DNA of 64,000 nucleotides. Source: Actinomycetota bacterium. Lineage in GTDB: Bacteria > Actinomycetota > Actinomycetes > Mycobacteriales > Pseudonocardiaceae. Below are positions 1 through 64,000 of the stretch, one piece after another. The notes under the pieces were generated by a model that had not been told where the DNA came from, made no database searches, and saw only the letters and a list, made by a program, of their open reading frames with translations. Position 1 is the stretch's first letter. Every line of letters begins with the position of its first letter. The position numbers were made by a program, and so were the translations under genes. The DNA is taken from contig JAJPIR010000111.1 of the NCBI GenBank assembly GCA_021324675.1, positions 1-64,000 on the forward strand. Direction: 5' to 3'.

Positions 1-965
1 AGAAACAGCCCGTACTGCCACACGGGGTCGATCCACTCGGTGTCCAGCTCGAAGCCGAACGCGCACACCGCGTCGACAAATTCCGGCCGGTGGAACTTCA
101 CCGAGTGCCCGTGGCAAATCGGCTCGCCGCGGCGCAGGGTCAGCGTGTGGTCCAAAGCTCGCAGCGTGACCGTCTGGTCCTCGGTGGCGTACAGATGCCC
201 CTCGACGGTCATGGCCTCGGGGACGTAGTGGGCCCGCGGGTAGAAGCGGTGCAGCACCACGTCGCCGTCGAAGCACCGGCTGAAATGAGCAAGCTGGTTG
301 AGCCGGAAACGAGCTTGGGCCGTTGCCCCCGGGGGATCGTTGTAGGCGGCGTCGAGCACGGGCGCCGGCTTGACCAGATCCGCCGTGACGAGGAAGCGAT
401 CGCCCGGTTTGAGCGTCTTGGCGACATTTCCGAGCAGCGCAGCCCGCTCGGCCGACGTGGTGTTACCGATCGCGCTGCCCAGAAACACCACTGTCAACCG
501 CTGCGTCCGGGCCGAGCGCAGGTACGACAATCCCGCCTCGTAGCGGCCCCATAGCCCGTGCACCGCCAGCCCGTCCAACTCAGCAGCAAGGGCCGTGGCA
601 CTGCGCTCGAGCATGTCCCGGCTTACGTCGATCGGCAGGTATGTCGTCCGCCGGCGCCGCAGACACGCGGACAGCAACAGCCGCGTCTTCTTGGCGCTGC
701 CGCTGCCCAGTTCCGCCACACAGGGTCCAAGCCGGCCGGCGATCTCACCAGCATGCTGCTCCAGCAGCGCGAACTCCGCTCGCGTCAGGTAGTAGCTGGG
801 CAGTCTCGAAAGCTCCTCCTCCCATATCCGAGAGCCGACCGCGTCGTACCCGTACCAGGCGGGAATCCGCGGGGGCGTTTCCCGCAGGCACTCCAGCACA
901 ACCGAGCGGTCGTCCCAAAACCCCGCCTCGTCGTCGACCGGCTCGACCTGAATTTTGCCCGGCAT
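1..965 (-). CDS. EgtD-family amino-acid N-methyltransferase (C-terminus beyond window)
   Basis: About 321 codons are visible from an ATG at 965 (MPGKIQVEPV); the 3' end lies outside the window. The protein follows the EgtD/DUF2260 SAM methyltransferase pattern: YDAVGSRIWEE near the N-terminus, a YYLTRAE segment, the SAM-binding ELGSGSAKKT motif and VVFLGSAIGN. The family makes trimethylated amino-acid betaines; EgtD converts histidine to hercynine for ergothioneine. In my hand alignment the Asn of GSAIGN and the Tyr of DAAYND, which bind the amino-acid backbone in EgtD, are kept. The side-chain pocket residues equivalent to mycobacterial M252 and E282 both appear as Gly (VEGHL and CHGHSVKF). 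Histidine may therefore not be the substrate. No egtA, B, C or E lies nearby; the divergent neighbour is a 2-oxoglutarate dioxygenase. Family call is firm, substrate unknown. Confidence 0.85.
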   Translation of the reverse strand, partial: MPGKIQVEPVDDEAGFWDDRSVVLECLRETPPRIPAWYGYDAVGSRIWEEELSRLPSYYLTRAEFALLEQHAGEIAGRLGPCVAELGSGSAKKTRLLLSACLRRRRTTYLPIDVSRDMLERSATALAAELDGLAVHGLWGRYEAGLSYLRSARTQRLTVVFLGSAIGNTTSAERAALLGNVAKTLKPGDRFLVTADLVKPAPVLDAAYNDPPGATAQARFRLNQLAHFSRCFDGDVVLHRFYPRAHYVPEAMTVEGHLYATEDQTVTLRALDHTLTLRRGEPICHGHSVKFHRPEFVDAVCAFGFELDTEWIDPVWQYGLF

Positions 966-1423
966 CGCTGGCTCAGCGCGTCAGCGTCGCCATCCGCTTA
1001 CCGGCGACCCCTCCGTGTGCCACTGGCCCCCATGGCAGCAACCCTCGCCTGCCACGCGGGGGCCTGCTTCGCACCGCGCCGGCGGCGGGGGCTGGTGCTG
1101 CGCGGGGCGGCGTCCTGGAATACGTGCCACCGCGTTGCTTGACCTCAGTCAAAGGCCGGACGATCCGCCGCGGTGGCATGCGCATCTGTTCCCCGTGCCA
1201 CGCGCCGGCAAACCTGCGCGCGCGGTTTCCGGCCTGCTGCTTGGGCAATCTCGACGCCGTACCGCCGGCAGCCGGCGCCGGATCAGCGGTAGTGCCGTGC
1301 TGGACAGCGTGACCTTGTCTCGGTCCGACCGGCGATGGTCGTCAAGCCGTGCTTCACTAAAACCATTCGCGATCGGGAAGTTCTCGAACATGCCTGGGGG
1401 ATGCACACCATGGTCAGCTTCCA
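966..1423. other. Intergenic region between divergent genes, no gene recognised
   Basis: This stretch of 458 bases separates the EgtD-like and dioxygenase genes. Overlapping open frames exist on both strands, but their translations are Arg/Pro/Ala-rich and resemble no family. It must hold both divergent promoters. No clear -10/-35 pair or hairpin stood out. Confidence 0.5.
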
Positions 1424-2197
1424 ATGGGTGATCTGAGCGCTACGCCGGACTCACAACCCGACAGTCACAACACCGCGAGAGTCGATGCCGCCGATCCAGT
1501 TCCCGATGCTCGTACCGCCCTGGCATCGACCGGCGCGCACGTGGTGCCAGCGGCCGTGCTCAGGCACCATCTGCGGGCGCACCATTCGCAATGGACTCGA
1601 TTCGCCGCACACTGGGAAGATCTCAGACTGGACCAGTACGCGGCCCGATCCGGCACCCGCCGGATGCGTCGCTACGGACGGTTTCTCCTCGCCAGAGACG
1701 GAACCCGGCACCTGCAACCGCATGCAACATTCCGGCAGCCCGCCAGCACCAACCGGCTATTCCCCAATGCGGGCCGTGATTTCGAACCTCTGACCGACGC
1801 TTTCGTTGCCGACCTCGTTCTTGATGCTTTGCTGTCACTGTTGAGCCAGATCGCCGCGGGAATCGAGGATGCACCTCGATGGCTTGCACACGTACACCCG
1901 TTCCGAGTTCTCGGCTCAACCGACAGTCAAGGCGACGCAACCCCCGAGGGGCGTCACCAAGACGGTGTCACCCTGGTTTCGTCGCTTTTGGTCGCCCGCC
2001 GCAACGCCACCGGCGGGACAAGCTCGGTTTACGACGCCAACGGACGGGAAGTTCTCACCACGACGCTGAGCGAGCCGGGAACACTGCTCGTGGGCGACGA
2101 TCGGCATACCTGGCACAGCGTCAGTCCGATCCGCCCGATCGCCACGGATGCTCCGGCCTTGCGCGATGTGTTGGTAGTAACGCTCGCGGCGTGCTGA
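1424..2197 (+). CDS. 2OG-Fe(II) dioxygenase, PF10014 family
   Basis: The 257-residue protein resembles the PF10014 2OG-Fe dioxygenase family, whose characterised members hydroxylate free amino acids (for example L-isoleucine 4-hydroxylase). The iron-binding facial triad is visible as H178-Q-D180 in GRHQDG and a distal His in TWHSVSP (H231). The segment LLVGDDRHTWHSVSP is typical of the double-stranded beta-helix end. The ATG at 1424 is the first convincing in-frame start, though no strong Shine-Dalgarno is seen. The first 40 residues are variable and polar. It is divergent from the EgtD-like methyltransferase, so a joint role in hydroxylating or otherwise modifying an amino-acid betaine is possible; that link is inference from context only. 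Confidence 0.8.
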   Translation: MGDLSATPDSQPDSHNTARVDAADPVPDARTALASTGAHVVPAAVLRHHLRAHHSQWTRFAAHWEDLRLDQYAARSGTRRMRRYGRFLLARDGTRHLQPHATFRQPASTNRLFPNAGRDFEPLTDAFVADLVLDALLSLLSQIAAGIEDAPRWLAHVHPFRVLGSTDSQGDATPEGRHQDGVTLVSSLLVARRNATGGTSSVYDANGREVLTTTLSEPGTLLVGDDRHTWHSVSPIRPIATDAPALRDVLVVTLAAC

Positions 2198-2291
2198 ACG
2201 GAAACGACGTTCTTGAGTCGGATAAGTCCATGGGCACTGGTGTGATGTTGGTATGGTGGCCCGACCTGGCGCCCGGTGACATGACCCGCGC

Positions 2292-4265
2292 TCAACCGTC
2301 GAAGTAGACCTCGAGCTCGCTGATCGACGTGAAGTGCGCGCTGCCGCCCGGGCTGCCGACGATGCGGACTCCATCGCCCGAGGTGTTGGCGAAGGTCAGC
2401 GTGAACCGCCGGGACGGACCCGCACTGGCGTCATAGGGGTAGGCGGGGTTGATCGCGAGGCCGGTGACGGGTGTCCAGACGAAGTTTTTCCTGACCTGGA
2501 CGGTCAACCCGCTGGCGAACCAGCCTCCGTCAGGAAACATCGCTCCGGTGGTGTAGACGACCCGAGCGAGGTTGTACGGCTTGGACCAGGTGATGCCCCA
2601 GCGGTCGGAATCCTTGTTCGTGCCATCCCAGCTGTCCTCGCCGGCCGACAGATTGCCGTCGCTGAGATAGGCCAGCTTCCCGTAGTGGGAGGTCTTGTCG
2701 ATCGGTACCGCGTCGGCGGCACGTGCCAGGTTGGCCAGTGGGTTTGCCGGGTTGCTCGGCGTTCCCGCCTGATAGGGACTGACTGTCAGCGGGCGCAGCG
2801 AGAACTTGTAGTTGTCGCTTCCTCCGCCGAGTCCGGCGAACCAGTTGCACTGCTGCCACATCCGCCGGCCGTCGGCGCTGATGAACTTCGACGGCAGAGT
2901 CGTGGCGTACCCGCCGTTCTTCGGCCCAATGGTCGAGCCATCGCCCCACCACGGATACGGCCCGAAGTCCTTGTGCAGGAACAGCTTCCACGGCCCCCAC
3001 GGATTCGGTGCCTCGTAGAACTCGTGGGTGAACTCGGTCCAGGACGTGTACAGGTAACGGCGCAGCGGGGCGTTGTAGACGACACCGCCTTGCGACAGGA
3101 CCGAACAGCCGTCCGAGGTGACCGTGCCGGGATACTCCCTGCGCTCGTCATGCAGTACCGCGACCCTGCGGCTGATGTCGTTGCTCCAGGTGGGGCTCCC
3201 GGAGCCGTCGGTGCCGGTGAAGAACTGCCAGCTCGCGCGGTTCGCAATGCTGCCTTTCGGTACTCGTGCCAGGTAGAGGCTCTGTGGATCGGCAACGGTG
3301 TTGCTGTACGAGTCGCGCCAGTTGTTGTCCAGTCCGTAGGCGTACACGTAGCCGGCGCCGCCCGGGCCGAGCACCGAAACGTTGCGGTTGCTCTGGCCGA
3401 AGTCCAGGAAGAAGATCGTGGTGAAGACGTGGTCGGTGAACATCGGCGCAGTGGTGGTCCGCCAAGTCCTGCCGTAATCGGTGGAGACCGACACGCTCGC
3501 GGCCGGGGCGTCGTTGAACGCGAGGGCACCCGGCCCGCTGCATAGGTCCTGGATGGCCAGGTACAGCTCGTCACGGCCGTCGCCATTGCCGTCAACGGCG
3601 ACCATTCCGGTGGGCTTGCGGTTGTAGTTGCCCGCAGTCCAGATCTTTCCCACCTGGCCTCCACTGGTGAGCCGGACGCCGGCCAGCCCGGTCGTTGGTG
3701 TACCGGTGATCCTGTTGACCACGATGTCAGCAAAGTCCTTCGGGTTCGCTGAGAAGCCGCGGCCATCCCCGTTGGCCACGTAGAGCGCGCCATCGTTAGC
3801 CCAGCAGCTCACCCAGAGATCGCCGTTACTGACGGTGTTGACGGTGGCCCGGTAGGGAATATCGGCCGTAGCGAAGAACTGGCTGGTGGGTTCGACCAAT
3901 GCGGCGGAAGTTTGTGCTTGCGCGAGTTGGCCGGTGAAGTCGAATTCGCCGTCGGCAGCTCCGGCGAGGAAGGCGGACCACTCCTCGGTGCCGAAGCGCA
4001 GCGCAACTGTGGTGTGCAGTGAGGTCACGAGGGTGTCGGTGCCGATCCTGGTGATGGTGGCTACGCCGTTGGTGTTCGCTTCACCGTCGCGAGCGTCGTG
4101 GACGAACGCCTTCCATGTGAAGCCGGGGAAGGTGATCGTGCCGGCGGAGGGATGCTCGCTCTGCCGGATCACCACGCCGCCTGCTGTCGCGGCCACCTCA
4201 ACAGAGTTCTCTCCGTTACTGCTGCGGCTGGAGATCCGCCACCCGAGGCAGTCGGCGGTGCTCAT
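2292..4265 (-). CDS. Tandem DUF397 domains fused to beta-propeller and discoidin-like region
   Basis: 657 residues. Residues 9-61 (WRISSRSSNGEN...WKAFVHDARDGE) match the small actinobacterial DUF397 domain. Residues about 68-109, ending EEWSAFLAGAADGEFD, look like a second, decayed DUF397. Residues about 130-490 are rich in repeated Trp/Gly/Asp turns (GDLWVSCWANDGALY, DYGRTWRTTTAPMF, YTSWTEFTHEFYEAP) as in sialidase or DUF4185-type propellers. The last ~120 residues resemble an F5/8 type C carbohydrate-binding fold. There is no signal peptide, which is odd for a glycan-binding module. DUF397 is normally a free-standing ~60-residue partner of XRE-DUF5753 regulators, so this architecture is unusual. 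An AGGAC-type ribosome site lies 6 nt before the ATG. Function unknown. Confidence 0.75.
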   Translation of the reverse strand: MSTADCLGWRISSRSSNGENSVEVAATAGGVVIRQSEHPSAGTITFPGFTWKAFVHDARDGEANTNGVATITRIGTDTLVTSLHTTVALRFGTEEWSAFLAGAADGEFDFTGQLAQAQTSAALVEPTSQFFATADIPYRATVNTVSNGDLWVSCWANDGALYVANGDGRGFSANPKDFADIVVNRITGTPTTGLAGVRLTSGGQVGKIWTAGNYNRKPTGMVAVDGNGDGRDELYLAIQDLCSGPGALAFNDAPAASVSVSTDYGRTWRTTTAPMFTDHVFTTIFFLDFGQSNRNVSVLGPGGAGYVYAYGLDNNWRDSYSNTVADPQSLYLARVPKGSIANRASWQFFTGTDGSGSPTWSNDISRRVAVLHDERREYPGTVTSDGCSVLSQGGVVYNAPLRRYLYTSWTEFTHEFYEAPNPWGPWKLFLHKDFGPYPWWGDGSTIGPKNGGYATTLPSKFISADGRRMWQQCNWFAGLGGGSDNYKFSLRPLTVSPYQAGTPSNPANPLANLARAADAVPIDKTSHYGKLAYLSDGNLSAGEDSWDGTNKDSDRWGITWSKPYNLARVVYTTGAMFPDGGWFASGLTVQVRKNFVWTPVTGLAINPAYPYDASAGPSRRFTLTFANTSGDGVRIVGSPGGSAHFTSISELEVYFDG

Positions 4266-4612
4266 CTTAGTCCTCCGGACTCGTCTTCAAGGCCTCGATG
4301 CAGGCGACGACGGCATAGGCGGAATTGGACTCCGGCAGCGCTGCTGCGCACAACCGATTTGTCGACAAATGTACGGATCTTGCCTGCCGTTGACACCAGC
4401 GGCGTTGGTGGTTGATCATCAACTTCCGATGAAGCCCGGGTGCCCCGTCGACCCGAGCCGGCCGCCCGGGACTGTGGTTATGCGATGACGCCCGACCAGG
4501 TCGCACCGACCGTGCTCACCCGGCGGGGAGCCCCAGGTCGGGGGCGCGGACGGGGTTCGACGACGTCGACGACCAGCCGGACCGCGCGGGGTATTCCCAC
4601 CACAAGATTTAC
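4266..4612. other. Gene-poor gap upstream of the DUF397 fusion
   Basis: 347 bases hold no confident gene. A minus-strand frame ends in a TAA a few bases before the DUF397-fusion start, but its translation (Arg/His/Cys-rich) resembles nothing known. Part of the plus strand antisense to the end of upp also reads open, probably by chance. Confidence 0.4.
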
Positions 4613-5239
4613 TCACAGGCCACCAAACTGTCGATCTCCCGCATCACCCAGGCCTGGGACAATAAATCCGACGTCATTTAGCCGATCGTCCACATTTGCT
4701 GCCACGATCCGCGCTACCGGAAGTTTGGAATCCTGAAGGAAACGCACTCCCTCAGGCGAAGCGATCACGCAGACGATCGTCACATTTGAAGCGCCGCGCT
4801 CGGCCAACAATCGGGCCGTATACGCCGCGGAACCACCGGTGGCGAGCATCGGGTCCAGAATATATGCAGATCGGCCGGTGATTGATTCCGGAAGCGACGC
4901 CATATAGCAGGAAGGGGTCAACGTGTCCTCGTCTCGAGATAGCCCAACAAATCCAACTGTTGCCGTTGGCATCAGCGACAGTCCGGCGTACAACATTCCA
5001 AGCCCTGCTCGTAGTATCGGCACCAGCAAAGGCGGGTTGGTCAACTCGACACCAACAGCCGGCGACACCGGCGTTGATATTGGCGCCTCGATAACCGACT
5101 CATACCGGGCCGCCTCAAAAATCACGATTGTTGAAATGGTCGACAGTGCCGATCGGAAACCCTGCGCATCGGTCATGCTGTCGCGCAGCCGCGCCACAGC
5201 CGCAGAAAGAACCACATTTTCCACCACCATAACATCCAC
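4613..5239 (-). CDS. upp: Uracil phosphoribosyltransferase
   Basis: 208 residues, the standard length. The enzyme converts uracil and PRPP to UMP in pyrimidine salvage. Visible signatures are the PRPP-binding loop LDPMLATGGSA, the NPPLLVPILRAGLGM segment and the C-terminal GLGDAGDRQFG motif. The GTG at 5239 gives the family N-terminus (MDVMVVENV). A TAGTAT hexamer 9 nt upstream suggests a leaderless transcript. It is divergent from the ABC exporter, with 355 bases between. Confidence 0.95.
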   Translation of the reverse strand: MDVMVVENVVLSAAVARLRDSMTDAQGFRSALSTISTIVIFEAARYESVIEAPISTPVSPAVGVELTNPPLLVPILRAGLGMLYAGLSLMPTATVGFVGLSRDEDTLTPSCYMASLPESITGRSAYILDPMLATGGSAAYTARLLAERGASNVTIVCVIASPEGVRFLQDSKLPVARIVAANVDDRLNDVGFIVPGLGDAGDRQFGGL

Positions 5240-5248
5240 CGGTTCAAC

Positions 5249-5254
5249 ATACTA
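5249..5254 (-). promoter_or_regulatory. -10 element TAGTAT before upp
   Basis: TAGTAT is followed by 9 nt and then the GTG start of upp. This fits the actinobacterial TANNNT -10 with transcription beginning at or near the start codon. No -35 match was seen. Confidence 0.55.
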
Positions 5255-5582
5255 TGACATCGTTGACATGCCTAGATATCCGATAAGCTTGCAGACTTGT
5301 GACCAATGCGGCGACTCGGTCAGGACCGTGTTGGCATTGACATGCCATGAAAAGGGCTTACAGTCACCATTCCCGTACTGCGCCAAATCCGCACGGGCTG
5401 GTGATAGGTGTTTTCACTAAGCGCGGGCTGACCACCCGGCCTCACTCGCCGATCAGGCCTCGAGGGCTTCGATGGTGCCGGATGGGGGAAATCCGGCTGA
5501 GAGCATCTGCACCCAGGCGGTGTCCGCGCCCGGCAGGCTCCTGTTGGGCACAGCACTCGCCGAGGCCTGGGCCGGCTAGATC

Positions 5583-5588
5583 TAAGGT
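5583..5588 (+). promoter_or_regulatory. -10 element TAAGGT before ABC exporter
   Basis: TAAGGT lies 6 nt before the ATG at 5595, the same arrangement as at other putative leaderless starts in this window. Confidence 0.45.
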
Positions 5589-5594
5589 CCGGGA

Positions 5595-7520
5595 ATGGAA
5601 CCGGACAGGTTGGGCCGGCGGGTCTGGGCGCTGTTTACGCCCTACCGGGCGACCTTGGTGGCGATCGTGGTGGCGGTGCTGGTGTCCAGCGGGTTGGGCA
5701 TCATCAGCCCGTTTCTTACGAAGGCCGCGTTCGACCGGGCGCTGTTCCCCCTTGATGGGGGCGGGGTGCGGCTGGGATTACTGGCGTGGTTAGTCGCCGG
5801 GATGGTGGCGATCCCGGTGGTCTCCGCGCTGATCGGGGTGTATCAGACCTATCAGACAACGTTGCTGGGCAATCGCGTGATGGCCGATCTGCGTGGGCGG
5901 CTGTTTGAGCATCTGCTGCGGTTGGATCTGTCGTTTTTCACCGCGACGCGGACCGGGGCGATCCAGTCCCGCTTGGCTAACGACGTCGGTGGAGTGCAGT
6001 CGGTGCTGAGCGAAACCGCCAGCTCAATTTTGGGCAACGTGGTCACCGTGCTGGCCGCGCTGGTGGCGATGGTGGCGTTGTCCTGGCAGCTGACCGTGGT
6101 TGCGGTATTGCTGCTTCCGCTGTTTGTGCTGCTGCAGGCGCGGGTGGGACGGGTCCGGCGCCAGCTGGCTGGCCGGACCCAGGAGTCGCTGTCGGAGATG
6201 ACAGCGCTGACCCAGGAGTCGCTGTCGATCTCCGGGGTGCTGCTGGCCAAGGTGTTCCACCGGCAGGCCTACGAACTGGAGCGCTACCGGGCCGAAAACG
6301 CCCGCCAAGTCCAGCTGCAGGTCCGCCAGGCGATGACCGGGCAGTCGTTTTTCGCCGTGGTGCAGAGCTTTATGGGGATCACCCCGGCTCTGGTCTACCT
6401 TGTCGCCGGGTTGCTCATCGTCGCCGGCAGTGGCGCAACGGTGACCGCCGGCACGATCGTTGCTTTTACCACCCTGCAGACCCGGCTGCTGTTCCCGACG
6501 GTCAACCTGCTGCGGGTCTCGCTGGACGTGCAGACCTCGCTGGCCTTGTTCGCCCGGATCTTCGGCTACCTCGATTTGACCCCCCGCATCGTCGACAGCC
6601 CACACGCCCGGGTACTGGACACCACCACGTTGGCCGGGCGGGTCGAACTAGATGGTGTCTGGTTTAGCTACCCCACCGCCACCGGCATCGGCGCCACGCT
6701 TACCGGCAGCGACACCGCGCCAGACGCGGACGCAGGGGCGCAGGCCGCGAGTGCACCCGTCCATGCCGTGGCCGATGTTTCCTTCACCGTCGAACCTGGC
6801 CAGCTTGCCGCCATCGTCGGTCCCAGTGGCTCGGGCAAGACCACGCTGTCCTATCTGATCCCCCGGCTTTACGACGTCGATCGCGGCCGGGTCCTGATCG
6901 ACGGCCACGATGTGCGGGACCTGACCCAAGCCTCGCTGGCCGAGGCGATCGGCATGGTCACCCAAGACACCTACCTGCTGCATGCCACCATCGCGGACAA
7001 CCTGCGCTACGCCCGCCCGGACGCCACCCAGGAGGAGATCGAAACGGCCGCGCGGGCGGCCAACATCCACGACCGCATCCTGTCCTTCGCCCAGGGCTAC
7101 GACACGGTGGTCGGCGAGCGCGGCTACCGGCTGTCCGGGGGAGAGAAACAGCGCCTGGCCATCGCCAGGGTATTGCTGAAAGATCCTCGCATCCTGATCC
7201 TCGACGAGGCCACCAGCGCGCTGGACACCGCCAGCGAACGGCTGGTCCAGCAGGCACTCCAGCACGCCACCCAGCAGCGCACCACGATCGCTATCGCGCA
7301 CCGCCTGTCCACTATCCTCGACGCCGACCTCATCCTGGTTCTCGAGTCCGGCCGGATCGTCGAGCAAGGTACGCACGCCGAGCTCCTTGCTCGCAACGGG
7401 CTCTACGCCCGGCTCTACACCGAGCAGTTCGCCGGCGGCCAGGTCGAGGCCCGCTGCGCCGACGGTGTCCGATTCCGCGACGGACACGTCCTGGTCGCCA
7501 GCACCGCCCACGCCGCTTGA
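5595..7520 (+). CDS. ABC exporter, fused permease and ATPase
   Basis: 641 residues with the order of a type IV half-transporter. The membrane domain covers roughly residues 10-320 and has six hydrophobic segments, including two near the N-terminus (ATLVAIVVAVLVSSGLGI) and GNVVTVLAALVAMVAL. The nucleotide-binding domain follows at about 345-600. It has Walker A GPSGSGKTT, Q-loop VTQDTYL, signature LSGGEKQR, Walker B ILILDEATSALD and the His switch IAIAHRLS. A 25-residue Ala/Asp linker (SDTAPDADAGAQAASAP) interrupts the start of the NBD and is a local oddity. It probably homodimerises to export a lipid, drug or peptide. There is no partner gene to narrow the substrate. Confidence 0.92.
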   Translation: MEPDRLGRRVWALFTPYRATLVAIVVAVLVSSGLGIISPFLTKAAFDRALFPLDGGGVRLGLLAWLVAGMVAIPVVSALIGVYQTYQTTLLGNRVMADLRGRLFEHLLRLDLSFFTATRTGAIQSRLANDVGGVQSVLSETASSILGNVVTVLAALVAMVALSWQLTVVAVLLLPLFVLLQARVGRVRRQLAGRTQESLSEMTALTQESLSISGVLLAKVFHRQAYELERYRAENARQVQLQVRQAMTGQSFFAVVQSFMGITPALVYLVAGLLIVAGSGATVTAGTIVAFTTLQTRLLFPTVNLLRVSLDVQTSLALFARIFGYLDLTPRIVDSPHARVLDTTTLAGRVELDGVWFSYPTATGIGATLTGSDTAPDADAGAQAASAPVHAVADVSFTVEPGQLAAIVGPSGSGKTTLSYLIPRLYDVDRGRVLIDGHDVRDLTQASLAEAIGMVTQDTYLLHATIADNLRYARPDATQEEIETAARAANIHDRILSFAQGYDTVVGERGYRLSGGEKQRLAIARVLLKDPRILILDEATSALDTASERLVQQALQHATQQRTTIAIAHRLSTILDADLILVLESGRIVEQGTHAELLARNGLYARLYTEQFAGGQVEARCADGVRFRDGHVLVASTAHAA

Positions 7521-7698
7521 TGTGCCGGTATCGCATGCCACCGCACCTGAGGGCTGCCGCAAGGTGACCCGGTTACCTGCACGCTGCGGCCACGGCAAAG
7601 CGCCACCGCACAGCCATGCATCGATAGGGTGAACGATAGCGTCCTCGCATGCCGCTGTGTGCGGTGAACACGGGCAGGAAGTGACCACGGACGCGCCT
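7521..7698. other. Short gap after ABC exporter
   Basis: No gene, terminator hairpin or repeat was recognised here. Confidence 0.4.
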
Positions 7699-7842
7699 TT
7701 AGTTGCGGATCAATGCAGCGCGGGCCATTGCCAACGCGGTTTGCCAGTCGCCCCGTTCCAGGCAGAACCGCACGTCTTTCAATGCTCGCTGTAACCGGAT
7801 CGCCTCCGGGTCGGACAGCGCAGGGATGGATGGGGATGTCAT
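7699..7842 (-). CDS. Small helical protein, 47 residues
   Basis: MTSPSIPALSDPEAIRLQRA begins a 47-residue product ending MARAALIRN. The start at 7842 is decided by a strong GGAGG site 7 nt upstream. An upstream extension would ignore it. The sequence is mostly amphipathic helix (LKDVRFCLERGDWQTALAMARAAL) and looks like a fragment of a tetratricopeptide-type helix pair. No family recognised. It stands alone in a gene-poor stretch. Confidence 0.55.
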   Translation of the reverse strand: MTSPSIPALSDPEAIRLQRALKDVRFCLERGDWQTALAMARAALIRN

Positions 7843-8553
7843 GATGCGCCCTCCAAGACCACGCGGCTTAGGCACCACGTCGAAAAACACCGGCAAGTTC
7901 TCCAGGGTTTTCAGGTCCCCAAGCCTCGTAGATCAACCAGTCGCATAGTCGATATAGCCGCATGACGCGCATTACCAGTTGTTTCGTCGGTCATGACGGC
8001 TGATAGCCGCTTTTATGACCGGTAATAGCTGTTCGCTCACACGAGGGTTCTTCGCCGTGCACGATCGTCCGACCCTGCTCGGCAGTTGACGTCTTACCTC
8101 GCCGACGCCGGCCTCGGATGAACAGTTCCCCGGGTAAGGGCTCTTGCCTGCCGCATGGTGACGGCAGCGGGAGGATACGGGGGTCCTTGCCCGTCAGAAA
8201 CGCGATACTACCGGCACCACGTGGGCCTTCACTTAGAATATTCTTAGAGCCATCATAGGCAGGGGCTGGCCACCGAGGGAGACTGCCCGGTCTACGCCTG
8301 GTCATCGACGTCTCCCCGAAACCCGACAGTCCCCGAGAGGCCAACCTCGCCGCAATCACCACCGCGGATCCTGACTCGTCTGTGATCCGCCACGAGCACT
8401 CCACCGCGATCGCACCCGACAAGCTCCCGGTGGCCAGCCACAGTGGTGCACCAGTCGCGGTGTGGACCGGGTCAAACCAACATCACCAAGGCGGCATTCA
8501 CCGTTGTTGCTGGCGGATCGGGCTGCATGGCCGTGGCAGCCAAACCGTTTATG
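7843..8553. other. Gene-poor, probably decayed stretch
   Basis: About 710 bases without a convincing gene. On the plus strand around 8280-8560 a protein-like run (RLVIDVSPKPDSPREANLAA) appears to continue in another frame as TNITKAAFTVVAGGSGCMAV. This would fit a frameshifted remnant, but no family was recognised. Confidence 0.35.
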
Positions 8554-8724
8554 TCAGGCCACGCGCCGTCTGGAGGGGTTGGTCGCGGTGAGGTAGTTGT
8601 GGTCAAACGCCGCCAGGTCAGCGTCCATGCCGACACAGCAGGTGTGCATGCGCACCCACCGGCCGTCAGGTAGGACACGATCAACGAAACACAGGGTGTC
8701 GCAGTAGGGGCAGTAAGAGCCCAT
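8554..8724 (-). CDS. Small Cys-rich protein, possible zinc ribbon
   Basis: 56 residues from ATG at 8724. CPYCDTLCF near the N-terminus and MHTCCVGMD about 20 residues later supply a CxxC...CC metal-site pattern. The remainder is short and charged (DADLAAFDHNYLTATN). A purine-rich GAGGCGGGTGAG precedes the start, and an in-frame ATG at 8742 is an alternative. Likely a small zinc-binding protein of mobile or accessory DNA; no family recognised. Confidence 0.5.
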   Translation of the reverse strand: MGSYCPYCDTLCFVDRVLPDGRWVRMHTCCVGMDADLAAFDHNYLTATNPSRRRVA

Positions 8725-9202
8725 GTCACTCACCCGCCTCATCGAGCTGCGGCCACACGCCGCCGCGTGATGCTTCATAGACGTGATCACAGCCGTTGAG
8801 GTTGCTGTCCATGCCGCCTCACCATCCACCCCCGATCCCGGACCACGCTCGCAGCCCGCTGGCCGGCGGCAGGCATCGGCACGGCAGCCCCGGCCGTCAA
8901 CGCCGTTGCTGGCGTCCCAGCCGAAACGTTGATGATCAGTTCCATGACTTGATGCCACCCCAGAGGTAACCCAGCAGTGCCATCGAACAGAGATGTCCTA
9001 CCGGGTGGCTGATACACCCCGACGCGATCGCCGCGACCTCGGACTCAGGCGTGAGCCAGCACGAACGTGCGACCTCCGGTAGCGCCTGGGGTCCGGCCAC
9101 ACGCGGATACCGCTGGACCGCACCCATCTGGATGGCACCGAAAAGTCCGGATCTGGACCGGACACGGTGTCCGAATTAGTTAGGGCAGCAATGCGAATGC
9201 GA
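8725..9202. other. Gene-poor stretch
   Basis: 478 bases. Minus-strand frames here (for example one ending LCSMALLGYLWGGIKSWN) look vaguely protein-like but lack start sites and family resemblance. I could not support a gene. Confidence 0.35.
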
Positions 9203-9979
9203 TTAATGCGGCTGCTTTGACGGGGGCAGCGCTGGGAGGCTGGGGATCGGGTCGGGCGGTGGGGTGGGACTCGAGTTGCCCAGCTGGCGTAGCTGTGAAT
9301 GTAGGTAGGTTGTCAAGCAGGTGCGGTAATCGTGCTCGAAGGCGCGCAGTTGGTCGATCTTTTTCTCCAGGACGGTTGTCTGCTGATGTAGCGGCTCAAG
9401 GATCTCGACGTGTTGGCGCGCCACCTGGCGTTCTAACGCCGCGGCCTTGTCCCGGGATTGCGTATCGAGCGTCTCGGCTTTATCGCGGGCTTCGGCGAGC
9501 ATGATCTCGGCCTGGGTGCCAGCCTGAGTGATCATGTTGTCAGCTTGAGCTTTAGCCTCGGACAGCAGCTGCTGGCAGGTGTGCTGGGCCTGGGTGAGCG
9601 TCTGCTCGGCGTCAGCGGTGGCCTCGTAGGTCATCTTGTCGGCTAGTTGTTGGGCCAGGGCCAGTACCTGGGCGGCACGCAGATTCGGATCATTTTCTGC
9701 CGCAGAGACTGTGCCTCCCTGCGCCGTCGCAGTGACCATCTCCCCGAGCGGTCGCTGTGCTGACTGTTGGGCGTCGGCGGGTTGGTGTGGCGACTTGGTC
9801 AACTGCTGTCGGAGGTATTCGATCCGGCCGCGGAGATCGTCGTTGTCGTGGATCAAGCGGGTCAGCTCGGCGTGGACAACGTCGAGGAAGGTATCCACCT
9901 CGCCTTCGTGGTAAGCCCGCTCGCCTACCGGCGGATTGCTGAAGACGACGTTGGCCACGTCGGCGGGCGTCAACGGCAT
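9203..9979 (-). CDS. DivIVA/Wag31-like coiled-coil protein
   Basis: 258 residues from ATG at 9979, chosen because AGGAG lies 7 nt upstream and the product then begins with the canonical MPLTPADVANV. Residues 1-60 match the DivIVA/Wag31 membrane-binding domain (EGEVDTFLDVVHAELTRLI). A Gln/Thr-rich linker follows. Residues about 110-230 form a long Ala/Gln/Lys coiled coil. The tail is Pro-rich (PTPPPDPIPSLPALPP). DivIVA proteins mark negatively curved membrane and polar growth sites. No cell-division cluster (ftsZ, sepF) surrounds it, so this is probably an additional paralogue rather than the main growth-pole protein. Confidence 0.8.
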   Translation of the reverse strand: MPLTPADVANVVFSNPPVGERAYHEGEVDTFLDVVHAELTRLIHDNDDLRGRIEYLRQQLTKSPHQPADAQQSAQRPLGEMVTATAQGGTVSAAENDPNLRAAQVLALAQQLADKMTYEATADAEQTLTQAQHTCQQLLSEAKAQADNMITQAGTQAEIMLAEARDKAETLDTQSRDKAAALERQVARQHVEILEPLHQQTTVLEKKIDQLRAFEHDYRTCLTTYLHSQLRQLGNSSPTPPPDPIPSLPALPPSKQPH

Positions 9980-10462
9980 TGGAGGACTCCTGGCCTGGTG
10001 CCTAAGCCTCGGGGAAGCAGCCTTTTCCAGGAAAGCCCTAGACCTCGACGGTCCCGAATCGACTGCTCGCATCCGGATAACCACTGGGGGCGCCAAACTA
10101 TAACGGGTAGGTCTACCCCAGCTTCAGCTTGTGCGCCCTATCCCGTGTTGACCTCAGCTCGGGTGCGCATCAATCGATCATGCGTGGGGGCGCACCGTCA
10201 ACTACAGCCTGGACGCGTCAGCCCGTAGCGCCACCGGTGCCGCTTTTGTTGCCATATGCCCAGCACTGTCCGTTGTTTTTTCCGTGTTAGGCCCGCAGAT
10301 CCCTTGCTGGTAGTCACTGCGGCGGCAGTCGGCCTTCGCGTGGCCGAGCGCGGATATAGCAGCGCTTTGTGGCTGCCAACTCGATTTTTGTGGCGTCTTT
10401 AGTCCCTACCTGTGTGACCCCTCAGGCGTCAAGTGTAGGCGTCAAACCGCGCGAACGTTAGA
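9980..10462. other. Gap between Wag31-like gene and lipase remnant
   Basis: 483 bases without a supported gene. An imperfect inverted repeat GGGTAG-GT-CTACCC at 10105-10118 lies upstream of the Wag31-like gene and could be an operator, but nothing else supports that. Confidence 0.35.
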
Positions 10463-11245
10463 TTAACGAGTTGGGTCGGTGGTCTTGTCGAAGCCGAGGT
10501 AGTAGTCGGCGATGTCTTTGGTCCGGTCCAGTTTCGCGTCGGTGATCAGCTGATGGTAGTCGCGTGGGGTGTAGGTGCGGCCGGTGGAGGCGTCTTCCAG
10601 GATGGTTTCCCGATTACCGAAGATGGAGGGGTCGGCGGCGCTGAGGTAGGTCGAGGGTGCGCTCTGGTCGAGCCGGGCGCTGCTGGCGGCGTTGTCCTCC
10701 GTCGACGGGTAGCCGAAGTCTTCGACGTTGAGTCCGGTGAACAGCACCGGATAGAGCAGGCCCTGGCCGGGGAAGTTGCCGGCCAGGCTGGTGAAGCCGT
10801 GGATGTACTGGGCCCGCCAGGTCCGTGTGGTGTGGGTGAGCAGGTAGTAGGCATACAGGGGCCCGTTGGAATGACCGATTAGATGCACCGGGCGGTTTCC
10901 GTTGTCGTGGTAGGTGTCTTCGATGAGCTTTTGCGCGCGTTGGAGGAAATCGCCGATGTCGGGGCTGAGCCGGGCGTCGTAGCCGGCGATGCGGATGTCG
11001 CGGTTGCGGCGGTAACCGGCGGATTCGAGTGTTCTGTACAGCGGCTCGTAAAACGGTGCGCCCTCGGTGGTGCCCCCTCCTGGGTGCAGCAGGTCGCCGG
11101 CGGCGAAGACCCCGGATTGGCAGGTGCGCAGGGCGGTGTCGACAGCCGGACCTCGGGTGCCGGGATCGAGGGTGACATCCCCGCAGCGGGCCAGTTCATG
11201 ATCGGGGATCCAGTCCCCGGTGAACAAAGAACGCCCGGGAGTCAA
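10463..11245 (-). pseudogene. Chimera: oxidoreductase tail joined to truncated LCAT-like lipase
   Basis: The frame encodes 260 residues of two unrelated parts. Residues 6-54 (from LFTGDWIPDHELARCG to VFAAGDLLHP) look like the C-terminal FAD-binding end of a pyridine-nucleotide disulfide oxidoreductase. From about residue 63 on (FYEPLYRTLESAGY, then GHSNG at 124-128) the sequence matches lecithin:cholesterol acyltransferase-type alpha/beta hydrolases, with nucleophile Ser126. The LCAT part lacks its normal N-terminus, and the product stops before the expected Asp/His catalytic residues. I infer a deletion joining two genes, in frame, followed by loss of function. A functional small hydrolase is less likely. 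Confidence 0.65.
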
Positions 11246-11473
11246 ATGTGGAGGTCCTGATCGCGACCGGGGTCAGTGTCGACCGAAAGCAGAGATCCTA
11301 AGCGTGAACGTGGCTTCGGCCCAAGTGGACCTTCGCCGACCAAAAGGATGCCCGGACAATACAAACATTGGTTGGAAATCCATGCGGGATGTTGATTTGG
11401 CCTTCGCCTGCCTATCCGTTTGTGCCCAGGGCTTCCGAAGCGCTTCCGGCTATACCGGACATGGTGGGATGTT

Positions 11474-12453
11474 TCAGGGAGTCGCCGCGTTCGGCGCCAC
11501 ATGGTCGGCCAATTGTTTGGCGGCATACAGTTCCGCGGTGATCAGGTTGTGTCCTTGCTGCCCGAGCACCACGCCGATCAGCGTTACGTCGCCGCGGTCC
11601 GTGTGCCGCTCGGACCGGAACATGAAGCAGCCCCCGGCCGCGTCGTCAGAACCGGTCTTCATGCCGAAGAACCCGTCTTGGCCGAGCAGGGTGTTGGTGT
11701 TGGTCACCTCACCGGCGACCGGTAGCGAGTAGCTGCGGGTCGCCATCATCGCGGCGAGCGTGGGGTTGTCCGCGACCACCTGTGCCAGCCGCAGCTGATC
11801 GAGGGCTGTCGAGACCGTGCCCGCGTCATACCCGCTGGGATCGGTGTAGGTCGTGTGGGACATCCCCAGCGCGTGCGCGGTGTGGTTCATCTCCGCGACG
11901 AAGGAAGCGACGCTGCCGTCGACCTGACGCGCGACGAGCACCGCGATGTTGTTCGCGGACGGCAACAGGATCGCCATGAGGGCATCCCGCTCGGTGAGCT
12001 GCTCGCCGGCGCGCACATCGACAATCGACTGACCCTCGCGACGCCTCGTCTCGGTGTCCACGACATCGCTCTGACCGACCACGAATCGCCGGCCGCTGTC
12101 GCCCACGTGCAGCGGGTAGTGCTTGAGCACGAGGTAGGCAGTCATCACCTTCGCCAAGCTGGCGATTGGAACCGGCTGCTGGTTCGGGCTCACCGCCGGC
12201 CGGCCGATGCCGAGCACGTACGCCCCTGCCCGCGCCGCGGCCACCCGTCCGTCGACAGGTAGGTGCCGTCCTTGTCGTTGTGGTCGTTGAGCAGCTGGCG
12301 GGCCGTCGCGAACGCCGTGGCGGCGAGGAGGAGGGCGAGTACCAGGGCAACTGCCACGGTGAGCGGCACGCGGCGGCGGTGCCGGCCGTACAGCGTTGTC
12401 GTCCCGTAGTGAGCCTGCAGCGTTGCCGCTCCTGCTGGCTCGCCGTGGGTCAT
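11474..12453 (-). pseudogene. Serine D,D-carboxypeptidase (PBP5 type) with one-base frameshift
   Basis: Peptidoglycan D-Ala-D-Ala carboxypeptidase. The N-terminal membrane anchor (VPLTVAVALVLALLLAATAF) reads in one frame from ATG 12453. The catalytic domain (GAYVLGIGRPAV onward) reads in another. A single base missing from the C4 run at 12223-12226 would restore one protein, with RRGQG continuing to GAYVLGIG. Catalytic motifs are intact: SLAK, SANN and KTGS. It is divergent from the VanR/VanS-like pair, which would be its likely regulator. Either a recent inactivating mutation or a sequencing error in the homopolymer explains the break. Confidence 0.75.
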
Positions 12454-12527
12454 GCCGCCAGTCAAGGCAGCGTGGTGTTACCAGCACGTATCTGGTTTTC
12501 GAGACGCCGACGATATGCGCCGGCTCC

Positions 12528-12533
12528 TAGCGT
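12528..12533 (+). promoter_or_regulatory. -10 element TAGCGT before the VanR-like gene
   Basis: TAGCGT sits 7 nt before the ATG at 12541. The intervening TGGGAGC could alternatively act as a weak Shine-Dalgarno. Confidence 0.45.
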
Positions 12534-12540
12534 TGGGAGC

Positions 12541-13236
12541 ATGCGTGTGTTGGTCGTCGAGGACGAGCCCTACATGGCAGAGGCCATCCGTGATGGGCTG
12601 CGCCTGGAAGCGATCGCTGCCGACATCGCCGGTGACGGCGACACCGCTCTGAAGCTGCTGACCATTAACGCCTACGACATCGCCGTCCTCGACCGCGACA
12701 TTCCCGGGCCCTCCGGTGACGAGATCGCCGAAGGCATCGTCGCCTCCGGTAGCGGCATGCCGATCCTGATGCTCACCGCTGCGGACCGGCTCGACGACAA
12801 GGCCTCCGGGTTCGAACTCGGCGCCGACGACTACCTGACGAAGCCGTTCGAACTTCGAGAGCTCGTGCTGCGTCTCAGGGCGCTCGACCGCAGGCGCGCC
12901 CACAACCGGCCACCGGTGCGGGAGATCGCAGGTTTGCGTCTGGATCCGTTCCGCCGCGAGGTCTACCGCGATGGCCGCTACGTCGCGCTCACCCGGAAAC
13001 AGTTCGCGGTGCTCGAAGTCCTCGTCGCCGCCGAAGGCGGTGTCGTCAGCGCCGAAGAACTCTTAGAGCGAGCGTGGGACGAGAACGCCGACCCGTTCAC
13101 CAACGCCGTGCGCATCACGGTCTCAGCACTGCGCAAACGCCTCGGCGAACCCTGGCTGGTCGCCACGGTGCCCGGCGTCGGCTACCGCATCGACCCAGGA
13201 GCAGACGCCGAAGGTGAGGGAGGCGAGCGTGGATAG
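12541..13236 (+). CDS. vanR: VanR-like OmpR-family response regulator
   Basis: 231 residues. The receiver domain (1-115) carries the acidic DE pair in VVEDEP, phospho-acceptor Asp in VLDRDIPGPSGDE and Lys in LTKPFE. The OmpR winged helix follows (ALTRKQFAVLEVL ... VGYRI). As far as I recall, the sequence is strikingly close to actinomycete VanR, which controls glycopeptide-resistance genes. No vanH/A/X is in the window, so the regulon may instead be the adjacent carboxypeptidase and distant cell-wall genes. The ATG at 12541 starts the domain exactly (MRVLVVEDEP). Its stop overlaps the sensor-kinase start by 8 bases. Confidence 0.85.
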   Translation: MRVLVVEDEPYMAEAIRDGLRLEAIAADIAGDGDTALKLLTINAYDIAVLDRDIPGPSGDEIAEGIVASGSGMPILMLTAADRLDDKASGFELGADDYLTKPFELRELVLRLRALDRRRAHNRPPVREIAGLRLDPFRREVYRDGRYVALTRKQFAVLEVLVAAEGGVVSAEELLERAWDENADPFTNAVRITVSALRKRLGEPWLVATVPGVGYRIDPGADAEGEGGERG

Positions 13237-14494
13237 GGCCCCTGGTTTGAGTGTCCGCCTCAAACTCACCCTCAGCTACGCCGGCTTCCTCATGCTCGCA
13301 GGTGCCTTGCTGCTCGCCGCCGTGTGGGTATTCCTCCTGCGTTACGTCCCCGATCGTGCCTTTCTCGTCAACGCCGACGCCGACCTTCATGGTGTTTTTC
13401 CCGTCCGGTCCAGCCTCTTGCATGTGTTCGCTCCGAGGGCAGCCGCAGTGTTGGCGTTCCTGCTGGTGTTCGGTCTCGTGGGAGGGTGGCTTCTCGCCGG
13501 CCGGATGCTCGCACCCCTGGCCCGCATCACCGACGCCACACGCACGGCTGCGAACGGGTCGCTCTCCCACCGCATCCGGTTGCCGGGCCGCAGAGATGAG
13601 TTCCGTGAACTCGCCGACGCCTTCGACGCCATGCTCGCACGGCTCCAAGCGCATGTCGCTGAACAGCGGAGGTTCGCAGCCAACGCTTCCCACGAACTGC
13701 GCACTCCACTAGCGATCACGCAGAGCCTTCTCGACGTCGCCCGCAACGATCCGAACCGCGACGGCGGCGAGCTCGACGAACGCCTCCGCGCCGTCAACGC
13801 CCGAGCGATCGAACTCACCGAAGCATTGCTGCTGCTCAGTCGCGCCGACCAGCGATCCTTCACCCGAGAACACATCGACCTGTCCCTCATCGCGGAAGAA
13901 GCCACCGAAACGCTTCTCCCCCTCGCAGAGAAATGCGGCGTCACCATCGAGACCTCCGGGGACATCACCCCCACCATCGGCTCACGCGCTCTCCTGCTGC
14001 AGATGACCACGAACCTCCTCCACAACGCCATCGTCCACAACCTCCCCGAACACGGCACCGTGCAGGTCAACACCGCCATCTGCCCCGAGTCCGCCACGCT
14101 CACTGTCGAAAGCACCGGCGACAAGCTCAGCCCACAGTTGGTCTCGACACTCACCGAACCCTTCCAGCGCGGCACCGAACGCATCCGCACCGACCACGCA
14201 GGTGTCGGCCTCGGCCTGGCAATCGTCAAGAGCATCACCCAAGCACACGACGGAATCCTCACCCTTACCCCCCGAGCCGCTGGGGGGCTTTGCGTCACGG
14301 TGCGGCTACCCGTCGCGCCACCGCCACTGACAGATGACGATCAGCGGCGCCATGGTGATGGCACTCGGCTGCTGACCTCGTCGGCTCGACGACGCTGGCC
14401 CAGCGGGAGGTCATCCCATCACCACTGGCCACACCTCACCTACGACATCTTCATTGGTAGCAGGTCATTGGTCGGTTCCGAAGGAACGAAGTAG
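13229..14494 (+). CDS. vanS: VanS-like sensor histidine kinase with replaced C-terminal tail
   Basis: 421 residues from GTG 13229, preceded by GGGAGG and overlapping the regulator stop. Two membrane segments (about 10-35 and 70-95) flank a short external loop. Then come HAMP, HisKA with NASHELRTPL and the HATPase with N box NLLHNAIVHN and G box GVGLGLAIVKS. This is the compact VanS layout. Family members end shortly after the VTVRLP-type strand. Here some 60 extra residues (SSARRRWPSGRSSHHHW...) read into the recombinase remnant that follows, so the native 3' end was probably lost in a recombination event. Catalytic core looks intact. Confidence 0.8.
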   Translation: MDRAPGLSVRLKLTLSYAGFLMLAGALLLAAVWVFLLRYVPDRAFLVNADADLHGVFPVRSSLLHVFAPRAAAVLAFLLVFGLVGGWLLAGRMLAPLARITDATRTAANGSLSHRIRLPGRRDEFRELADAFDAMLARLQAHVAEQRRFAANASHELRTPLAITQSLLDVARNDPNRDGGELDERLRAVNARAIELTEALLLLSRADQRSFTREHIDLSLIAEEATETLLPLAEKCGVTIETSGDITPTIGSRALLLQMTTNLLHNAIVHNLPEHGTVQVNTAICPESATLTVESTGDKLSPQLVSTLTEPFQRGTERIRTDHAGVGLGLAIVKSITQAHDGILTLTPRAAGGLCVTVRLPVAPPPLTDDDQRRHGDGTRLLTSSARRRWPSGRSSHHHWPHLTYDIFIGSRSLVGSEGTK

Positions 14495-15520
14495 CAGCTC
14501 AGCGACTACCTCGACTACCGGCTGGAACACGTCGTCAAGCCTGAACTGCGGGCTAGCACGTACGCCGGCTACGAAACGATGGTGCGCCAGCACATCAAAC
14601 CCGCGCTCGGGCGAAAGTACCTCGACGCGCTGACGCCGATCGACGTGCACCGGTTTGTGACCGATCTCCGGATCAAGCGCACCGACGGCCGGGGCGGCGG
14701 TCCGCGGGTCCTCTCCACGCGCCTGGTCCAGTTTGCCCACGCCGTGCTGCGCAATGCCCTGTCCAGTGCGGCACGCGAGGAGCTGGTCACCCGAAACGTC
14801 GCCAACCTCGTGCGTGTATCGACCCCACATTACGAGGTTGGGCAGGGTCTCGACCCGGTGACAGCGCGGAGTTTCCTTGCATCTATCCGGGAGGACCGGC
14901 TTTATGCGCTGTACCTGTGCGCTGTCTTACTCGGCCTGCGCCGCACTGAACTGCTCGGGCTCGCCTGATCAGCAGTGGACCTTGACGCTGGCCGGCCATC
15001 GGTTCGCCGGACACTCACAGTCGTCAATGGCCGACTCTCCTTCCAAGCACCGAAAACCCGGACCTCCCGGCGAACCGTGCCCCTGCCCGCGGTGGTCGTC
15101 GAGGAGCTAGGGGCACACCAGCAACGCCAGGAAATTGAACGGAGAACCGTTGGTGATCGCTGGCAAGAGTGAGGACTCGTCTTCACCACGCCAGATGGCC
15201 GACCGATCCCACCGTCCACGCTGGGCAAGCAATGGCGAGAGCTGCGCGAGCGGCTCGGCCTGGGCAAGCTGCGCTTCCACGACCTGCGCCACACGTGCGT
15301 GTCGCTACTGCTGGCACTCGGAGTGGCCCCGCACATCGTGCGAGAGATCGCCGGCCACTCCGACATCAAGGTCACCATGACCGTCTACGCCCACGGCAAC
15401 CTCGACCAGCATGCCGCCGCACTCGCCCGGCTCGGCGCCGTCGTCGGTAGCCCGTTGCCGTCAACCGTTGCCGTCAACGAGACCACCGAGGAGGACCAAG
15501 ATCGTGGAAACGTGGGCTGA
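14495..15520 (+). pseudogene. Tyrosine recombinase/integrase remnant with two in-frame TGA codons
   Basis: A continuous integrase frame starts without an initiation codon at QLSDYLDYRLEHVV. It runs through the SAM-like core-binding domain (STYAGYETMVRQHIKPALG) and the catalytic domain (LLGLRRTELLGLA, LRFHDLRHTCVSLLLALG, REIAGHSDIKVTMTVYAH). The catalytic Arg, HxxR and His/Trp-box residues and the Tyr of TVYAH are present. It is broken by TGA at 14966 (Trp expected) and TGA at 15170, both without a frame change. The arm-binding N-terminus is missing and the frame is joined to the vanS-like tail. It ends 4 bases from a tRNA-Ser 3' end, the usual position for a tRNA-integrating element. Confidence 0.8.
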
Positions 15521-15524
15521 GCTG

Positions 15525-15609
15525 CGGAAGCGGAGGGATTCGAACCCCCGGTGCCTTGCGGCACGCTCGCTTTCAAGGCGAGTGCATTAGACCGCTCTGC
15601 CACGCTTCC
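15525..15609 (-). tRNA. tRNA-Ser (anticodon UGA)
   Basis: 85 nt fold into a class II tRNA. The acceptor stem GGAAGCG pairs with CGCTTCC. The anticodon stem CTCGC/GCGAG encloses loop CTTGAAA (anticodon TGA). A long variable arm (GTGCCGCAAGGCAC) and T-arm GGGTTCGAATCCC follow. The CCA end is not encoded. It decodes UCA. The adjacent integrase remnant suggests its 3' half served as an attachment site. I found no second copy of the 3' segment elsewhere in the window. Confidence 0.95.
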
Positions 15610-15674
15610 AAGGCGTCACGGTAGCGCGGCTGCCGGGAAGGCCATGAGTGGCGTTCGGTGATATCGCGCCGAAC

Positions 15675-16703
15675 TTACTCAGAGCTGTGCAATAAGTAGC
15701 GTTGCACACCAACATCCGACAGCTCCGTGCGGGGAACCCAGCCGCGCCAGACCCGGTAGTCGACCTCCGCAAGGCCGAGGTCAGCCGCCCGCGGTCCGTT
15801 CTCGCCGATGTAGTGGATCACCGCCTGCTCCGGGCCCGATTCCACCAGCTCCACGGGCAGGCCATGCCAGCTACCGCACCAGCGTGCCAGCTCCAGCGAA
15901 TCGAGCTCATCGATCATGACCGGCAGAGTGCACACGCCAGCCTGCTCGATGAAATCCTCGGGCGGGCGCCTGCCGGGCAGCGGATGCAGGGTGACCTCAC
16001 CGGGGTGCGGACCGAAGTCGGCGTCGTAGTCACCGCCACGGAACTGCGCGACCAGGCCGCGCCGCACGCTAGCTCGCAACGGCACCGGTGGACGGTACCA
16101 GCTAGCCGGTCCGAGAGTAGTGGGCCCAGTGCTGACCCATCCAACCTGCCGGTTCAGGTATGCGCCCACGCGTTGCTCGTCACCGTGAGCATCGATTCGC
16201 CACAGCTCCGTACCAGCTGGTAGTTCGATGAGATCCACCTGGAAGACGCTGCGCTCGAACGGAGCGATATACAGCTGTGGATCGTGCGCGTAGAAGCGCA
16301 GCACGTGCAGCTCGTCCGTGATCGGCCAGCCGGTCACCTGGTCCAACCCGTAGCGCCGGATGAGCTCGGACGACGAACTCGCCGGAACGTCCTCCAGCCG
16401 GGTCACGAAACCGGCGATGCGGTGCGGATCAAAACGCCCGGGCACCACCACATTGCCCAGCGTGAGATCCACCAGCCCAGGCAACATGACCTTCTGCATC
16501 GCGGTGTCCGGCATCAACACCGGAACTTGACCCGGCGCTCGCAGCCGCGGCGGCGCAGGGGCGAAACGTTCTCCTGCCGGCGCCTGCTCCGTGTCCAGCG
16601 CTGTACCGGCGCCACCGTGGACCGGGCTCCTTGCGACGCCGCCCGTGATGTCACGGCCGGGGACCACGCCATTGGCTGCCACGCCTATTACTGGATCTGT
16701 CAT
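15675..16703 (-). CDS. Conserved-looking hypothetical protein, 342 residues
   Basis: No family recognised. From ATG 16703 the protein begins MTDPVIGVAANG. A Pro/Ala-rich region runs to about residue 75, and the rest is a soluble, well-formed domain rich in Trp and acidic residues (DELHVLRFYAHDPQLYIAPF, LELARWCGSWHGLPVELVES, VDYRVWRGWVPRTEL). A GGGGAG lies about 11 nt before this start; a longer upstream frame is rich in Arg/Ser and less likely coding. It has no membrane segment and no signal peptide. It lies between tRNA-Ser and the hydroxyacid oxidase, all on the minus strand, with no clear operon link. Confidence 0.7.
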   Translation of the reverse strand: MTDPVIGVAANGVVPGRDITGGVARSPVHGGAGTALDTEQAPAGERFAPAPPRLRAPGQVPVLMPDTAMQKVMLPGLVDLTLGNVVVPGRFDPHRIAGFVTRLEDVPASSSSELIRRYGLDQVTGWPITDELHVLRFYAHDPQLYIAPFERSVFQVDLIELPAGTELWRIDAHGDEQRVGAYLNRQVGWVSTGPTTLGPASWYRPPVPLRASVRRGLVAQFRGGDYDADFGPHPGEVTLHPLPGRRPPEDFIEQAGVCTLPVMIDELDSLELARWCGSWHGLPVELVESGPEQAVIHYIGENGPRAADLGLAEVDYRVWRGWVPRTELSDVGVQRYLLHSSE

Positions 16704-16890
16704 CAGCTTCACCACTCCCCGTCGTGAGGCCCGACCACACTCCACCGCCAGGCTGGGTGCCGGGAACCTACTACTCCATTCGGCGCAAGCCAGCCGGGAG
16801 GGGGTGGGTCGGCCGCGGGCGGGGTTTGATAAAGCCACCACAGCCAGCCAGTATCAGGCGATGATCATCGCCCACGCGGCTGGTCGGATG

Positions 16891-18069
16891 TTACCCGGCC
16901 GACTCCCGGACGACGCTGCGCGCGCCCAGATCTGACGGCCTGGAATAACCGGCCAGCGCCAGCGTGAGGTCAAAATCGGCGAGGATCATGCGTAGCGCGT
17001 GCTCTATCCCACGCTGCCCGGCCAATCCCAGACCGTAGATCCACGGGCGTCCCACGAGCACCGCCTGCGCACCCAGCGCCAGCGCGATCAGCACGTCAGC
17101 GCCACACCGGATCCCGGAATCCAGCAGCACCGGAACCCGGCCCTCGGCAGCGGCTACCACGCCAGGCAGGCAATCCAGCGTTGCCCGGGAGCCGTCGACC
17201 TGCCGGCCACCGTGATTGGACACCACCAGACCGTCGACCCCATGGTCCAGCGCGGCCCGCGCGTCGTCCGGGTGGCAGATCCCCTTGACCAGCACCGGCA
17301 GCCGCGTCCAGTTGCGGAGCAGTGCGAGGTCTGCCCAGCTCAACGCCGGGTTGCCGAACAACTCCGTCCACAGGCGGATGGCAGCCCGCATAGCCTGCTC
17401 AGATTCCTCGGCTGGCGCGCCTAGCCGGGCCTGGAACACTGGATCGGACAGGTAGTTGGCGATGCCTTTGCGTTGCAGGAAGGGCAGGTGCGCCAACGCC
17501 AGATCCCGCGGCCGCCAGCCCAGCGTCCAGGTATCCAGGGTCACCACGATGGCCCGGTAGCCGGCCACATCGGCGCGGCGAACGAACGACTCGGCCAGCT
17601 GCAGATCGCGCGGCCAGTACAGCTGGAACCAGCGCGGTGCATCCGGCGCCGTGGCCGCGACGTCCTCCATCGAGGTCGACGACGCGGTGGACAGCACGCT
17701 GACCAGCCCGAGTCCCGCAGCGGCGCGAGCCACGGCGAGGTCGGCGTCCGGGTGCACTAGGCCGAGCACCCCGATCGGGGCGGTGAGCACGGGTGCTGTC
17801 ATGGGAGTGCCCAAGACGGTGGTCGACAGGTCGCGTTCGGTGACGCCACGCAGCATCCGCGGTACGATCCGCCACCGGGCGAACGCTTCCCGGTTCGCGG
17901 CAATGGTGCGCTCGGTCGACGCTCCACCGGCCACGTAACTGAGTGTCTCGGGCGGCAGCACGCGGCGCGCCGCGGCCTCAAGCCCGTCGGCGGTCATCGG
18001 GAGATCGGGCCGATGCCCGGCGATGCCCCGCTGGTAGATCTCGTGCGCTAGATCACCGAAGTGCGCCAT
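16891..18069 (-). CDS. FMN-dependent alpha-hydroxy-acid oxidase (lactate monooxygenase-like)
   Basis: 392 residues, full length for the FMN-linked hydroxyacid dehydrogenase/oxidase TIM barrel. Visible hallmarks are SYVAGGAS near residue 45, TAPIGVLGLVHPDADLA, the FMN/substrate segment LPVLVKGICHPDDA, the catalytic SNHGGRQVDGS motif and the phosphate-binding end VLLDSGIRCGADVLIALALG and VLVGRPWIYG. The RLWTEL...NPALSW insertion is typical of lactate 2-monooxygenase-like members. The probable reaction is oxidation of a 2-hydroxy acid such as lactate. A TAGGGT element 8 nt before ATG 18069 overlaps the stop codon of the upstream GNAT gene, which suggests its own leaderless transcript. Confidence 0.88.
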   Translation of the reverse strand: MAHFGDLAHEIYQRGIAGHRPDLPMTADGLEAAARRVLPPETLSYVAGGASTERTIAANREAFARWRIVPRMLRGVTERDLSTTVLGTPMTAPVLTAPIGVLGLVHPDADLAVARAAAGLGLVSVLSTASSTSMEDVAATAPDAPRWFQLYWPRDLQLAESFVRRADVAGYRAIVVTLDTWTLGWRPRDLALAHLPFLQRKGIANYLSDPVFQARLGAPAEESEQAMRAAIRLWTELFGNPALSWADLALLRNWTRLPVLVKGICHPDDARAALDHGVDGLVVSNHGGRQVDGSRATLDCLPGVVAAAEGRVPVLLDSGIRCGADVLIALALGAQAVLVGRPWIYGLGLAGQRGIEHALRMILADFDLTLALAGYSRPSDLGARSVVRESAG

Positions 18070-18077
18070 AAGCAGGC

Positions 18078-18083
18078 ACCCTA
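18078..18083 (-). promoter_or_regulatory. -10 element TAGGGT before hydroxyacid oxidase
   Basis: TAGGGT lies 8 nt before the ATG at 18069. Its first three bases are the TAG stop of the GNAT gene. Confidence 0.45.
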
Positions 18084-18749
18084 AACAGCGCCGAGCGTTT
18101 CCCGGCAGCCATCGAGCCCGTGCACTTCAAGGGTCCACTCGGGACGGATGAACTGCTCGGCGGCCAGCAGCAACCGGATCTCGGTGGCGGCTGCACCGCG
18201 CCGGGCGAAGGTCGCGGTGCCATCGGGCCGGTAGCCCAGCTTCTCGCTCAGCCGCAGCGATGCCGGGTTGTCCGACCACGCGGCGGAGCGCGCGGTGGTG
18301 GCACCGAGATGATCGAAGGCCAGCAGCAAGACGGCGGCGCGCATCTCGGTGCCCAACCCCCGGCCTTGGTGCTCCATGCCCAGCCAGGAACCTGTCGAGA
18401 CCTGCCGGGTGACGGCGAAATCCTGTCCCGATAACTCCTGCACGCCGATGACCACCCCGCCGTGGCGCACGAGGAAGTTGATTTTCCACGCCGACGGGCT
18501 CAGCTCGGCACGCCGAGCCCAGTTGTACTGCAGGACGCCGCGCACCAGGTCGCCCGGAGCCTGATCGGTCCAAGGGTGCGCGAAGGGCATCTGCTCGGGT
18601 GGGTGGATGCCCCGCACGGCCACCGCGGCCAGCGCGTAAAGGCCCTCGTCGTCGTCAGGGCGTAGCGTCAACCGCGGGGTGCGCAGTGCCAGGTGCCGCA
18701 ACGGCCAGGGGTCGCCCGGTGGCTGGGTCTGATCTATGACCGGGAGCAT
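18081..18749 (-). CDS. GNAT-family N-acetyltransferase
   Basis: 222 residues from ATG 18749 (MLPVIDQTQPPG). The fold is that of RimJ/RimL-type GNATs: LRTPRLTLRPDDDEGLYALA at the N-terminus, then STGSWLGMEHQGRGLGTEMRAAV containing the acetyl-CoA pyrophosphate loop (QGRGLGTE), and DNPASLRLSEKLGYRPDG. The likely substrate is an amine of an amino acid, small molecule or protein terminus. A TAGCGT element 7 nt upstream supports this start over longer versions. It shares a 31-base divergent promoter region with the quinone reductase. Confidence 0.85.
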   Translation of the reverse strand: MLPVIDQTQPPGDPWPLRHLALRTPRLTLRPDDDEGLYALAAVAVRGIHPPEQMPFAHPWTDQAPGDLVRGVLQYNWARRAELSPSAWKINFLVRHGGVVIGVQELSGQDFAVTRQVSTGSWLGMEHQGRGLGTEMRAAVLLLAFDHLGATTARSAAWSDNPASLRLSEKLGYRPDGTATFARRGAAATEIRLLLAAEQFIRPEWTLEVHGLDGCRETLGAV

Positions 18750-18756
18750 GGCGGCA

Positions 18757-18762
18757 ACGCTA
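18757..18762 (-). promoter_or_regulatory. -10 element TAGCGT before GNAT gene
   Basis: TAGCGT is 7 nt before ATG 18749 on the minus strand. It lies only 4 bases from the opposing -10 of the quinone reductase gene. Confidence 0.5.
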
Positions 18763-18766
18763 CGAC

Positions 18767-18772
18767 TACGGT
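18767..18772 (+). promoter_or_regulatory. -10 element TACGGT before quinone reductase gene
   Basis: TACGGT is 8 nt before GTG 18781. It faces the GNAT -10 element in the same 31-base divergent spacer. Confidence 0.5.
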
Positions 18773-18780
18773 CAGGCATC

Positions 18781-19755
18781 GTGCGCGCGATTTCCATTAC
18801 CGAGTACGGCGGCCCGGAAGTCCTGACACCGACCGAGCAACCCGATCCCACGCCCGGTGCCGGGGAAGTGCTGATCGACGTCGCCGCAACCTCGGTCAAC
18901 CGGGCAGACCTGCTACAACGCCAAGGCCGCTACCACGCGCCACCCGGCACTACCGAGATCCCGGGGCTGGAATGTGCCGGCAGGGTGGCGCAGCTCGGCG
19001 ACGGCGTGGCCGGGTTGGCGGTCGGCGACCAGGTGTGCGCGCTGCTGGCCGGTGGCGGCTACGCCGAGCGGGTCGCGGTGCCAGCCGGGCAGGTGATGCC
19101 GCTGCCACCGGACGTCGACGTGGTGACTGCCGGCGGCGTGCCTGAGGTGGCCTGCACGGTGTGGTCGACGGTGGTGCGCCACGCCGGGCTGTCTGCTGGT
19201 GAACTGCTGCTGGTGCATGGCGGCTCGGGAGGCATCGGCACGCATGCCATCCAGGTGGGCCGGGCGCTCGGCGCTTCGGTAGCGACTACGGCAGCAGGTC
19301 CGCGGCTGGCCCGCTGCGCGGACCTGGGCGCCCAGGTCCTGATCGACTACCGCACGCAGGACTTCGCCGACGAGTTGCGCGGCCGCGCCGATGTCATCCT
19401 CGACAACATGGGCGCCAAGTATCTCGCCCGCAACCTCACCGCGCTCGCCCCGGATGGCCGGCTGGTGGTGATCGGCCTGCAAGGCGGGACTAAAGCAGAA
19501 GTGGATCTCGGCGCACTGCTGCCCAAGCGGGCCAGTATCGCGGCCATCGGGCTGCGCGGGCGACCGGTAGATGGTCCGCACGGAAAAGCCGCCCTGTGTG
19601 CCGATGTCGTGGCCCGGGTGTGGCCGATGTTCGGCAACGGCCGGGTTAAGCCCGTGGTACACGCGACCTTGCCGTTGGCGGAGGCTGCGCGGGCGCACCA
19701 GATGCTCGAGGCGGGTGGCGTGTTCGGCAAGATTCTGCTGACCACTGGCGGGTGA
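18781..19755 (+). CDS. NAD(P)H quinone oxidoreductase, MDR superfamily
   Basis: 324 residues from GTG 18781, giving the family start MRAISITEYGGPEVL. The GroES-like domain has SVNRADLLQRQGRY, followed by the Rossmann domain with VHGGSGGIGTHAIQVGRALGA and VILDNMGAKYLARNL. No zinc-ligand cysteines are seen, as expected for the PIG3/quinone reductase branch. It probably reduces quinones or enones with NADPH. A gene of this type occupies the equivalent place beside bpa in mycobacteria (Rv3777), which supports conserved synteny. The last 34 bases, including the stop, are duplicated in tandem. Confidence 0.88.
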   Translation: MRAISITEYGGPEVLTPTEQPDPTPGAGEVLIDVAATSVNRADLLQRQGRYHAPPGTTEIPGLECAGRVAQLGDGVAGLAVGDQVCALLAGGGYAERVAVPAGQVMPLPPDVDVVTAGGVPEVACTVWSTVVRHAGLSAGELLLVHGGSGGIGTHAIQVGRALGASVATTAAGPRLARCADLGAQVLIDYRTQDFADELRGRADVILDNMGAKYLARNLTALAPDGRLVVIGLQGGTKAEVDLGALLPKRASIAAIGLRGRPVDGPHGKAALCADVVARVWPMFGNGRVKPVVHATLPLAEAARAHQMLEAGGVFGKILLTTGG

Positions 19756-19789
19756 GTTCGGCAAGATTCTGCTGACCACCGGCGGGTGA
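19722..19789 (+). repeat. 34-bp tandem duplication at the quinone reductase stop
   Basis: Bases 19722-19755 are repeated at 19756-19789 with one substitution (CCACT versus CCACC). The first copy carries the stop codon, so the second is non-coding. Confidence 0.9.
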
Positions 19790-19798
19790 GCGGGCACC

Positions 19799-19909
19799 AG
19801 GGCGCGACACAGCCGGCATGAAGGAGCGACACGCTAGGCGTGAAAGCGCGACACGCGAGGCGCCGGGAAGCGACACGCGAGGCAAGAGCGCGCGACACGC
19901 CCGGGTGGG
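19799..19909 (+). repeat. Five-unit 22-bp tandem repeat (CGCGACACG core) upstream of bpa
   Basis: CGACAC cores begin at 19805, 19827, 19849, 19871 and 19893, an exact 22-base spacing. Flanks are degenerate and purine-rich (units such as GGAAGCGACACGCGAGGC). The related family reappears in reverse orientation after bpa and inside the Emb gene at 41.7 kb. Confidence 0.85.
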
Positions 19910-19918
19910 GGGCGGATG

Positions 19919-20470
19919 ATGGGGTTCATGAGCGAACCGAATGAGCAGCAGATCGTCGTGGTTGGGCCGGATGGCCGGCCGGTACAGGCCACGATATCCG
20001 GCGACGCCAACGATCAGCGCGGCATGGAGGTCGCTGAACAGGTCGAGCAACCCGCCAAGGTCATGCGGATCGGCAGCATGATCAAGCAGCTGCTGGAAGA
20101 GGTGCGCGCCGCGCCCTTGGACGACGCCAGCCGCAACCGGTTGCGGGAAATCCACGAGTCCTCGATCCGCGAGCTGGAGCAGGGCCTGGCCCCCGAGCTT
20201 CGTGACGAGCTGGAACGGTTGTCACTGCCGTTTAGCGAGGACGCCACGCCCAGCGACGCCGAGTTGCGGATCGCGCAAGCCCAGCTGGTGGGCTGGCTGG
20301 AAGGACTGTTCCACGGCATCCAGACCGCGCTGTTCGCCCAGCAGATGGCTGCGCGGGTGCAACTGGAGCAGATGCGCCGCGGGCTGCCCGCCGGCGCGAT
20401 GCCCCCCGGGATGGCTCCCCATCCCGCCGAACCCGGAGCCCGGGGCCCCAGCACCGGCCAGTATCTCTAG
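19919..20470 (+). CDS. bpa: Bacterial proteasome activator Bpa/PafE
   Basis: 183 residues. Bpa forms a dodecameric ring that opens the 20S proteasome independently of ATP. The conserved core (VEQPAKVMRIGSMIKQLLEE, LRDELERLSLPF, AELRIAQAQLVGWLEG, FHGIQTALFAQQMAARVQLE) forms its four-helix bundle. The final residues GQYL are the HbYX-like motif that docks into the proteasome alpha ring. It matches mycobacterial Rv3780 in sequence and in its neighbourhood beside the wzm/wzt/glfT1 genes. ATG 19919 follows a G-rich site; ATG 19928 (MSEPNEQQ) is equally possible. It is bracketed by 22-bp-periodic repeats. Confidence 0.95.
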   Translation: MGFMSEPNEQQIVVVGPDGRPVQATISGDANDQRGMEVAEQVEQPAKVMRIGSMIKQLLEEVRAAPLDDASRNRLREIHESSIRELEQGLAPELRDELERLSLPFSEDATPSDAELRIAQAQLVGWLEGLFHGIQTALFAQQMAARVQLEQMRRGLPAGAMPPGMAPHPAEPGARGPSTGQYL

Positions 20471-20496
20471 CCCGCACTTCCCCCGCTCACCTGGCA

Positions 20497-20610
20497 TGTC
20501 GCGCCTCCATGCTCGCCGTGTCGCGCCCTGGTGCCCGCGTGTCGCGGTCCCTGTGCGCCATGTCGCGCTCTCATACGCACCGTGTCGCGGCCCCGCACCG
20601 CGTATCGCGG
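20497..20610 (+). repeat. Six-unit ~22-bp repeat (TGTCGCG core) downstream of bpa
   Basis: TGTCGCG cores start at 20497, 20519, 20540, 20561 and 20583, with a degenerate TATCGCG at 20603. Spacing is 20-22 bases. The core is the reverse complement of the CGCGACA core found upstream of bpa. Confidence 0.85.
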
Positions 20611-20657
20611 CTGGAGCCCGACCAGCACGTCAGCCACAGGCCTGACCTGCGCCCTAG

Positions 20658-20663
20658 TACCCT
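20658..20663 (+). promoter_or_regulatory. -10 element TACCCT before wzm
   Basis: TACCCT lies 8 nt before GTG 20672. No Shine-Dalgarno is present, so the start is probably leaderless. Confidence 0.5.
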
Positions 20664-20671
20664 CGCACCTC

Positions 20672-21532
20672 GTGCGGGACACGGTGACCTCGCCCGAGGT
20701 GCTCCAGATCCAAGCGGCGGCGACCCGGAGCTGGTCGCGGGCGTTCGGCGACCTCGTGGCGGGACTTCAGCAGCGCAGGCTGTGGGGGCACCTGGGCTTG
20801 CAAGATATCAAGCAGGGATACCGGCGGTCGGTGATCGGACCATTCTGGATCACCATCAGCTTGGGAGTTCAAGCCCTGGGCATGGGCCTGCTGTATGCCG
20901 CGCTGTTCGACCAGCCGATCGCGTTCTTCTTGCCCTACCTGGCGGTCGGCTTGATCATCTGGCAGTTCATGTCCAGCTGCATCAACGAAGGGGCCGAGGT
21001 ATTCATCAGGAACGAGGGCCTGATCAAGCACCTGCCCGCGCCGTTGAGTGTGCACGTTTTCCGGCTGGTCTGGCGGCAGCTGCTGTTCTTCGCGCACAAC
21101 GCGCTGGTTTGGATCGCCCTCATCTTGATCTTCCCGCGACCGCTGGGATGGACCAGCTTGCTGGCCATCCCGGCCTTGGTGGTGATCGTGCTCAACGGGG
21201 CATGGGTAGCGATCCTGATCGGGATCATCTCCACCCGCTACCGTGACATCCCCCCGGTGACGAACAGCATCGTCACGCTGAGCTTCTTCATGACACCCAT
21301 CGTCTGGAACTACGAGGATCTGATCAGGAAGGGCGGTCCGGGCGCGCACCGCGCTCAGTGGGCCGAGCTCAACCCATTCCTGCACTTCGTCGAGATCCTG
21401 CGCCGGCCGATGATCGGCGAGTCCTTCGAAATCCGGCACTGGTTGGTTACCCTGGCCATCACTGTGGTGGGGTGGGCGGTAGCGCTGGTCGTCCTGCGCA
21501 ACTACCGGGCCCGAGTCTCCTACTGGGTGTGA
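20672..21532 (+). CDS. wzm: Galactan ABC exporter permease, Wzm-like
   Basis: 286 residues from GTG 20672, within an open frame that extends further upstream through the repeat array. ABC-2 type polysaccharide permease with about six membrane segments (for example ISLGVQALGMGLLYAALF, FLPYLAVGLIIWQFM, WLVTLAITVVGWAVALVVL). The DIKQGYRRSVIGPFWITIS segment is typical of Wzm/RfbA proteins, and the ending NYRARVSYWV is family-like. It should move lipid-linked galactan across the membrane with Wzt, encoded 7 bases downstream. It corresponds to mycobacterial Rv3783 by context. Functional class is certain, galactan substrate is inferred from the locus. Confidence 0.9.
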   Translation: MRDTVTSPEVLQIQAAATRSWSRAFGDLVAGLQQRRLWGHLGLQDIKQGYRRSVIGPFWITISLGVQALGMGLLYAALFDQPIAFFLPYLAVGLIIWQFMSSCINEGAEVFIRNEGLIKHLPAPLSVHVFRLVWRQLLFFAHNALVWIALILIFPRPLGWTSLLAIPALVVIVLNGAWVAILIGIISTRYRDIPPVTNSIVTLSFFMTPIVWNYEDLIRKGGPGAHRAQWAELNPFLHFVEILRRPMIGESFEIRHWLVTLAITVVGWAVALVVLRNYRARVSYWV

Positions 21533-21539
21533 TAGCGAC

Positions 21540-22310
21540 ATGGTCTCCATCGAGGTGCGCCGCGCCAGCGTTGAATTCCCCATCTTCGACGCGAAGACCA
21601 GGTCCTTGAAAAAGGCAGTGCTGGGCACCGTAGGGCGGGCCGGCGGCAAGATCGGGACCGACGCCAGGGTGCCCGTCGTCGAGGCACTACGGGATATCAA
21701 CCTGTCGTTGCGCCACGGTGACCGAGTCGGCCTGATCGGGCACAACGGGGCCGGTAAGTCGACGCTGCTGCGCCTGATGTCCGGGATCTACGAGCCGACC
21801 CGCGGCACCTCGCAGATCGTGGGCAAGGTCGCGCCCGTGTTCGACCTGGGCGTCGGCATGGACCCGGAGATCTCCGGCTACGAGAACATCATCATCCGCG
21901 GGCTGTTCCTGGGCATGACGCGCAAGCAGATGGAAGCCCGCACCGACGAGATCGCTGAGTTCACCGAGCTCGGCGACTACCTGTCCATGCCGCTGCGCAC
22001 TTATTCCACCGGCATGCGAGTCCGGCTCGCGCTGGGTGTGGTGACCAGCATCGATCCGGAGATCCTGCTGCTTGACGAGGGTATCGGCGCGGTGGACGCG
22101 GCATTCCTGGAACGAGCCCGGGATCGGCTGACCGCGCTGGTCGAGCGGTCCGGGATCCTGGTGTTCGCCTCCCACTCCGACGAGTTCCTCGTTCAGCTGT
22201 GCACCTCAGCGTTGTGGCTCGACCGCGGCGAGATCCGCGAACTAGGCGATCTCGAAACCGTCTTGTCGCACTACAAGAACCCGGCCCCCCTCACGGGAGC
22301 CCTCCAGTGA
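21540..22310 (+). CDS. wzt: Galactan ABC exporter ATPase, Wzt-like
   Basis: 256 residues. Walker A is GHNGAGKST, Walker B is ILLLDEGIGAVD, and YSTGMRVRLALG takes the place of the signature motif, as in polysaccharide-exporter ATPases. The N-terminal FPIFDAKTRSLKKAVLG amphipathic segment (gate helix region) is also characteristic. No C-terminal carbohydrate-binding domain is present, so export would not require terminal-cap recognition. It forms a tight operon with wzm and glfT1 and equals mycobacterial Rv3781 in position. Confidence 0.92.
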   Translation: MVSIEVRRASVEFPIFDAKTRSLKKAVLGTVGRAGGKIGTDARVPVVEALRDINLSLRHGDRVGLIGHNGAGKSTLLRLMSGIYEPTRGTSQIVGKVAPVFDLGVGMDPEISGYENIIIRGLFLGMTRKQMEARTDEIAEFTELGDYLSMPLRTYSTGMRVRLALGVVTSIDPEILLLDEGIGAVDAAFLERARDRLTALVERSGILVFASHSDEFLVQLCTSALWLDRGEIRELGDLETVLSHYKNPAPLTGALQ

Positions 22311-22332
22311 CAGCGAAGGGGGCCGGCGTCCG

Positions 22333-23244
22333 ATGACGCGCGTGATCGCGGTGGTGGTGACCCGGCACCGCCGGGAGTCGTTGGCCAAGTCGTTGGCGGT
22401 CATCGCGGAGCAGACCAGGCTGCCTGACCACCTGGTGGTGGTGGACAACGGTCCGGACGACCCGGCCGAGGACGTGGTCGAGGACTGCTCGATCCCGTCG
22501 ACCTACCTGGTGTCGCTGCGCAACCTCGGCGGCGCCGGCGGGTTCGCGCTGGGCATCCTGCACGCCCTGGCGCTGGGTGCGGACTGGGTGTGGCTCGCCG
22601 ACGACGACGGGCGCCCCGCTGACGTCCGGGTGCTGCAAACACTGCTGGAAGAAGCCAAGCGCCGGGACCTCGCGGTGATCTCCCCGGTGGTGGTCAACAT
22701 CGACGATCCGGAGCGGCTGGCGTTCCCGCTGCGCCGGGGACTGACCTGGAAGCGCCAGGTCAGCGAACTGGGCACCGATTTCCTGCCCGGCATCGCCAGC
22801 TTCTTCAACGGTGCGCTGTTCTCCGCCGATGCACTCGACATCGTCGGCGTGCCCGACTACCGCCTGTTCGTCAGAGGTGACGAGGTGGACGTGCACCGCC
22901 GGGTGGTCCGCTCCGGGCTGCGGTTCGGCACCACGTTGCGGGCCTCCTACGCCCACCCGGACGGCACCTCCGAGTTCAAGCCGATGCTGCGCGGACATCT
23001 CCACGCCCAGGACCCCGCCGACGACGTCAAGCGCTACTACACCTACCGCAACCGCGGCTACCTGCTGTCCCAGCCGGGGATGCGGCGGATCGGCATGCTC
23101 GAGGTGTTCCGGTTCGGGCTGTACTTCCTGGTCACCAAGCGAGACCCGCAAGCTTTCCGCCAGTGGTTGCAGCTGCTGCGGCAAGGCCGCGCCGAGCGCT
23201 TCTACCGGCACTCACAGCACCCGGCGGGCCACCTACCGAGATAA
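22333..23244 (+). CDS. glfT1: Galactofuranosyltransferase GlfT1
   Basis: 303 residues, GT2 fold. It begins IAVVVTRHRRESLAKSL, then NLGGAGGFALGILHAL and the metal-binding WLADDDGRP. GIASFFNGALFSADAL and FVRGDEVDVHRR complete the active site, and YYTYRNRGYLLSQPG is typical of GlfT1/Rv3782. GlfT1 adds the first two galactofuranose residues to the decaprenyl-PP-GlcNAc-Rha primer on the cytoplasmic face. It follows wzt by 22 bases, so initiation and export of galactan are co-encoded. Confidence 0.93.
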   Translation: MTRVIAVVVTRHRRESLAKSLAVIAEQTRLPDHLVVVDNGPDDPAEDVVEDCSIPSTYLVSLRNLGGAGGFALGILHALALGADWVWLADDDGRPADVRVLQTLLEEAKRRDLAVISPVVVNIDDPERLAFPLRRGLTWKRQVSELGTDFLPGIASFFNGALFSADALDIVGVPDYRLFVRGDEVDVHRRVVRSGLRFGTTLRASYAHPDGTSEFKPMLRGHLHAQDPADDVKRYYTYRNRGYLLSQPGMRRIGMLEVFRFGLYFLVTKRDPQAFRQWLQLLRQGRAERFYRHSQHPAGHLPR

Positions 23245-23294
23245 AGTTATGGTCAATCTTCGGGACAGGCCGCCTGACGCTGCTCCCGTTGGAC

Positions 23295-23300
23295 TAGCCT
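23295..23300 (+). promoter_or_regulatory. -10 element TAGCCT before first emb gene
   Basis: TAGCCT is 7 nt before GTG 23308, with no ribosome-binding site between. Confidence 0.5.
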
Positions 23301-23307
23301 CCTGCGC

Positions 23308-26300
23308 GTGCTGACATCCGGGCACATCGAGATTACGCGCCGTTCATCGCGCCCTGATGGTGACGCCGACGAGCAGGCCACCGAGGATCACCCCGGCAGG
23401 GTTGTCACGGCCCGAGGTCCACGGCTGCTGCGGCTCGCTGCCGCCGTCCTCGGGCTGCTCGGCGCGTTACTGGCCGTCGCGGTGCCGCTGCTGCCAGTGA
23501 TCCAGGACACCACTGTGATCACCTGGCCGAACGGCAGGCACCTCGCCCCGGTCAACGCCCCGCTGGTCACCTTCCAGCCCCAGAACCTGACCGCAACGAT
23601 CCCCTGCGCCGCGGCCTCCTCAGTCGACGCGCGCTCGGCACAGCCGGCATCGCTGCTGTCCACCACCCCGCCCAACTCGACGGACGGGGCCGCGGTCGGC
23701 ATGGTGCTCCAGGTCGAGCGCGGCAAGCTGACCTTGATCAGCCGCGGGCAGGCACTGGGCAACATCATGCTCAGCGCGATCCCTCCAGGCACCGACCCGT
23801 GCCTGATCAAGGTGACCTCCAGCGCCAAGGGCACCACGGCTTCGGCCGGTGCGACCCGGTTTGTCAAGGTCACCCAGGACGTCCGGCCGCAGGTGACCGG
23901 CATCTACTCCGTGCTTGATGAGCGGCTGGACCCGGTGACCGGGCTGTCGGTGCAGATCACCCCCGACACGCGGTACCAGTCCGTCCCGCATCCGATCAAG
24001 CTCCTGGCGATCGAGCTGGCCGTGATCGCCGTGGTGATCAGCCTGATCCTGGTGCAGCGCCTGGACCGGCGGATCGGTCGCCGGGCTCCGCGGGTGCTGC
24101 CATCGGGCTGGTGGCGACCCACAGGGCGGGATGCCACCGTGCTCGCGGTGCTGGCCATCTGGGTGGTCATCGGAGGTATCACCTCCGACGACGGCTACAT
24201 CCTGACGATGATCCGCACCCGGGCCGAGATGGGATACATCGGCAACTACTACCGGTGGTTCAACGTCCCGGAAGCGCCCTTCGGCTGGCCCTACGAGCTC
24301 TACGCGTACTGGTCACAGATCAGCACGACCCCGCCGTGGCTGCGGCTTCCCGCCTTCGCGATGGGCGGGGTCAGCTGGATGCTGATCAGCCGCGAGGTGA
24401 TGCCGCGGCTGGGCCGGGAAGTACGCCGCAGTGCCGCCGCCGGCTGGGCCGCCGCCGGGGTGTTCCTGGCCTTCTGGCTGCCCTACAACAACGGGCTGCG
24501 CCTGGAACCGGTGGTGGCCATCGGGTCGCTGCTGGTGCTGTGCGCGGTGGAACGCGCGGTGGCGACCCGGCGGATGCTGCCGCTGTTGCTGGGCCTGATC
24601 GCGGCCGCGTTCACCGTCGCCGCCACCCCCACCGGATTCATCGCGATCGCCCCGTTCCTGGTGGCGCTGCGACCGCTGGTCCGGCTGCTGCGCCAGCACG
24701 CCGCGGTCTCCGGCTGGGCTGCGGTAATGGGACCGGTGCTTGGCGCCGGCTTGCTGGTCCTCGTGGTGATCTTTGCTGATCAGACGCTGGCCGGGGTGCT
24801 GGAAGCCACCCGGATCCGTACCGAGATCGGACCCAACCTGTCCTGGTTCCAGGAACCGCTGCGCTACCAGTGGCTGTTCTCCGACATGCCCGACGGGGCG
24901 CTGGCCCGCCGGTTCCCGGTCCTGATGCTGCTGCTGTGCCTGGGCACCAGCCTGGTGGTGCTGCTGCGCCGCGGCGGCATCCCCGGCGCAGGTCTGGGCC
25001 CGAGCCGGCGGCTGATCGGCACTGCGGGCACCGCGCTGGCGCTGCTGGCGCTCACTCCCACCAAGTGGACGCACCACTTCGGCGCGTTCGCCTCGATCGG
25101 CGCCGCGCTGGCCGCACTCACCGCGCTGGCCACCAGCTCCAACGTGCTGCGCTCGGCGCGCAACCGGTGGTGGTTCCTGTCCGGGATGCTGGTGATCCTG
25201 GCGATGTCCGCCACAGGACCCAACGCGCCGTGGTACGTCTCCCAGTACGGGGTGCCGTGGTTCGACAAGCCGCCGTCATTGCACGGCATCCAAGCCAGCA
25301 CCCTGCTGATCGTGGGCGCCGTGCTGGCGGGATTCGTGGCCGTGATCGAAGGGCTACGGCACGAGCCGGGAGAACCGCCACCGCCCGTGCCGCCGGACCG
25401 GCGCAGCGGCCGGCGGGCCCTGCGGATCGCGTCCGCCCCGATTGCCGTGTTCTGCGGGCTGCTGGTACTCGCCGAAGTCGCCGTCATGGTCAAGGCCATG
25501 CACAAGCAGCGCGACGGCTACAGCATGGCTGCCGCCAACATCGCCCACATCACCGGGCACAGTTGCAACCTGACCGACGCGGTGTTGGTGGAGCCCGACC
25601 GGCGCGCCGGTGCGCTGCGCCCGCTGCACGGCACCCTGCTGGCCGATATCCCGCTGCAGCGCGGTTTCGAGCTCAACCGGTTCCCGGTCACGGCACCTGC
25701 CGGCACTAACTCCGGATCGAACCCGCCCGATAAGGCGGACGGGCAGAGCGCTCGCGGTGACCGCCTGCCCAAGGCGACCAACGAAAGTGACAATCCGGTC
25801 GAGGCGCCGCCATCGGGTCTCGGCGGCACGGAGATCCCCATCTGGAGCAGCTTCAACCCCGACAGCGCGGGCACCGGAAACGTGCGGACCACCTGGTACG
25901 CGCTGCCTACCGCCGCCCGCGAGGGCCGGGCACCGGTGGTGGTTTCCGTCGCCGGGAAGCTGTCTCCCACCACCCCGCTGTTCGCCGAGTTCGGCCGGCG
26001 CACCGAGCGCGGCTTCCGCGTCATCGATCAGACTCCGATCGGTGGGCGGGCCACCGCCAATGCCCCGGGCTGGCGGGACTACCGCCTTGGGGTGGTCGGC
26101 CGGGCTGCCGGAGCCGATGCAGTCCGGCTGATCGCCATCGATGCTGACGTCACGGACGAGGGGTGGTTGGCCTTCTCGGCACCGCGGGTGCCGGTGCTGC
26201 GGTCGCTGACCGACCTGGTCGCACCGACGCCACCGGTGTTTCTGGACTGGCCCGTGGGTTTCGTGCACCCGTGCGTACGGCCGTTCGGCTTGCGCAATGG

Positions 26301-26613
26301 CATTGCCGAGGTGCCGAAGTACCGGTTGTTGCCCGATGAGCTGCTGACCGACTACAGCAAGACGTGGTCCTCGCGCGACGCCGGAGGTCCGATCGGCTGG
26401 TTGCAGATACTGGCCACCCAGCAGGAGGTCCCGACTTACCTCAAGGAAAACTGGGACACCGACTGGGGCAAGCTGATGGTGATCCAACCCCGGGTGCCCG
26501 AAGCTTCGGCTCCCACCCTGGAGACCGGCACCGCCGTGCGCAGCGGCTGGTGGTCTCCCGGACCGCTGCGCAGCGGCAGCCAGACCGCCGCCATCTCGCA
26601 ACTCGGCCGCTGA
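23308..26613 (+). CDS. Arabinosyltransferase, EmbB/EmbC-like
   Basis: 1101 residues. Emb enzymes are GT-C transferases that add arabinofuranose from decaprenyl-phosphoryl-arabinose outside the membrane. The order is: first membrane helix about 32-58, an extracytoplasmic jelly-roll domain to about 225, a multi-helix membrane core to about 730, then a large C-terminal carbohydrate-binding domain. The catalytic Asp pair is D294-D295 in TSDDGYILTMIR, which also keeps the Met at the position of EmbB M306. MLISREVMPRLG and DQTLAGVLEATRIRTEIGP resemble EmbB/EmbC rather than EmbA. A Ser/Asn/Pro-rich insert near residue 805 lies in the C-terminal domain. GTG 23308 has an upstream TAGCCT. Exact orthology (B or C) is unresolved. 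Confidence 0.9.
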   Translation: MLTSGHIEITRRSSRPDGDADEQATEDHPGRVVTARGPRLLRLAAAVLGLLGALLAVAVPLLPVIQDTTVITWPNGRHLAPVNAPLVTFQPQNLTATIPCAAASSVDARSAQPASLLSTTPPNSTDGAAVGMVLQVERGKLTLISRGQALGNIMLSAIPPGTDPCLIKVTSSAKGTTASAGATRFVKVTQDVRPQVTGIYSVLDERLDPVTGLSVQITPDTRYQSVPHPIKLLAIELAVIAVVISLILVQRLDRRIGRRAPRVLPSGWWRPTGRDATVLAVLAIWVVIGGITSDDGYILTMIRTRAEMGYIGNYYRWFNVPEAPFGWPYELYAYWSQISTTPPWLRLPAFAMGGVSWMLISREVMPRLGREVRRSAAAGWAAAGVFLAFWLPYNNGLRLEPVVAIGSLLVLCAVERAVATRRMLPLLLGLIAAAFTVAATPTGFIAIAPFLVALRPLVRLLRQHAAVSGWAAVMGPVLGAGLLVLVVIFADQTLAGVLEATRIRTEIGPNLSWFQEPLRYQWLFSDMPDGALARRFPVLMLLLCLGTSLVVLLRRGGIPGAGLGPSRRLIGTAGTALALLALTPTKWTHHFGAFASIGAALAALTALATSSNVLRSARNRWWFLSGMLVILAMSATGPNAPWYVSQYGVPWFDKPPSLHGIQASTLLIVGAVLAGFVAVIEGLRHEPGEPPPPVPPDRRSGRRALRIASAPIAVFCGLLVLAEVAVMVKAMHKQRDGYSMAAANIAHITGHSCNLTDAVLVEPDRRAGALRPLHGTLLADIPLQRGFELNRFPVTAPAGTNSGSNPPDKADGQSARGDRLPKATNESDNPVEAPPSGLGGTEIPIWSSFNPDSAGTGNVRTTWYALPTAAREGRAPVVVSVAGKLSPTTPLFAEFGRRTERGFRVIDQTPIGGRATANAPGWRDYRLGVVGRAAGADAVRLIAIDADVTDEGWLAFSAPRVPVLRSLTDLVAPTPPVFLDWPVGFVHPCVRPFGLRNGIAEVPKYRLLPDELLTDYSKTWSSRDAGGPIGWLQILATQQEVPTYLKENWDTDWGKLMVIQPRVPEASAPTLETGTAVRSGWWSPGPLRSGSQTAAISQLGR

Positions 26614-26659
26614 ACCCTGTTGGGGGCTCTTCAAGTATCACCAACCACGGGTTCAGCGG
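26607..26659 (+). terminator. Hairpin after first emb gene
   Basis: An 11-bp perfect stem (CCGCTGAACCC with GGGTTCAGCGG) begins at the last codons. An inner TTGG/CCAA pairing extends it. There is no U tract, which is common in actinobacteria. Confidence 0.55.
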
Positions 26660-26757
26660 TCCGCAACAGCAGCCAACCTCAGCTGCCGCCCCAGCGTGCC
26701 AGTACAGGACACCAGCTACGGCAGTCAATCAGTATGGTGATATGTCCGGTTTCGAGG

Positions 26758-26763
26758 TACCGT
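26758..26763 (+). promoter_or_regulatory. -10 element TACCGT before 128-residue protein
   Basis: TACCGT is 7 nt before GTG 26771, in an AT-richer patch. Confidence 0.45.
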
Positions 26764-26770
26764 CATTCTT

Positions 26771-27157
26771 GTGGACCAGTGGTTGTCCATCGAGATCTTC
26801 GACGGGGAATTCCCGGCGAGTAGCTGGCGGCGTGCCCACGGCGACAACCTCACCGAGGCGGCAGTCACCAACGGAGTGCTGCGGTGGGAATGGCACGAGC
26901 ACCGGTGGGGTGTCGTGATCGAGTTGGAGTTCGCCGACGAGGACGACCGTGACCGTTTCCGCGAGCTGCCCGCGGTAATCGCCGCCCTCGACGCGGTGCC
27001 CGATCCAGTGAATGGGTTGCTGGTGTATCCGGGTCGCGGCGGCGGATCCGGGGCCAGGGTGCCGCGCCGCCCACGCCCGCTACCGGTAGCCGGAGCGGCG
27101 GCGCGACCCGAGCCAAGCGACGAACCATACCTTCAGCTAGCCCGGCTTAGCTTTTAA
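26771..27157 (+). CDS. Conserved hypothetical protein, 128 residues
   Basis: Soluble acidic protein starting MDQWLSIEIFDGEFPASSWR. The first ~80 residues form a compact Trp-rich domain (LRWEWHEHRWGVVIELEFADEDDRDRFRELPAVIAALD is one continuous stretch), followed by a Gly/Arg/Pro-rich segment (GRGGGSGARVPRRPRPLP). I believe similar proteins occur in related actinobacteria, but know no function. GTG 26771 is supported by the TANNNT element 7 nt upstream. Nothing ties it to the neighbouring arabinosyltransferase genes beyond position. Confidence 0.75.
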   Translation: MDQWLSIEIFDGEFPASSWRRAHGDNLTEAAVTNGVLRWEWHEHRWGVVIELEFADEDDRDRFRELPAVIAALDAVPDPVNGLLVYPGRGGGSGARVPRRPRPLPVAGAAARPEPSDEPYLQLARLSF

Positions 27158-27654
27158 GGCCCTGGCTGCCCACTCCATATCTGCTTGCTACCTGCGCCGC
27201 TCGGTCGGCAGGACGCATCACGGCCGGCAACATTGTCCGCATCGACGCGACAAAAAACTCAGGTCCACGACCCGTACCCCCTTGCCCGCGGTCGAGCTGC
27301 ACTGCGAGACCCTGCCGCGCACGGCAAACCTGATCACAGCCGTTCCCTGCACAGCCGGCCGTCACAGCCGTCCGCCGCAGTGCGGGCGCGGGGTTGGCTG
27401 CCGTTGGAGACGGACAGACGGGCGTTGGCGGTACTTGAAGAGCCACCAACCAGAGGCGCGAAAAGAGAGGGCCCCTCGCGGAAACGAGGGGGAGGTGTTC
27501 CGCGAGGGGCGGCGGATCCGGCTGGGGGTCCCGAACCCGCACGTCTCATTGTGCCACTATTGGTATGCTCCATGCGAGTGATACCACGGCGCGGCGCGCA
27601 CATTATGCCGCGGCGCGTCGCCCTCCTCACCACTCTTCTGGGTTGGGTGACGAC
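27158..27654. other. Intergenic region with a strong hairpin
   Basis: About 500 bases between convergent genes. Apart from the inverted repeat at 27471-27510 I see no gene, tRNA or repeat. Confidence 0.5.
27471..27510. terminator. 13-bp perfect inverted repeat between convergent genes
   Basis: GCCCCTCGCGGAA at 27471 pairs with TTCCGCGAGGGGC at 27498, with a 14-nt loop. It is placed between the 128-residue gene (plus) and gtrA (minus), so it is probably a bidirectional terminator. Confidence 0.6.
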
Positions 27655-28056
27655 TCAAGCTCGGAAAATCACCGTCCGTTGCGCGATGAAGTTGATCGCC
27701 GTGGCGACGCCTTGCGCGATCACAAAGGCGCAAGTGAACTCGCCCCGGAACGACGGCAGCAACGCGAGCATCACCGCGTTCATTCCGACCTGGACGACAA
27801 AGGTGATCCCGTACAGCGCCATGATCGAGGCATACTCGGCCCGGCCACCCTTGCCCTGGAACGTCCATCGCCGATTGATCAGGTATGCCGTGGTGGTGCC
27901 GGCGACGAAGGACAGCGCTTTGGCCAGGTGCACCCATAGCCCGATCGCCAGCAACGTCTGGTAGCAACTGAGGTCGACCACGAAGGCGACGGCGCCAACC
28001 AGGACAAATCGGGTGAGCTGGGTAGACAGGCGAAGAGGTACCGCGGGCGCTGCCAA
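27655..28056 (-). CDS. GtrA-family membrane protein
   Basis: 133 residues with four membrane helices (FVLVGAVAFVVDLSCYQTLL, ALSFVAGTTTAYLINRRWTF, ASIMALYGITFVVQVGMNAV, FVIAQGVATAINFIAQRTVI). The NRRWTF and NFxxQRTxIF motifs are GtrA hallmarks. The mycobacterial counterpart Rv3789 sits beside dprE1 and is implicated in arabinan biosynthesis, either as a flippase for decaprenyl-phosphoryl-arabinose or as an anchor for a glycosyltransferase. The start is a TTG at 28056, supported by AGGAG 8 nt upstream. It is divergent from the second emb gene. Confidence 0.85.
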   Translation of the reverse strand: MAAPAVPLRLSTQLTRFVLVGAVAFVVDLSCYQTLLAIGLWVHLAKALSFVAGTTTAYLINRRWTFQGKGGRAEYASIMALYGITFVVQVGMNAVMLALLPSFRGEFTCAFVIAQGVATAINFIAQRTVIFRA

Positions 28057-28115
28057 CGGCGTTACTCCTGGATTCGGTGGGCGGGAGGGCCGGTCTGCGC
28101 AAGGGTACCGGCAGC

Positions 28116-28121
28116 TACCCT
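28116..28121 (+). promoter_or_regulatory. -10 element TACCCT before second emb gene
   Basis: TACCCT is 6 nt before GTG 28128. It decides this start over the longer open frame. Confidence 0.5.
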
Positions 28122-28127
28122 GCGCCA

Positions 28128-31100
28128 GTGCCGGTGCCCGAGACGACGCGTGCCCTCCCGCCTGGCGCTGGCTGCCTCGACGAGACGATGATCCGGGCTG
28201 ATGTCGGCGCCCGTCCCGCGGCGCCCGTGGCTTCTGGCCGCCGCACCCGAACCTGGCGGGTGGCAGTGCTGGCCGGCATGGCGTTGTTCACGCTGCTCGC
28301 CGCGGTCGGCGTCCTCCTCGGCCCGGTCGTTGCCGACAACCCGGTGGTGCAGTGGCCGAAAGCTGGTCAACCCGTCCGTTCCACCCTGGTGCCGCTGGTG
28401 CCCTACCGGCCCCTGAGCCTGGATGCCCGCGTGCCGTGCGCGGTACTCGCCACGTTGGATCAACGGGTCGGTGGTGGCGAGGCTCTGCGCACCCTGCCGG
28501 CGACCGCAGGAAAGGCCGGCCGGGTCAGCCAGGGCCTGATCGTCTCCGTCAGCGGCGGGATCGTGCGAGTCACCGCGTCTGGCCGGACGCTGGTGCGGGA
28601 ACCGCTACCCAGTGATCAATGCACGTACCGCGTGCTGGCGGACGCCGGCGGGATACGGGTACTGCGCGACGGCCCGGGTGCGGGTGTCCCGCAAGACCCG
28701 GGTGCGGGTGTCCCGCAAGACCCGGCGATGCGTGGCGCTGCATCGGTGCCGGTGCCGCAGGTCAACGAGCTGGCCACCGACGTCGAAAACCAGCCGGTAG
28801 CGGCGGGTCTGGCGGTGACGTTGCATCCCGACAGCCGCTACGAATCCAGCCCGACAGCGTTGAAGACCATCCTGCTAGGACTGTGTGCCGCTGCCCTGCT
28901 CGTGCTTCTCGGGTTGGCCTGGCGATGGTGGGGCGGCGACCGGATCCGGCTGGCACGTCCCCCGCTGCGAGCTGCGGACGCGGTGCTGGTCGCGGCGTCG
29001 TTGGCGTGGGTGGTGCTGGCCCCCACGAACTTCGACGATTCGTGGTACGAGCTGATGGCTCGGGGCGCTGGCGCCTCCGGCTCGCTCGGTAACGCGATCT
29101 ACATGTTCAACGTCACCGAGAATCCTTTCGTCGCCAGCCAGTACGTGCTGCAGTTCTGGGGAGCGCTGGGGGGATGGGGCCTGGCGTGGATGCGCCTGGT
29201 GCCGCTGATCTACGGACTGCTCACCTGGGTGCTGCTGCGCCTGCTGCTGGTCACCTTCGGTCCGGAGCTGGGTACGGCCAAGGCGGCGTGGGCGCTGCTG
29301 GTGGCGTACCTGCTGTGGTGGCTGCCCTACGGGATGACGTTGCGCCCAGAACCGCTGATCGTGCTGCTCGCCGCGGCAACGCTGCTGCTGAGCGAGCTGG
29401 CCCGGCGCCGCCATTCGGTCGGTATTTTCGCTGCGGCCACGACCACTGCTGTGCTGGCCATGACGGTTTCGCCATCCGGGCTGGTTGCGGCAGCACCGCT
29501 GATGCTGGCGCTGCCCTGGCTATCGGTCTGGTGGCGGGCGCGGCCCGGGAGCGCTCGATTGGCTGCGGCGCTGCTGGTGGTGGCCACCGGTTCCGCTCTG
29601 GTGCTGGTGGGCTGCGCTGACGCGACGCTGGGCGACGTGCTGGAAGCCACCGCCGTGCATCAGTGGTACTACCAGGCGTTCCCGTGGTACCAGGAATTCG
29701 TCCACTACCAGACGATTCTCAGCTTCCAGGATTCCAGCCAGTGGGCCCGGCGGGCCCCAGTCGTGCTCACCATCGCGGTGGTGCTGGTCGTCACTATCAG
29801 CGCCGCGCGCCGGCTGATCACCGGAGCCGGCGACGGTGACGATCCGGTGCAGCGGCTACTGGTCAGCAGCGCGGCCGGTTCCGCGCTGGCCTTGGCGCTG
29901 CTCGCGCCCACTCCCACCAAGTTCGTCAATCACTTCGGGGCGGCGGCGGCGGTGCCGACAGTGTTGCTCACCGCGGCACTGCTGCGCGCGCCGTTTCATC
30001 TTCCCCTACCGCCGCGGCGCGCCGACGTCCTGATCGCGACGGTGGCGGCGGCACTGCTGGTCGGTGCGGTGTCATGGAGCTTCGCGGGACCGAACATCTG
30101 GCGGCCGTACTCGGATCGGGGCCAGCCCTTCGGCAACCACCTCACACTGGCCCAAGATCGCGTCGATCTGACCGGCGTGCGACCCAGGCTGGGACCCGTT
30201 CAGCTGGCCAACCCGCTGCTATGGGCAGCCGTCGCGCTCGCCGCGGCCGGCGCGATGTGGTGGTGGCGTCGCCGCGGTGTGGACCGCGGGCTGGTTGCCG
30301 ACCATGCCGTGCTCGTCGCCGGGTCGACCGCGCTGGTGGTGATGACTCTCGCCGTGTTCGTGTGGGCGCCGTTGCGGCAATACCCCGGGTGGTCGGTGGC
30401 GCTGTCCGCGGTGCAGTCGGCGCACGGCCAGCCGTGCGCGCTGGCTGATTACGCCCAGGTCGCGGTGGATAGCCCGGCCCAACCGGTACCCGCCGGGACC
30501 CCGATCGTCACGGGTTCGTTCGCCGAGGCAGCGCAGCAGCCCAAGCCGGTGCCGCCACCGGCGCCGGACACGCTGATCTGGCACAACGCGGCCGGCTACG
30601 ACACCAGCCACGACCTGGACACCGGCCCGCTCACGAGGCCAGCTGGGTGGCTGGTGACCCCGTGGTTCACGCTGCCCGCAGCACTGCCCTCCAGTGGAGG
30701 TAGCACCCTGCTGCTGCCCGTGCTGGGCGCCGCGGCGGGCCAGCGGCTGACCCTGCAGTACGCCACCGCGCCGGGTCCTGATCCTGCCGTGGCCGGTCAG
30801 GTGGCACTGCAACTAGATCGGGCCGTGCCACAGACAGAGTGGAACGAGCTGGCGGTCGCGGTCGATCGGCTCGGCAAGATCCGCCCATCGCACGTGCGCC
30901 TGGTGCTGTGGACGCAGACCTCAAGCGCCGACAGCTGGCTGGCAGTCGGCCAACCCCGGCTAGCCCACTGGCGCCCGCTGTCCACCCTCACCGCTGGCCG
31001 GCCGGTGTACGTCGACCAGCTGACCGCCGCCTTCCTGCCGTGCCTCGACCAGGTCGGCGTCCAGCATGGCGTCGCGCGCGCACCGGAAGTCCTGGTGCTC

Positions 31101-31376
31101 AGCGACGAGGGATTCGGCCGCGGTTTCCTCGATCTCGGATTCGAAGTGTGGCGGGGTGGCAGCCAGGTACCGGCGAGCCGGTCGGCGACCACCGTGCGGG
31201 TACCGAGCAGGCTGGTACCCAGCGGACCGCCCTCCCTTCCGTGGGGCCGGGTGGAACGGGTGATCTACGACCACCCCACCGGGCTGGTCGACTTGCAGCT
31301 CGGCGAACTACAGCGAGCGGGATGGACGCGGCTACCCACGCTGGCGACCAAGAGCTACCACGGAGACGCTGGCTAA
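28128..31376 (+). CDS. Divergent Emb arabinosyltransferase paralogue (DDSWY type), first of pair
   Basis: 1082 residues from GTG 28128. It has the Emb layout: N-terminal helix near residue 45, extracytoplasmic domain, GT-C helices, C-terminal carbohydrate-binding domain. The DDG motif of classical Emb proteins is replaced by D303-D304-S-W-Y (FDDSWYELMARG). LGNAIYMFNVTENPFVASQYV replaces the usual NYYRWF segment. ADATLGDVLEATAVHQWYYQ corresponds to the DQTLAGVLEATR region. It is closest by eye to the next gene, so the two form a tandem subfamily distinct from EmbA/B/C. The acceptor is unknown. A 24-bp in-frame tandem repeat lies in the extracytoplasmic domain. Confidence 0.85.
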   Translation: MPVPETTRALPPGAGCLDETMIRADVGARPAAPVASGRRTRTWRVAVLAGMALFTLLAAVGVLLGPVVADNPVVQWPKAGQPVRSTLVPLVPYRPLSLDARVPCAVLATLDQRVGGGEALRTLPATAGKAGRVSQGLIVSVSGGIVRVTASGRTLVREPLPSDQCTYRVLADAGGIRVLRDGPGAGVPQDPGAGVPQDPAMRGAASVPVPQVNELATDVENQPVAAGLAVTLHPDSRYESSPTALKTILLGLCAAALLVLLGLAWRWWGGDRIRLARPPLRAADAVLVAASLAWVVLAPTNFDDSWYELMARGAGASGSLGNAIYMFNVTENPFVASQYVLQFWGALGGWGLAWMRLVPLIYGLLTWVLLRLLLVTFGPELGTAKAAWALLVAYLLWWLPYGMTLRPEPLIVLLAAATLLLSELARRRHSVGIFAAATTTAVLAMTVSPSGLVAAAPLMLALPWLSVWWRARPGSARLAAALLVVATGSALVLVGCADATLGDVLEATAVHQWYYQAFPWYQEFVHYQTILSFQDSSQWARRAPVVLTIAVVLVVTISAARRLITGAGDGDDPVQRLLVSSAAGSALALALLAPTPTKFVNHFGAAAAVPTVLLTAALLRAPFHLPLPPRRADVLIATVAAALLVGAVSWSFAGPNIWRPYSDRGQPFGNHLTLAQDRVDLTGVRPRLGPVQLANPLLWAAVALAAAGAMWWWRRRGVDRGLVADHAVLVAGSTALVVMTLAVFVWAPLRQYPGWSVALSAVQSAHGQPCALADYAQVAVDSPAQPVPAGTPIVTGSFAEAAQQPKPVPPPAPDTLIWHNAAGYDTSHDLDTGPLTRPAGWLVTPWFTLPAALPSSGGSTLLLPVLGAAAGQRLTLQYATAPGPDPAVAGQVALQLDRAVPQTEWNELAVAVDRLGKIRPSHVRLVLWTQTSSADSWLAVGQPRLAHWRPLSTLTAGRPVYVDQLTAAFLPCLDQVGVQHGVARAPEVLVLSDEGFGRGFLDLGFEVWRGGSQVPASRSATTVRVPSRLVPSGPPSLPWGRVERVIYDHPTGLVDLQLGELQRAGWTRLPTLATKSYHGDAG
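28673..28720 (+). repeat. Two-unit 24-bp in-frame repeat inside emb gene
   Basis: Two exact 24-base units encode PGAGVPQD twice. Each contains the GCGGGTGTCCCGC near-palindrome, close to the GTGTCGCG core repeated elsewhere. Confidence 0.85.
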
Positions 31377-31425
31377 CCCTGCCGCCAGCGGTTTACCCCA
31401 TCCAGGTTGCTGGCGCCCAGCGCCC

Positions 31426-31431
31426 TAGGCT
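31426..31431 (+). promoter_or_regulatory. -10 element TAGGCT before third emb gene
   Basis: TAGGCT is 6 nt before GTG 31438. Confidence 0.5.
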
Positions 31432-31437
31432 GCCGCG

Positions 31438-34400
31438 GTGCCGCCCCACCCGATCCGCGATGCCCGGGCTCAACCCGGGGTCGGCTGGGTGATCGCAGCA
31501 TTGGCGCTGGTTGCTGGCGCGTTAGGGATCCTGGTCATGGTCGCCCCGGTGACCGCGGACGATCCCGTGGTGAACTGGCCACCGGCCGGGCGCCAACCCG
31601 TCTCCACGGTGCTACCGCTGGCGCCTTACCGCCCGCTGCAGCTCACCGCAACGATCCCGTGCGCGACGCTGCGCGCGTTGGATGCCCGCCCCGGCGGTGG
31701 TGAGGCGCTGCGTACGTTGCCCGCCGACGTCGGTGCCGTCCCCGGCGAGGGCCTGGTGGTGTCTACCGCCCAAGGCATCGTGACGGTGACCGCATCGGGT
31801 GCCGAGGTGGTTCACCAGCTGCTGCCCGCTGGTCCCTGCACTTACCGGGTCGTTGCGGACGCCGGTGGCGTGCGGGTGTCCAGGGACGGCGCCACCGTGG
31901 CCACTCGAACCGGCCTGCTGGTGCCGCAGGTCGCTGAGTTGCAGACCGACGCCACCACTCAGACCAGCGGGCTGGGCGTGCAGCTGCACACCGACGCGAG
32001 GTATCAATCGCGGCCCACGCTGGTCAAAACAGCCCTGATCATCGCGCACGCACTGGCGCTGTCGCTGCTCCTCATCCTGGCGTGGTGGTGGTGGCGGGGC
32101 GACGGACCGGGCCTGGTCCGGCCGCGCCTGTCCTGGGCCGATGCGGTGGTGGCCGCCGTGTCGCTGGCGTGGGTGGTGCTCGGGCCGGTCAACATCGACG
32201 ACTCGTGGTACCTGCTGATGTCCCGCAACGCCATGCAGTCGGGGTATATCGGCAACGCCATCTACCAGTTCAACGTCACCGAGAATCCCTTTTCCACCAG
32301 CCAGTACGTCATGCAGGCCTGGGGTGGTCTGGGAGGCAACTGGAGCTTGGGCTGGATGCGGCTGGTGCCGCTGGGGTACGGGCTGGCCACCTACGGTCTG
32401 TTACGCGTCCTGGTCGCGACCATGCTGGGCCGGGCGGCACGTAGCCGCGTGGCGCCGTGGGCCGTTGCCGCCGCGCACCTGCTGTGGTGGTTGCCCTACG
32501 GCATGACGCTGCGTCCTGAACCGCTGATCGCACTGGGCTCGGCGGCGACGTTCGTGCTCGCCGAACTCGCTCGGCGGCGCCGCTCGGTGGGGGTGTTCGC
32601 GGTCGCTGTCGCCTGCGCCGCGGGCACCGTCACCGCGTCACCCACGGGTGTGGTGGCTGCCGCCCCGCTGCTGCTGGGGTTGCCGTGGCTGTGGCAGTGG
32701 TGGCGGGCTGCCGGGGGGTCGCACCGGCTCGCCGCGGTACTGCTGGCCGGCGCGGCCGCCTCGATCGTGGTGCCGGTGGGTTTCGCCGACGCGACCCTGG
32801 GCGACGTGCTGGAATCGGTGGCGGTGCACCGCTGGTACTACTGGCAATTCCCCTGGTACGCCGAGTACCTGCACTACGAGAACGTCTTCGTGGGCGACGA
32901 GCGGGGCGCATGGGGCAAGCGGCTGCCAGTGCTGCTCACCCTGGCCGTGCTCCTTGCCGTAGCGCTCGGGGCGGGGCGGCGCGCTGGTACCGCGGGGCGC
33001 AGCGCCCAGCTACTCGGCATCACCGCCACCGTCACCACGGTAAGCCTGGCCGCGATGGCGCTGACCCCGACCAAGTGGGTCAACCATTTCGGCGCCGTCG
33101 CCGCGCCGGCCACCGCACTGCTGGCTGCTGCGATGATCCGCTCCCCGCTGCCCCGGCGGGCCGGCACCGCAGTGGCGGCCATCGGCAGCGCCGGGCTGGT
33201 GGCCGCCGCGTCGGTGGCGTTCGCCGGCCCCAACCTGTGGCGCCCGCTGTCGGACTGGGGTCAGCCCTTCGGCGATCACCGGTATATCGAGACCCCGTAC
33301 ATGCAAAGCCTGCTCATGCCGTCACTGGGACCGCTGGCGTTGCGCAACCCGCTGCTGTGGCTGGCCGTCGCCGCGGTGGGGTGGTGGTGGCTGCGGGGAC
33401 CGGCACGGGCAGTCCTGACGACCGCGACCGGTCTAGGAGTGGCGCTGATGCTGGTGGTGTTCACCATCGCGCCGCTGCGCCAGTACCCAGGCACTTCGGT
33501 GGCGCTGATGAACCTGCACGCGCTGACCGGTCAGCCGTGCGGGCTGGCAGCATCCGTGCAGGTGTTCCGGGACGTCCGGCCAGGCCTCGGGCCTCCCACC
33601 GGGGGCGCCACTCTCACCGGGGACATGCGCGCCGCACCCCTCCAAGATTCCACGCCGGTACCGATCTGGCCCGCGGACGGTGCCATCTGGGATGACGACG
33701 TTCTTAGCGGCACCGGCCGGGGCGCCGTGCAGACGCCCTGGTACCCCCTTCCCCAGGTCCACCCGGTCAACGCCTGGATCGTCGTGCCGGTACGCGGCAT
33801 GCTGAGCAAGCAGCAGCGGCTCGACGTGCAGGTCGGCACCGGCGACCCGAACGCACCGGATCACGTGCGCACGGTGCAGCTCCCCGCCGCCGGGAACAAA
33901 CCGGAATGGACCCAGCTGACCATCCCGCTGGCCAGCGCCGGTTTGGCTGCGCCAACCGCGGTGCGGGTGGTGGCCCAAGATCGCGTCGCTGGTCCGGACA
34001 GCTGGCTGGCGGTCGGGCAACCGCGCCTGGCCACGCCGCGGCCGATCACCGAGCTGATCGGTGGCCGGCCGGTGTTCGCCGACCAGACCTCCGCCGCATT
34101 CTGGCCCTGCCAGCACCAGATCGCCGTGCATGACGGTCTTGTGGAGGCACCCGCGTTCCAGCTGCGCACCGGAGACGGGATGGAGGGGACCCTCATCCAG
34201 AACCCGGTGAGCCCTGACTACGGCGGTGTCTTGCTCCAGGTCGATCGCACCACCAAGGACATCGAGCTGCCCGCGCAGCTCACCCCGCCGGGCGCGCCCA
34301 CCTTGGGCTGGGGCCACGTGGACGAGCTGATCTACCCCCACCCGGTTGGCCTGGTCGACCTCCACGTCACAGCCGTACGCCGGGCTGGTTGGACCCGGCT

Positions 34401-34449
34401 ACCTACGCTGATCGGGGAGCGCTACACCGGCCGCGCGTACGTCGGCTGA
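31438..34449 (+). CDS. Divergent Emb arabinosyltransferase paralogue (DDSWY type), second of pair
   Basis: 1003 residues. It is clearly related to the preceding gene over its whole length: D254-D255 in NIDDSWYLLMSRNA, GNAIYQFNVTENPFSTSQYVM, LLWWLPYGMTLRPEPLIALGSAAT, FADATLGDVLESVAVHRWYY, and the shared ending VGLVDLHVTAVRRAGWTRLPTL. An N-terminal helix (VIAALALVAGALGILVMV) begins the protein. It lies 61 bases after the first copy and has its own putative leaderless start, so the pair need not be one operon. It probably transfers arabinofuranose or a related polyprenyl-linked sugar to cell-wall glycan; specificity unknown. Its stop lies in a 20-bp direct repeat shared with the peptide gene. 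Confidence 0.85.
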   Translation: MPPHPIRDARAQPGVGWVIAALALVAGALGILVMVAPVTADDPVVNWPPAGRQPVSTVLPLAPYRPLQLTATIPCATLRALDARPGGGEALRTLPADVGAVPGEGLVVSTAQGIVTVTASGAEVVHQLLPAGPCTYRVVADAGGVRVSRDGATVATRTGLLVPQVAELQTDATTQTSGLGVQLHTDARYQSRPTLVKTALIIAHALALSLLLILAWWWWRGDGPGLVRPRLSWADAVVAAVSLAWVVLGPVNIDDSWYLLMSRNAMQSGYIGNAIYQFNVTENPFSTSQYVMQAWGGLGGNWSLGWMRLVPLGYGLATYGLLRVLVATMLGRAARSRVAPWAVAAAHLLWWLPYGMTLRPEPLIALGSAATFVLAELARRRRSVGVFAVAVACAAGTVTASPTGVVAAAPLLLGLPWLWQWWRAAGGSHRLAAVLLAGAAASIVVPVGFADATLGDVLESVAVHRWYYWQFPWYAEYLHYENVFVGDERGAWGKRLPVLLTLAVLLAVALGAGRRAGTAGRSAQLLGITATVTTVSLAAMALTPTKWVNHFGAVAAPATALLAAAMIRSPLPRRAGTAVAAIGSAGLVAAASVAFAGPNLWRPLSDWGQPFGDHRYIETPYMQSLLMPSLGPLALRNPLLWLAVAAVGWWWLRGPARAVLTTATGLGVALMLVVFTIAPLRQYPGTSVALMNLHALTGQPCGLAASVQVFRDVRPGLGPPTGGATLTGDMRAAPLQDSTPVPIWPADGAIWDDDVLSGTGRGAVQTPWYPLPQVHPVNAWIVVPVRGMLSKQQRLDVQVGTGDPNAPDHVRTVQLPAAGNKPEWTQLTIPLASAGLAAPTAVRVVAQDRVAGPDSWLAVGQPRLATPRPITELIGGRPVFADQTSAAFWPCQHQIAVHDGLVEAPAFQLRTGDGMEGTLIQNPVSPDYGGVLLQVDRTTKDIELPAQLTPPGAPTLGWGHVDELIYPHPVGLVDLHVTAVRRAGWTRLPTLIGERYTGRAYVG

Positions 34450-34462
34450 CCAAGCTAGGTAA
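34443..34462 (+). repeat. Direct repeat, left copy, over the third emb stop
   Basis: CGGCTGACCAAGCTAGGTAA spans the GGC-TGA end of the third emb gene. It recurs with one mismatch at 34883-34902. Confidence 0.85.
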
Positions 34463-34613
34463 TGGTCGGCATGAGTTACGTAGGGCTACGGATTGTCACC
34501 CCGTGGCGGGGTAGGCACTGTAGGTAGCGGCCTGACCAGCGCTGCCCGCAGGTGCCGGGCCGTACACGCCTTTTCTGTTGACTCTTCTGCGACTGTTCTG
34601 GGGGGAAATTGTC

Positions 34614-34889
34614 GTGTTCGATGCGATGAGCGACGCCGAAATCGGCTGCTACGAAGCGGAATTGCTGCCCGCGCGCACTGTCATGTCGATGCGTACCTCT
34701 GGTATCCAGGGAATCCTCGGTACCCATCACAGCGGCCCGAGCGGCGCGTCAGGCAACCAGGGCGGCACCAGCCACCCGCACAACGTCAACCCGCTCTGGT
34801 GGCTAAACCAGCTCGGCACGACAAACTCGGGTGCCAACCATATTTCCGGAAGTGAGGTCGGAAGCGCCGGTGCGGACGCGAACGGCTGA
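34614..34889 (+). CDS. Small Gly/Ser/Asn-rich protein, possible peptide precursor
   Basis: 91 residues from GTG 34614, with a G-rich ribosome site (GGGGGGAAA) about 8 nt upstream. Residues 1-26 are acidic and helical (MSDAEIGCYEAELLPARTVM), reminiscent of leader regions of ribosomally made peptides. Residues 27-91 are low-complexity Gly/Ser/Asn/His/Thr with one hydrophobic patch, NPLWWLNQLGTT. The only Cys is in the leader part, which argues against a lanthipeptide core. No modification enzyme or transporter is adjacent. A non-bacteriocin structural or secreted role is equally possible. It lies between two direct repeats. Confidence 0.6.
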   Translation: MFDAMSDAEIGCYEAELLPARTVMSMRTSGIQGILGTHHSGPSGASGNQGGTSHPHNVNPLWWLNQLGTTNSGANHISGSEVGSAGADANG

Positions 34890-34902
34890 CCAAGCTCGGT
34901 AA
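34883..34902 (+). repeat. Direct repeat, right copy, over the small gene's stop
   Basis: CGGCTGACCAAGCTCGGTAA covers the GGC-TGA end of the small gene, 440 bases from the left copy, with one mismatch. Confidence 0.85.
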
Positions 34903-34997
34903 CCCGGTACGCGGGTCTTGCTACCTTGGAATGTCGGCAGCCGGCCACCGGTTGCCCGGACGTTCGCCGTACCCGTCGCCGAAGGTGGATGCATCGC

Positions 34998-37358
34998 GTG
35001 TCGGTCTTGCCCAACAGCCGTAGTGTCCCGGGCCCAGACGTAGACGTCGATGCTGCGGTCGCGGTGGAGCAGGACTACGTGAGCCTGCTCTACCGGCATC
35101 TCGATGAACGTCGCCGCTACACCGCGGCGCGCCTGGCTGAGGTGCTGCGCGCGCCCACCACCGGCACCCCGCAAGCGCTCACCGAGCGCGACGCCGCTGC
35201 CGCGATGTACGCCCAGCAGCTGGCCAACCTGGACGGCGTCGAGCAAGGCCTGTGTTTCGGCCGCCTGGACCTGCACAGCGACCCCGATGACGACCCCAGT
35301 GACGACCCCGATGACGCAGGCGGGAACGGGCGCCGCTACGTCGGCCGGCTGGGTCTGCTCGACGAGGAGCACGACTACCGGCCCTTGCTCATCGACTGGC
35401 GGGCGCCTGCGGCACGCCCGTTCTACACCGCCACTGCTGCCCGCCCGGAGGGAGTACGCCGCCGCCGGCACATCCGGACCCGCAGCCGCACGGTGCTGGG
35501 TGTCGACGATGAGGTGCTGGATCTCGCCGACTCCTCCGCCGCCGATCCATCGCCTGCCACCAGCCTCACCAGCGAGGCAGCGTTGATGGCCGCGCTGGCC
35601 GAAAGCCGGACCGGCCGGATGTCGGACATTGTGGCAACCATCCAGGCTGAGCAGGACCGCATCATCCGCGCCAAGCCGCAAGGTGTGCTCGTCGTGCAGG
35701 GCGGCCCGGGCACCGGCAAGACCGCCGTCGCGCTGCACCGGGCGGCTTACCTGCTCTACACCCACCGCCGCCAGCTGGCCAAGCGCGGCGTGCTGGTGGT
35801 CGGGCCCAACGCGACGTTCCTGCGCTACATCGAGCACGTGCTGCCCTCGCTGGGAGAGACGAGCGTGCTGCTGTGCACGGTCGCGCAGCTGCATCCGGGC
35901 CTGCACGCTCGCGGCGCCGAATCTGACGAGGCGGCCGCGGTCAAGGGTCGCCTGGAGATGGCCAAAGTGGTGGCGGCCGCGATCCGGGACCGCCAGCGGG
36001 TGCCTGAGGAGCCGATCGAGCTTGTCGTCGACGGGCAGGCCGTCCGGCTGGACCGCGGGGTGTGCGCGCCGGCGCGTACCCGGGCCCGGCGCTCGAGGCG
36101 CCCACACAACGAGGCGAAGCGGATCTTCTTCCGGGAGGTGGTGGCGGCACTGACCGAGCAGGTCGCGCGGGGACTCGGTGCCGGCCTGCTGGACGGTGCT
36201 CGACTGCTGGACCGGGGTGATCTGGCAGACATCCGCGCCGAGCTGCGCGACAGCCCCGAGCTGACCGCGGCGCTGGAGTCGCTATGGCCGACGCTGTCGC
36301 CCGAGCAGCTGCTGCGGGATCTCTACGCCGACCCCCAACTGCTGGCCAGCGCGACCCGCCGGTTGCTGCATGGTGCAGATCGTGACTTGCTGGCGCGGCC
36401 TACCCCGCACCCGGCCGCCGATCCGGAAGATGTGTGGACCCCCGCCGACGTCCCCCTGCTGGACGAGGCGGCCGAGCTGCTGGGCTCCGACGGCAGCGCT
36501 GAGGCGGCCCGCGAGGCGGCCGCGTTGCGGGAGGAGCTGCAGTACGCGCAGGGCGTGCTGGACATCCTGGATCTGGACGAAGATCTCGATCCCGAACTGC
36601 TGCGGGCCACGGATCTGATCGACGCCGACCGGCTGGCCGACCGGCAGCGCGCGCGGCGCTACGAGAGCACCGCCGAGCGTGCTGCGGCGGACCGCACCTG
36701 GACGTACGGTCACGTCATCATCGACGAGGCGCAGGAGCTGTCCCCGATGGCGTGGCGGGTGCTCATGCGACGCTGCCCTAGTCGCTCGATGACGGTGGTC
36801 GGGGACCTGGCCCAGACCGGAAACCGCGTGGGTGCCGGCTCGTGGGGCGATGTGCTAGGCCCCTACGTCGCTGATCGGTGGCGGCTGGAACAGCTGACGA
36901 TCAACTACCGTAACCCTGCCGAGATCGCGCAGCTGGCCGATCGGGTGCTTGCGGCGATCGATGTGGACATCACGCCTCCGCAGTCGGTGCGCCACACCGG
37001 CGTGTCGCCGCGCTACGTGTCGGCCAGTGCGCCGGCCGGCGCGCTGCCGGCAGTGGTCGCCGAGGAGGCGGTCGCGGTGGGCAACGGCCGGGTCGCCGTG
37101 TTAGGCGCCGCCGCGCAGCTGGCCGAGCTGCGCACCTTGGTCCCGGCGGCCAGTAACGCCGATCTCGACGCGCCGATCACCGTGCTCACTGTCGCCCAAG
37201 CCAAGGGCCTGGAATTCGACGCGGTGGTCTTGGTGGATCCCGCGGCCATCATGGCCGAGTCCCCACGCGGGCTCAACGATCTTTACGTCGCCCTTACCCG
37301 CACCACCAACCGCCTGTGCATCCTCCATCCCGGCACTCTCCCCGGCGTCCTCGCCTAG
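34998..37358 (+). CDS. RNA polymerase-recycling helicase-like motor, HelR/HelD family
   Basis: About 786 residues. UvrD-like superfamily 1 ATPase with a long N-terminal coiled arm (VAVEQDYVSLLYRHLDERRRYTAARL is one continuous region), DUF4968-like RPLLIDWRAPAARPFY segment, Walker A GGPGTGKTAVALHRA near residue 235, Walker B IIDEAQELSPMAWR, Walker-type VVGDLAQTGN and C-terminal VLTVAQAKGLEFDAVVLVD and YVALTRTTNRLCIL. This order is typical of actinobacterial HelD/HelR, which remove stalled or rifamycin-bound RNA polymerase from DNA. GTG 34998 gives MSVLPNSRS; ATG 34989 in the same frame is an alternative. No operon partner. Confidence 0.85.
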   Translation: MSVLPNSRSVPGPDVDVDAAVAVEQDYVSLLYRHLDERRRYTAARLAEVLRAPTTGTPQALTERDAAAAMYAQQLANLDGVEQGLCFGRLDLHSDPDDDPSDDPDDAGGNGRRYVGRLGLLDEEHDYRPLLIDWRAPAARPFYTATAARPEGVRRRRHIRTRSRTVLGVDDEVLDLADSSAADPSPATSLTSEAALMAALAESRTGRMSDIVATIQAEQDRIIRAKPQGVLVVQGGPGTGKTAVALHRAAYLLYTHRRQLAKRGVLVVGPNATFLRYIEHVLPSLGETSVLLCTVAQLHPGLHARGAESDEAAAVKGRLEMAKVVAAAIRDRQRVPEEPIELVVDGQAVRLDRGVCAPARTRARRSRRPHNEAKRIFFREVVAALTEQVARGLGAGLLDGARLLDRGDLADIRAELRDSPELTAALESLWPTLSPEQLLRDLYADPQLLASATRRLLHGADRDLLARPTPHPAADPEDVWTPADVPLLDEAAELLGSDGSAEAAREAAALREELQYAQGVLDILDLDEDLDPELLRATDLIDADRLADRQRARRYESTAERAAADRTWTYGHVIIDEAQELSPMAWRVLMRRCPSRSMTVVGDLAQTGNRVGAGSWGDVLGPYVADRWRLEQLTINYRNPAEIAQLADRVLAAIDVDITPPQSVRHTGVSPRYVSASAPAGALPAVVAEEAVAVGNGRVAVLGAAAQLAELRTLVPAASNADLDAPITVLTVAQAKGLEFDAVVLVDPAAIMAESPRGLNDLYVALTRTTNRLCILHPGTLPGVLA

Positions 37359-37369
37359 CCCAATTTCCC

Positions 37370-37433
37370 CGCAGTCTGGATGCAGACTGCGGTTAATCGG
37401 GCCTTGGAAACAGCAGTCTGCATCCAGACTGCG
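37370..37433. terminator. 21-bp perfect inverted repeat between convergent genes
   Basis: GCAGTCTGGATGCAGACTGC at 37371-37390 and its exact reverse complement at 37413-37432 form a long stem (plus one flanking C-G pair) with a 22-nt loop. Each arm is itself nearly palindromic. It lies between the HelR-like gene and the LuxR-type gene, so it is a bidirectional terminator candidate. Confidence 0.7.
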
Positions 37434-37436
37434 AGT

Positions 37437-38327
37437 TCAGGTGGCGCGGGTGCCTTCCAGGAGCCAGTGGTAGGCGCCGGCGTCCGGGGCATCGTGGTGC
37501 CAGGTGAATTGCGTCTGGCCGGTGGGTAGGCGCTCGGTATGAATGGTGCCGATGTCACTGTTCTCGGTGAGGCGCTCGCCTGTCCAGGAACTTGGGAAGA
37601 CCACCTTCAGGGTCAGCTCACTGGTCGTCGCGGGGTGCCGTTGGTCAAACGTGGCGGTCGACCAGCTCAGCGATTGCCGGCCGGAGCGGCGCAGGCCGTT
37701 CCACAGCATTGGCGACCGGTAGCGCAGCAGCCACTCGGTTTCGGCCTGTAAACCCGGCTGAAACAAGATCATAATAAGCGGGCGGCCGTTTACATCCCTC
37801 ACCACATGGACGTCGACCTGCGTGTCTTGCCCCTTGACCTTGCAAGCGAGTCGAAGCTCATCCGGCTCCAGCGACGCAAGAGCAGTCCCAGCCATGATGG
37901 GACCAACAAACCGGTATACGAGGTAGGGCCGCGGCCTGGTCCACCGACGCTCGATGACACTGTCGCGCCCGTCCTGCTCTGCGACCACGAGTGTGATCTC
38001 TACTTGTTCCTCAAACAGCGGGAACTGCCGGTCGACCAGGCCGTGTACCGCGTCGGCGTAGCAGCGCAGCTCCTGCTGGCAGCTCTGAAGATCGGCAACT
38101 TGGCCCGGCCAGGGTGTCGACGGTTCGACCGACGGACCATCACTGTCAGCGAGTGCAGCAAGGTCGGCGCGGCGGGTGACCCCCGTCTTGCGAAACAGCG
38201 TGCGCATGTGCGCCTCCACCGTCCGGCGTGAGATAGCCAGGCGTGTGGCAATCTGATCATTAGTGAGCCCGGTGATCACCAGACGGCGTACTTCGTCTTC
38301 TCGACCAGTCAGACGCGGCCCCGCCAT
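37437..38327 (-). CDS. LuxR-type regulator with N-terminal HTH and unknown C-terminal domain
   Basis: 296 residues. The LuxR/FixJ helix-turn-helix is at the extreme N-terminus (LTGREDEVRRLVITGLTNDQ, then IATRLAISRRTVEAHMRTLF), the reverse of the usual order. Residues about 80-296 form an unrecognised soluble domain (YRFVGPIMAGTALASLEPDE, VDVHVVRDVNGRPLIMILF, LTLKVVFPSSWTGERL) that might bind a ligand or partner. GGAGG 8 nt before ATG 38327 supports the start. The upstream region is unusually AT-rich and contains a 20-bp perfect palindrome. No target genes can be assigned. Confidence 0.75.
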   Translation of the reverse strand: MAGPRLTGREDEVRRLVITGLTNDQIATRLAISRRTVEAHMRTLFRKTGVTRRADLAALADSDGPSVEPSTPWPGQVADLQSCQQELRCYADAVHGLVDRQFPLFEEQVEITLVVAEQDGRDSVIERRWTRPRPYLVYRFVGPIMAGTALASLEPDELRLACKVKGQDTQVDVHVVRDVNGRPLIMILFQPGLQAETEWLLRYRSPMLWNGLRRSGRQSLSWSTATFDQRHPATTSELTLKVVFPSSWTGERLTENSDIGTIHTERLPTGQTQFTWHHDAPDAGAYHWLLEGTRAT

Positions 38328-38433
38328 CCGCCGTACCTCCGCCCTCCCCCACCGTGTTACCTAGTTTACGTAGGCATGTAGTGCGTAGAAAAACTTGAGA
38401 TAATAGGTGCAATAACGGTACCATTACGCCTAC

Positions 38434-38453
38434 TAAACACCTAGGTGTTTAGA
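38434..38453. promoter_or_regulatory. 20-bp perfect palindrome, candidate operator
   Basis: CTAAACACCTAGGTGTTTAG is fully self-complementary. It sits in an AT-rich divergent spacer between the LuxR-type gene and the small genes to the right, about 107 bases from the regulator start. Confidence 0.6.
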
Positions 38454-38481
38454 GAGTAATTCGCCGGGCGGGAGCGTTTGC

Positions 38482-38640
38482 ATGACCCAGCATCCTCAAC
38501 CACCGCGCGATCGGCGCGCTGACCAAGCTGAAACCAGCCCGGGATCTCACCGGAGCGCGGCGTGTCTCGATGGTGCTGAGCCACTACAGCGCAGCCAGCG
38601 GGCAGGACGTCGTGGCGGGATGCACCGCAGTGCGCGGTGA
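38482..38640 (+). CDS. Possible small ORF coupled to membrane protein
   Basis: 52 codons from ATG 38482 with GGGAG 7 nt upstream. Its TGA overlaps the GTG of the next gene (GTGA), the classic coupling arrangement. The product (MTQHPQPPRDRRADQAETSP...) is polar, Arg/Gln-rich and resembles no family. It may be a leader whose translation drives the next gene rather than a functional protein. Confidence 0.4.
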   Translation: MTQHPQPPRDRRADQAETSPGSHRSAACLDGAEPLQRSQRAGRRGGMHRSAR

Positions 38641-38906
38641 CCCTGCAGGTACTGGGCTGGCTAGCCCTCGGCGCGTTGCTGTTTCTCTGCTTCGGAGTAC
38701 TTCTCGGCGCAACGTGGATGACGCAGGCGCAGCGGCCCAGGCTTCGTCAACAGGCCGAAGAACGGCGAAGGCTGAATCAGGAATGGGTAGCGCTCCAAGA
38801 CGCGCACCTCAGCCTGGAAACCTGCCCCCGCTGTGGTTGCCCTTTGGTCGAGTGGAACGGCTACTTCGACCGACACGAGGTCGGCGATCCACTAGACGAT
38901 AACTGA
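38637..38906 (+). CDS. Small membrane-anchored CxxC protein
   Basis: 89 residues. One N-terminal membrane helix (LGWLALGALLFLCFGVLLGA) is followed by a charged helix (RLRQQAEERRRLNQEWVAL) and a CPRCGCPLVEWNGYF motif that could bind zinc with another ligand. The tail is acidic (DDN). The start codon GTG overlaps the preceding short ORF's stop and has no independent ribosome site, so translation is probably coupled. I recognise the general type from actinobacterial regulatory islands, without known function. Confidence 0.65.
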   Translation: MTLQVLGWLALGALLFLCFGVLLGATWMTQAQRPRLRQQAEERRRLNQEWVALQDAHLSLETCPRCGCPLVEWNGYFDRHEVGDPLDDN

Positions 38907-38923
38907 GTCGCCGTGGCTGGGCG

Positions 38924-39133
38924 TCATACCGATCTGAACTGGTCGCTGCAAATCCCGGCGATAAATATGGCCCACCGCGCGCGGCTGCACGTCAGCACCG
39001 GCCCATCAGGGCTCTTCGAGTGCCGAACCCAGACATCATCCTGGACATGCCCAATCTCGGCACAGCCACTAGCGCCACTCACGCTGCTCTTCTGCCAGCA
39101 GGCTGGGGCAACGGGTTGCGGCACCGCGACCAT
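38924..39133 (-). CDS. DUF397 protein
   Basis: 69 residues from ATG 39133, chosen for an excellent GAGGAGG site 5 nt upstream. It matches DUF397: WQKSSVSGASGCAEIGHVQD, VWVRHSKSPDGPVL, then a W-AIF-like hydrophobic end. DUF397 genes usually accompany XRE regulators with a DUF5753 domain; one lies 0.9 kb upstream in the same orientation. The pair is thought to act as a regulator and small partner (toxin-antitoxin-like in some accounts). The 5' part is overlapped on the opposite strand by another open frame. Confidence 0.8.
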   Translation of the reverse strand: MVAVPQPVAPACWQKSSVSGASGCAEIGHVQDDVWVRHSKSPDGPVLTCSRARWAIFIAGICSDQFRSV

Positions 39134-39298
39134 GCCGTCCTCCTCACAACCAACTCGGGATGGCACCTTGTCGCCGTCCGTGACAGCGTCGTCGTCAGCC
39201 CCCCGAATTACCCGCAGCGCTCCAAGTGGCCTTTGGCCAGCATGTTATGGATGCTCAAAGATGACCCGCCTCCCTCGGCGGGAGGATTTTCGGGGTGA
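39020..39298 (+). CDS. Hypothetical protein overlapping DUF397 antisense
   Basis: Up to 92 residues. The portion after about 39110 reads like real protein (HAVLLTTNSGWHLVAVRDSV, YPQRSKWPLASMLWMLKDDP) with strong GC third-position bias. The portion before it is antisense to the DUF397 gene and less convincing. The true start may be the TTG near 39110 or the GTG at 39020. No family recognised. Confidence 0.4.
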   Translation: MPNPDIILDMPNLGTATSATHAALLPAGWGNGLRHRDHAVLLTTNSGWHLVAVRDSVVVSPPNYPQRSKWPLASMLWMLKDDPPPSAGGFSG

Positions 39299-40068
39299 AC
39301 AAATACCGATCGTTAGCAGGGTCAACACCGGCCGACACCGCAGCGCCCTAGTGGAGCAACTATCCGCGTTGACGCAGCGGTCGCTACCTGAAGCACGGAC
39401 AGTGCGCGTAAAGTAATCAGGCGTTAAGCCATCTGAGGGTTAACAGGATTAATGTTGCACCACTTCGGCCTACACTAGGTGCGTAGCCTTGATTCGTGGC
39501 ACACAGAATTTCACTGTGCACGAAGATCCCGAAGAGTCCGGCAAGCCATGACGACTCGGAGCCCCACTTCGTTGCCTCCGCGGATTGCAACCAGGTGCTC
39601 GCAGCATAGCCTCATCCGGATTATTGTGGCCCCGGCGCGGCAACGCGGATCCCCGTACAGACCCGAGAACGAGGAGGTCCCGCCAGCACCTACTCACCTG
39701 CGCTGACCTACGTTGGACTCCTGAATTTCGGTAGACGCATGCAGACCTCGACCCGCCTCGGGGGCCCCGACCCGCCGCCGAGCCGACCCCCCGAGGGGTG
39801 GGTAACTGATTTATCGTGCTACGCTCCGCGACTGTGTGGTCACCCTCCGTTACTGCCGGTGGCGTCGTCAGTACCGCAGAGCGGGGAGTCGTCCATAACA
39901 GACCCCTCCAATCTCATTCCTTAGCGGATCGTTTTGGCGAATGGTCATTGCGGCTGGGATAAGGTTGGAGACTGGCTGGGACCGGTGTTGGCGCACCGGT
40001 CCCAGCCTCATATATCGGCGCCTGAACTTCATCTTCTGTTTACCTCTTTCCTTGGTTACACTGGCCGG
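39299..40068. other. Gap in regulatory island, only a terminator recognised
   Basis: About 770 bases. Short frames on both strands around 39.5-39.7 kb have no start sites or family resemblance. The only clear structure is the hairpin at 39974-40007. Confidence 0.45.
39974..40007 (-). terminator. 14-bp perfect hairpin
   Basis: GGCTGGGACCGGTG pairs with CACCGGTCCCAGCC around a 6-nt loop. It lies 62 bases beyond the stop of the XRE-DUF5753 gene, on whose transcript it probably acts. TCATATAT follows on the plus strand, so it could also serve that direction. Confidence 0.7.
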
Positions 40069-40974
40069 CTAATTTGAGGGAAAGTCCTTGATCAACGAGT
40101 CAAGAAATTCATTGCTTTCCTCTTGCGACAGTGCGAGCTCTTGTAGCTGTGCGAATTTGTCAAGATACTCGGCGATAAGTTCGGTGTCATCGCGGATGGT
40201 GGTCTGGTTGACACCTTCTAGGTGCACCAAGTCGTCGAAGTTCGGGTCAGCGAACTCGAGAAGTATGAAGTTACCCAACATACCCGGGTGCGCGCCACGG
40301 GTGAAGGAGATGATCTGGATGCTGATGTGTGGCTCAGCCGCCGCTTCCCTGAGCCGCTCAAGCTGGTGCTGCATCACGCGGCCGCGCCCCACGTGGCGCC
40401 GCAGAGCTGCCTCGTCCAGGACGAACAGCATCTCCGGAGGATCGTCGCGGTCGACTGCTTCCTGACGATGCTGACGCACAGCCCATGCCTTGTCGATATC
40501 GTCGTGTCTGAATCCGACCATGTGCTCAAGGATCGCTCGGGCATATTCCTCGGTCTGCAGCAGTCCTGGGACTAAGACAGTGTCGTACTGTCGGATGACG
40601 GATGCGGACGCTTCGTACGCCAGGTAATCCTGGAAACCCGGCTTCAGCAGATCGGCAAACTGATCATAAAAAGAAGACCCCCGAGCCGCCCGACTGAGTT
40701 CAAGCAGCTCATTCACGCGCTTTTTTTCTTTCACCTTGTAGTAGTTCAGCAGCGCCTTCAGATCGTTAGTTGAGATACTTACGTCACCTTTTTCGATTCG
40801 GATCAGTTTCGATGGTGACCAATCCATGGCGCGTGCCACGTCGGCTTGCTTCAAGCCGGCGGCATCACGTGCCCGCCTGAGCTCTAAGCGCAGCCGGCGT
40901 CGCTGCACAGTGGGATCTTGAACTGCCAGGGTGCGTCGCTCCCCCTCAGAGCTGCCATCTGCCGATGAGCTCAC
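40069..40974 (-). CDS. XRE-family regulator with DUF5753 domain
   Basis: 301 residues from GTG 40974 (GAAGGCGG upstream); ATG 40995 is in frame. The helix-turn-helix is LRRARDAAGLKQADVARAMD with the next helix KLIRIEKGDVSIS. The C-terminal ~180 residues are DUF5753 (VIRQYDTVLVPGLLQTEEYA, RQHRQEAVDRDDPPEMLFVL, DEAALRRHVG, ISIQIISFTRGAHPGMLGNF). Proteins of this kind (BldB/Scr1-associated type) pair with DUF397 proteins, and one lies downstream. The role is DNA-binding regulation, targets unknown. Codon use is a little less GC-rich than the neighbouring cell-wall genes. Confidence 0.88.
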   Translation of the reverse strand: MSSSADGSSEGERRTLAVQDPTVQRRRLRLELRRARDAAGLKQADVARAMDWSPSKLIRIEKGDVSISTNDLKALLNYYKVKEKKRVNELLELSRAARGSSFYDQFADLLKPGFQDYLAYEASASVIRQYDTVLVPGLLQTEEYARAILEHMVGFRHDDIDKAWAVRQHRQEAVDRDDPPEMLFVLDEAALRRHVGRGRVMQHQLERLREAAAEPHISIQIISFTRGAHPGMLGNFILLEFADPNFDDLVHLEGVNQTTIRDDTELIAEYLDKFAQLQELALSQEESNEFLDSLIKDFPSN

Positions 40975-41131
40975 TGGCGTTCCGCCTTCTTTCATTATGG
41001 TAGTTTGCAGGATGCCATATAGCAAAAAACTAGCATGCAGATAGCCTGATGTTCCGTGCGCGTAGCCTCTGGTGTCCCGGCGTGTCGCAGGGAAGGCGGC
41101 ATGATCTTGATCATCGTGTGCGGCGTGCGCG

Positions 41132-44071
41132 GTGCCTGCTGAGTCCAGCGCGAGTCATCGCCTGCTCACCGGATTAGTCAGCGTGCTCACCGCGCTGGTA
41201 TTGCCATTCGCGCCGGTCAGCGCTGGGCAAGTCACCGTGATCTGGCCGATGCCAGACCGACCGTCCATCTCCAGCGTGGCGTTGTTCGCGCCGTACCGTC
41301 CGGTCGAGATGACGGTGACCGTGCCGTGCTCGACGCTGCATACAGCCGCTGGACAGGCCCGTGCTGTCACCGTGCTGGCGACCGGTCCACCCGGCGCTGG
41401 GCTGCTGCTCAGAACCGACAACGGCACGGCTCACCTCACGCTGGGCCCGCGCGAGGTGAGCCGTGCACCGGTGGCGAGCGCCGCCTGCGGGACATGGCTG
41501 CACGCGGGGCCGGACGGAGCCGTGATTACCATCGGGGGCAGCCGGCTCAACTTGCCTGGCGAGCCGGTACCTCAAGTGTTCGGGTTCCGCACCGATCTGA
41601 GCCCCACCCAAGCGGCTCGGATAACCGTCACCGCGCACCCCGCCAACCCGTTCTCCACCAGCCCACGCCCGCTCAAGCTGCTGCTTATCGCCCTGCAGCT
41701 GCTCACCGTGGTGATCGCGCTCTGGCTACTTGGCAGCCTCCGGGCATGTCGTGCGCTCATGCCCGGTGTGTCGCGCCTCCGTGCCCGCCCTCACTGGACC
41801 AACACGACGTGGATCGACGTAGGCGTGATTGCAGTGTTCGCCGGGTGGGCGGTCATCGGTCCACTGACCGATGACGACGGCTTCGCGACCACGATCGCGC
41901 GCAACGCCGCGCTGACCGGCAATGCCGGCAACTACTACCGCTGGTGGGACGCCTCGGAGACGCCGTTCGCGCTGACCGAGCAACTGCTGGCGCCACTGGC
42001 CCAGATCAGTTTGGCACCGCTGTGGCTGCGGTTGCCCAGCACCATGCTGGGGATCGCCACGTGGTTCGTGGTCAGCCGCGGCGTGCTTGGCGCGGCGCTG
42101 ACGGCGCCGTCTACGGCGGCGGGCACAGTCCGGATCCGGCTGGTGGCCGCGGTCTGCCTGCTCGCCGCGTGGTTTCCGTTCAACCTCGGGGTGCGCCCTG
42201 AACCGTACGTCGCCTTCGGCGTCACCACGGTGCTGGCGATCCTCTACCGGGCTCGCGGGCTTGCCGCGCTGGGCTGGGCTGCGCTGGTCACCGGGCTGAC
42301 CATGCCCGTCAGTCCTAGCAGCCTGCTGGTCGCCGCGCCGATTGCGATCTTCGCACCGCGCATCGTCGCCATAGTCCGCGCCTCGGCACGTGGGCAGATG
42401 GAGGTACTGGCCCGGGTGTTACTGCTGTGCGGCATCGGCGCCGTCGGCCTCACCGTGATTTTCGCCGACCAGACGTGGGACGCGCTGGTCACCGCCACCC
42501 GCTGGCACAACTTCTTCGGCCCATCGCTGCCCTGGTACCGCGAGCCGGACCGGTACCGGTTCCTGCTCGGTGAGGATCAGGAAGGCAGCGCCACCAAGCG
42601 GATCCCCGTGCTGGTCACCCTGGCCCTCCTCCCCGTGATTGCCGGGCTGTTGCTGATGCGCCCGACGAGCGAGCGGGACGAGGCCGGCCGCGCAGCTGCG
42701 CGGCTGGCCGGGGTAGTGGCCACCGCAGTGGCACTGCTGTGGCTCACCCCGTCGAAGTGGTCACATCACTTCGGCGCTCTTGCCGGGCTCATTGCGTCAT
42801 TCCTGGTGGCGGCAGTCGCGTTGCTGTGGCACCAGGGGCACGCGCGGGTGGGTAACCACATCACCGCGGCGATCGGCGTGGCCGGCGCCGTGCTGGTCGG
42901 GGGGGCGGCCGGGCTCGCTTTCGCCGGATCGAATGCCTGGTGGCAGCCGGCCGTCTATGACGTGCCGTGGGCCAACGGTCCGGTACACCCGCTGGGCCTG
43001 CCGCTGGATTCCCCGCTGCTGTGGTTGGGTGCGGCTGCGGTCGTCGCGCTGGCCACCAGGCGGCTGATCGCTACGCCGGCACTGCTGGCCATCGCTGTGG
43101 TGGGTACCTCGGTGGCTGTCCTGCTCGGCTCCTTCGTCGCTGCCCCGATTCGGCGACCGGCCGGGTCGCTGGCGCTGGCGAACCTGCGTCAACTAGCGGG
43201 CGCTCGCTCGTGCGGGCTGGCCGACGACATCCAGGTGCTTCCGGACGGCGCCGCGCTGGCAGCCGCTGACACGTCTGGACAGCTGCACGGATTCACCGCA
43301 GCCGGCGGTTTCGACCCGGGGACCCCACCACCAGATCCCCCGGGTACCGGAGTGTCCGCGCAACTGTGGGGCAGCTTGACGGGCGGACCGCGCAGTACCG
43401 GTACGTTGACCAGCCCCTGGTTCATCATGCCCGCCCTCGGCCCGGCCAGCGGGATCGCCGTGTCGGTGTCCGGCCGCACCGACCGCGGCAACCGGCTGGC
43501 CCTGGAGTTCGGCCGCACGGCACCCACGGGTGTCGTCCTCCCGCTCGGCACGCGCATCCCGTTCGATCTGGTGAAACCGAACCAGGATCACCTCGACGGC
43601 CCACCGGAATACCGGCCGTGGCGCGCCATCGGCGTGGACGCGAGTCAGGTACCGGCCGGCGCGAACCGGGTCCGGGTGCACGCGGTCGACGCCACTACCG
43701 ACCCGGATGGCTGGCTCGCGGTCACCGGACCCCGGCTGCGTTCGGTGGTCGGGCTCACCGCATTCCTGGCCAGCCACGGGCCGGTGCTGGTGAGCTGGCC
43801 GCAGGCGTTCCTGTTTCCGTGCGTGCACGACATCGTTGAGGTCGCCGACGGGCTCGCCGGCGCGCCCCGTGTGATCATCGAAGCGCCGCGCCGCCTCGGC
43901 CGGCTGTCCGCGGTGACCACAGACCCCACGCAGGGCGGCGTCTTCGCCGGCCTGCGCCCCTACGGCGAGTTGCGCGACATCCCTACCCGCCTGGCCAACC
44001 ACCCCGAGATCGACTGGGGCACGCTGCAGCTGTCCAGCGCCCGCAACACCTACCTACTCCAGCGCCGATGA
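41132..44071 (+). CDS. Arabinosyltransferase, EmbA-like
   Basis: 979 residues from GTG 41132. N-terminal helix (LVSVLTALVLPFAPVSAG), extracytoplasmic domain, GT-C membrane core and C-terminal carbohydrate-binding domain are all present. The catalytic Asp pair is D248-D249 in LTDDDGFATTIARN, where Ile occupies the EmbB M306 position as in EmbA. NYYRWWDASETPFALTEQLL and DQTWDALVTATRWHNFFGPS also resemble EmbA. In mycobacteria EmbA works with EmbB on the arabinogalactan termini. It precedes dprE1 by 87 bases, linking donor synthesis with transfer. A copy of the 22-bp repeat family is inserted in frame near residues 205-220. Confidence 0.88.
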   Translation: MPAESSASHRLLTGLVSVLTALVLPFAPVSAGQVTVIWPMPDRPSISSVALFAPYRPVEMTVTVPCSTLHTAAGQARAVTVLATGPPGAGLLLRTDNGTAHLTLGPREVSRAPVASAACGTWLHAGPDGAVITIGGSRLNLPGEPVPQVFGFRTDLSPTQAARITVTAHPANPFSTSPRPLKLLLIALQLLTVVIALWLLGSLRACRALMPGVSRLRARPHWTNTTWIDVGVIAVFAGWAVIGPLTDDDGFATTIARNAALTGNAGNYYRWWDASETPFALTEQLLAPLAQISLAPLWLRLPSTMLGIATWFVVSRGVLGAALTAPSTAAGTVRIRLVAAVCLLAAWFPFNLGVRPEPYVAFGVTTVLAILYRARGLAALGWAALVTGLTMPVSPSSLLVAAPIAIFAPRIVAIVRASARGQMEVLARVLLLCGIGAVGLTVIFADQTWDALVTATRWHNFFGPSLPWYREPDRYRFLLGEDQEGSATKRIPVLVTLALLPVIAGLLLMRPTSERDEAGRAAARLAGVVATAVALLWLTPSKWSHHFGALAGLIASFLVAAVALLWHQGHARVGNHITAAIGVAGAVLVGGAAGLAFAGSNAWWQPAVYDVPWANGPVHPLGLPLDSPLLWLGAAAVVALATRRLIATPALLAIAVVGTSVAVLLGSFVAAPIRRPAGSLALANLRQLAGARSCGLADDIQVLPDGAALAAADTSGQLHGFTAAGGFDPGTPPPDPPGTGVSAQLWGSLTGGPRSTGTLTSPWFIMPALGPASGIAVSVSGRTDRGNRLALEFGRTAPTGVVLPLGTRIPFDLVKPNQDHLDGPPEYRPWRAIGVDASQVPAGANRVRVHAVDATTDPDGWLAVTGPRLRSVVGLTAFLASHGPVLVSWPQAFLFPCVHDIVEVADGLAGAPRVIIEAPRRLGRLSAVTTDPTQGGVFAGLRPYGELRDIPTRLANHPEIDWGTLQLSSARNTYLLQRR
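41742..41790 (+). repeat. Two-unit 22-bp repeat inside EmbA-like gene
   Basis: TGTCGTG at 41747 and TGTCGCG at 41769 are exactly 22 bases apart, with flanks GGGCA and CCTCCGTGCCCG like those of the array after bpa. The reading frame passes through as RACRALMPGVSRLRARPHW. Confidence 0.8.
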
Positions 44072-44143
44072 GTCCACCATGGAGACATGTCGAGCCCAAG
44101 CAGAGCTGGGAACCCCGGAAGGGAGGCATGCACGGGGCGTGGG

Positions 44144-44149
44144 TAGCCT
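44144..44149 (+). promoter_or_regulatory. -10 element TAGCCT before dprE1
   Basis: TAGCCT is 9 nt before ATG 44159. Confidence 0.45.
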
Positions 44150-44158
44150 CCGGCGGCG

Positions 44159-45511
44159 ATGAGCGAGATTGTGGTACGGGCACTGAGCGGGTGGGGTCGC
44201 ACTGCGCCGAGCACGGCGCGGGTGCTCACCAACCCGACGGTGGAGGCGATCCAGCAAGCGGTGCGTGAGGCCGGCGAACGCGGCGTGATCGCCCGGGGAT
44301 TGGGACGCTCCTACGGTGATCCAGCCCAGAATGCGGGCGGCCTGGTCATCGACATGACCGGGCTGGCCAGGATCCACTCCCTCGACGCCGGCAGCGGCCT
44401 GGCCACCGTCGACGCCGGGGTCAGCCTCGACGCGCTGATGCGCGCCGCGTTGCCGTTGGGCCTGTGGGTGCCGGTACTGCCGGGTACCCGGCAGGTCACC
44501 GTCGGCGGCGCGATCGCGGCCGACATCCACGGCAAGAATCACCACAGCGCGGGGACCTTCGGCAACCATGTCCGCAGTCTCGATCTGGTCACCGCGGACG
44601 GGTCGATCACCACCTTGACGCCAGCCGACGAGCTGTTCTGGGCCACTGTCGGCGGCATGGGGCTGACCGGGATCATCATCGGCGCCACCATCGCGCTGAC
44701 GCCCGTCGAGTCGGCGTACTTCGTCGTCGACACCGACCGCACCGCGGACCTCGACGAGCTGCTCACCCTGCTGACCGACGGCTCTGACGATGACTACGAC
44801 TACTCCGCGGCCTGGTTCGACGCGATCTCGACCGGCGCGAAACTGGGCCGTGCGGTGCTCACCCGCGGCAGCATCGCCCGCGCCGACCAGCTACCCCCCA
44901 AGCTGCGCCGCAACCCGCTGGCCTTCGACGCGCCCCAACTGTTCACCGCGCCCAAAGTCCTGCCCAACAGGCTGGCGAACAAGGCCACCTTCATGGCGCT
45001 GTCCGAAGCGTGGTACCGCAAGGCCCCCAAGTGCCGTCGCGGCGAGATCCAGAACCTGACCAGCTTCTACCACCCACTGGACATGATCGGCGAATGGAAC
45101 CGGGCCTACGGTCCACGAGGGTTTTTGCAGTACCAGTTCGTGGTGCCCTTCGGCGCCGAGGACACCTTCCGGCGCATCGTGGAACAGATCGTGCGCTCGG
45201 GTCACGTGTCGTTCCTCAACGTGCTCAAGCGCTTCGGTGAGGCCAGCCCGGCGCCGCTGTCGTTCCCCCATCCCGGCTGGACGATCACCGTGGACTTCCC
45301 GATCCGCCGGGGCCTGGCCGAATTCTGCGATCGGCTTGACCTGCAGGTACTCGGCGCCGGCGGCCGGCTGTACCTGGCCAAGGAATCACGTACCTCCCCG
45401 GCCGCGCTACACCGCATGTACCCGCGGATCGACGAGTGGCGCAAGCTACGGGCCACCGCCGACCCGGCGGGCGTTTTCGCTTCCGACCTGTCCAGGAGAC
45501 TCGAGCTGTGA
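44159..45511 (+). CDS. dprE1: Decaprenylphosphoryl-beta-D-ribose 2-oxidase DprE1
   Basis: 450 residues. FAD-dependent oxidase that converts decaprenyl-phosphoryl-ribose to the 2-keto intermediate, the first half of epimerisation to the arabinose donor. The FAD-binding domain has [35 protein letters not shown] and [14 protein letters not shown]. The cap and C-terminal regions carry [11 protein letters not shown] (the conserved Lys) and [11 protein letters not shown]. The Cys that benzothiazinones attack in the mycobacterial enzyme is replaced by Thr (T377 in [10 protein letters not shown]), so natural resistance is predicted. It overlaps dprE2 by 4 bases (GTGA). Confidence 0.95.
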
Positions 45512-46263
45512 TCGACGCTGTCGGCAACCCCCAATCCTTGCTGATGCTGGGCGGCACCTCCGAAATCGCGCTGGCCACTGCAGCCCGCTACGCCGCCCGC
45601 CGCCCGTTGCGCGTGGTGCTGGCCGGGCGGCCGTCGCCGCGCCTGGACAAGGCCGCCGCACGGCTGGACCGCCTTGGCGCCACGGTGGCCACGCTGCCCT
45701 TCGACGCCGCGGACACTGACGCGCATCCGGCCACGATCGAGAAGGCGTTCGCTGACGGCGACATCGACCTGACCCTCGTGGCGTTCGGGCTGCTCGGTGA
45801 CCAGGAGCAAGCGTGGACCGACCACGCCACTGCGGTAGAACTCGCCCAGGTCAACTACGTGGGCGCGGTGTCGGTCGGGGTGTTGCTGGCCGATGCGCTC
45901 ACACGGCAAGGGCATGGCACGCTGGTCGCGCTGTCCTCAGCCGCCGCTGAGCGGCCCCGGCGCTCGAACTTCTGCTACGGCTCCACCAAGGCGGGCATGG
46001 ACGCCTTCTACACCGGACTCACCGAAGCGCTGCGCCCGTCCGGGGTCAAGGTGTGCGTGATCCGGCCCGGTTTCGTGCACACCAAGATGACCGCGGGCCT
46101 GAAACCCGCCCCGCTGTCGGTCACCCCCGAGCAGGTCGCTGAGGTGATCATGGATGCGGTGGCGCAGGGCCACGAGCAAGCCTGGGCTCCCGCGCCCCTG
46201 CGCTACATCATGTCGGCCCTGCGCCACGTCCCCCGCCCGATCTTCCGCCACCTACCGATCTGA
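45508..46263 (+). CDS. dprE2: Decaprenylphosphoryl-2-keto-ribose reductase DprE2
   Basis: 251 residues from GTG 45508, which overlaps the dprE1 stop and has CAGGAG 9 nt upstream. Short-chain dehydrogenase with the nucleotide-binding [16 protein letters not shown] and the catalytic [11 protein letters not shown] (Tyr and Lys), plus [14 protein letters not shown]. It reduces the DprE1 product with NADH to give decaprenyl-phosphoryl-arabinose. Tight coupling with dprE1 matches the two-subunit epimerase. Confidence 0.95.
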
Positions 46264-46275
46264 TCTTGTGGCATT

Positions 46276-46341
46276 GTCGTGAACTCGACGCCAGCGATAT
46301 TTTTGGCCCCTTGAAACGTCGGTAGCGTCGAGTTCACGACA
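46276..46341. repeat. Inverted-repeat element, left copy, at dprE2/DUF559 junction
   Basis: GTCGTGAACTCGACG at 46276 pairs perfectly with CGTCGAGTTCACGAC at 46326. It lies between convergent genes, overlapping the end of the DUF559 gene, and may terminate both. A related element flanks the other side of that gene. Confidence 0.75.
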
Positions 46342-47257
46342 GACGGCGGCGGCGGGAACGGCGAATGATGGCGTCCTGGATGTGGGCGGCCATGCGGTCG
46401 GGGGTGCGAAGGACGTCGGAAGCGGTGAAGCGGAGCACCGACCAACCAGCGGCGTCCAGTGCGTTGAGGCGCCGCGCATCCGACGCTTGCTGCCATGCCT
46501 CGAGGTGACCCCGGCCGTCGTATTCCATCGCCAGCTGCAGCTCCGGGTACGCCATGTCCAGGCGAGCGATGAACTCGCCGGATCCGTCGAATACCCGGTA
46601 TTGGAGTTCCGGACGTGGCAGTCCGCGCAGGACCAGGACCAGCCGGGAACGGGTCTCCATGGGTGACTCAGCCCGCGGATCGGACAGACCGATCACGCCC
46701 GGCACCCGACGGCGCCAGCGTGCCCTCGGGTAGCGGTCATGGATCTGGAAGACCGCACCCGGAGCGAACCGCTCAATCCTGGCCAGCGCGTCCATCGCCA
46801 CCACCGACTCCACCGTGGGCAGCCATCGCGCGAGATCCCACGCGGTACGCAGCGCGGTCGTGATCGGGAGGCCGCCGACGTCGGTGATCTCGTCATCGGC
46901 AAGCAAGTCACGGTGGACGGTGAGACCCGGCTGCTCCCGCAGATCACGCCCCGGAATGGTCAACTCGGCGTTCGCTTCCGCCGGAGCACAGCGCGCGCCG
47001 AGTAGTTCCGCGGCGGAGTAACCCGACAGCACGCCCCATTCCGGAGCGAGCAGAGCTGCCGCCTGCGATCTGGCCGCGAGATCAGCTGGCGCGCTCGCCG
47101 GCAGGTAGATGTCGTGAAACAGGCGGCGGTACCGGTTGCCGCGGAGCACGCGCTCAGTAACCAGCCCCCGCTGCATCGCCCACGACCCGCGAAACGGCAA
47201 CGACCCCAAGCTCAGCTCGTCGATCACGGACCACACCCTGCCCGCTGCCCCCGACAA
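46334..47257 (-). CDS. DUF559 nuclease-like protein with AbiEi-type N-terminus
   Basis: Up to 307 residues. The N-terminal part (AMQRGLVTERVLRGNRYRRL followed by FHDIYLPAS) resembles the winged-helix region of AbiEi-like proteins. The C-terminal ~110 residues carry the DUF559/Vsr-like nuclease signature (MAYPELQLAMEYDGRGHL, then ARRLNALDAAGWSVLRFTAS), a PD-(D/E)xK fold. Genes of this type are frequent orphans in actinobacterial genomes; some authors link them to mobile or defence functions, unproven. The start is uncertain: TTG 47257 and later GTG codons are possible. Both flanks carry copies of one inverted-repeat element. Confidence 0.75.
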   Translation of the reverse strand: MSGAAGRVWSVIDELSLGSLPFRGSWAMQRGLVTERVLRGNRYRRLFHDIYLPASAPADLAARSQAAALLAPEWGVLSGYSAAELLGARCAPAEANAELTIPGRDLREQPGLTVHRDLLADDEITDVGGLPITTALRTAWDLARWLPTVESVVAMDALARIERFAPGAVFQIHDRYPRARWRRRVPGVIGLSDPRAESPMETRSRLVLVLRGLPRPELQYRVFDGSGEFIARLDMAYPELQLAMEYDGRGHLEAWQQASDARRLNALDAAGWSVLRFTASDVLRTPDRMAAHIQDAIIRRSRRRRLS

Positions 47258-47264
47258 TCCGGCA

Positions 47265-47332
47265 GTGCCGTGAACTCGACAAGACCGACGGGTAGAGGCA
47301 CCTCGAACGTCGGTGGCGTCGAGTCACGGCAC
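47265..47332. repeat. Inverted-repeat element, right copy
   Basis: GTGCCGTGAACTCGAC pairs with GTCGAGTCACGGCAC (one base missing). It shares the CGTGAACTCGAC core and the AACGTCGGT-GCGTCGAG segment with the copy at 46276. Confidence 0.75.
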
Positions 47333-47400
47333 GCAGGCACCAGAACGGGCACGCAGGCACCAGAACGGGCGCTCAGGCACCAGAACGGGCACGCGGGCAC
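47331..47400 (+). repeat. 20-bp tandem repeat beside aldehyde dehydrogenase gene
   Basis: ACGCAGGCACCAGAACGGGC occurs twice exactly (47331, 47351) and once with two changes (47371); a partial degenerate unit follows. The period is exactly 20. It lies just beyond the stop of the dehydrogenase gene. Confidence 0.85.
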
Positions 47401-47431
47401 GCAGGCGCTCAGAAAACTGGGCACCGGCGGC

Positions 47432-48892
47432 TCAGAATGGGTAGGGCGCGATGTCGCCGCGGACGGTGATCCAGCGGGTTTCGGTGAACGCGTCGATGTT
47501 GGCGGTGGCACCGCCGAAGCGGGCACCGGTGCCGGAAGCCGACACGCCGCCGAAAGGCGCGTGCGGCTCGTCGTTGATGGTCTGGTCGTTGACGTGCACG
47601 GTGCCGGTCGGGATCCGCTCAGCCAGCGCGAGGCCGCGAGCGACATCGGCGGTCAAGATGCCCAGCGACAGGCCGTACTCGCTGTCTGACGCCAGTTTCA
47701 CCGCATCGTCGACGGTCGTAAACGGCGTGACCGTCGCCACCGGTCCGAACACCTCCTGCTCGTAGGCGGGGATGGATGGCCCGGCATCGGCCAGGACCGT
47801 GGGGCGGTAGAACAGATCCTGGTAAGTCCCGCCCGCGACCAGCCGGGCGCCCGCCGCCATGCTGCTGGTCACCAGCTCGTGCACCCGATCCCGCTGGTGG
47901 ACGTCAATCAGCGGCCCCAGCGCGACGTGCTCGGTCGCCGGGTTGCCGACCGGCAGCGCGTCGGCCTTGGCAGCCAGCCGCGCCACGTATTCCGGGTACA
48001 GCGAATCGTGGACCAGGTGCCGGCCGATGGTCATGCAGACCTGCCCCTGGTAGAAAAATGCGCCGAATGCGGCCGCGCTGATGGCCTGGTCCAGATCAGC
48101 GTCGTCCAGCACGATCAGCGCAGAGTTGCCGCCCAGTTCCAGATGAGCCCGCTTGAGGTGGCGCCCGGCCAGCTCACCAACGCGACGGCCGCCACTGGTT
48201 GATCCGGTGAATGAGATGACCCGGACGTGGGGATCCTCGACAACTGCGGCGCCGATGTCCGCGCCACCGGGCAGCACATGCAGCACACCCGGGGGTAGCC
48301 CGGCTTCGGTGAACGACGCGGCCAGAACGACCCCTCCAGACACCGCGGTGCGCGGATCCGGCTTGAGCAGCACCGCATTGCCCAGCGCCAGCGCCGGCGC
48401 CACCGACCGCATCGCCAGCGCCAGCGGGGCGTTGAACGGCGCGATCACCCCCACCACCCCGGCGGGCACCCGGCGCACCATGCTCCACCGCGGCGCTGCG
48501 CTGGGCAGCAACTCACCCAGTGGACGCGACGGCAACGCGGCGGCTTCGTAACAGTTTTGCGCGGCGTGGTCGAGCTCGACGTAGGCCTTGCCAGGGATGC
48601 CACCGGTCTCCCGGACGATCCAGTCCCGCAGCTCGCCGGCATGCCGGTGCAAAGCATCACCGGCGCGCCGCAACACCGCTGCGCGCTCAGGAAACGGCGT
48701 CACGGCCCACTCGCGCTGGGCGGTGGCTGCCTGCGCTGCCGAGGTGGTGACTTCTTCGGGCCCCGCCAGACCGATGCGGCCCAACTCCGTGCCGGTCGCT
48801 GGTTCCACTACGGCGGCATCACCGCGGGCGGGGACCTGCCACGTTCCGGTGAAGATCCGGCTGTGCCAGCTATGTCCGTCGAGGAAACTCAC
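47432..48892 (-). CDS. Aldehyde dehydrogenase (benzaldehyde/vanillin dehydrogenase-like)
   Basis: 486 residues, full length. NAD-binding features are GVIAPFNAPLALAMRS, LLKPDPRT and FTGSTSGGRRVGELA. The catalytic Glu is in LELGGNSAL and the catalytic Cys in FFYQGQVCMTIGR. EVFGPVATVTPF and HAPFGGVSASGTGARFGG complete the fold. It oxidises an aldehyde to the acid, probably aromatic by family resemblance. GTG 48892 has AGAGG 5 nt upstream. There is no neighbouring catabolic gene, so the physiological substrate is open. Confidence 0.9.
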   Translation of the reverse strand: MSFLDGHSWHSRIFTGTWQVPARGDAAVVEPATGTELGRIGLAGPEEVTTSAAQAATAQREWAVTPFPERAAVLRRAGDALHRHAGELRDWIVRETGGIPGKAYVELDHAAQNCYEAAALPSRPLGELLPSAAPRWSMVRRVPAGVVGVIAPFNAPLALAMRSVAPALALGNAVLLKPDPRTAVSGGVVLAASFTEAGLPPGVLHVLPGGADIGAAVVEDPHVRVISFTGSTSGGRRVGELAGRHLKRAHLELGGNSALIVLDDADLDQAISAAAFGAFFYQGQVCMTIGRHLVHDSLYPEYVARLAAKADALPVGNPATEHVALGPLIDVHQRDRVHELVTSSMAAGARLVAGGTYQDLFYRPTVLADAGPSIPAYEQEVFGPVATVTPFTTVDDAVKLASDSEYGLSLGILTADVARGLALAERIPTGTVHVNDQTINDEPHAPFGGVSASGTGARFGGATANIDAFTETRWITVRGDIAPYPF

Positions 48893-49163
48893 GTGTACCT
48901 CTGTGGGTCGTATCGTCAGATTGCGCGGTCAGTTCAGTATGGGCGACCACCGCCGATCCAGGCGGCGCGGCTGCCTGCGCCCACCGAAAACGGCGCTAGA
49001 TTTCTCAACAAACCGGCGCGTGCTGACGCGCAAAAACTATGTGAAGAAGTGACATTTGCGGTCATTTGCTATTAGCGTGGGGGTCGGGCGGTTGGCAGCA
49101 GGCACCAACGCGCGCATGGCCGGCCGGGGGCAGAACGCAAGTCTCTACTGACTGCGGAGATGT

Positions 49164-50414
49164 ATGAGCGCTGATCGATCACACCGGCTGGACGATGATT
49201 CCACGCCACCCGCCGAACCACTGAGCTCGGTAGCCGGTAACCAACCGTTTTCGATGATCGTAGACCAGCGTGATCCCAAAGTAGTGGTCCTCACTGTGAT
49301 CGGTGAGATAGACATGCTTACCGAATCGCCGCTCGACGAGCATCTCGGTTGGCTTCTTTCCCTGCAGCCGGAACGCTTGATCATCGACCTGAGCCACGTG
49401 TCGTTCCTGGGCGCCGGGACCCTCTCGGTATTGATCAATGCCAGGCGTACCTCCGCCCGGCAAGGCACCACACTGCAGTTGAGAGTCCCGGACCTGCCGG
49501 TTCCAGCTCGAGCGCTGGAATTAACCGGGCTGGACTGCCTGCTGGAAATCGTGCCACCGGCTACCGGCAGCGACGAAACCCACAGTGAGGGCACGACCGT
49601 TTCACCTCCCCCGGAGTCGCCGCTCGGGGTGGGACCAGGACAAGACGAGTACGTGCATCTGTTTCCACTGCACCACCGCTACGCGGAGCTGGCACCCGAT
49701 CGGGCCGAACGGCACCAGGTGCGCGAGGCTCTGATCAATGGTTACCTTCCGCTGGCCGAACACATCGCCCGCCGCTTCACTGGCCGCGGTGAGCCGCTGG
49801 ATGACTTGATCCAGGTAGCCACCGTAGGACTGATCAACGCTGTGGACCGCTTCGAACCCAGCCGCGGCTCCCACTTCCTGTCCTTTGCGGTACCGACGAT
49901 CACCGGCGAACTGCGGCGGTACTTTCGCGACCACGGTTGGTCCACCCGCGTACCGCGCCGAGTGAAGGACCTCTACCTGGCCGTCCGGAGCGCGCTGGTG
50001 GACCTGTCGCAACGGCTGGGCCGGTCACCCCGCCCTAGCGAGATAGCCGATCATTTGGGGATCCCGACCGAGAAAGTGATCGAAGCGCTACACGCGGGAG
50101 AGGCGTATCGAAGCTCATCATTGGACGAGATGCTCAGCTTCGGTGACACCGCCGCAACACACCAAAAGGTCGTCGGTGAATTGGATGCCGAGATGTGGCG
50201 TATCGATGATCGGGAGGCGCTACGCCCCTTGCTCGCCGAGCTCGCTCCCCGGGAACGCACCATCCTCGCACTGCGCTTTTTTCACGAACTCACGCAGGCT
50301 CAGATCGCCGAGCAAGTCGGAATTTCGCAGATGCACGTCTCCCGGGTGCTCCGCCAAACACTGGCCTTTCTCCAGTCACGCATGAGCGAGAGCACTACGT
50401 GCATTGATCATTAA
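49164..50414 (+). CDS. SigF/SigB-family sigma factor with N-terminal STAS domain
   Basis: 416 residues joining two functions that are normally separate. Residues about 29-131 form an anti-sigma-antagonist (STAS) domain: VVVLTVIGEIDMLTESPLDE, LIIDLSHVSFLGAGTLSVLI. The usual phosphorylated Ser position reads as Ala-Gly-Thr. A flexible Pro/Ser linker (132-160) leads to a complete group 3 sigma factor: region 2 (DDLIQVATVGLINAVDRFEP and SFAVPTITGELRRYFRD), region 3 (RLGRSPRPSEIADHLG) and region 4 (ELTQAQIAEQVGISQMHVSR). The STAS part may sequester or sense the anti-sigma kinase in cis. GGAG lies just upstream of ATG 49164. No anti-sigma gene is adjacent. Confidence 0.88.
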   Translation: MSADRSHRLDDDSTPPAEPLSSVAGNQPFSMIVDQRDPKVVVLTVIGEIDMLTESPLDEHLGWLLSLQPERLIIDLSHVSFLGAGTLSVLINARRTSARQGTTLQLRVPDLPVPARALELTGLDCLLEIVPPATGSDETHSEGTTVSPPPESPLGVGPGQDEYVHLFPLHHRYAELAPDRAERHQVREALINGYLPLAEHIARRFTGRGEPLDDLIQVATVGLINAVDRFEPSRGSHFLSFAVPTITGELRRYFRDHGWSTRVPRRVKDLYLAVRSALVDLSQRLGRSPRPSEIADHLGIPTEKVIEALHAGEAYRSSSLDEMLSFGDTAATHQKVVGELDAEMWRIDDREALRPLLAELAPRERTILALRFFHELTQAQIAEQVGISQMHVSRVLRQTLAFLQSRMSESTTCIDH

Positions 50415-50563
50415 CATTTTCGGTCACAATCGAGTAACAAAAATCACATTCCAATAACAAAGGACCGGATTATGTGCCGTCGGCGCCCCAGCGGGTAGCC
50501 GTAATTGTGGCGTCATCAACGATCAACGATGGCGCGCCGATTCGGACAATCAGGGAAGACGTG

Positions 50564-51517
50564 ATGAACACGAAACGACGCGCAGCAACCAGGATGGGTC
50601 TCGTCGCTATCGCCGCTTCGTCGGCGCTGGTACTCGGCGCATGTGGCGGAGGCGGCAACGAGACCCCCGCACAAGGCCAGCACGGGGCACCCGCTCAGAG
50701 CCAGGGCGCTCCCGGCGGGGCTTCCAACGTGAGTACCTGCGTGACCAGCGACAAAGTCACGAGCACTCCGCAGGACTTCGCCGGTAAGCCGGTCACGATT
50801 ACCGGAACGGTGGGTCAAGTCGTCAGCCAGCACGCCTTCACCGTGACCCCCAGCAGTACCAACAGCATCACCGGCAACATGAATCGCGGTAACGCCCAGC
50901 CGGTGCTCTCCGTCAACAAGGAGACCACAGCGCTGAGCCCCGGGGCTCCTGTGCAGGTCGAGGGCACGCTGCAGCCCACCTTCGACCCCAACCAGGCAGC
51001 GACCTACACCGGTGGCAACCTTGGCCAGGGTGATTTCACCGCCTACAACGGCAAGCCCTATGTTCAGGCCGGGTTCGCTGGACCCATCAGCTCGAACCTG
51101 ACCCAGCAGAGCAGCAGCGGCGTCCTCAAGAGCGGCAATTGCGGTGCTGTCAGCGATGTCCTGAGCAACATGCAGACCTACAACGGCCAGCAGATCACGG
51201 TTACCGGGACGGTGGCCCAGGTCCTCGGTCCGCATGCCCTCATCGTTGCGCCTACCGGCAACAACTCTGGGAACACCGGCAACAACGCGCAGACGCTGCT
51301 TGCCGTCGCCAAGGACACCGGGACGCTCACCACCGGATCACCCGTGGAGCTGACCGGCACGTTGCAGCCTGCCTTCGACATCAACCAGGCGACAGCGTTC
51401 GCCGGCAGCAATATCGACCCGGCGGCAATGACGGCCTACAACGGTAAGCCGTACGCCCAGGCTGTGTACGTCGGACCCGTGAGCGCCAACTTGGCCGGCA
51501 ACCAGAACGGGAGCTAA
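50564..51517 (+). CDS. Secreted lipoprotein with two tandem beta repeats
   Basis: 317 residues from ATG 50564. A positively charged start and hydrophobic run (LVAIAASSALVLGACGGGG) give a lipobox with Cys near residue 27, so the protein is probably anchored to the outer face of the membrane. A Gly/Gln-rich linker follows. Two repeats of ~115 residues share ITGTVGQVxxxHAxxVxP, VxGTLQPxFDxNQA and AYNGKPYxQAxxxGP (first about 65-190, second about 200-310). The pattern suggests an OB-like or small beta-barrel fold; no named family recognised. It lies 149 bases after the STAS-sigma gene in an AT-rich gap and could be a target of that sigma factor. Confidence 0.8.
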   Translation: MNTKRRAATRMGLVAIAASSALVLGACGGGGNETPAQGQHGAPAQSQGAPGGASNVSTCVTSDKVTSTPQDFAGKPVTITGTVGQVVSQHAFTVTPSSTNSITGNMNRGNAQPVLSVNKETTALSPGAPVQVEGTLQPTFDPNQAATYTGGNLGQGDFTAYNGKPYVQAGFAGPISSNLTQQSSSGVLKSGNCGAVSDVLSNMQTYNGQQITVTGTVAQVLGPHALIVAPTGNNSGNTGNNAQTLLAVAKDTGTLTTGSPVELTGTLQPAFDINQATAFAGSNIDPAAMTAYNGKPYAQAVYVGPVSANLAGNQNGS

Positions 51518-51533
51518 CGCTCACAACTTCCCG

Positions 51534-51716
51534 CTACTGAGCCAGCGCCGGGAACATGTGGCGGACCAGCCGGAGCACCAGCTGTTCCAACAGGTACGCC
51601 AAGCTGGCGGCCAGCACGTTGATAAGCAACTCTTCCACGGCGGCCAGGTTAGGAACTGGCGATGGCGATGAGGCAAGGCGCAGCGGACTGGTCGGCGACC
51701 TCCGGGTGAACGGCAA
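51534..51716 (-). CDS. Possible small amphipathic protein
   Basis: 60 codons at most. The end AAVEELLINVLAASLAYLLE with LVLRLVRHMFPAL looks like an amphipathic or membrane-associated helix. The N-terminal half is Pro/Ser-rich. The start codon would be TTG without a ribosome site, so this is tentative. Confidence 0.25.
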   Translation of the reverse strand: MPFTRRSPTSPLRLASSPSPVPNLAAVEELLINVLAASLAYLLEQLVLRLVRHMFPALAQ

Positions 51717-51869
51717 GTTGACAGTACTCGCCAGACCACGTACTGCACCGAAGTAAGCAGCGGGTGCGCGCCGGACCGGGCAACAGCCCGGTCCGGCGAA
51801 GCATCTTCACCAGCTACAGCTGCCAGGAAATCCGCCTGGAACGCATGAGGGCCCGGGAGTGAGCCAGCC

Positions 51870-52127
51870 ATGACCAAAGTAGCCGGCCGGCATGCCGCGC
51901 AGCGGGTGAGCAAGCGCCAGGACGTGCGGATTACGTTGCCGGGCTTGGGCACGATCGACCTCGGGCCGCCTGACCAGCTCGCCTACCTCGCCGGAATCGG
52001 CGCACTGGCCGCACTGGAAATCATCGAATGGCCACTGGCGTGCATTATCGCTGCCGGGCACATACTGGCCGATCAGCGGCGCAGCGCCACCCTGCACGCA
52101 TTCGGCGAGGCTCTTGAACAAGCCTAG
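51870..52127 (+). CDS. Small conserved membrane protein, 85 residues
   Basis: A basic N-terminus leads to VRITLPGLGTIDLGPPDQLA, then two hydrophobic segments (YLAGIGALAALEIIEWPLAC, IIAAGHILADQ) and an amphipathic tail ending EALEQA. The TLPGLGTI...PPDQLAYL motif recurs in small actinobacterial membrane proteins as far as I recall; function unknown. GGGAGTGAG precedes ATG 51870. Confidence 0.75.
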   Translation: MTKVAGRHAAQRVSKRQDVRITLPGLGTIDLGPPDQLAYLAGIGALAALEIIEWPLACIIAAGHILADQRRSATLHAFGEALEQA

Positions 52128-52178
52128 AGCGCAAATCCTCTGCCCGATATGGAGTCTATCGGGGGTACCCATCCACCA

Positions 52179-52216
52179 CCTGCTACCTCCCTATGGCGCC
52201 ATATCGCGGTAGCAGG
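52179..52216. terminator. Hairpin between convergent genes
   Basis: CCTGCTACC pairs with GGTAGCAGG, enclosing a 12-bp palindrome TATGGCGCCATA. It lies between the small membrane protein and ubiA stops, so it is a likely bidirectional terminator. Confidence 0.6.
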
Positions 52217-52221
52217 GAATA

Positions 52222-53133
52222 TCAGAGATAGACTGCGGCGATCAGGGTGAGGACCAGGCCGGCACCGAGTACCTGGAGAACGCGGTCCCCAAGAGCAATG
52301 TCCTCCGGTTCGCCGCCATTGCCACCGTCGACGTCAACGGCATAACGCAGCACCGCGATCACGAAAGGCACCAGCGAGATCACCGGCCAGCGTGAGTGGT
52401 TAGCCTGGCTGAGCTGGAACGCCCAGAGACCGTAAGTCATGATCACACCGGTGGCGGACAGGGTCCACACGAACCTCAGGTACGACGACGTGTAGCGCTC
52501 CAACGACTTACGGATCTTCGCGCCGGTGCGCTCGGCGAGCCGGATCTCCGCGTACCGCTTGCCAGCCACCATGAACAGCGACCCGAACGCGGTGGTCAGC
52601 AAGAACCACTGCGACAGCGCGATCTGCGCCGCAGCGCCACCGGCGATAGCCCGCAGCAGGAAGCCTGACGCGACGATGGAGATGTCCACTACCGGCTGGT
52701 GCTTGAGCCACCAGCAGTAGGACAGCTGCACCGCAATGTAGATCACGGTCACGATCGCCAGGTCGGTGGAAGCGATAAATGACGTCACCAGCGCGGCCGC
52801 GAACAGCACACCGGCCACCGCCAACGCCAGCCTGGGTGCCACCACCCCGGCAGCGATCGGCCGGTTGCGCTTGGTCGGGTGCGCTCGGTCTGCTTCAAGG
52901 TCCTGCACATCGTTGACCAGGTACACGCCAGAGGCGGCCAGGGAGAACGCGACAAAGGCGATTCCCACCGCGATGAGCGCCTGCAGGTGGAACAGCACAC
53001 CGCCAGCAAAGGGCGCGGCCAGCACCAGTACGTTCTTCACCCACTGCCGGGGCCGCATCGCACGGACCAACCCGGCGACAGCGTTGAGCGGACCGGCGAC
53101 GGTCTGGTTCTGCCCCGGTGCGGTCGTGGTCAT
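52222..53133 (-). CDS. ubiA: Decaprenyl-phosphate phosphoribosyltransferase (DPPR synthase), UbiA family
   Basis: 303 residues with about nine membrane helices. It transfers 5-phosphoribose from PRPP to decaprenyl phosphate, the first step to the arabinose donor. The first Asp-rich motif is NDVQDLEADRAHPTKRNRP. Other family marks are RPRQWVKNVLVLAAPFAGG, CWWLKHQPVVDISIVASGF and the second loop KRYAEIRLAERTGAKIRKSL. The ATG overlaps the PAP2 stop (ATGA), so phosphatase and synthase are translationally coupled, as with Rv3806c/Rv3807c. Confidence 0.93.
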   Translation of the reverse strand: MTTTAPGQNQTVAGPLNAVAGLVRAMRPRQWVKNVLVLAAPFAGGVLFHLQALIAVGIAFVAFSLAASGVYLVNDVQDLEADRAHPTKRNRPIAAGVVAPRLALAVAGVLFAAALVTSFIASTDLAIVTVIYIAVQLSYCWWLKHQPVVDISIVASGFLLRAIAGGAAAQIALSQWFLLTTAFGSLFMVAGKRYAEIRLAERTGAKIRKSLERYTSSYLRFVWTLSATGVIMTYGLWAFQLSQANHSRWPVISLVPFVIAVLRYAVDVDGGNGGEPEDIALGDRVLQVLGAGLVLTLIAAVYL

Positions 53134-53720
53134 CGCTCCACCCCCTCGCCGGTAGCGGTACCTGCACCGCGCACCCGACCACGGAGCCGCCGCCGCATCC
53201 CCGCGCCGACCACCGCCCCCAGGGCAGAACCCATCAGCACGTCGGTCGGGTAGTGCACCCCCAGCACCAACCTGCTGATCAGCATAGGCGGCACCAGCGC
53301 GGGAGTGAGCCGGCGGCGCAGCAGCCCGCCGTAGAGGATCGCAGCCGCGGTCGTCGAGGCAGCGTGCGACGACGGGAAGGACAGCTGGCTGGGGGTACCC
53401 GCCAGCACCACCACTGTGGGATCCGTGGGGCGCTGCCGGCGCACCACCCGCTTGACCGCGATCGATGCGCCGTGCGCGGCAGCGACCGCAGCCGCAGAGG
53501 CCAACCAGTCCCGCCGGCGCCGCCGGTCGATGAGCGCACCCAGCGCGCCCAACGCCAACCAGCCCAGCGCGTGCTCGCCGAAATGCGACAGCCCGCGGGC
53601 GGCTGTGACCACCTGGGGCACTGCAATCCGGCGCTGCACCGCGGACAGCAGGGCGATTTCCCGCTGCTGTGGATCAGCTTTCGAAATAAGCCCCGAAATA
53701 AACCAGTGTGGCAACATCAC
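53130..53720 (-). CDS. PAP2-family phosphatase (decaprenyl-phosphoryl-5-phosphoribose phosphatase candidate)
   Basis: 196 residues. The three phosphatase motifs are present: KRVVRRQRP, PSSHAAS and SRLVLGVHYPTD, with hydrophobic helices between. In this operon it most likely removes the 5-phosphate from decaprenyl-phosphoryl-phosphoribose to give the DprE1 substrate, as proposed for Rv3807c. Its GTG overlaps the glfT2 stop (GTGA) and its stop overlaps the ubiA start, so all three genes form one coupled unit. Confidence 0.88.
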   Translation of the reverse strand: MMLPHWFISGLISKADPQQREIALLSAVQRRIAVPQVVTAARGLSHFGEHALGWLALGALGALIDRRRRRDWLASAAAVAAAHGASIAVKRVVRRQRPTDPTVVVLAGTPSQLSFPSSHAASTTAAAILYGGLLRRRLTPALVPPMLISRLVLGVHYPTDVLMGSALGAVVGAGMRRRLRGRVRGAGTATGEGVER

Positions 53721-55714
53721 GCGTCGAATACTCGCTTCCAGCCGGTGCGGTCAGTGAGTTGCGCAGCCGCGGCGCGATAGCGCTTGCGCAGCGCCGGGAA
53801 TTCCGCGGCGAGCTGCCGGTGCAGGGCCATCGAGCGGGCCAGCATCGAGCGGAACGCCTGCGGGTCGCGCTTGCGGTAGGTGACGCCACGACCATCAGCA
53901 GTCGAGACGGTCACCCCGTCCAGTGCGGACAGCACGAACCAGCGAGCGTCCTGGCGGGACAGGGCCAGTTGCGGGCGCTGCTGGGCGCGTGGATCGATCG
54001 GTCGCAGCTGGTGCGCCAACCGCTTGAGCAGGGTAGCGCCGATCATGACCGGATTGGTGGGTGGGTTGAGCATGCGTTGCAGGGCAAGCCGGCCGGCGGC
54101 GGGCAGCGGCAACTCCTGGGAATCCACCACCTGCCCGTCGGTGAACTCGGCGCACCGGGCCCGGACCTCACCCAGCACGGTGGGTAGCTTGTCGAACAGC
54201 GCCTGCGGACCGGCCATGAAGTCCCGGATCGCCATCTCTTGGAGCGCCAGCGTGGAGTACTCCATCGCCAGGGCGTGCTTCAAGGCGTGCTTGAGACTGT
54301 CGGCAAGCAGCGCCGTGGGTCGAGTCTCGGTGCCGTGCAATGCCGCGCCGACGAGCCGGTTGCGCAGGTGGAAGTAGGCCTGCCAGTCGGTGGCGTCGTC
54401 CTTGTCGGCGAAGGACATGTGCCAGATCCCGACACCGGGGACGGTCGCGGTGGGGTAGCCAGCTGCCCGGGCTCGCAACCCGTACTCGACGTCGTCCCAT
54501 TTGATGAACAGCGGCAGTGGCAGGCCGACATGTTCGGCGACGGTGCGCGGGATCAGGCACATCCACCAGGCGTTGTAGTCGACGTCGGTGCGCCGGTGCA
54601 TCCAGGCGGTCTCGCGTAGCGAGTGTTGCGCGAAGTCGTGGTCGTACTCGGTGCCTGGTGCTTTGTTCCAGCGCATCCGTCGGCGGTCGACGACCTCGCC
54701 CCAGGCGTGCAGCCGAGACCGGGCCTGGGATTGCAGCATCTGGCCGCCGACCAGCATCGGGCTCCTGGCGAAGCGGGAAAATGCCACCGCGCGCAGGATC
54801 GAGTCCGGTTCTAGGACGATGTCGTCGTCCATGTACAGGATCTGCTCGCAGTCGGTGTTCTCCAGCGCCTCGTACATCACCCGCGCGTAGCCACCCGAAC
54901 CGCCGATGTTGGCCTGATCGATGATCCGCAGCCGATCACCGAGCACGGCCTGTGCTGATGTGAAGCCGTCCTGGTCGCGGACCTTGTTGACACCCTGGTC
55001 GGGGATCACCACTGCGGTCACGACCGAGCGCACCAGCTCGTCTTCACCGATTGCCCGCAGGGTGGCCACGCAGTCGGTAGGGCGGTTGAACGTGGGCATC
55101 CCGATGGTCACCGCGGCGCGGCCGGGCGCGGCCACCGGAGCGTGCCAGCCCCCGGAGTGGAGCACCAACTCCGAGTCCTCAGTGCTGATGTCGAACCAGT
55201 ACCAGCCGCCGTCCTCGAACGGCGTCAGGTCCAGCTCGACGTCCAGCTCTCGACGACCACCCTCAATAAGGTGGCCGTGCACGTGGATCTGGGTCGCATC
55301 GGCCTTCGACCGGTAGATGTCGATGCGTCCTGCGCCTTCGAGGTCCAGCCGCAGCCGCAGCGTGCGCAGCGTGCTCCAGCGGCGCCAGTAACTGGCGGGA
55401 AACGCGTTGAAGTACGCCGCGAACGAGACCTCGGTCTGCGCCGGGACCTGCGCGCTGGTACGGGACAGCGCGCGCACCCGGCGAGCGTTGGGGCTGGCGA
55501 GGGTGACTTCGACGTCCACGTCATGCGGGTTGGCATCGCCAGCAGGAGGCCACACCCGCCGGGCAGCCGCCAGCCGCTCGTCGAGGTAGAGCGCACGGAC
55601 CGCCATGGGGTCGGCCCGGCGAGGAAAGATCACTCGCTGGAGCAGGGTCGAGAATGAGTCGGCCGGTGCGCTGGTGCCCGTGTGGTCCGGGCTACAGACG
55701 GTGCTGCTCGGCAT
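53717..55714 (-). CDS. glfT2: Galactofuranosyltransferase GlfT2
   Basis: 665 residues from ATG 55714 (GGGGAG just upstream). GlfT2 polymerises galactan by alternating beta-1,5 and beta-1,6 links. The order matches: N-terminal beta-barrel (EVSFAAYFNAFPASYWRRWS, PFEDGGWYWFDI), GT2 domain with IGMPTFNRPTDCVATL, NIGGSGGYARVMYEALENTD, metal site YMDDDIVLEPDS, catalytic IKWDDVEYGLRA, and IWHMSFADKDDATDWQAYFH, then a helical C-terminal domain. Of three family members here, this one lies in the ubiA/PAP2 operon as in mycobacteria and is closest by eye to Rv3808c. It is the presumed ortholog. Confidence 0.93.
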   Translation of the reverse strand: MPSSTVCSPDHTGTSAPADSFSTLLQRVIFPRRADPMAVRALYLDERLAAARRVWPPAGDANPHDVDVEVTLASPNARRVRALSRTSAQVPAQTEVSFAAYFNAFPASYWRRWSTLRTLRLRLDLEGAGRIDIYRSKADATQIHVHGHLIEGGRRELDVELDLTPFEDGGWYWFDISTEDSELVLHSGGWHAPVAAPGRAAVTIGMPTFNRPTDCVATLRAIGEDELVRSVVTAVVIPDQGVNKVRDQDGFTSAQAVLGDRLRIIDQANIGGSGGYARVMYEALENTDCEQILYMDDDIVLEPDSILRAVAFSRFARSPMLVGGQMLQSQARSRLHAWGEVVDRRRMRWNKAPGTEYDHDFAQHSLRETAWMHRRTDVDYNAWWMCLIPRTVAEHVGLPLPLFIKWDDVEYGLRARAAGYPTATVPGVGIWHMSFADKDDATDWQAYFHLRNRLVGAALHGTETRPTALLADSLKHALKHALAMEYSTLALQEMAIRDFMAGPQALFDKLPTVLGEVRARCAEFTDGQVVDSQELPLPAAGRLALQRMLNPPTNPVMIGATLLKRLAHQLRPIDPRAQQRPQLALSRQDARWFVLSALDGVTVSTADGRGVTYRKRDPQAFRSMLARSMALHRQLAAEFPALRKRYRAAAAQLTDRTGWKRVFDA

Positions 55715-56064
55715 GAACTCCCCAGTTCCGGCGAGATAGCGGTGTCGGCGTCGCCAGAGGGTAACGCTAGGCGGCAACCCGACATCGGGCGGCCACCCGC
55801 TGGCCGCATACCGGCAGCTGCAACCCGCTGCGCTGGACTCGGCCGCTGGCGCTCCCACCCTACGACGGCGCCGATGGCACCGGCGATCCTGACCGGACAT
55901 TGACCGGAAAACAAACCGACGACACAGGCTACTGCGCGTCCGTCAACGATGCAGTGAGCAGTGAATGCACAGTCTGTTAACGGCGTGCGCATGACCTACC
56001 CACTGCCGATAGTTTATCGCCCGGCTTTGTTCCCAACCTGATTACCGACTCCAGGGGCTGCCGC
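55715..56064. other. Divergent promoter region between two GlfT2-family genes
   Basis: 350 bases separate the glfT2 operon (minus) from the second GlfT2-like gene (plus). It must contain both promoters. Frames through it encode Arg/Pro-rich junk and no repeat or hairpin stands out. Confidence 0.45.
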
Positions 56065-57966
56065 ATGCGTGAATACACCACTGACCAACCGCACAGCGTG
56101 TCCGGCCAGCAACGGATGGTTGTCCAGCGCGCATTTTTCGCGGGCGCGCTCCCGGAGATACCCGACGACCTTTACTGCCGATGCACGAAGGGCATCGTCG
56201 AACGGCGACGGCAGCGCGCCACTATCCAGCCGCACGCTCAACTGTCCACAAACACATTTTTTGGCCGCTTTCCGGCCAGCTATTGGCAGCGGTGGACTGA
56301 TGTGGCCGAGGTCGAGTTCACCGTGATCGCGCGCGGCGCCGGGCGGATTTCTCTGCGAGCGTCGGACATGGCCGGCGAGCCACGCACTGTCGCTACCGCT
56401 GTGATCGACGCAGCGAACAACGAGAAGATCCGCCTGGTGGCGCGCGTCGACCGGTACGTCGACGGCGGAGCGTTGTGGTGGGAAGCAGCCACCGACTCCA
56501 CCGAGCTGGCGCTCGAGTCCGGCCACTGGTCAGTGACCGGACCGGAACGGATCCGCCGGACTGCTGTGGTGATATGCACCTACAACCGCGCCGATGACTG
56601 CCTGCGTACCCTCGACACGCTGGCCCGCGACAGGCTCGCCCTGGCCATGGTGCACACGGTGTATGTCGTCGATCAGGGAAACGACACGGTGGAGTCCCGA
56701 TCGGATTTCGACGCAATCCAGCGCGCCCTCGGCTCGACGCTGTGTTATATCCGGCAATCCAATCTGGGTGGGGCCGGAGGCTTCACCCGCGGGCTATACG
56801 AGATTATGGGAAGCGGCCAGGTCACCCAGTCCCATGTCCTGTTCATGGATGACGACATCCTCCTGGAACCCGATATCATCATCCGTCTTACTAGTTTTGC
56901 CAATTGCACGGTCACGCCCACCATTGTCGGCGGGCAGATGCTTTACCTGCTGCATCCGCACCAGTTGCACGCCGGTGCGGAAGGCACTGACCTGCCGATC
57001 CTGCGCGCTGGGCTGCCCGTTCCCGACGCATTCGTGCAGGCAGATCTGCTCACCAGGCGCCAGGAAATCCGGGTGGACGCGGAATATAATGCATGGTGGG
57101 CCTGCCTGATCCCCTCCGAGGTCGTGGCCGCCATCGGTTACCCGCTGCCGCTGTTTTTCCAGTGGGACGATATCGAGTACGGGCTGCGCGCCGGCGCGCG
57201 TGGCTACCCGACGGTGACCTTGCCCGGGGCCGGGGTGTGGCACGCGGACTTTCATTGGAAGGACTGGGACGACTGGCCACGGTACTTCAGCTTCCGTAAC
57301 GCCCTGATCGTCCACGCGCTGTACGGTCCACCGGCGAGGATGGCCACGGCACGGTTCTTGCTTCGCGAATTGCTGACCTACCTAACCTCGATGCGCTACG
57401 GGCTGGCCGCCACCCTGATCATGGCGGTGGAAGATTTCCTTGCCGGACCCGGTGTCTTGCGTGACGGCGGCGTGGAGGCGTTGGCCACTGTGCGCAAGCT
57501 CCGCGCCGAGTTCCCGGAGACGACCCGCCATCCCGCTTCCGGCACTCCGGGGATCGCCGCGACCGCGATGCCGGTGACCCCGGCCGCACCAACCCCGTCG
57601 AAGCCGCTGCTGGTGCTCGCCAAACGGCTGATCTGGCAGCTTCTCCGGCTGCCCCGGCGCAGTGCCGCGATCAGTGCCCGCGACTCCCACTGGTGGCACG
57701 TCTCGCTGTTCCAGACGGCGGTGGTCACCGATCCCTCGCAGGAGGGTGTCCGGGTCCGCCGGCTAGATCAGGCGTTGCTGTGCAAGCTGGCTGTCGAGGG
57801 AACGCGGGTACTCGCGCATTTCGTGCGAGAGCAGCCACGGGTGCGGCGCACATATCGGGCCGCCATGCCGACACTGACCAGTAGACAGAACTGGAAAAAG
57901 CTCTTCGACACTGTGAAATCCGAAACGGTTATCGATTCCTCCGAGCCCGTACTCGACGCTCGCTGA
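56065..57966 (+). CDS. GlfT2-family glycosyltransferase, divergent paralogue
   Basis: 633 residues. The family order is kept: FFGRFPASYWQRWTDVAEVE in the N-terminal barrel, then VVICTYNRADDCLRTLDTLA, NLGGAGGFTRGLYEIMGSG, metal site FMDDDILLEPD, FQWDDIEYGLRAGARGYPTV and a His in GVWHADFHW. The loop after that His (KDWDDWPRYFSFRN) departs from the DKDDxTDW form of true GlfT2, and the N-terminal domain is shorter. Acceptor or linkage choice is therefore likely to differ. It precedes the polytopic membrane protein by 32 bases and probably shares its transcript. Product unknown; galactofuranose donor is inferred from family. Confidence 0.85.
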   Translation: MREYTTDQPHSVSGQQRMVVQRAFFAGALPEIPDDLYCRCTKGIVERRRQRATIQPHAQLSTNTFFGRFPASYWQRWTDVAEVEFTVIARGAGRISLRASDMAGEPRTVATAVIDAANNEKIRLVARVDRYVDGGALWWEAATDSTELALESGHWSVTGPERIRRTAVVICTYNRADDCLRTLDTLARDRLALAMVHTVYVVDQGNDTVESRSDFDAIQRALGSTLCYIRQSNLGGAGGFTRGLYEIMGSGQVTQSHVLFMDDDILLEPDIIIRLTSFANCTVTPTIVGGQMLYLLHPHQLHAGAEGTDLPILRAGLPVPDAFVQADLLTRRQEIRVDAEYNAWWACLIPSEVVAAIGYPLPLFFQWDDIEYGLRAGARGYPTVTLPGAGVWHADFHWKDWDDWPRYFSFRNALIVHALYGPPARMATARFLLRELLTYLTSMRYGLAATLIMAVEDFLAGPGVLRDGGVEALATVRKLRAEFPETTRHPASGTPGIAATAMPVTPAAPTPSKPLLVLAKRLIWQLLRLPRRSAAISARDSHWWHVSLFQTAVVTDPSQEGVRVRRLDQALLCKLAVEGTRVLAHFVREQPRVRRTYRAAMPTLTSRQNWKKLFDTVKSETVIDSSEPVLDAR

Positions 57967-57998
57967 CCTAGCGTCGCGCACCAAGATAGAGACAACAA

Positions 57999-60242
57999 AT
58001 GCCTTCACTGACCCGGGTGAGCAGCGCGGTGGACGCTACGCCTGCTCGCCCGCGGCAGAGAACGCCAGAATGGATGATCGGGCTGGGCGTGGTGGCGGCC
58101 ACCGTGGTGATCTGCGTGATCCCGCAGTGGCGCGGCACTTTCTTCTACTACGTGGGCGACCAGCATGAGATGTTCCTCCCACTGTGGCATCATTTTGGCG
58201 AACAGTTGCGCAGCGGCCACTGGCCGACAATGGAACCCGACGGCTGGATGGGTGGAAACCACGCCGCCGAAGCACTGACTGGGATTTGGAACCCGATCAA
58301 CCTTGCAATCTTTGTCGGGATATCCTTTTTTAACAATTTGTCACTGGCGGCGTTCACGTTCATGGTCGGGATTCTCGGCTTGCTGGCACTCGGCACATTC
58401 ATCCTCGCTCGCGAGTATGGCGCACACCGCGTGCCGTCAGCGGTTGTATCCGTGGCACTCCCAGTGTCGGGATTCACCCTTTGGTACGATGCATCTGGAT
58501 GGCCAGACGGCCTCACGGCATTTACTTGGGTAACGTATTTTTGGTGGGCAACTCGCCGACATTCGCGCGGATTGCTGAGCCCCTTTGTGCCGTTCATCTT
58601 CGGATACCTTGCGATGACCACCGGTTATCCGTACGCAGCACTTGGTCTCGTCATTGTCCTGATCGCGATCGCGGTCGAGCTCACACTACAGCGCGAGTAC
58701 GTCCGCATGGTGCACCTGACAGTCCTCGGGTTGTGTGTCGGCGCGGTCGCACTTCTGGTCTTTCTTCCGCTGCTCAGCACCAGCGGCGTAACATTTCGTC
58801 AACAGTGGGCCGGCGTCGCCAACAACACGTTCATGGTGCCGAGTATTGAAGATTTAGCGGCAAGTAGTTCACCCACCTACCTGCCACCAATCTTGAACTG
58901 GGGCGGGCAGCTACAGGTCATTCCTTCGACTTACTTCGCGTGGTTTATCATCCCGCTACTTCCTTGGATCCGATGGAACTCACTGAAAGGCCAGCCGCGG
59001 CACCTGATCAGCTTGTTCGTGGCGGGAGTGGTGTTCCTTGGCCTCACTCTGGGACCATCCAACATCTGGCTTTTCCGGTGGCCGTTGCGCATGGTCGAGT
59101 ACTTGTATCTCAGCGCCAGCGTGCTGTTCGCGATCGCACTTTCGGCTGGCTTGGCAACAGATCGAGTGCAGCAACGAGCCACTGCGACCGCAGCGATCGT
59201 TCTCGCGAGCACTTACCTCGCCTGGGCCGTCCAGCCACAGCTGGACAGCTTGATTCAGCTGGCTGGCCTCGCGCTGGTAGCAGTCCTGTTCACGGCATGT
59301 TTGACCGCTTATCTTCGTAGCGGACTGCGAGCACTGGGCATCGTTCTTTTCGCCGGAACAGGCTTGGTCGTCACGTTACAAACGAGTGTGTTTCCACTGA
59401 CACCTTCCGGACAGGTACCTGTCTATCCCCTGTACGACGTTGCCCGGCTCAAAGCCAACACGTCAAATTATCACGGCACCGTTCTGCAACTTGCGTCAAT
59501 GAGTGGCGTCACCACGGACGAGAGGCAACCGGGCGAAATTATGTTCGGCAACCTTCCGCGTGCGGCTGGGCTCGTCACCGTCGGGTCCTACACCGGTCTA
59601 GGTTTCGCCAAGTTCGCCGACACCTTGTGCATGGACTACCGCGGTGCCACCTGCGCCGAGGCGTTCGCCCGCCTGTGGCAGCCGGCCGATCACGGCACGG
59701 ATGTGGCGCTGATCGATGCGATGCGGGTGTCGACGCTTGTTCTCCAGCGCTCGCTGCTCCCGGATGTCGTGGACCGCACTCCCCCTCCCGGGTGGCGGGT
59801 CACCAGCACCAACGGCGTCCGGACCGTCTGGGAGCGCGATCATCCGCTTCTCAACGACCGTCGTGTCTCGTGGTCCTCCCCCGGAGTCTCGATCCTTAAC
59901 GATTCCTCGGGACCGCAACGCGAGGTCGTTCGTTACCGCTGCACCGAACAGGCGGGGCGATTACTGTTCGCGCGCTTGGACTGGCCAGGCTACGTCGCAC
60001 GCCTCGACAACCACCCCATTGAGGTGATGAACGGACCCGCGGGTCTTGTCGCCATCAATGTTCCGCCCGGTGAGCACGTCCTAACTCTTCAGTTCAATAC
60101 CCCAGGGCTGCGGCTTGGGTTTATCGCACTTGCCATGGCCACCGCGGTCATGATTCTTTACACCTTGGTCTGGCGTCTACGTCGTGAAGCCGGCCCACGA
60201 TCGCAATGGGACATTGCGCAAATATCTGCGAATCTGGAATGA
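57999..60242 (+). CDS. Polytopic YfhO/GT-C-like membrane protein
   Basis: 747 residues. A cytoplasmic start leads to about 12 membrane segments up to residue 480 (for example MIGLGVVAATVVICVIPQW, LSLAAFTFMVGILGLLALGT, LTVLGLCVGAVALLVFLPLL), then a soluble extracytoplasmic domain and one last helix (GFIALAMATAVMILYTLVW). The first loop VGDQHEMFLPLWHHFGEQLR and WMGGNHAAEALTGIWNPINL are typical of YfhO/GT-C glycosyltransferases, with Asp as the likely catalytic base. A mycobacterial protein in this locus (Rv3779) of comparable type adds galactosamine to arabinogalactan; orthology is only a suggestion. Its codon use is visibly less GC-rich than its neighbours. Confidence 0.75.
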   Translation: MPSLTRVSSAVDATPARPRQRTPEWMIGLGVVAATVVICVIPQWRGTFFYYVGDQHEMFLPLWHHFGEQLRSGHWPTMEPDGWMGGNHAAEALTGIWNPINLAIFVGISFFNNLSLAAFTFMVGILGLLALGTFILAREYGAHRVPSAVVSVALPVSGFTLWYDASGWPDGLTAFTWVTYFWWATRRHSRGLLSPFVPFIFGYLAMTTGYPYAALGLVIVLIAIAVELTLQREYVRMVHLTVLGLCVGAVALLVFLPLLSTSGVTFRQQWAGVANNTFMVPSIEDLAASSSPTYLPPILNWGGQLQVIPSTYFAWFIIPLLPWIRWNSLKGQPRHLISLFVAGVVFLGLTLGPSNIWLFRWPLRMVEYLYLSASVLFAIALSAGLATDRVQQRATATAAIVLASTYLAWAVQPQLDSLIQLAGLALVAVLFTACLTAYLRSGLRALGIVLFAGTGLVVTLQTSVFPLTPSGQVPVYPLYDVARLKANTSNYHGTVLQLASMSGVTTDERQPGEIMFGNLPRAAGLVTVGSYTGLGFAKFADTLCMDYRGATCAEAFARLWQPADHGTDVALIDAMRVSTLVLQRSLLPDVVDRTPPPGWRVTSTNGVRTVWERDHPLLNDRRVSWSSPGVSILNDSSGPQREVVRYRCTEQAGRLLFARLDWPGYVARLDNHPIEVMNGPAGLVAINVPPGEHVLTLQFNTPGLRLGFIALAMATAVMILYTLVWRLRREAGPRSQWDIAQISANLE

Positions 60243-60342
60243 GATCACAGGGAAATTTGGGCGGCCACGCGGGTGGGCGAAACCCCGGCGTCGCTACGCT
60301 GCCGGCGGGGGCCGACGCGATGAGGACGGAGATTCCACCACA

Positions 60343-61188
60343 GTGCGCAAGCGCATCCGTGCTGCGATACGAGCCCGCCTGGTGCGGGTGGTCGACGAGG
60401 TCGTCACCACGCACCGGCGTGAGCTGGAAGCCAGCCTTACGGCACACCAGCAAGCTTGCGAAAGCGCGCTGGCTGCGCGCCGTGACGAGATCCTCACCGC
60501 GCTCACCAGGGAGAGCGACCGGGTGATCAAGGCCATGCATGACGTGGAGTTCCGGTCCCGGCGCGACCTGTGGGCAGCCGGCGAGCGGGAGGCCGCCGAG
60601 TCCAGCGCGCGCTTCGCTCGGGAGGTGATGCCGACGGCAGCGGTGTTCGACGAGCCGATCGCGACATTGCAGCATGCGTTATCGCTGGCCCCGACCGATG
60701 GCATGGCGCTGGAATTCGGCGTCTACGAGGGCCGCACCCTGCGGGTGATCGCCGGCGCTCGGCGCAACCAGCAGGTCTTCGGCTTCGACTCTTTTCAAGG
60801 ACTACCAGAGGACTGGCGGTCGGGCTTACCCGCAGGCACTTTCGCCACCGACGATGTGCCCGTTGTTCCGGGTGCCGAATTGGTGGTTGGCTTGTTTGCC
60901 GACACGCTGCCCGATTTCCTTGCCGATCATCCAGATCCGGTGTCGTTCCTGCATGTGGACGCCGACCTGTACTCCTCTGCGGTCACCATCTTCAAGCACG
61001 TGGGCCCGCGGCTGCGGCCGGGCAGCGTGATCGTGTTCGATGAGTACTTCAACTACCCGGGCTGGCAGCGGCACGAACACCGTGCCTGGCAGGAGTTCGT
61101 GGCAGCTTCTGCCGTCGGATTCGAGTATGCCGCCTACACCGGTAACAACGAGCAGGTTGCCGTCGTCATCACCAAGGTCACACCCTGA
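60343..61188 (+). CDS. Class I SAM methyltransferase, TylF/MycF-like
   Basis: 281 residues from GTG 60343; the open frame reaches back to 60184 inside the preceding gene, so the start is uncertain. Residues about 10-90 are a charged helical, possibly coiled-coil segment (RRELEASLTAHQQACESALA). The C-terminal domain has the SAM-binding EFGVYEGRTLRVIAG, VFGFDSFQGLPEDW, HVDADLYSSAVTIF and VIVFDEYFNYPGWQRHEHRA. These are hallmarks of TylF-type sugar O-methyltransferases, which use a metal bound by the Asp residues. It probably methylates a sugar in the glycan made by the surrounding transferases. Confidence 0.82.
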   Translation: MRKRIRAAIRARLVRVVDEVVTTHRRELEASLTAHQQACESALAARRDEILTALTRESDRVIKAMHDVEFRSRRDLWAAGEREAAESSARFAREVMPTAAVFDEPIATLQHALSLAPTDGMALEFGVYEGRTLRVIAGARRNQQVFGFDSFQGLPEDWRSGLPAGTFATDDVPVVPGAELVVGLFADTLPDFLADHPDPVSFLHVDADLYSSAVTIFKHVGPRLRPGSVIVFDEYFNYPGWQRHEHRAWQEFVAASAVGFEYAAYTGNNEQVAVVITKVTP

Positions 61189-61199
61189 TCAGACCCCGA

Positions 61200-63281
61200 T
61201 CAGGCTTCGGAGGAATGCGCGCTGGCCGGCCCGGGACCTGAGCCAGGGTGGCCAGCCTGGTGGAAAACGCGGTCCCAGGATTCCACCGAGGTCAGCGTGG
61301 GGATCGCCGCGCGGTAGCGCTGCGCGGCGACAGCCCATTCCGCGATCAACCGCCGGTGCAGGGTGATGGTGCGAGCCAGCAGCGTACGGAACTGCTGGGG
61401 GTCGCGCTTGCGGAAGGCGACCCCGCTGCCGTCTGCATTGGACACGGTCGCGGAGTCGACCATGCCGAGCAGGAACCACCGTGCGTTACTGGCCGGCACG
61501 TTGATCTGGGGACGCTCCCGGGTCTGCGGTTTCGGCGCCCGCAGGTGCCGGTAAACCGTGTAGACCGCACGCTTGGCGATGGCGGCCGGGCGCACGGGCG
61601 GCTCGAGCAACCGCTCGATGCGGACCGGATCGAACAACGGCATCGGCAGTTGCTGGGCTGAAGAAAAAATTCGCGCGTCGTCGTAGCCTTGGCGCAGTCT
61701 TTGCACCGCGGGCAGCGCTTCGCGCAGGGAGTGGAACAGACCGGCCGGCCCGTCGAGGAAGTCCTCTATCGACTTGTGACGCAGCGCCACGGTCGAGTAC
61801 TCCATGGCCATCAAGTGTTTGAAGGTGGTGCGGAAGCCCTCGTGCACGATGGACGGGCGGACGTCGTACGGGCTGTGCAATGCCATGGTGATCAGCCGGT
61901 TGCGCAGGTGGAAGTAGGCCGTCCAGTCGGTGGTGTCGTCCTTGTCCGTCCAGGGCATGTGCCAGATCGCGCAACCCGGCAGGGTGACGGTGGGAAAGCC
62001 GCATTCGCCGGCCCGCAACCCGTACTCCGCGTCGTCCCACTTGATGAACAGAGGTAAAGGAAGCCCGGTGCGTTCGATCACCTCGCGCGGGAAAAGACAC
62101 ATCCACCAGGCGTTGTAGGTGGAGTGGATGCGGGCATGCAGCAAGCGCTGCTGCCGCAGGGTCAGTTCGGCGAAGTCGTGGCCAGCCACTGACCCCGGTG
62201 CCGGGCGCCAGAAGCTCGCCTTCAGGTCCACGATCTCGCCCATGGCGTGCAGCTGGCTACGTACCTGCAAGTTGAGCATCTGCGCGCCGACAATCACCGG
62301 GGAGGATGTGGCGCTGGCGAAGGCATGCGCCCGCAGGATGCTGTCCGGCTCCAGCCGCACGTCGTCATCCATCAACATCACGTGCTCCACGCCGGGGGTG
62401 CGCAGGGCCTCGAGCATGCCCCGGGTGAACCCGCCGGAACCGCCGAGGTTGTCCTGGTCGATCACGACCAGGCGCTCACCCAGCCGCCCCGCAGCATCGG
62501 CGAACCGCCGGTGATCACGCACCTTGACGCTGCCTTGATCGACGACGAAGACCTTCGCGAGCACGTCGAGCACCGCCTGGTCTTCGGCCAGCGCGGCCAG
62601 CGCGGCCACGCAGTCCGCCGGCCGGTTGAATGTCGTGATGGCCACCGCCAGAGGCCGGACTGGCAACGGCTTGTCGACGATCCACGCGGCATCGCTGATA
62701 GTCATCGATTGACGCTCGGTGACCACGTCGAACCAGACCCAACCGCCGTCCTCGAACGGTGCCAATGACTCCCGGAATTCGAGGTCGACTGTGCCATCTG
62801 GGCCGCCGGCGCCGGTGTCGAGCTGCTTGCCTTCCAGGTGCACGACGTCACCGTTGGACTTGGAGCGGTACAGGTCCACCCGGCCGGCGCCGCGAATGGT
62901 CAGCCGCAGCGCCACTTCCTCCACTCGGGTCCAGCGCTTCCAGTAGCTGGCCGGGAAGGCGTTGAAGTAGGTGGCAAAGGACAGCTGGCACCCAGGAGGC
63001 ACCGTCACCGCCGACCGGGAGAGCACCTCTGCGGTGTGCCCGTGCCGGGTCTCTGCCTCGTCGAGGTAGAGCGGGCGCACCGCCGGGGGATCGTCAGGCC
63101 GGGGCATGATCACGCGGTGCAGCACGCGTTGCGGCACCACCGCTGCAGCGCTCGGCCCGAGCTGCAGGGAGCTGACGTCGGACAGCTTGCTGTCCGCCGC
63201 GTTGTTGCGTGCGGATTCGAGCCGGGCGGCACGGTCGATCGCCGTGGGAGCCTCAGCCGGCGCTGCTTCGCTGGTAGTCAC
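61200..63281 (-). CDS. GlfT2-family galactofuranosyltransferase, second paralogue
   Basis: 693 residues from GTG 63281, with GGAAAGGGG 5 nt upstream. A 50-residue Ala-rich extension precedes the family start (RVIMPRPDDPPAVRPLYLDE). Then come FATYFNAFPASYWKRWTRVE, PFEDGGWVWFDV, AITTFNRPADCVAALAAL, NLGGSGGFTRGMLEALRT, metal site LMDDDVRLEPDS, IKWDDAEYGLRA and IWHMPWTDKDDTTDWTAYFH. All catalytic features of GlfT2 are kept, unlike the paralogue at 56 kb. It may build a different galactan or act redundantly. It is convergent with the methyltransferase, ending 11 bases from it. Confidence 0.88.
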   Translation of the reverse strand: MTTSEAAPAEAPTAIDRAARLESARNNAADSKLSDVSSLQLGPSAAAVVPQRVLHRVIMPRPDDPPAVRPLYLDEAETRHGHTAEVLSRSAVTVPPGCQLSFATYFNAFPASYWKRWTRVEEVALRLTIRGAGRVDLYRSKSNGDVVHLEGKQLDTGAGGPDGTVDLEFRESLAPFEDGGWVWFDVVTERQSMTISDAAWIVDKPLPVRPLAVAITTFNRPADCVAALAALAEDQAVLDVLAKVFVVDQGSVKVRDHRRFADAAGRLGERLVVIDQDNLGGSGGFTRGMLEALRTPGVEHVMLMDDDVRLEPDSILRAHAFASATSSPVIVGAQMLNLQVRSQLHAMGEIVDLKASFWRPAPGSVAGHDFAELTLRQQRLLHARIHSTYNAWWMCLFPREVIERTGLPLPLFIKWDDAEYGLRAGECGFPTVTLPGCAIWHMPWTDKDDTTDWTAYFHLRNRLITMALHSPYDVRPSIVHEGFRTTFKHLMAMEYSTVALRHKSIEDFLDGPAGLFHSLREALPAVQRLRQGYDDARIFSSAQQLPMPLFDPVRIERLLEPPVRPAAIAKRAVYTVYRHLRAPKPQTRERPQINVPASNARWFLLGMVDSATVSNADGSGVAFRKRDPQQFRTLLARTITLHRRLIAEWAVAAQRYRAAIPTLTSVESWDRVFHQAGHPGSGPGPASAHSSEA

Positions 63282-63378
63282 CGTGACCCCTTTCCCGCAC
63301 TGCGCCCCTGTCGACCGCATCCTTGCACGATCGGACGCAGGGCAGCGCACTGAGGGCCACCATGGATGGGCTAGCCCG

Positions 63379-64000
63379 TTACTCCGTTGAGTCCAGCTCG
63401 GGCACCGCAGCGTCACCGGTGCTCAACGCCAGTTGGGTGAGCTCCCAGAGCACGTGGTAGGTCGTCGTCTGGGCTTCCTGGATGCGGTGCACCGACGACG
63501 AGGGCATGACGAACAGGTAATCGATGGTGCCCGCTTCGGCCATCTTCCCGCCGTCGTAGCCGGCCAGCCCGATGGTGAGCATCCCGCGGCGGTTGGCTTC
63601 AGCGAATCCTCGCAGCACGTTTTCCGATCCACCGCTGGTGGACAGGCCCAGCGCGATGTCCCCGGCGCGGCCGTTGGCGGCCAGTGATCGCGCGAAGACC
63701 ACGTCGAACGACACGTCGTTGGCCAGCGCGGTGAGGACCGCGACATCCGTGGTCAGGGCCGCTGACGGCAATGGCTGGGCGCCCGGACCGGGGTCGGCGA
63801 ACAGCTCGGCGATGGCCTGGGCGTCGGTGCTGCTACCGCCGTTGCCGAAAGTGAACAGCCGGCCCCCCGCGGCAAAGGACTGGGTCATCGCGCCAGCACA
63901 CTCGATGAGCTGATCGCGATAGCGTTCCAGCACGTCGGCGCGCAGCCGGGTGATTTCCGCGGTTTTCTCGGTGGTTGACCGGCTCACCTGAGCCAGCACC
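63379..64000 (-). CDS. SIS-domain sugar isomerase, GmhA/DiaA-like (5' end at window edge)
   Basis: About 206 residues visible; the start may lie beyond the window. The SIS fold shows FGNGGSSTDAQAIAELFADP, TALANDVSFDVVFARSL, ALGLSTSGGSENVLRGFAEA and the C-terminal SSVHRIQEAQTTTYHVLWEL. These match sedoheptulose-7-phosphate isomerases and the related DiaA proteins. It would supply heptose phosphate for surface glycans, which fits the neighbouring glycosyltransferases, but no other heptose gene is in view. Stop is 98 bases from the GlfT2-like start on the same strand. Confidence 0.85.
   Translation of the reverse strand, partial: VLAQVSRSTTEKTAEITRLRADVLERYRDQLIECAGAMTQSFAAGGRLFTFGNGGSSTDAQAIAELFADPGPGAQPLPSAALTTDVAVLTALANDVSFDVVFARSLAANGRAGDIALGLSTSGGSENVLRGFAEANRRGMLTIGLAGYDGGKMAEAGTIDYLFVMPSSSVHRIQEAQTTTYHVLWELTQLALSTGDAAVPELDSTE

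Follow-up and report, generated by a model that had tools for sequence, protein, structure and literature searches.

A STAS domain and a complete sigma factor in one polypeptide

The window analysed here, i.e., a stretch of 64,000 nucleotides from the 5.6-Mb draft genome (G000) of an uncultured soil-type actinobacterium, contains a gene that encodes a stress sigma factor preceded by a STAS domain, which is related to a small protein whose usual role is to release sigma factors from an inhibitor (Table 1). An earlier note on this DNA, made from the letters alone, had proposed that the STAS domain is fused to a complete SigF/SigB-type sigma factor within a single protein, and profile searches, structure prediction, coordinates, strand, and length all bear this out. 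The N-terminal part matches PF01740 at 40.7 bits against a cut-off of 22.6 (Pfam, aa 35-129), while the remainder matches the SigBFG model TIGR02980 at 271 bits against a cut-off of 234 (NCBIfam, match spanning aa 184-407). Since PF04542, PF04539, and PF04545 also score above their Pfam cut-offs, the sigma part can be assigned to the SigB/SigF/SigG type at full length.

An AlphaFold model of the fusion built on a 27-row alignment (mean pLDDT 80.5, pTM 0.43) displays a full STAS fold (E29-37, E40-49, H54-66, E71-82, H84-99, E103-107, H112-121, E128-130) and a full sigma factor, each mostly with pLDDT values of about 80-97, and disorder at aa 137-160. The placement of the two parts relative to each other is undefined in this model because a pTM of 0.43 is low. 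Among the best matches of the model to solved structures, Staphylococcus aureus SigB in the open complex takes rank 2.

Table 1. Features of the STAS-sigma fusion gene and its surroundings (positions in the window).
Feature	Position	Strand	Remarks
Segment with fusion, lipoprotein, and 85-aa ORF	48893..52221		Found in window and G004 but not in G002
GGAG ribosome-binding-like site	49156..49159	+	4 nt 5' of the ATG; read from sequence
STAS-sigma fusion gene	49164..50414	+	416 aa, ATG start; ortholog and paralog with same architecture
STAS domain	49266..49550	+	aa 35-129; PF01740, 2.2e-10; AlphaFold model shows full set of STAS secondary-structure elements
Phosphorylation-loop residues G83-A84-G85-T86-L87	49410..49424	+	Profile alignment to RsfB (8ih8) and further alignments
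Fast-evolving disordered linker	49560..49643	+	aa 133-160; pLDDT <50 at aa 137-160
SigB/SigF/SigG-type sigma factor	49644..50384	+	aa 161-407; TIGR02980, 6.2e-81, above cut-off
Sigma region 2	49731..49940	+	aa 190-259; Pfam PF04542, 2.5e-18
Sigma region 3	49992..50129	+	aa 277-322; Pfam PF04539, 2.8e-13
Sigma region 4	50229..50369	+	aa 356-402; Pfam PF04545, 2.6e-17
Putative secreted lipoprotein gene	50564..51517	+	Downstream of fusion; MNTKRR...LGACGGGG; two similar halves

Genomic surroundings and candidate partners

The fusion segment of ca. 3.3 kb lies between genes for an aldehyde dehydrogenase and a UbiA-like protein, which in the related genome G002 are separated by ca. 125 nt. Window positions 41132-55900 hold genes for large arabinosyltransferase-like, DprE1/DprE2-like, UbiA-like, PAP2-like, and GlfT2-like proteins. 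This region resembles a locus for the arabinogalactan cell wall, and the segment with fusion and lipoprotein appears to have been inserted into it. The lipoprotein has no Pfam family above cut-off and travels with the fusion, a 90% identical counterpart occupying the equivalent position in another genome of the genus (G004). A conserved GGGTAG hexamer that resembles a SigF -10 element, with no clear -35, precedes the lipoprotein gene and may hint at a link to the fusion. Upstream of the fusion itself, we found no convincing conserved -35/-10 pair of a SigF-type promoter. The only other relative of the lipoprotein that we found (52% identity) is encoded on contig C31 of the same genome (L033:4759-5652), directly convergent with a stand-alone STAS gene of the fused-STAS family, which hints that the association of STAS and lipoprotein could be of long standing.

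No gene for an RsbW-type anti-sigma factor/kinase, the kind of neighbor expected of RsbV/SpoIIAA/RsfB, adjoins the fusion, and among the matches listed there was no HATPase_c_2 (RsbW-like) protein on the whole window contig (C143). For a draft of 5.6 Mb, the genome has a very large partner-switching repertoire, comprising five SigB/F-type sigma factors, dozens of STAS matches, and about 40 HATPase_c_2 matches that exceed the Pfam cut-off and include proteins other than anti-sigma factors. UsfX-like proteins adjoin the plain SigFs of contigs C39 and C12. Contig C147 (L061/L063) carries genes for a GAF-SpoIIE-HATPase protein, a STAS-HATPase protein of SipA architecture (L061:1084-1860), and a STAS protein in a row, and G004 encodes a relative of the same STAS-HATPase architecture. 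On contig C20 (L028:4360-7669), a GAF-SpoIIE-HATPase gene is divergent from a second STAS-sigma fusion, and its product is 78% identical to the C147 counterpart upstream of the STAS-HATPase gene. Candidate partners of the fusion are, in the first place, the UsfX-like proteins from C39 and C12, together with the STAS-HATPase encoded on C147 and the GAF-SpoIIE-HATPase protein encoded on C20.

The fusion is conserved and under purifying selection

A syntenic ortholog (P0002) with 84% identity, full length, and the same neighbors is present in G004, while a paralog (P0003) of the same architecture with 58-60% identity is encoded on contig C20 of the window's own genome. Retention of the fusion in both excludes chance and misassembly. 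Comparison of the window copy with the ortholog (Nei-Gojobori) gave dN/dS values of 0.23 for the STAS domain, 0.13 for the sigma part, and 0.52 for the linker, with 82% identity across the STAS domain and 54% across the linker. The STAS codons within the fusion are under purifying selection, in frame. Judged by this conservation, the fusion is translated as one protein, is under selection, and has both its parts, STAS and sigma, intact.

The earlier note had named an internal translation start yielding only the sigma part as a finding that would refute its proposal, and such a start would make the fusion nominal. We consider it very improbable: GTG codons do occur at aa 130, 156, and 164 of the window copy, but none of them is common to the ortholog, and no in-frame start codon shared by the two was found in aa 107-185, so that the linker offers none and the shared ones past the STAS domain begin only at aa 186, within the sigma part. 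Further arguments against it are the selection on in-frame STAS codons and the full-length ATG, which is kept in the ortholog together with the GGAG site and its spacing.

The phosphorylation site is lost

A profile of fused and orphan STAS domains, aligned with solved structures, places Ala84 of the window protein opposite Ser63 of Mycobacterium smegmatis RsfB (8ih8); the same profile also matches SpoIIAA structures. The ortholog and the paralog likewise have Ala at this position (GAGTL in the window copy, GAGAL in the ortholog, GATAL in the paralog), and the earlier note was therefore right that the usual phospho-Ser position is not Ser. The fusion has the STAS fold of RsbV, SpoIIAA, and RsfB but misses their phosphorylatable Ser/Thr. 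Because the acceptor Ser is absent, control by canonical phosphorylation is unlikely, in line with the note's suggestion that control may not use it. In M. smegmatis, phosphorylation of RsfB Ser63 blocks binding to RsbW1 (PMC7693655). An S63A variant keeps this binding and leads to a strong increase in SigF-dependent expression; with S63E, binding is lost (PMC7693655).

The Gly two residues past the acceptor is also gone, being replaced by Ala or Thr in all three fusions (Thr86 in the window copy, where nearly all relatives have Gly), whereas stand-alone relatives retain it. The stand-alone STAS domains of the genus have the loop GATGL, i.e., Ala at the acceptor position, and some other Pseudonocardiales orphan STAS proteins retain Ser (FLGSAGL, FMGSTGL). 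Since Ala is already present in the closest unfused STAS proteins from the genus, loss of the Ser probably predates the fusion. In these alignments, it is thus not specific to the fusion, while loss of the Gly is seen only in fusions.

The sigma part resembles operon-encoded SigFs

We compared the sigma part with ten SigFs encoded in operons of the genus and found that 58/59 positions invariant among these are kept in region 2, 35/37 in region 4, and 31/36 in region 3, while 9/25 are changed in the linker between regions 3 and 4. The five changes in region 3 were considered as candidate signs of escape from UsfX, but unfused paralogs have a similar number. By this comparison, the promoter-contacting regions 2 and 4 are intact. 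Because these two regions are nearly unchanged, the fusion would probably read a promoter set similar to that of a UsfX-controlled SigF, albeit under different control.

Rarity and origin of the fusion

The survey of the architecture suggested in the earlier note showed N-terminal STAS-sigma fusions to be rare. With the fusion as query and among the matches listed, they were confined to the genus within the family (2 of 11 genomes of the genus; 249 genomes from 46 genera in total), with no further case in 298 genomes of the order or in 394 genomes from 138 genera of the class, and a stricter phylum-wide survey of 396 genomes likewise listed them for the window's own genome only. All these surveys were limited to Actinomycetota, scored few candidates per genome in the large searches, and would let a strongly diverged STAS domain escape. 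A scan for the STAS family across 84,980 named genomes gave 55 loci among the matches listed, of which the sole fused one, in the MAG Pseudonocardiales CP_BM_RX_74 (JAFAWY010000104), is the same match as the G004 ortholog. No plasmid record reached 80% coverage.

Two kinds of apparent fusions were rejected. SigF open frames of about 415-440 aa in other genera have an arginine-rich, out-of-frame N-terminal part without any domain, probably an overlapping rsbW, and a match from another family (G673) that extends over aa 69-407 is spurious upstream of the sigma part.

In a tree of STAS domains, the three fused ones make up a clade of their own (98/60), close to unfused orphan STAS proteins from Pseudonocardiales MAGs. 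A different clade contains the STAS protein encoded in the SpoIIE-STAS-UsfX-SigF cluster of the genus (contig C39, L029). By its position in this tree, the fused domain derives from the orphan STAS family and not from the rsbV of a sigF operon. Simple loss of rsbW from an rsbV-rsbW-sigF operon is thus rejected as the route of origin, since the operon STAS of the genus lies in a clade apart.

SigF paralogs have expanded within the genus, and the sigma part branches inside this expansion, among the non-operon copies; the sigma tree interleaves an unfused paralog from contig C142 with the fusions. One clade is not rejected (p-AU 0.117), and the trees are compatible with one fusion event as well as with two. 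The C142 paralog (L030:7735-10783) has no adjoining UsfX of its own; an RsbW-like gene lies ca. 1.2 kb upstream and is preceded by a partial STAS-like ORF. Immediately upstream of this sigma gene we detected no remnant of a STAS domain; the matches lie ca. 2 kb off in the STAS-like ORF beside the HATPase gene.

Relation to known systems

The nearest described counterpart is sigma-SsdA of Actinoplanes missouriensis, introduced in 2023 (Nat Commun) as the first case of a sigma factor that carries an anti-sigma antagonist domain (PMC10733313). Its sigma part spans residues 37-260 and its C-terminal STAS domain residues 282-377, and sipA, adjacent or one gene away, encodes STAS and RsbW-like domains (PMC10733313). 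The window protein likewise joins a SigB/F/G-type sigma factor and a STAS domain in one actinomycete polypeptide, and its genome also encodes a protein of SipA architecture. However, its STAS domain is N-terminal, no anti-sigma gene adjoins it (the nearest match to the SipA architecture being on C147), and its host belongs to an uncultured genus of Pseudonocardiales instead of Actinoplanes. Because of the opposite domain order and the lack of an adjacent sipA, we liken it to sigma-SsdA by domain type and do not file it as a member of the same group. The reversed order suggests that the two are of independent origin, and together they point to a repeated emergence of sigma-STAS fusions in actinobacteria, with either domain first. 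No sigma-STAS protein was seen in eight genomes of one class-mate family, which is tentatively identified as Micromonosporaceae. While the sigma-STAS architecture as such is already published, an incomplete literature search brought up no publication on a sigma factor with the STAS domain in front. The window protein is therefore a rare, reversed-order, phospho-dead relative in kind of sigma-SsdA, and its control is probably unusual.

The SigF-UsfX/RsbW1-RsfA/RsfB switch of Mycobacterium is similar in that the sigma part is a SigF, the STAS domain aligns with RsfB, and the genome contains a cluster of SpoIIE phosphatase, STAS, UsfX-like, and SigF genes. It differs in that the antagonist of the window protein is covalently attached, has Ala in place of RsfB Ser63, and has no UsfX gene alongside.

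The nearest relatives of the fused STAS domain itself are stand-alone orphan proteins, which come from the same genus and from other MAGs of Pseudonocardiales (L025/L096, L007, L033, L097, L098). Three from the genus, when aligned, share 45-57% identity with it and all have Ala at the acceptor position. These orphans differ from the fusion in being unfused and in retaining the Gly past the site, and some other Pseudonocardiales members have Ser. A further stand-alone STAS gene of this family in CP_BM_RX_74 (L121, JAFAWY010000054, positions 5914-6210 on the + strand) loses similarity at the phosphorylation loop (...VSFSAKSGIW) and is possibly a frameshifted or truncated copy.

How the fused sigma factor may be controlled

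Normally, partner switching combines three distinct proteins with a cycle of phosphorylation. An antagonist-sigma fusion that occurs in nature and lacks the phosphorylation site offers a simple test of tethering, i.e., of whether the anti-sigma factor frees or locks the attached sigma factor. The earlier note had suggested that the arrangement could make the sigma factor self-releasing or create a direct sensor, whereas the one published sigma-STAS fusion speaks for the opposite (PMC10733313). The two leading models have in common that an RsbW/UsfX-type protein would dock on the STAS domain without switching it off by phosphorylation.

Our preferred reading, which we hold tentatively, is that the fused STAS domain serves as a non-phosphorylatable docking site that protects its own sigma domain. 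An anti-sigma factor, presumably of the RsbW/UsfX type, would dock on the N-terminal STAS domain and could not inactivate it by phosphorylation because the acceptor is Ala. Since the STAS domain would compete in cis with the sigma part for the same anti-sigma factor, the attached sigma part would stay largely free, and activity would be set mainly by the amount of protein made. The fusion may also soak up UsfX and thereby release other SigF copies of the genome. Support comes from Ala84, the dN/dS of 0.23 for the STAS domain, the intact sigma regions 2 and 4, the UsfX-like proteins encoded beside two other SigFs of the genome, and the behavior of RsfB S63A (PMC7693655).

Docking would further fit the distribution of changes between the window copy and its ortholog. 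We take aa 46-55 and 78-96, stretches of our own choosing after SpoIIAA/RsbV, to be the RsbW-facing part; 1 of its 29 positions is changed versus 18/76 elsewhere in the domain (p 0.02), in a post hoc comparison whose p value lies close to 0.05 and which pools positions of the buried core and of the surface. Against protection by docking stand the loss of the loop Gly in all three fusions, which could weaken docking, the faster evolution of the STAS domain compared with the sigma part, and the fact that the only studied sigma-STAS fusion is inhibited via its STAS domain (PMC10733313). A bolder version is rather unlikely in our view: the fusion would represent a second class of sigma factor that evolved independently and has its partner switch built in, with a phospho-dead antagonist that makes the attached sigma factor immune to its anti-sigma factor and titrates UsfX in trans, so that other SigFs are turned on and expression of one gene overrides the entire phosphorylation-based stress switch.

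The main rival, somewhat unlikely by our estimate but the strongest of the alternatives, is that the STAS domain is a handle by which an RsbW-like protein would inhibit the sigma factor in cis, with release by something other than Ser phosphorylation. This is how the RsbW-like domain of SipA acts on sigma-SsdA, where it binds the fused STAS domain and inhibits the sigma part (PMC10733313). Inhibition in cis also gains from the SipA-like STAS-HATPase on C147, from its relative of the same architecture in G004, and from the GAF-SpoIIE-HATPase gene divergent from the paralogous fusion on C20. Yet the domain order is reversed, and no sipA-like gene lies beside the fusion or within the 64 kb, the SipA-like gene being on another contig.

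Finally, the STAS domain might be a degenerating or repurposed passenger, e.g., a scaffold, dimerization, or ligand-binding module, that binds no anti-sigma factor and leaves the sigma part under UsfX or expression alone. The loss of the conserved loop Gly makes decay or repurposing conceivable, and the missing acceptor Ser, a dN/dS nearly twice that of the sigma part, and the C142 paralog, which is the closest non-fused sigma factor, is placed among the fusions in the sigma tree, and works without a STAS domain in the same genome, all lean the same way. We nonetheless regard this reading as doubtful: a dN/dS of 0.23, 82% identity, and a full predicted fold argue against plain decay, and the putative partner-facing loops are the slowest-evolving part of the domain.
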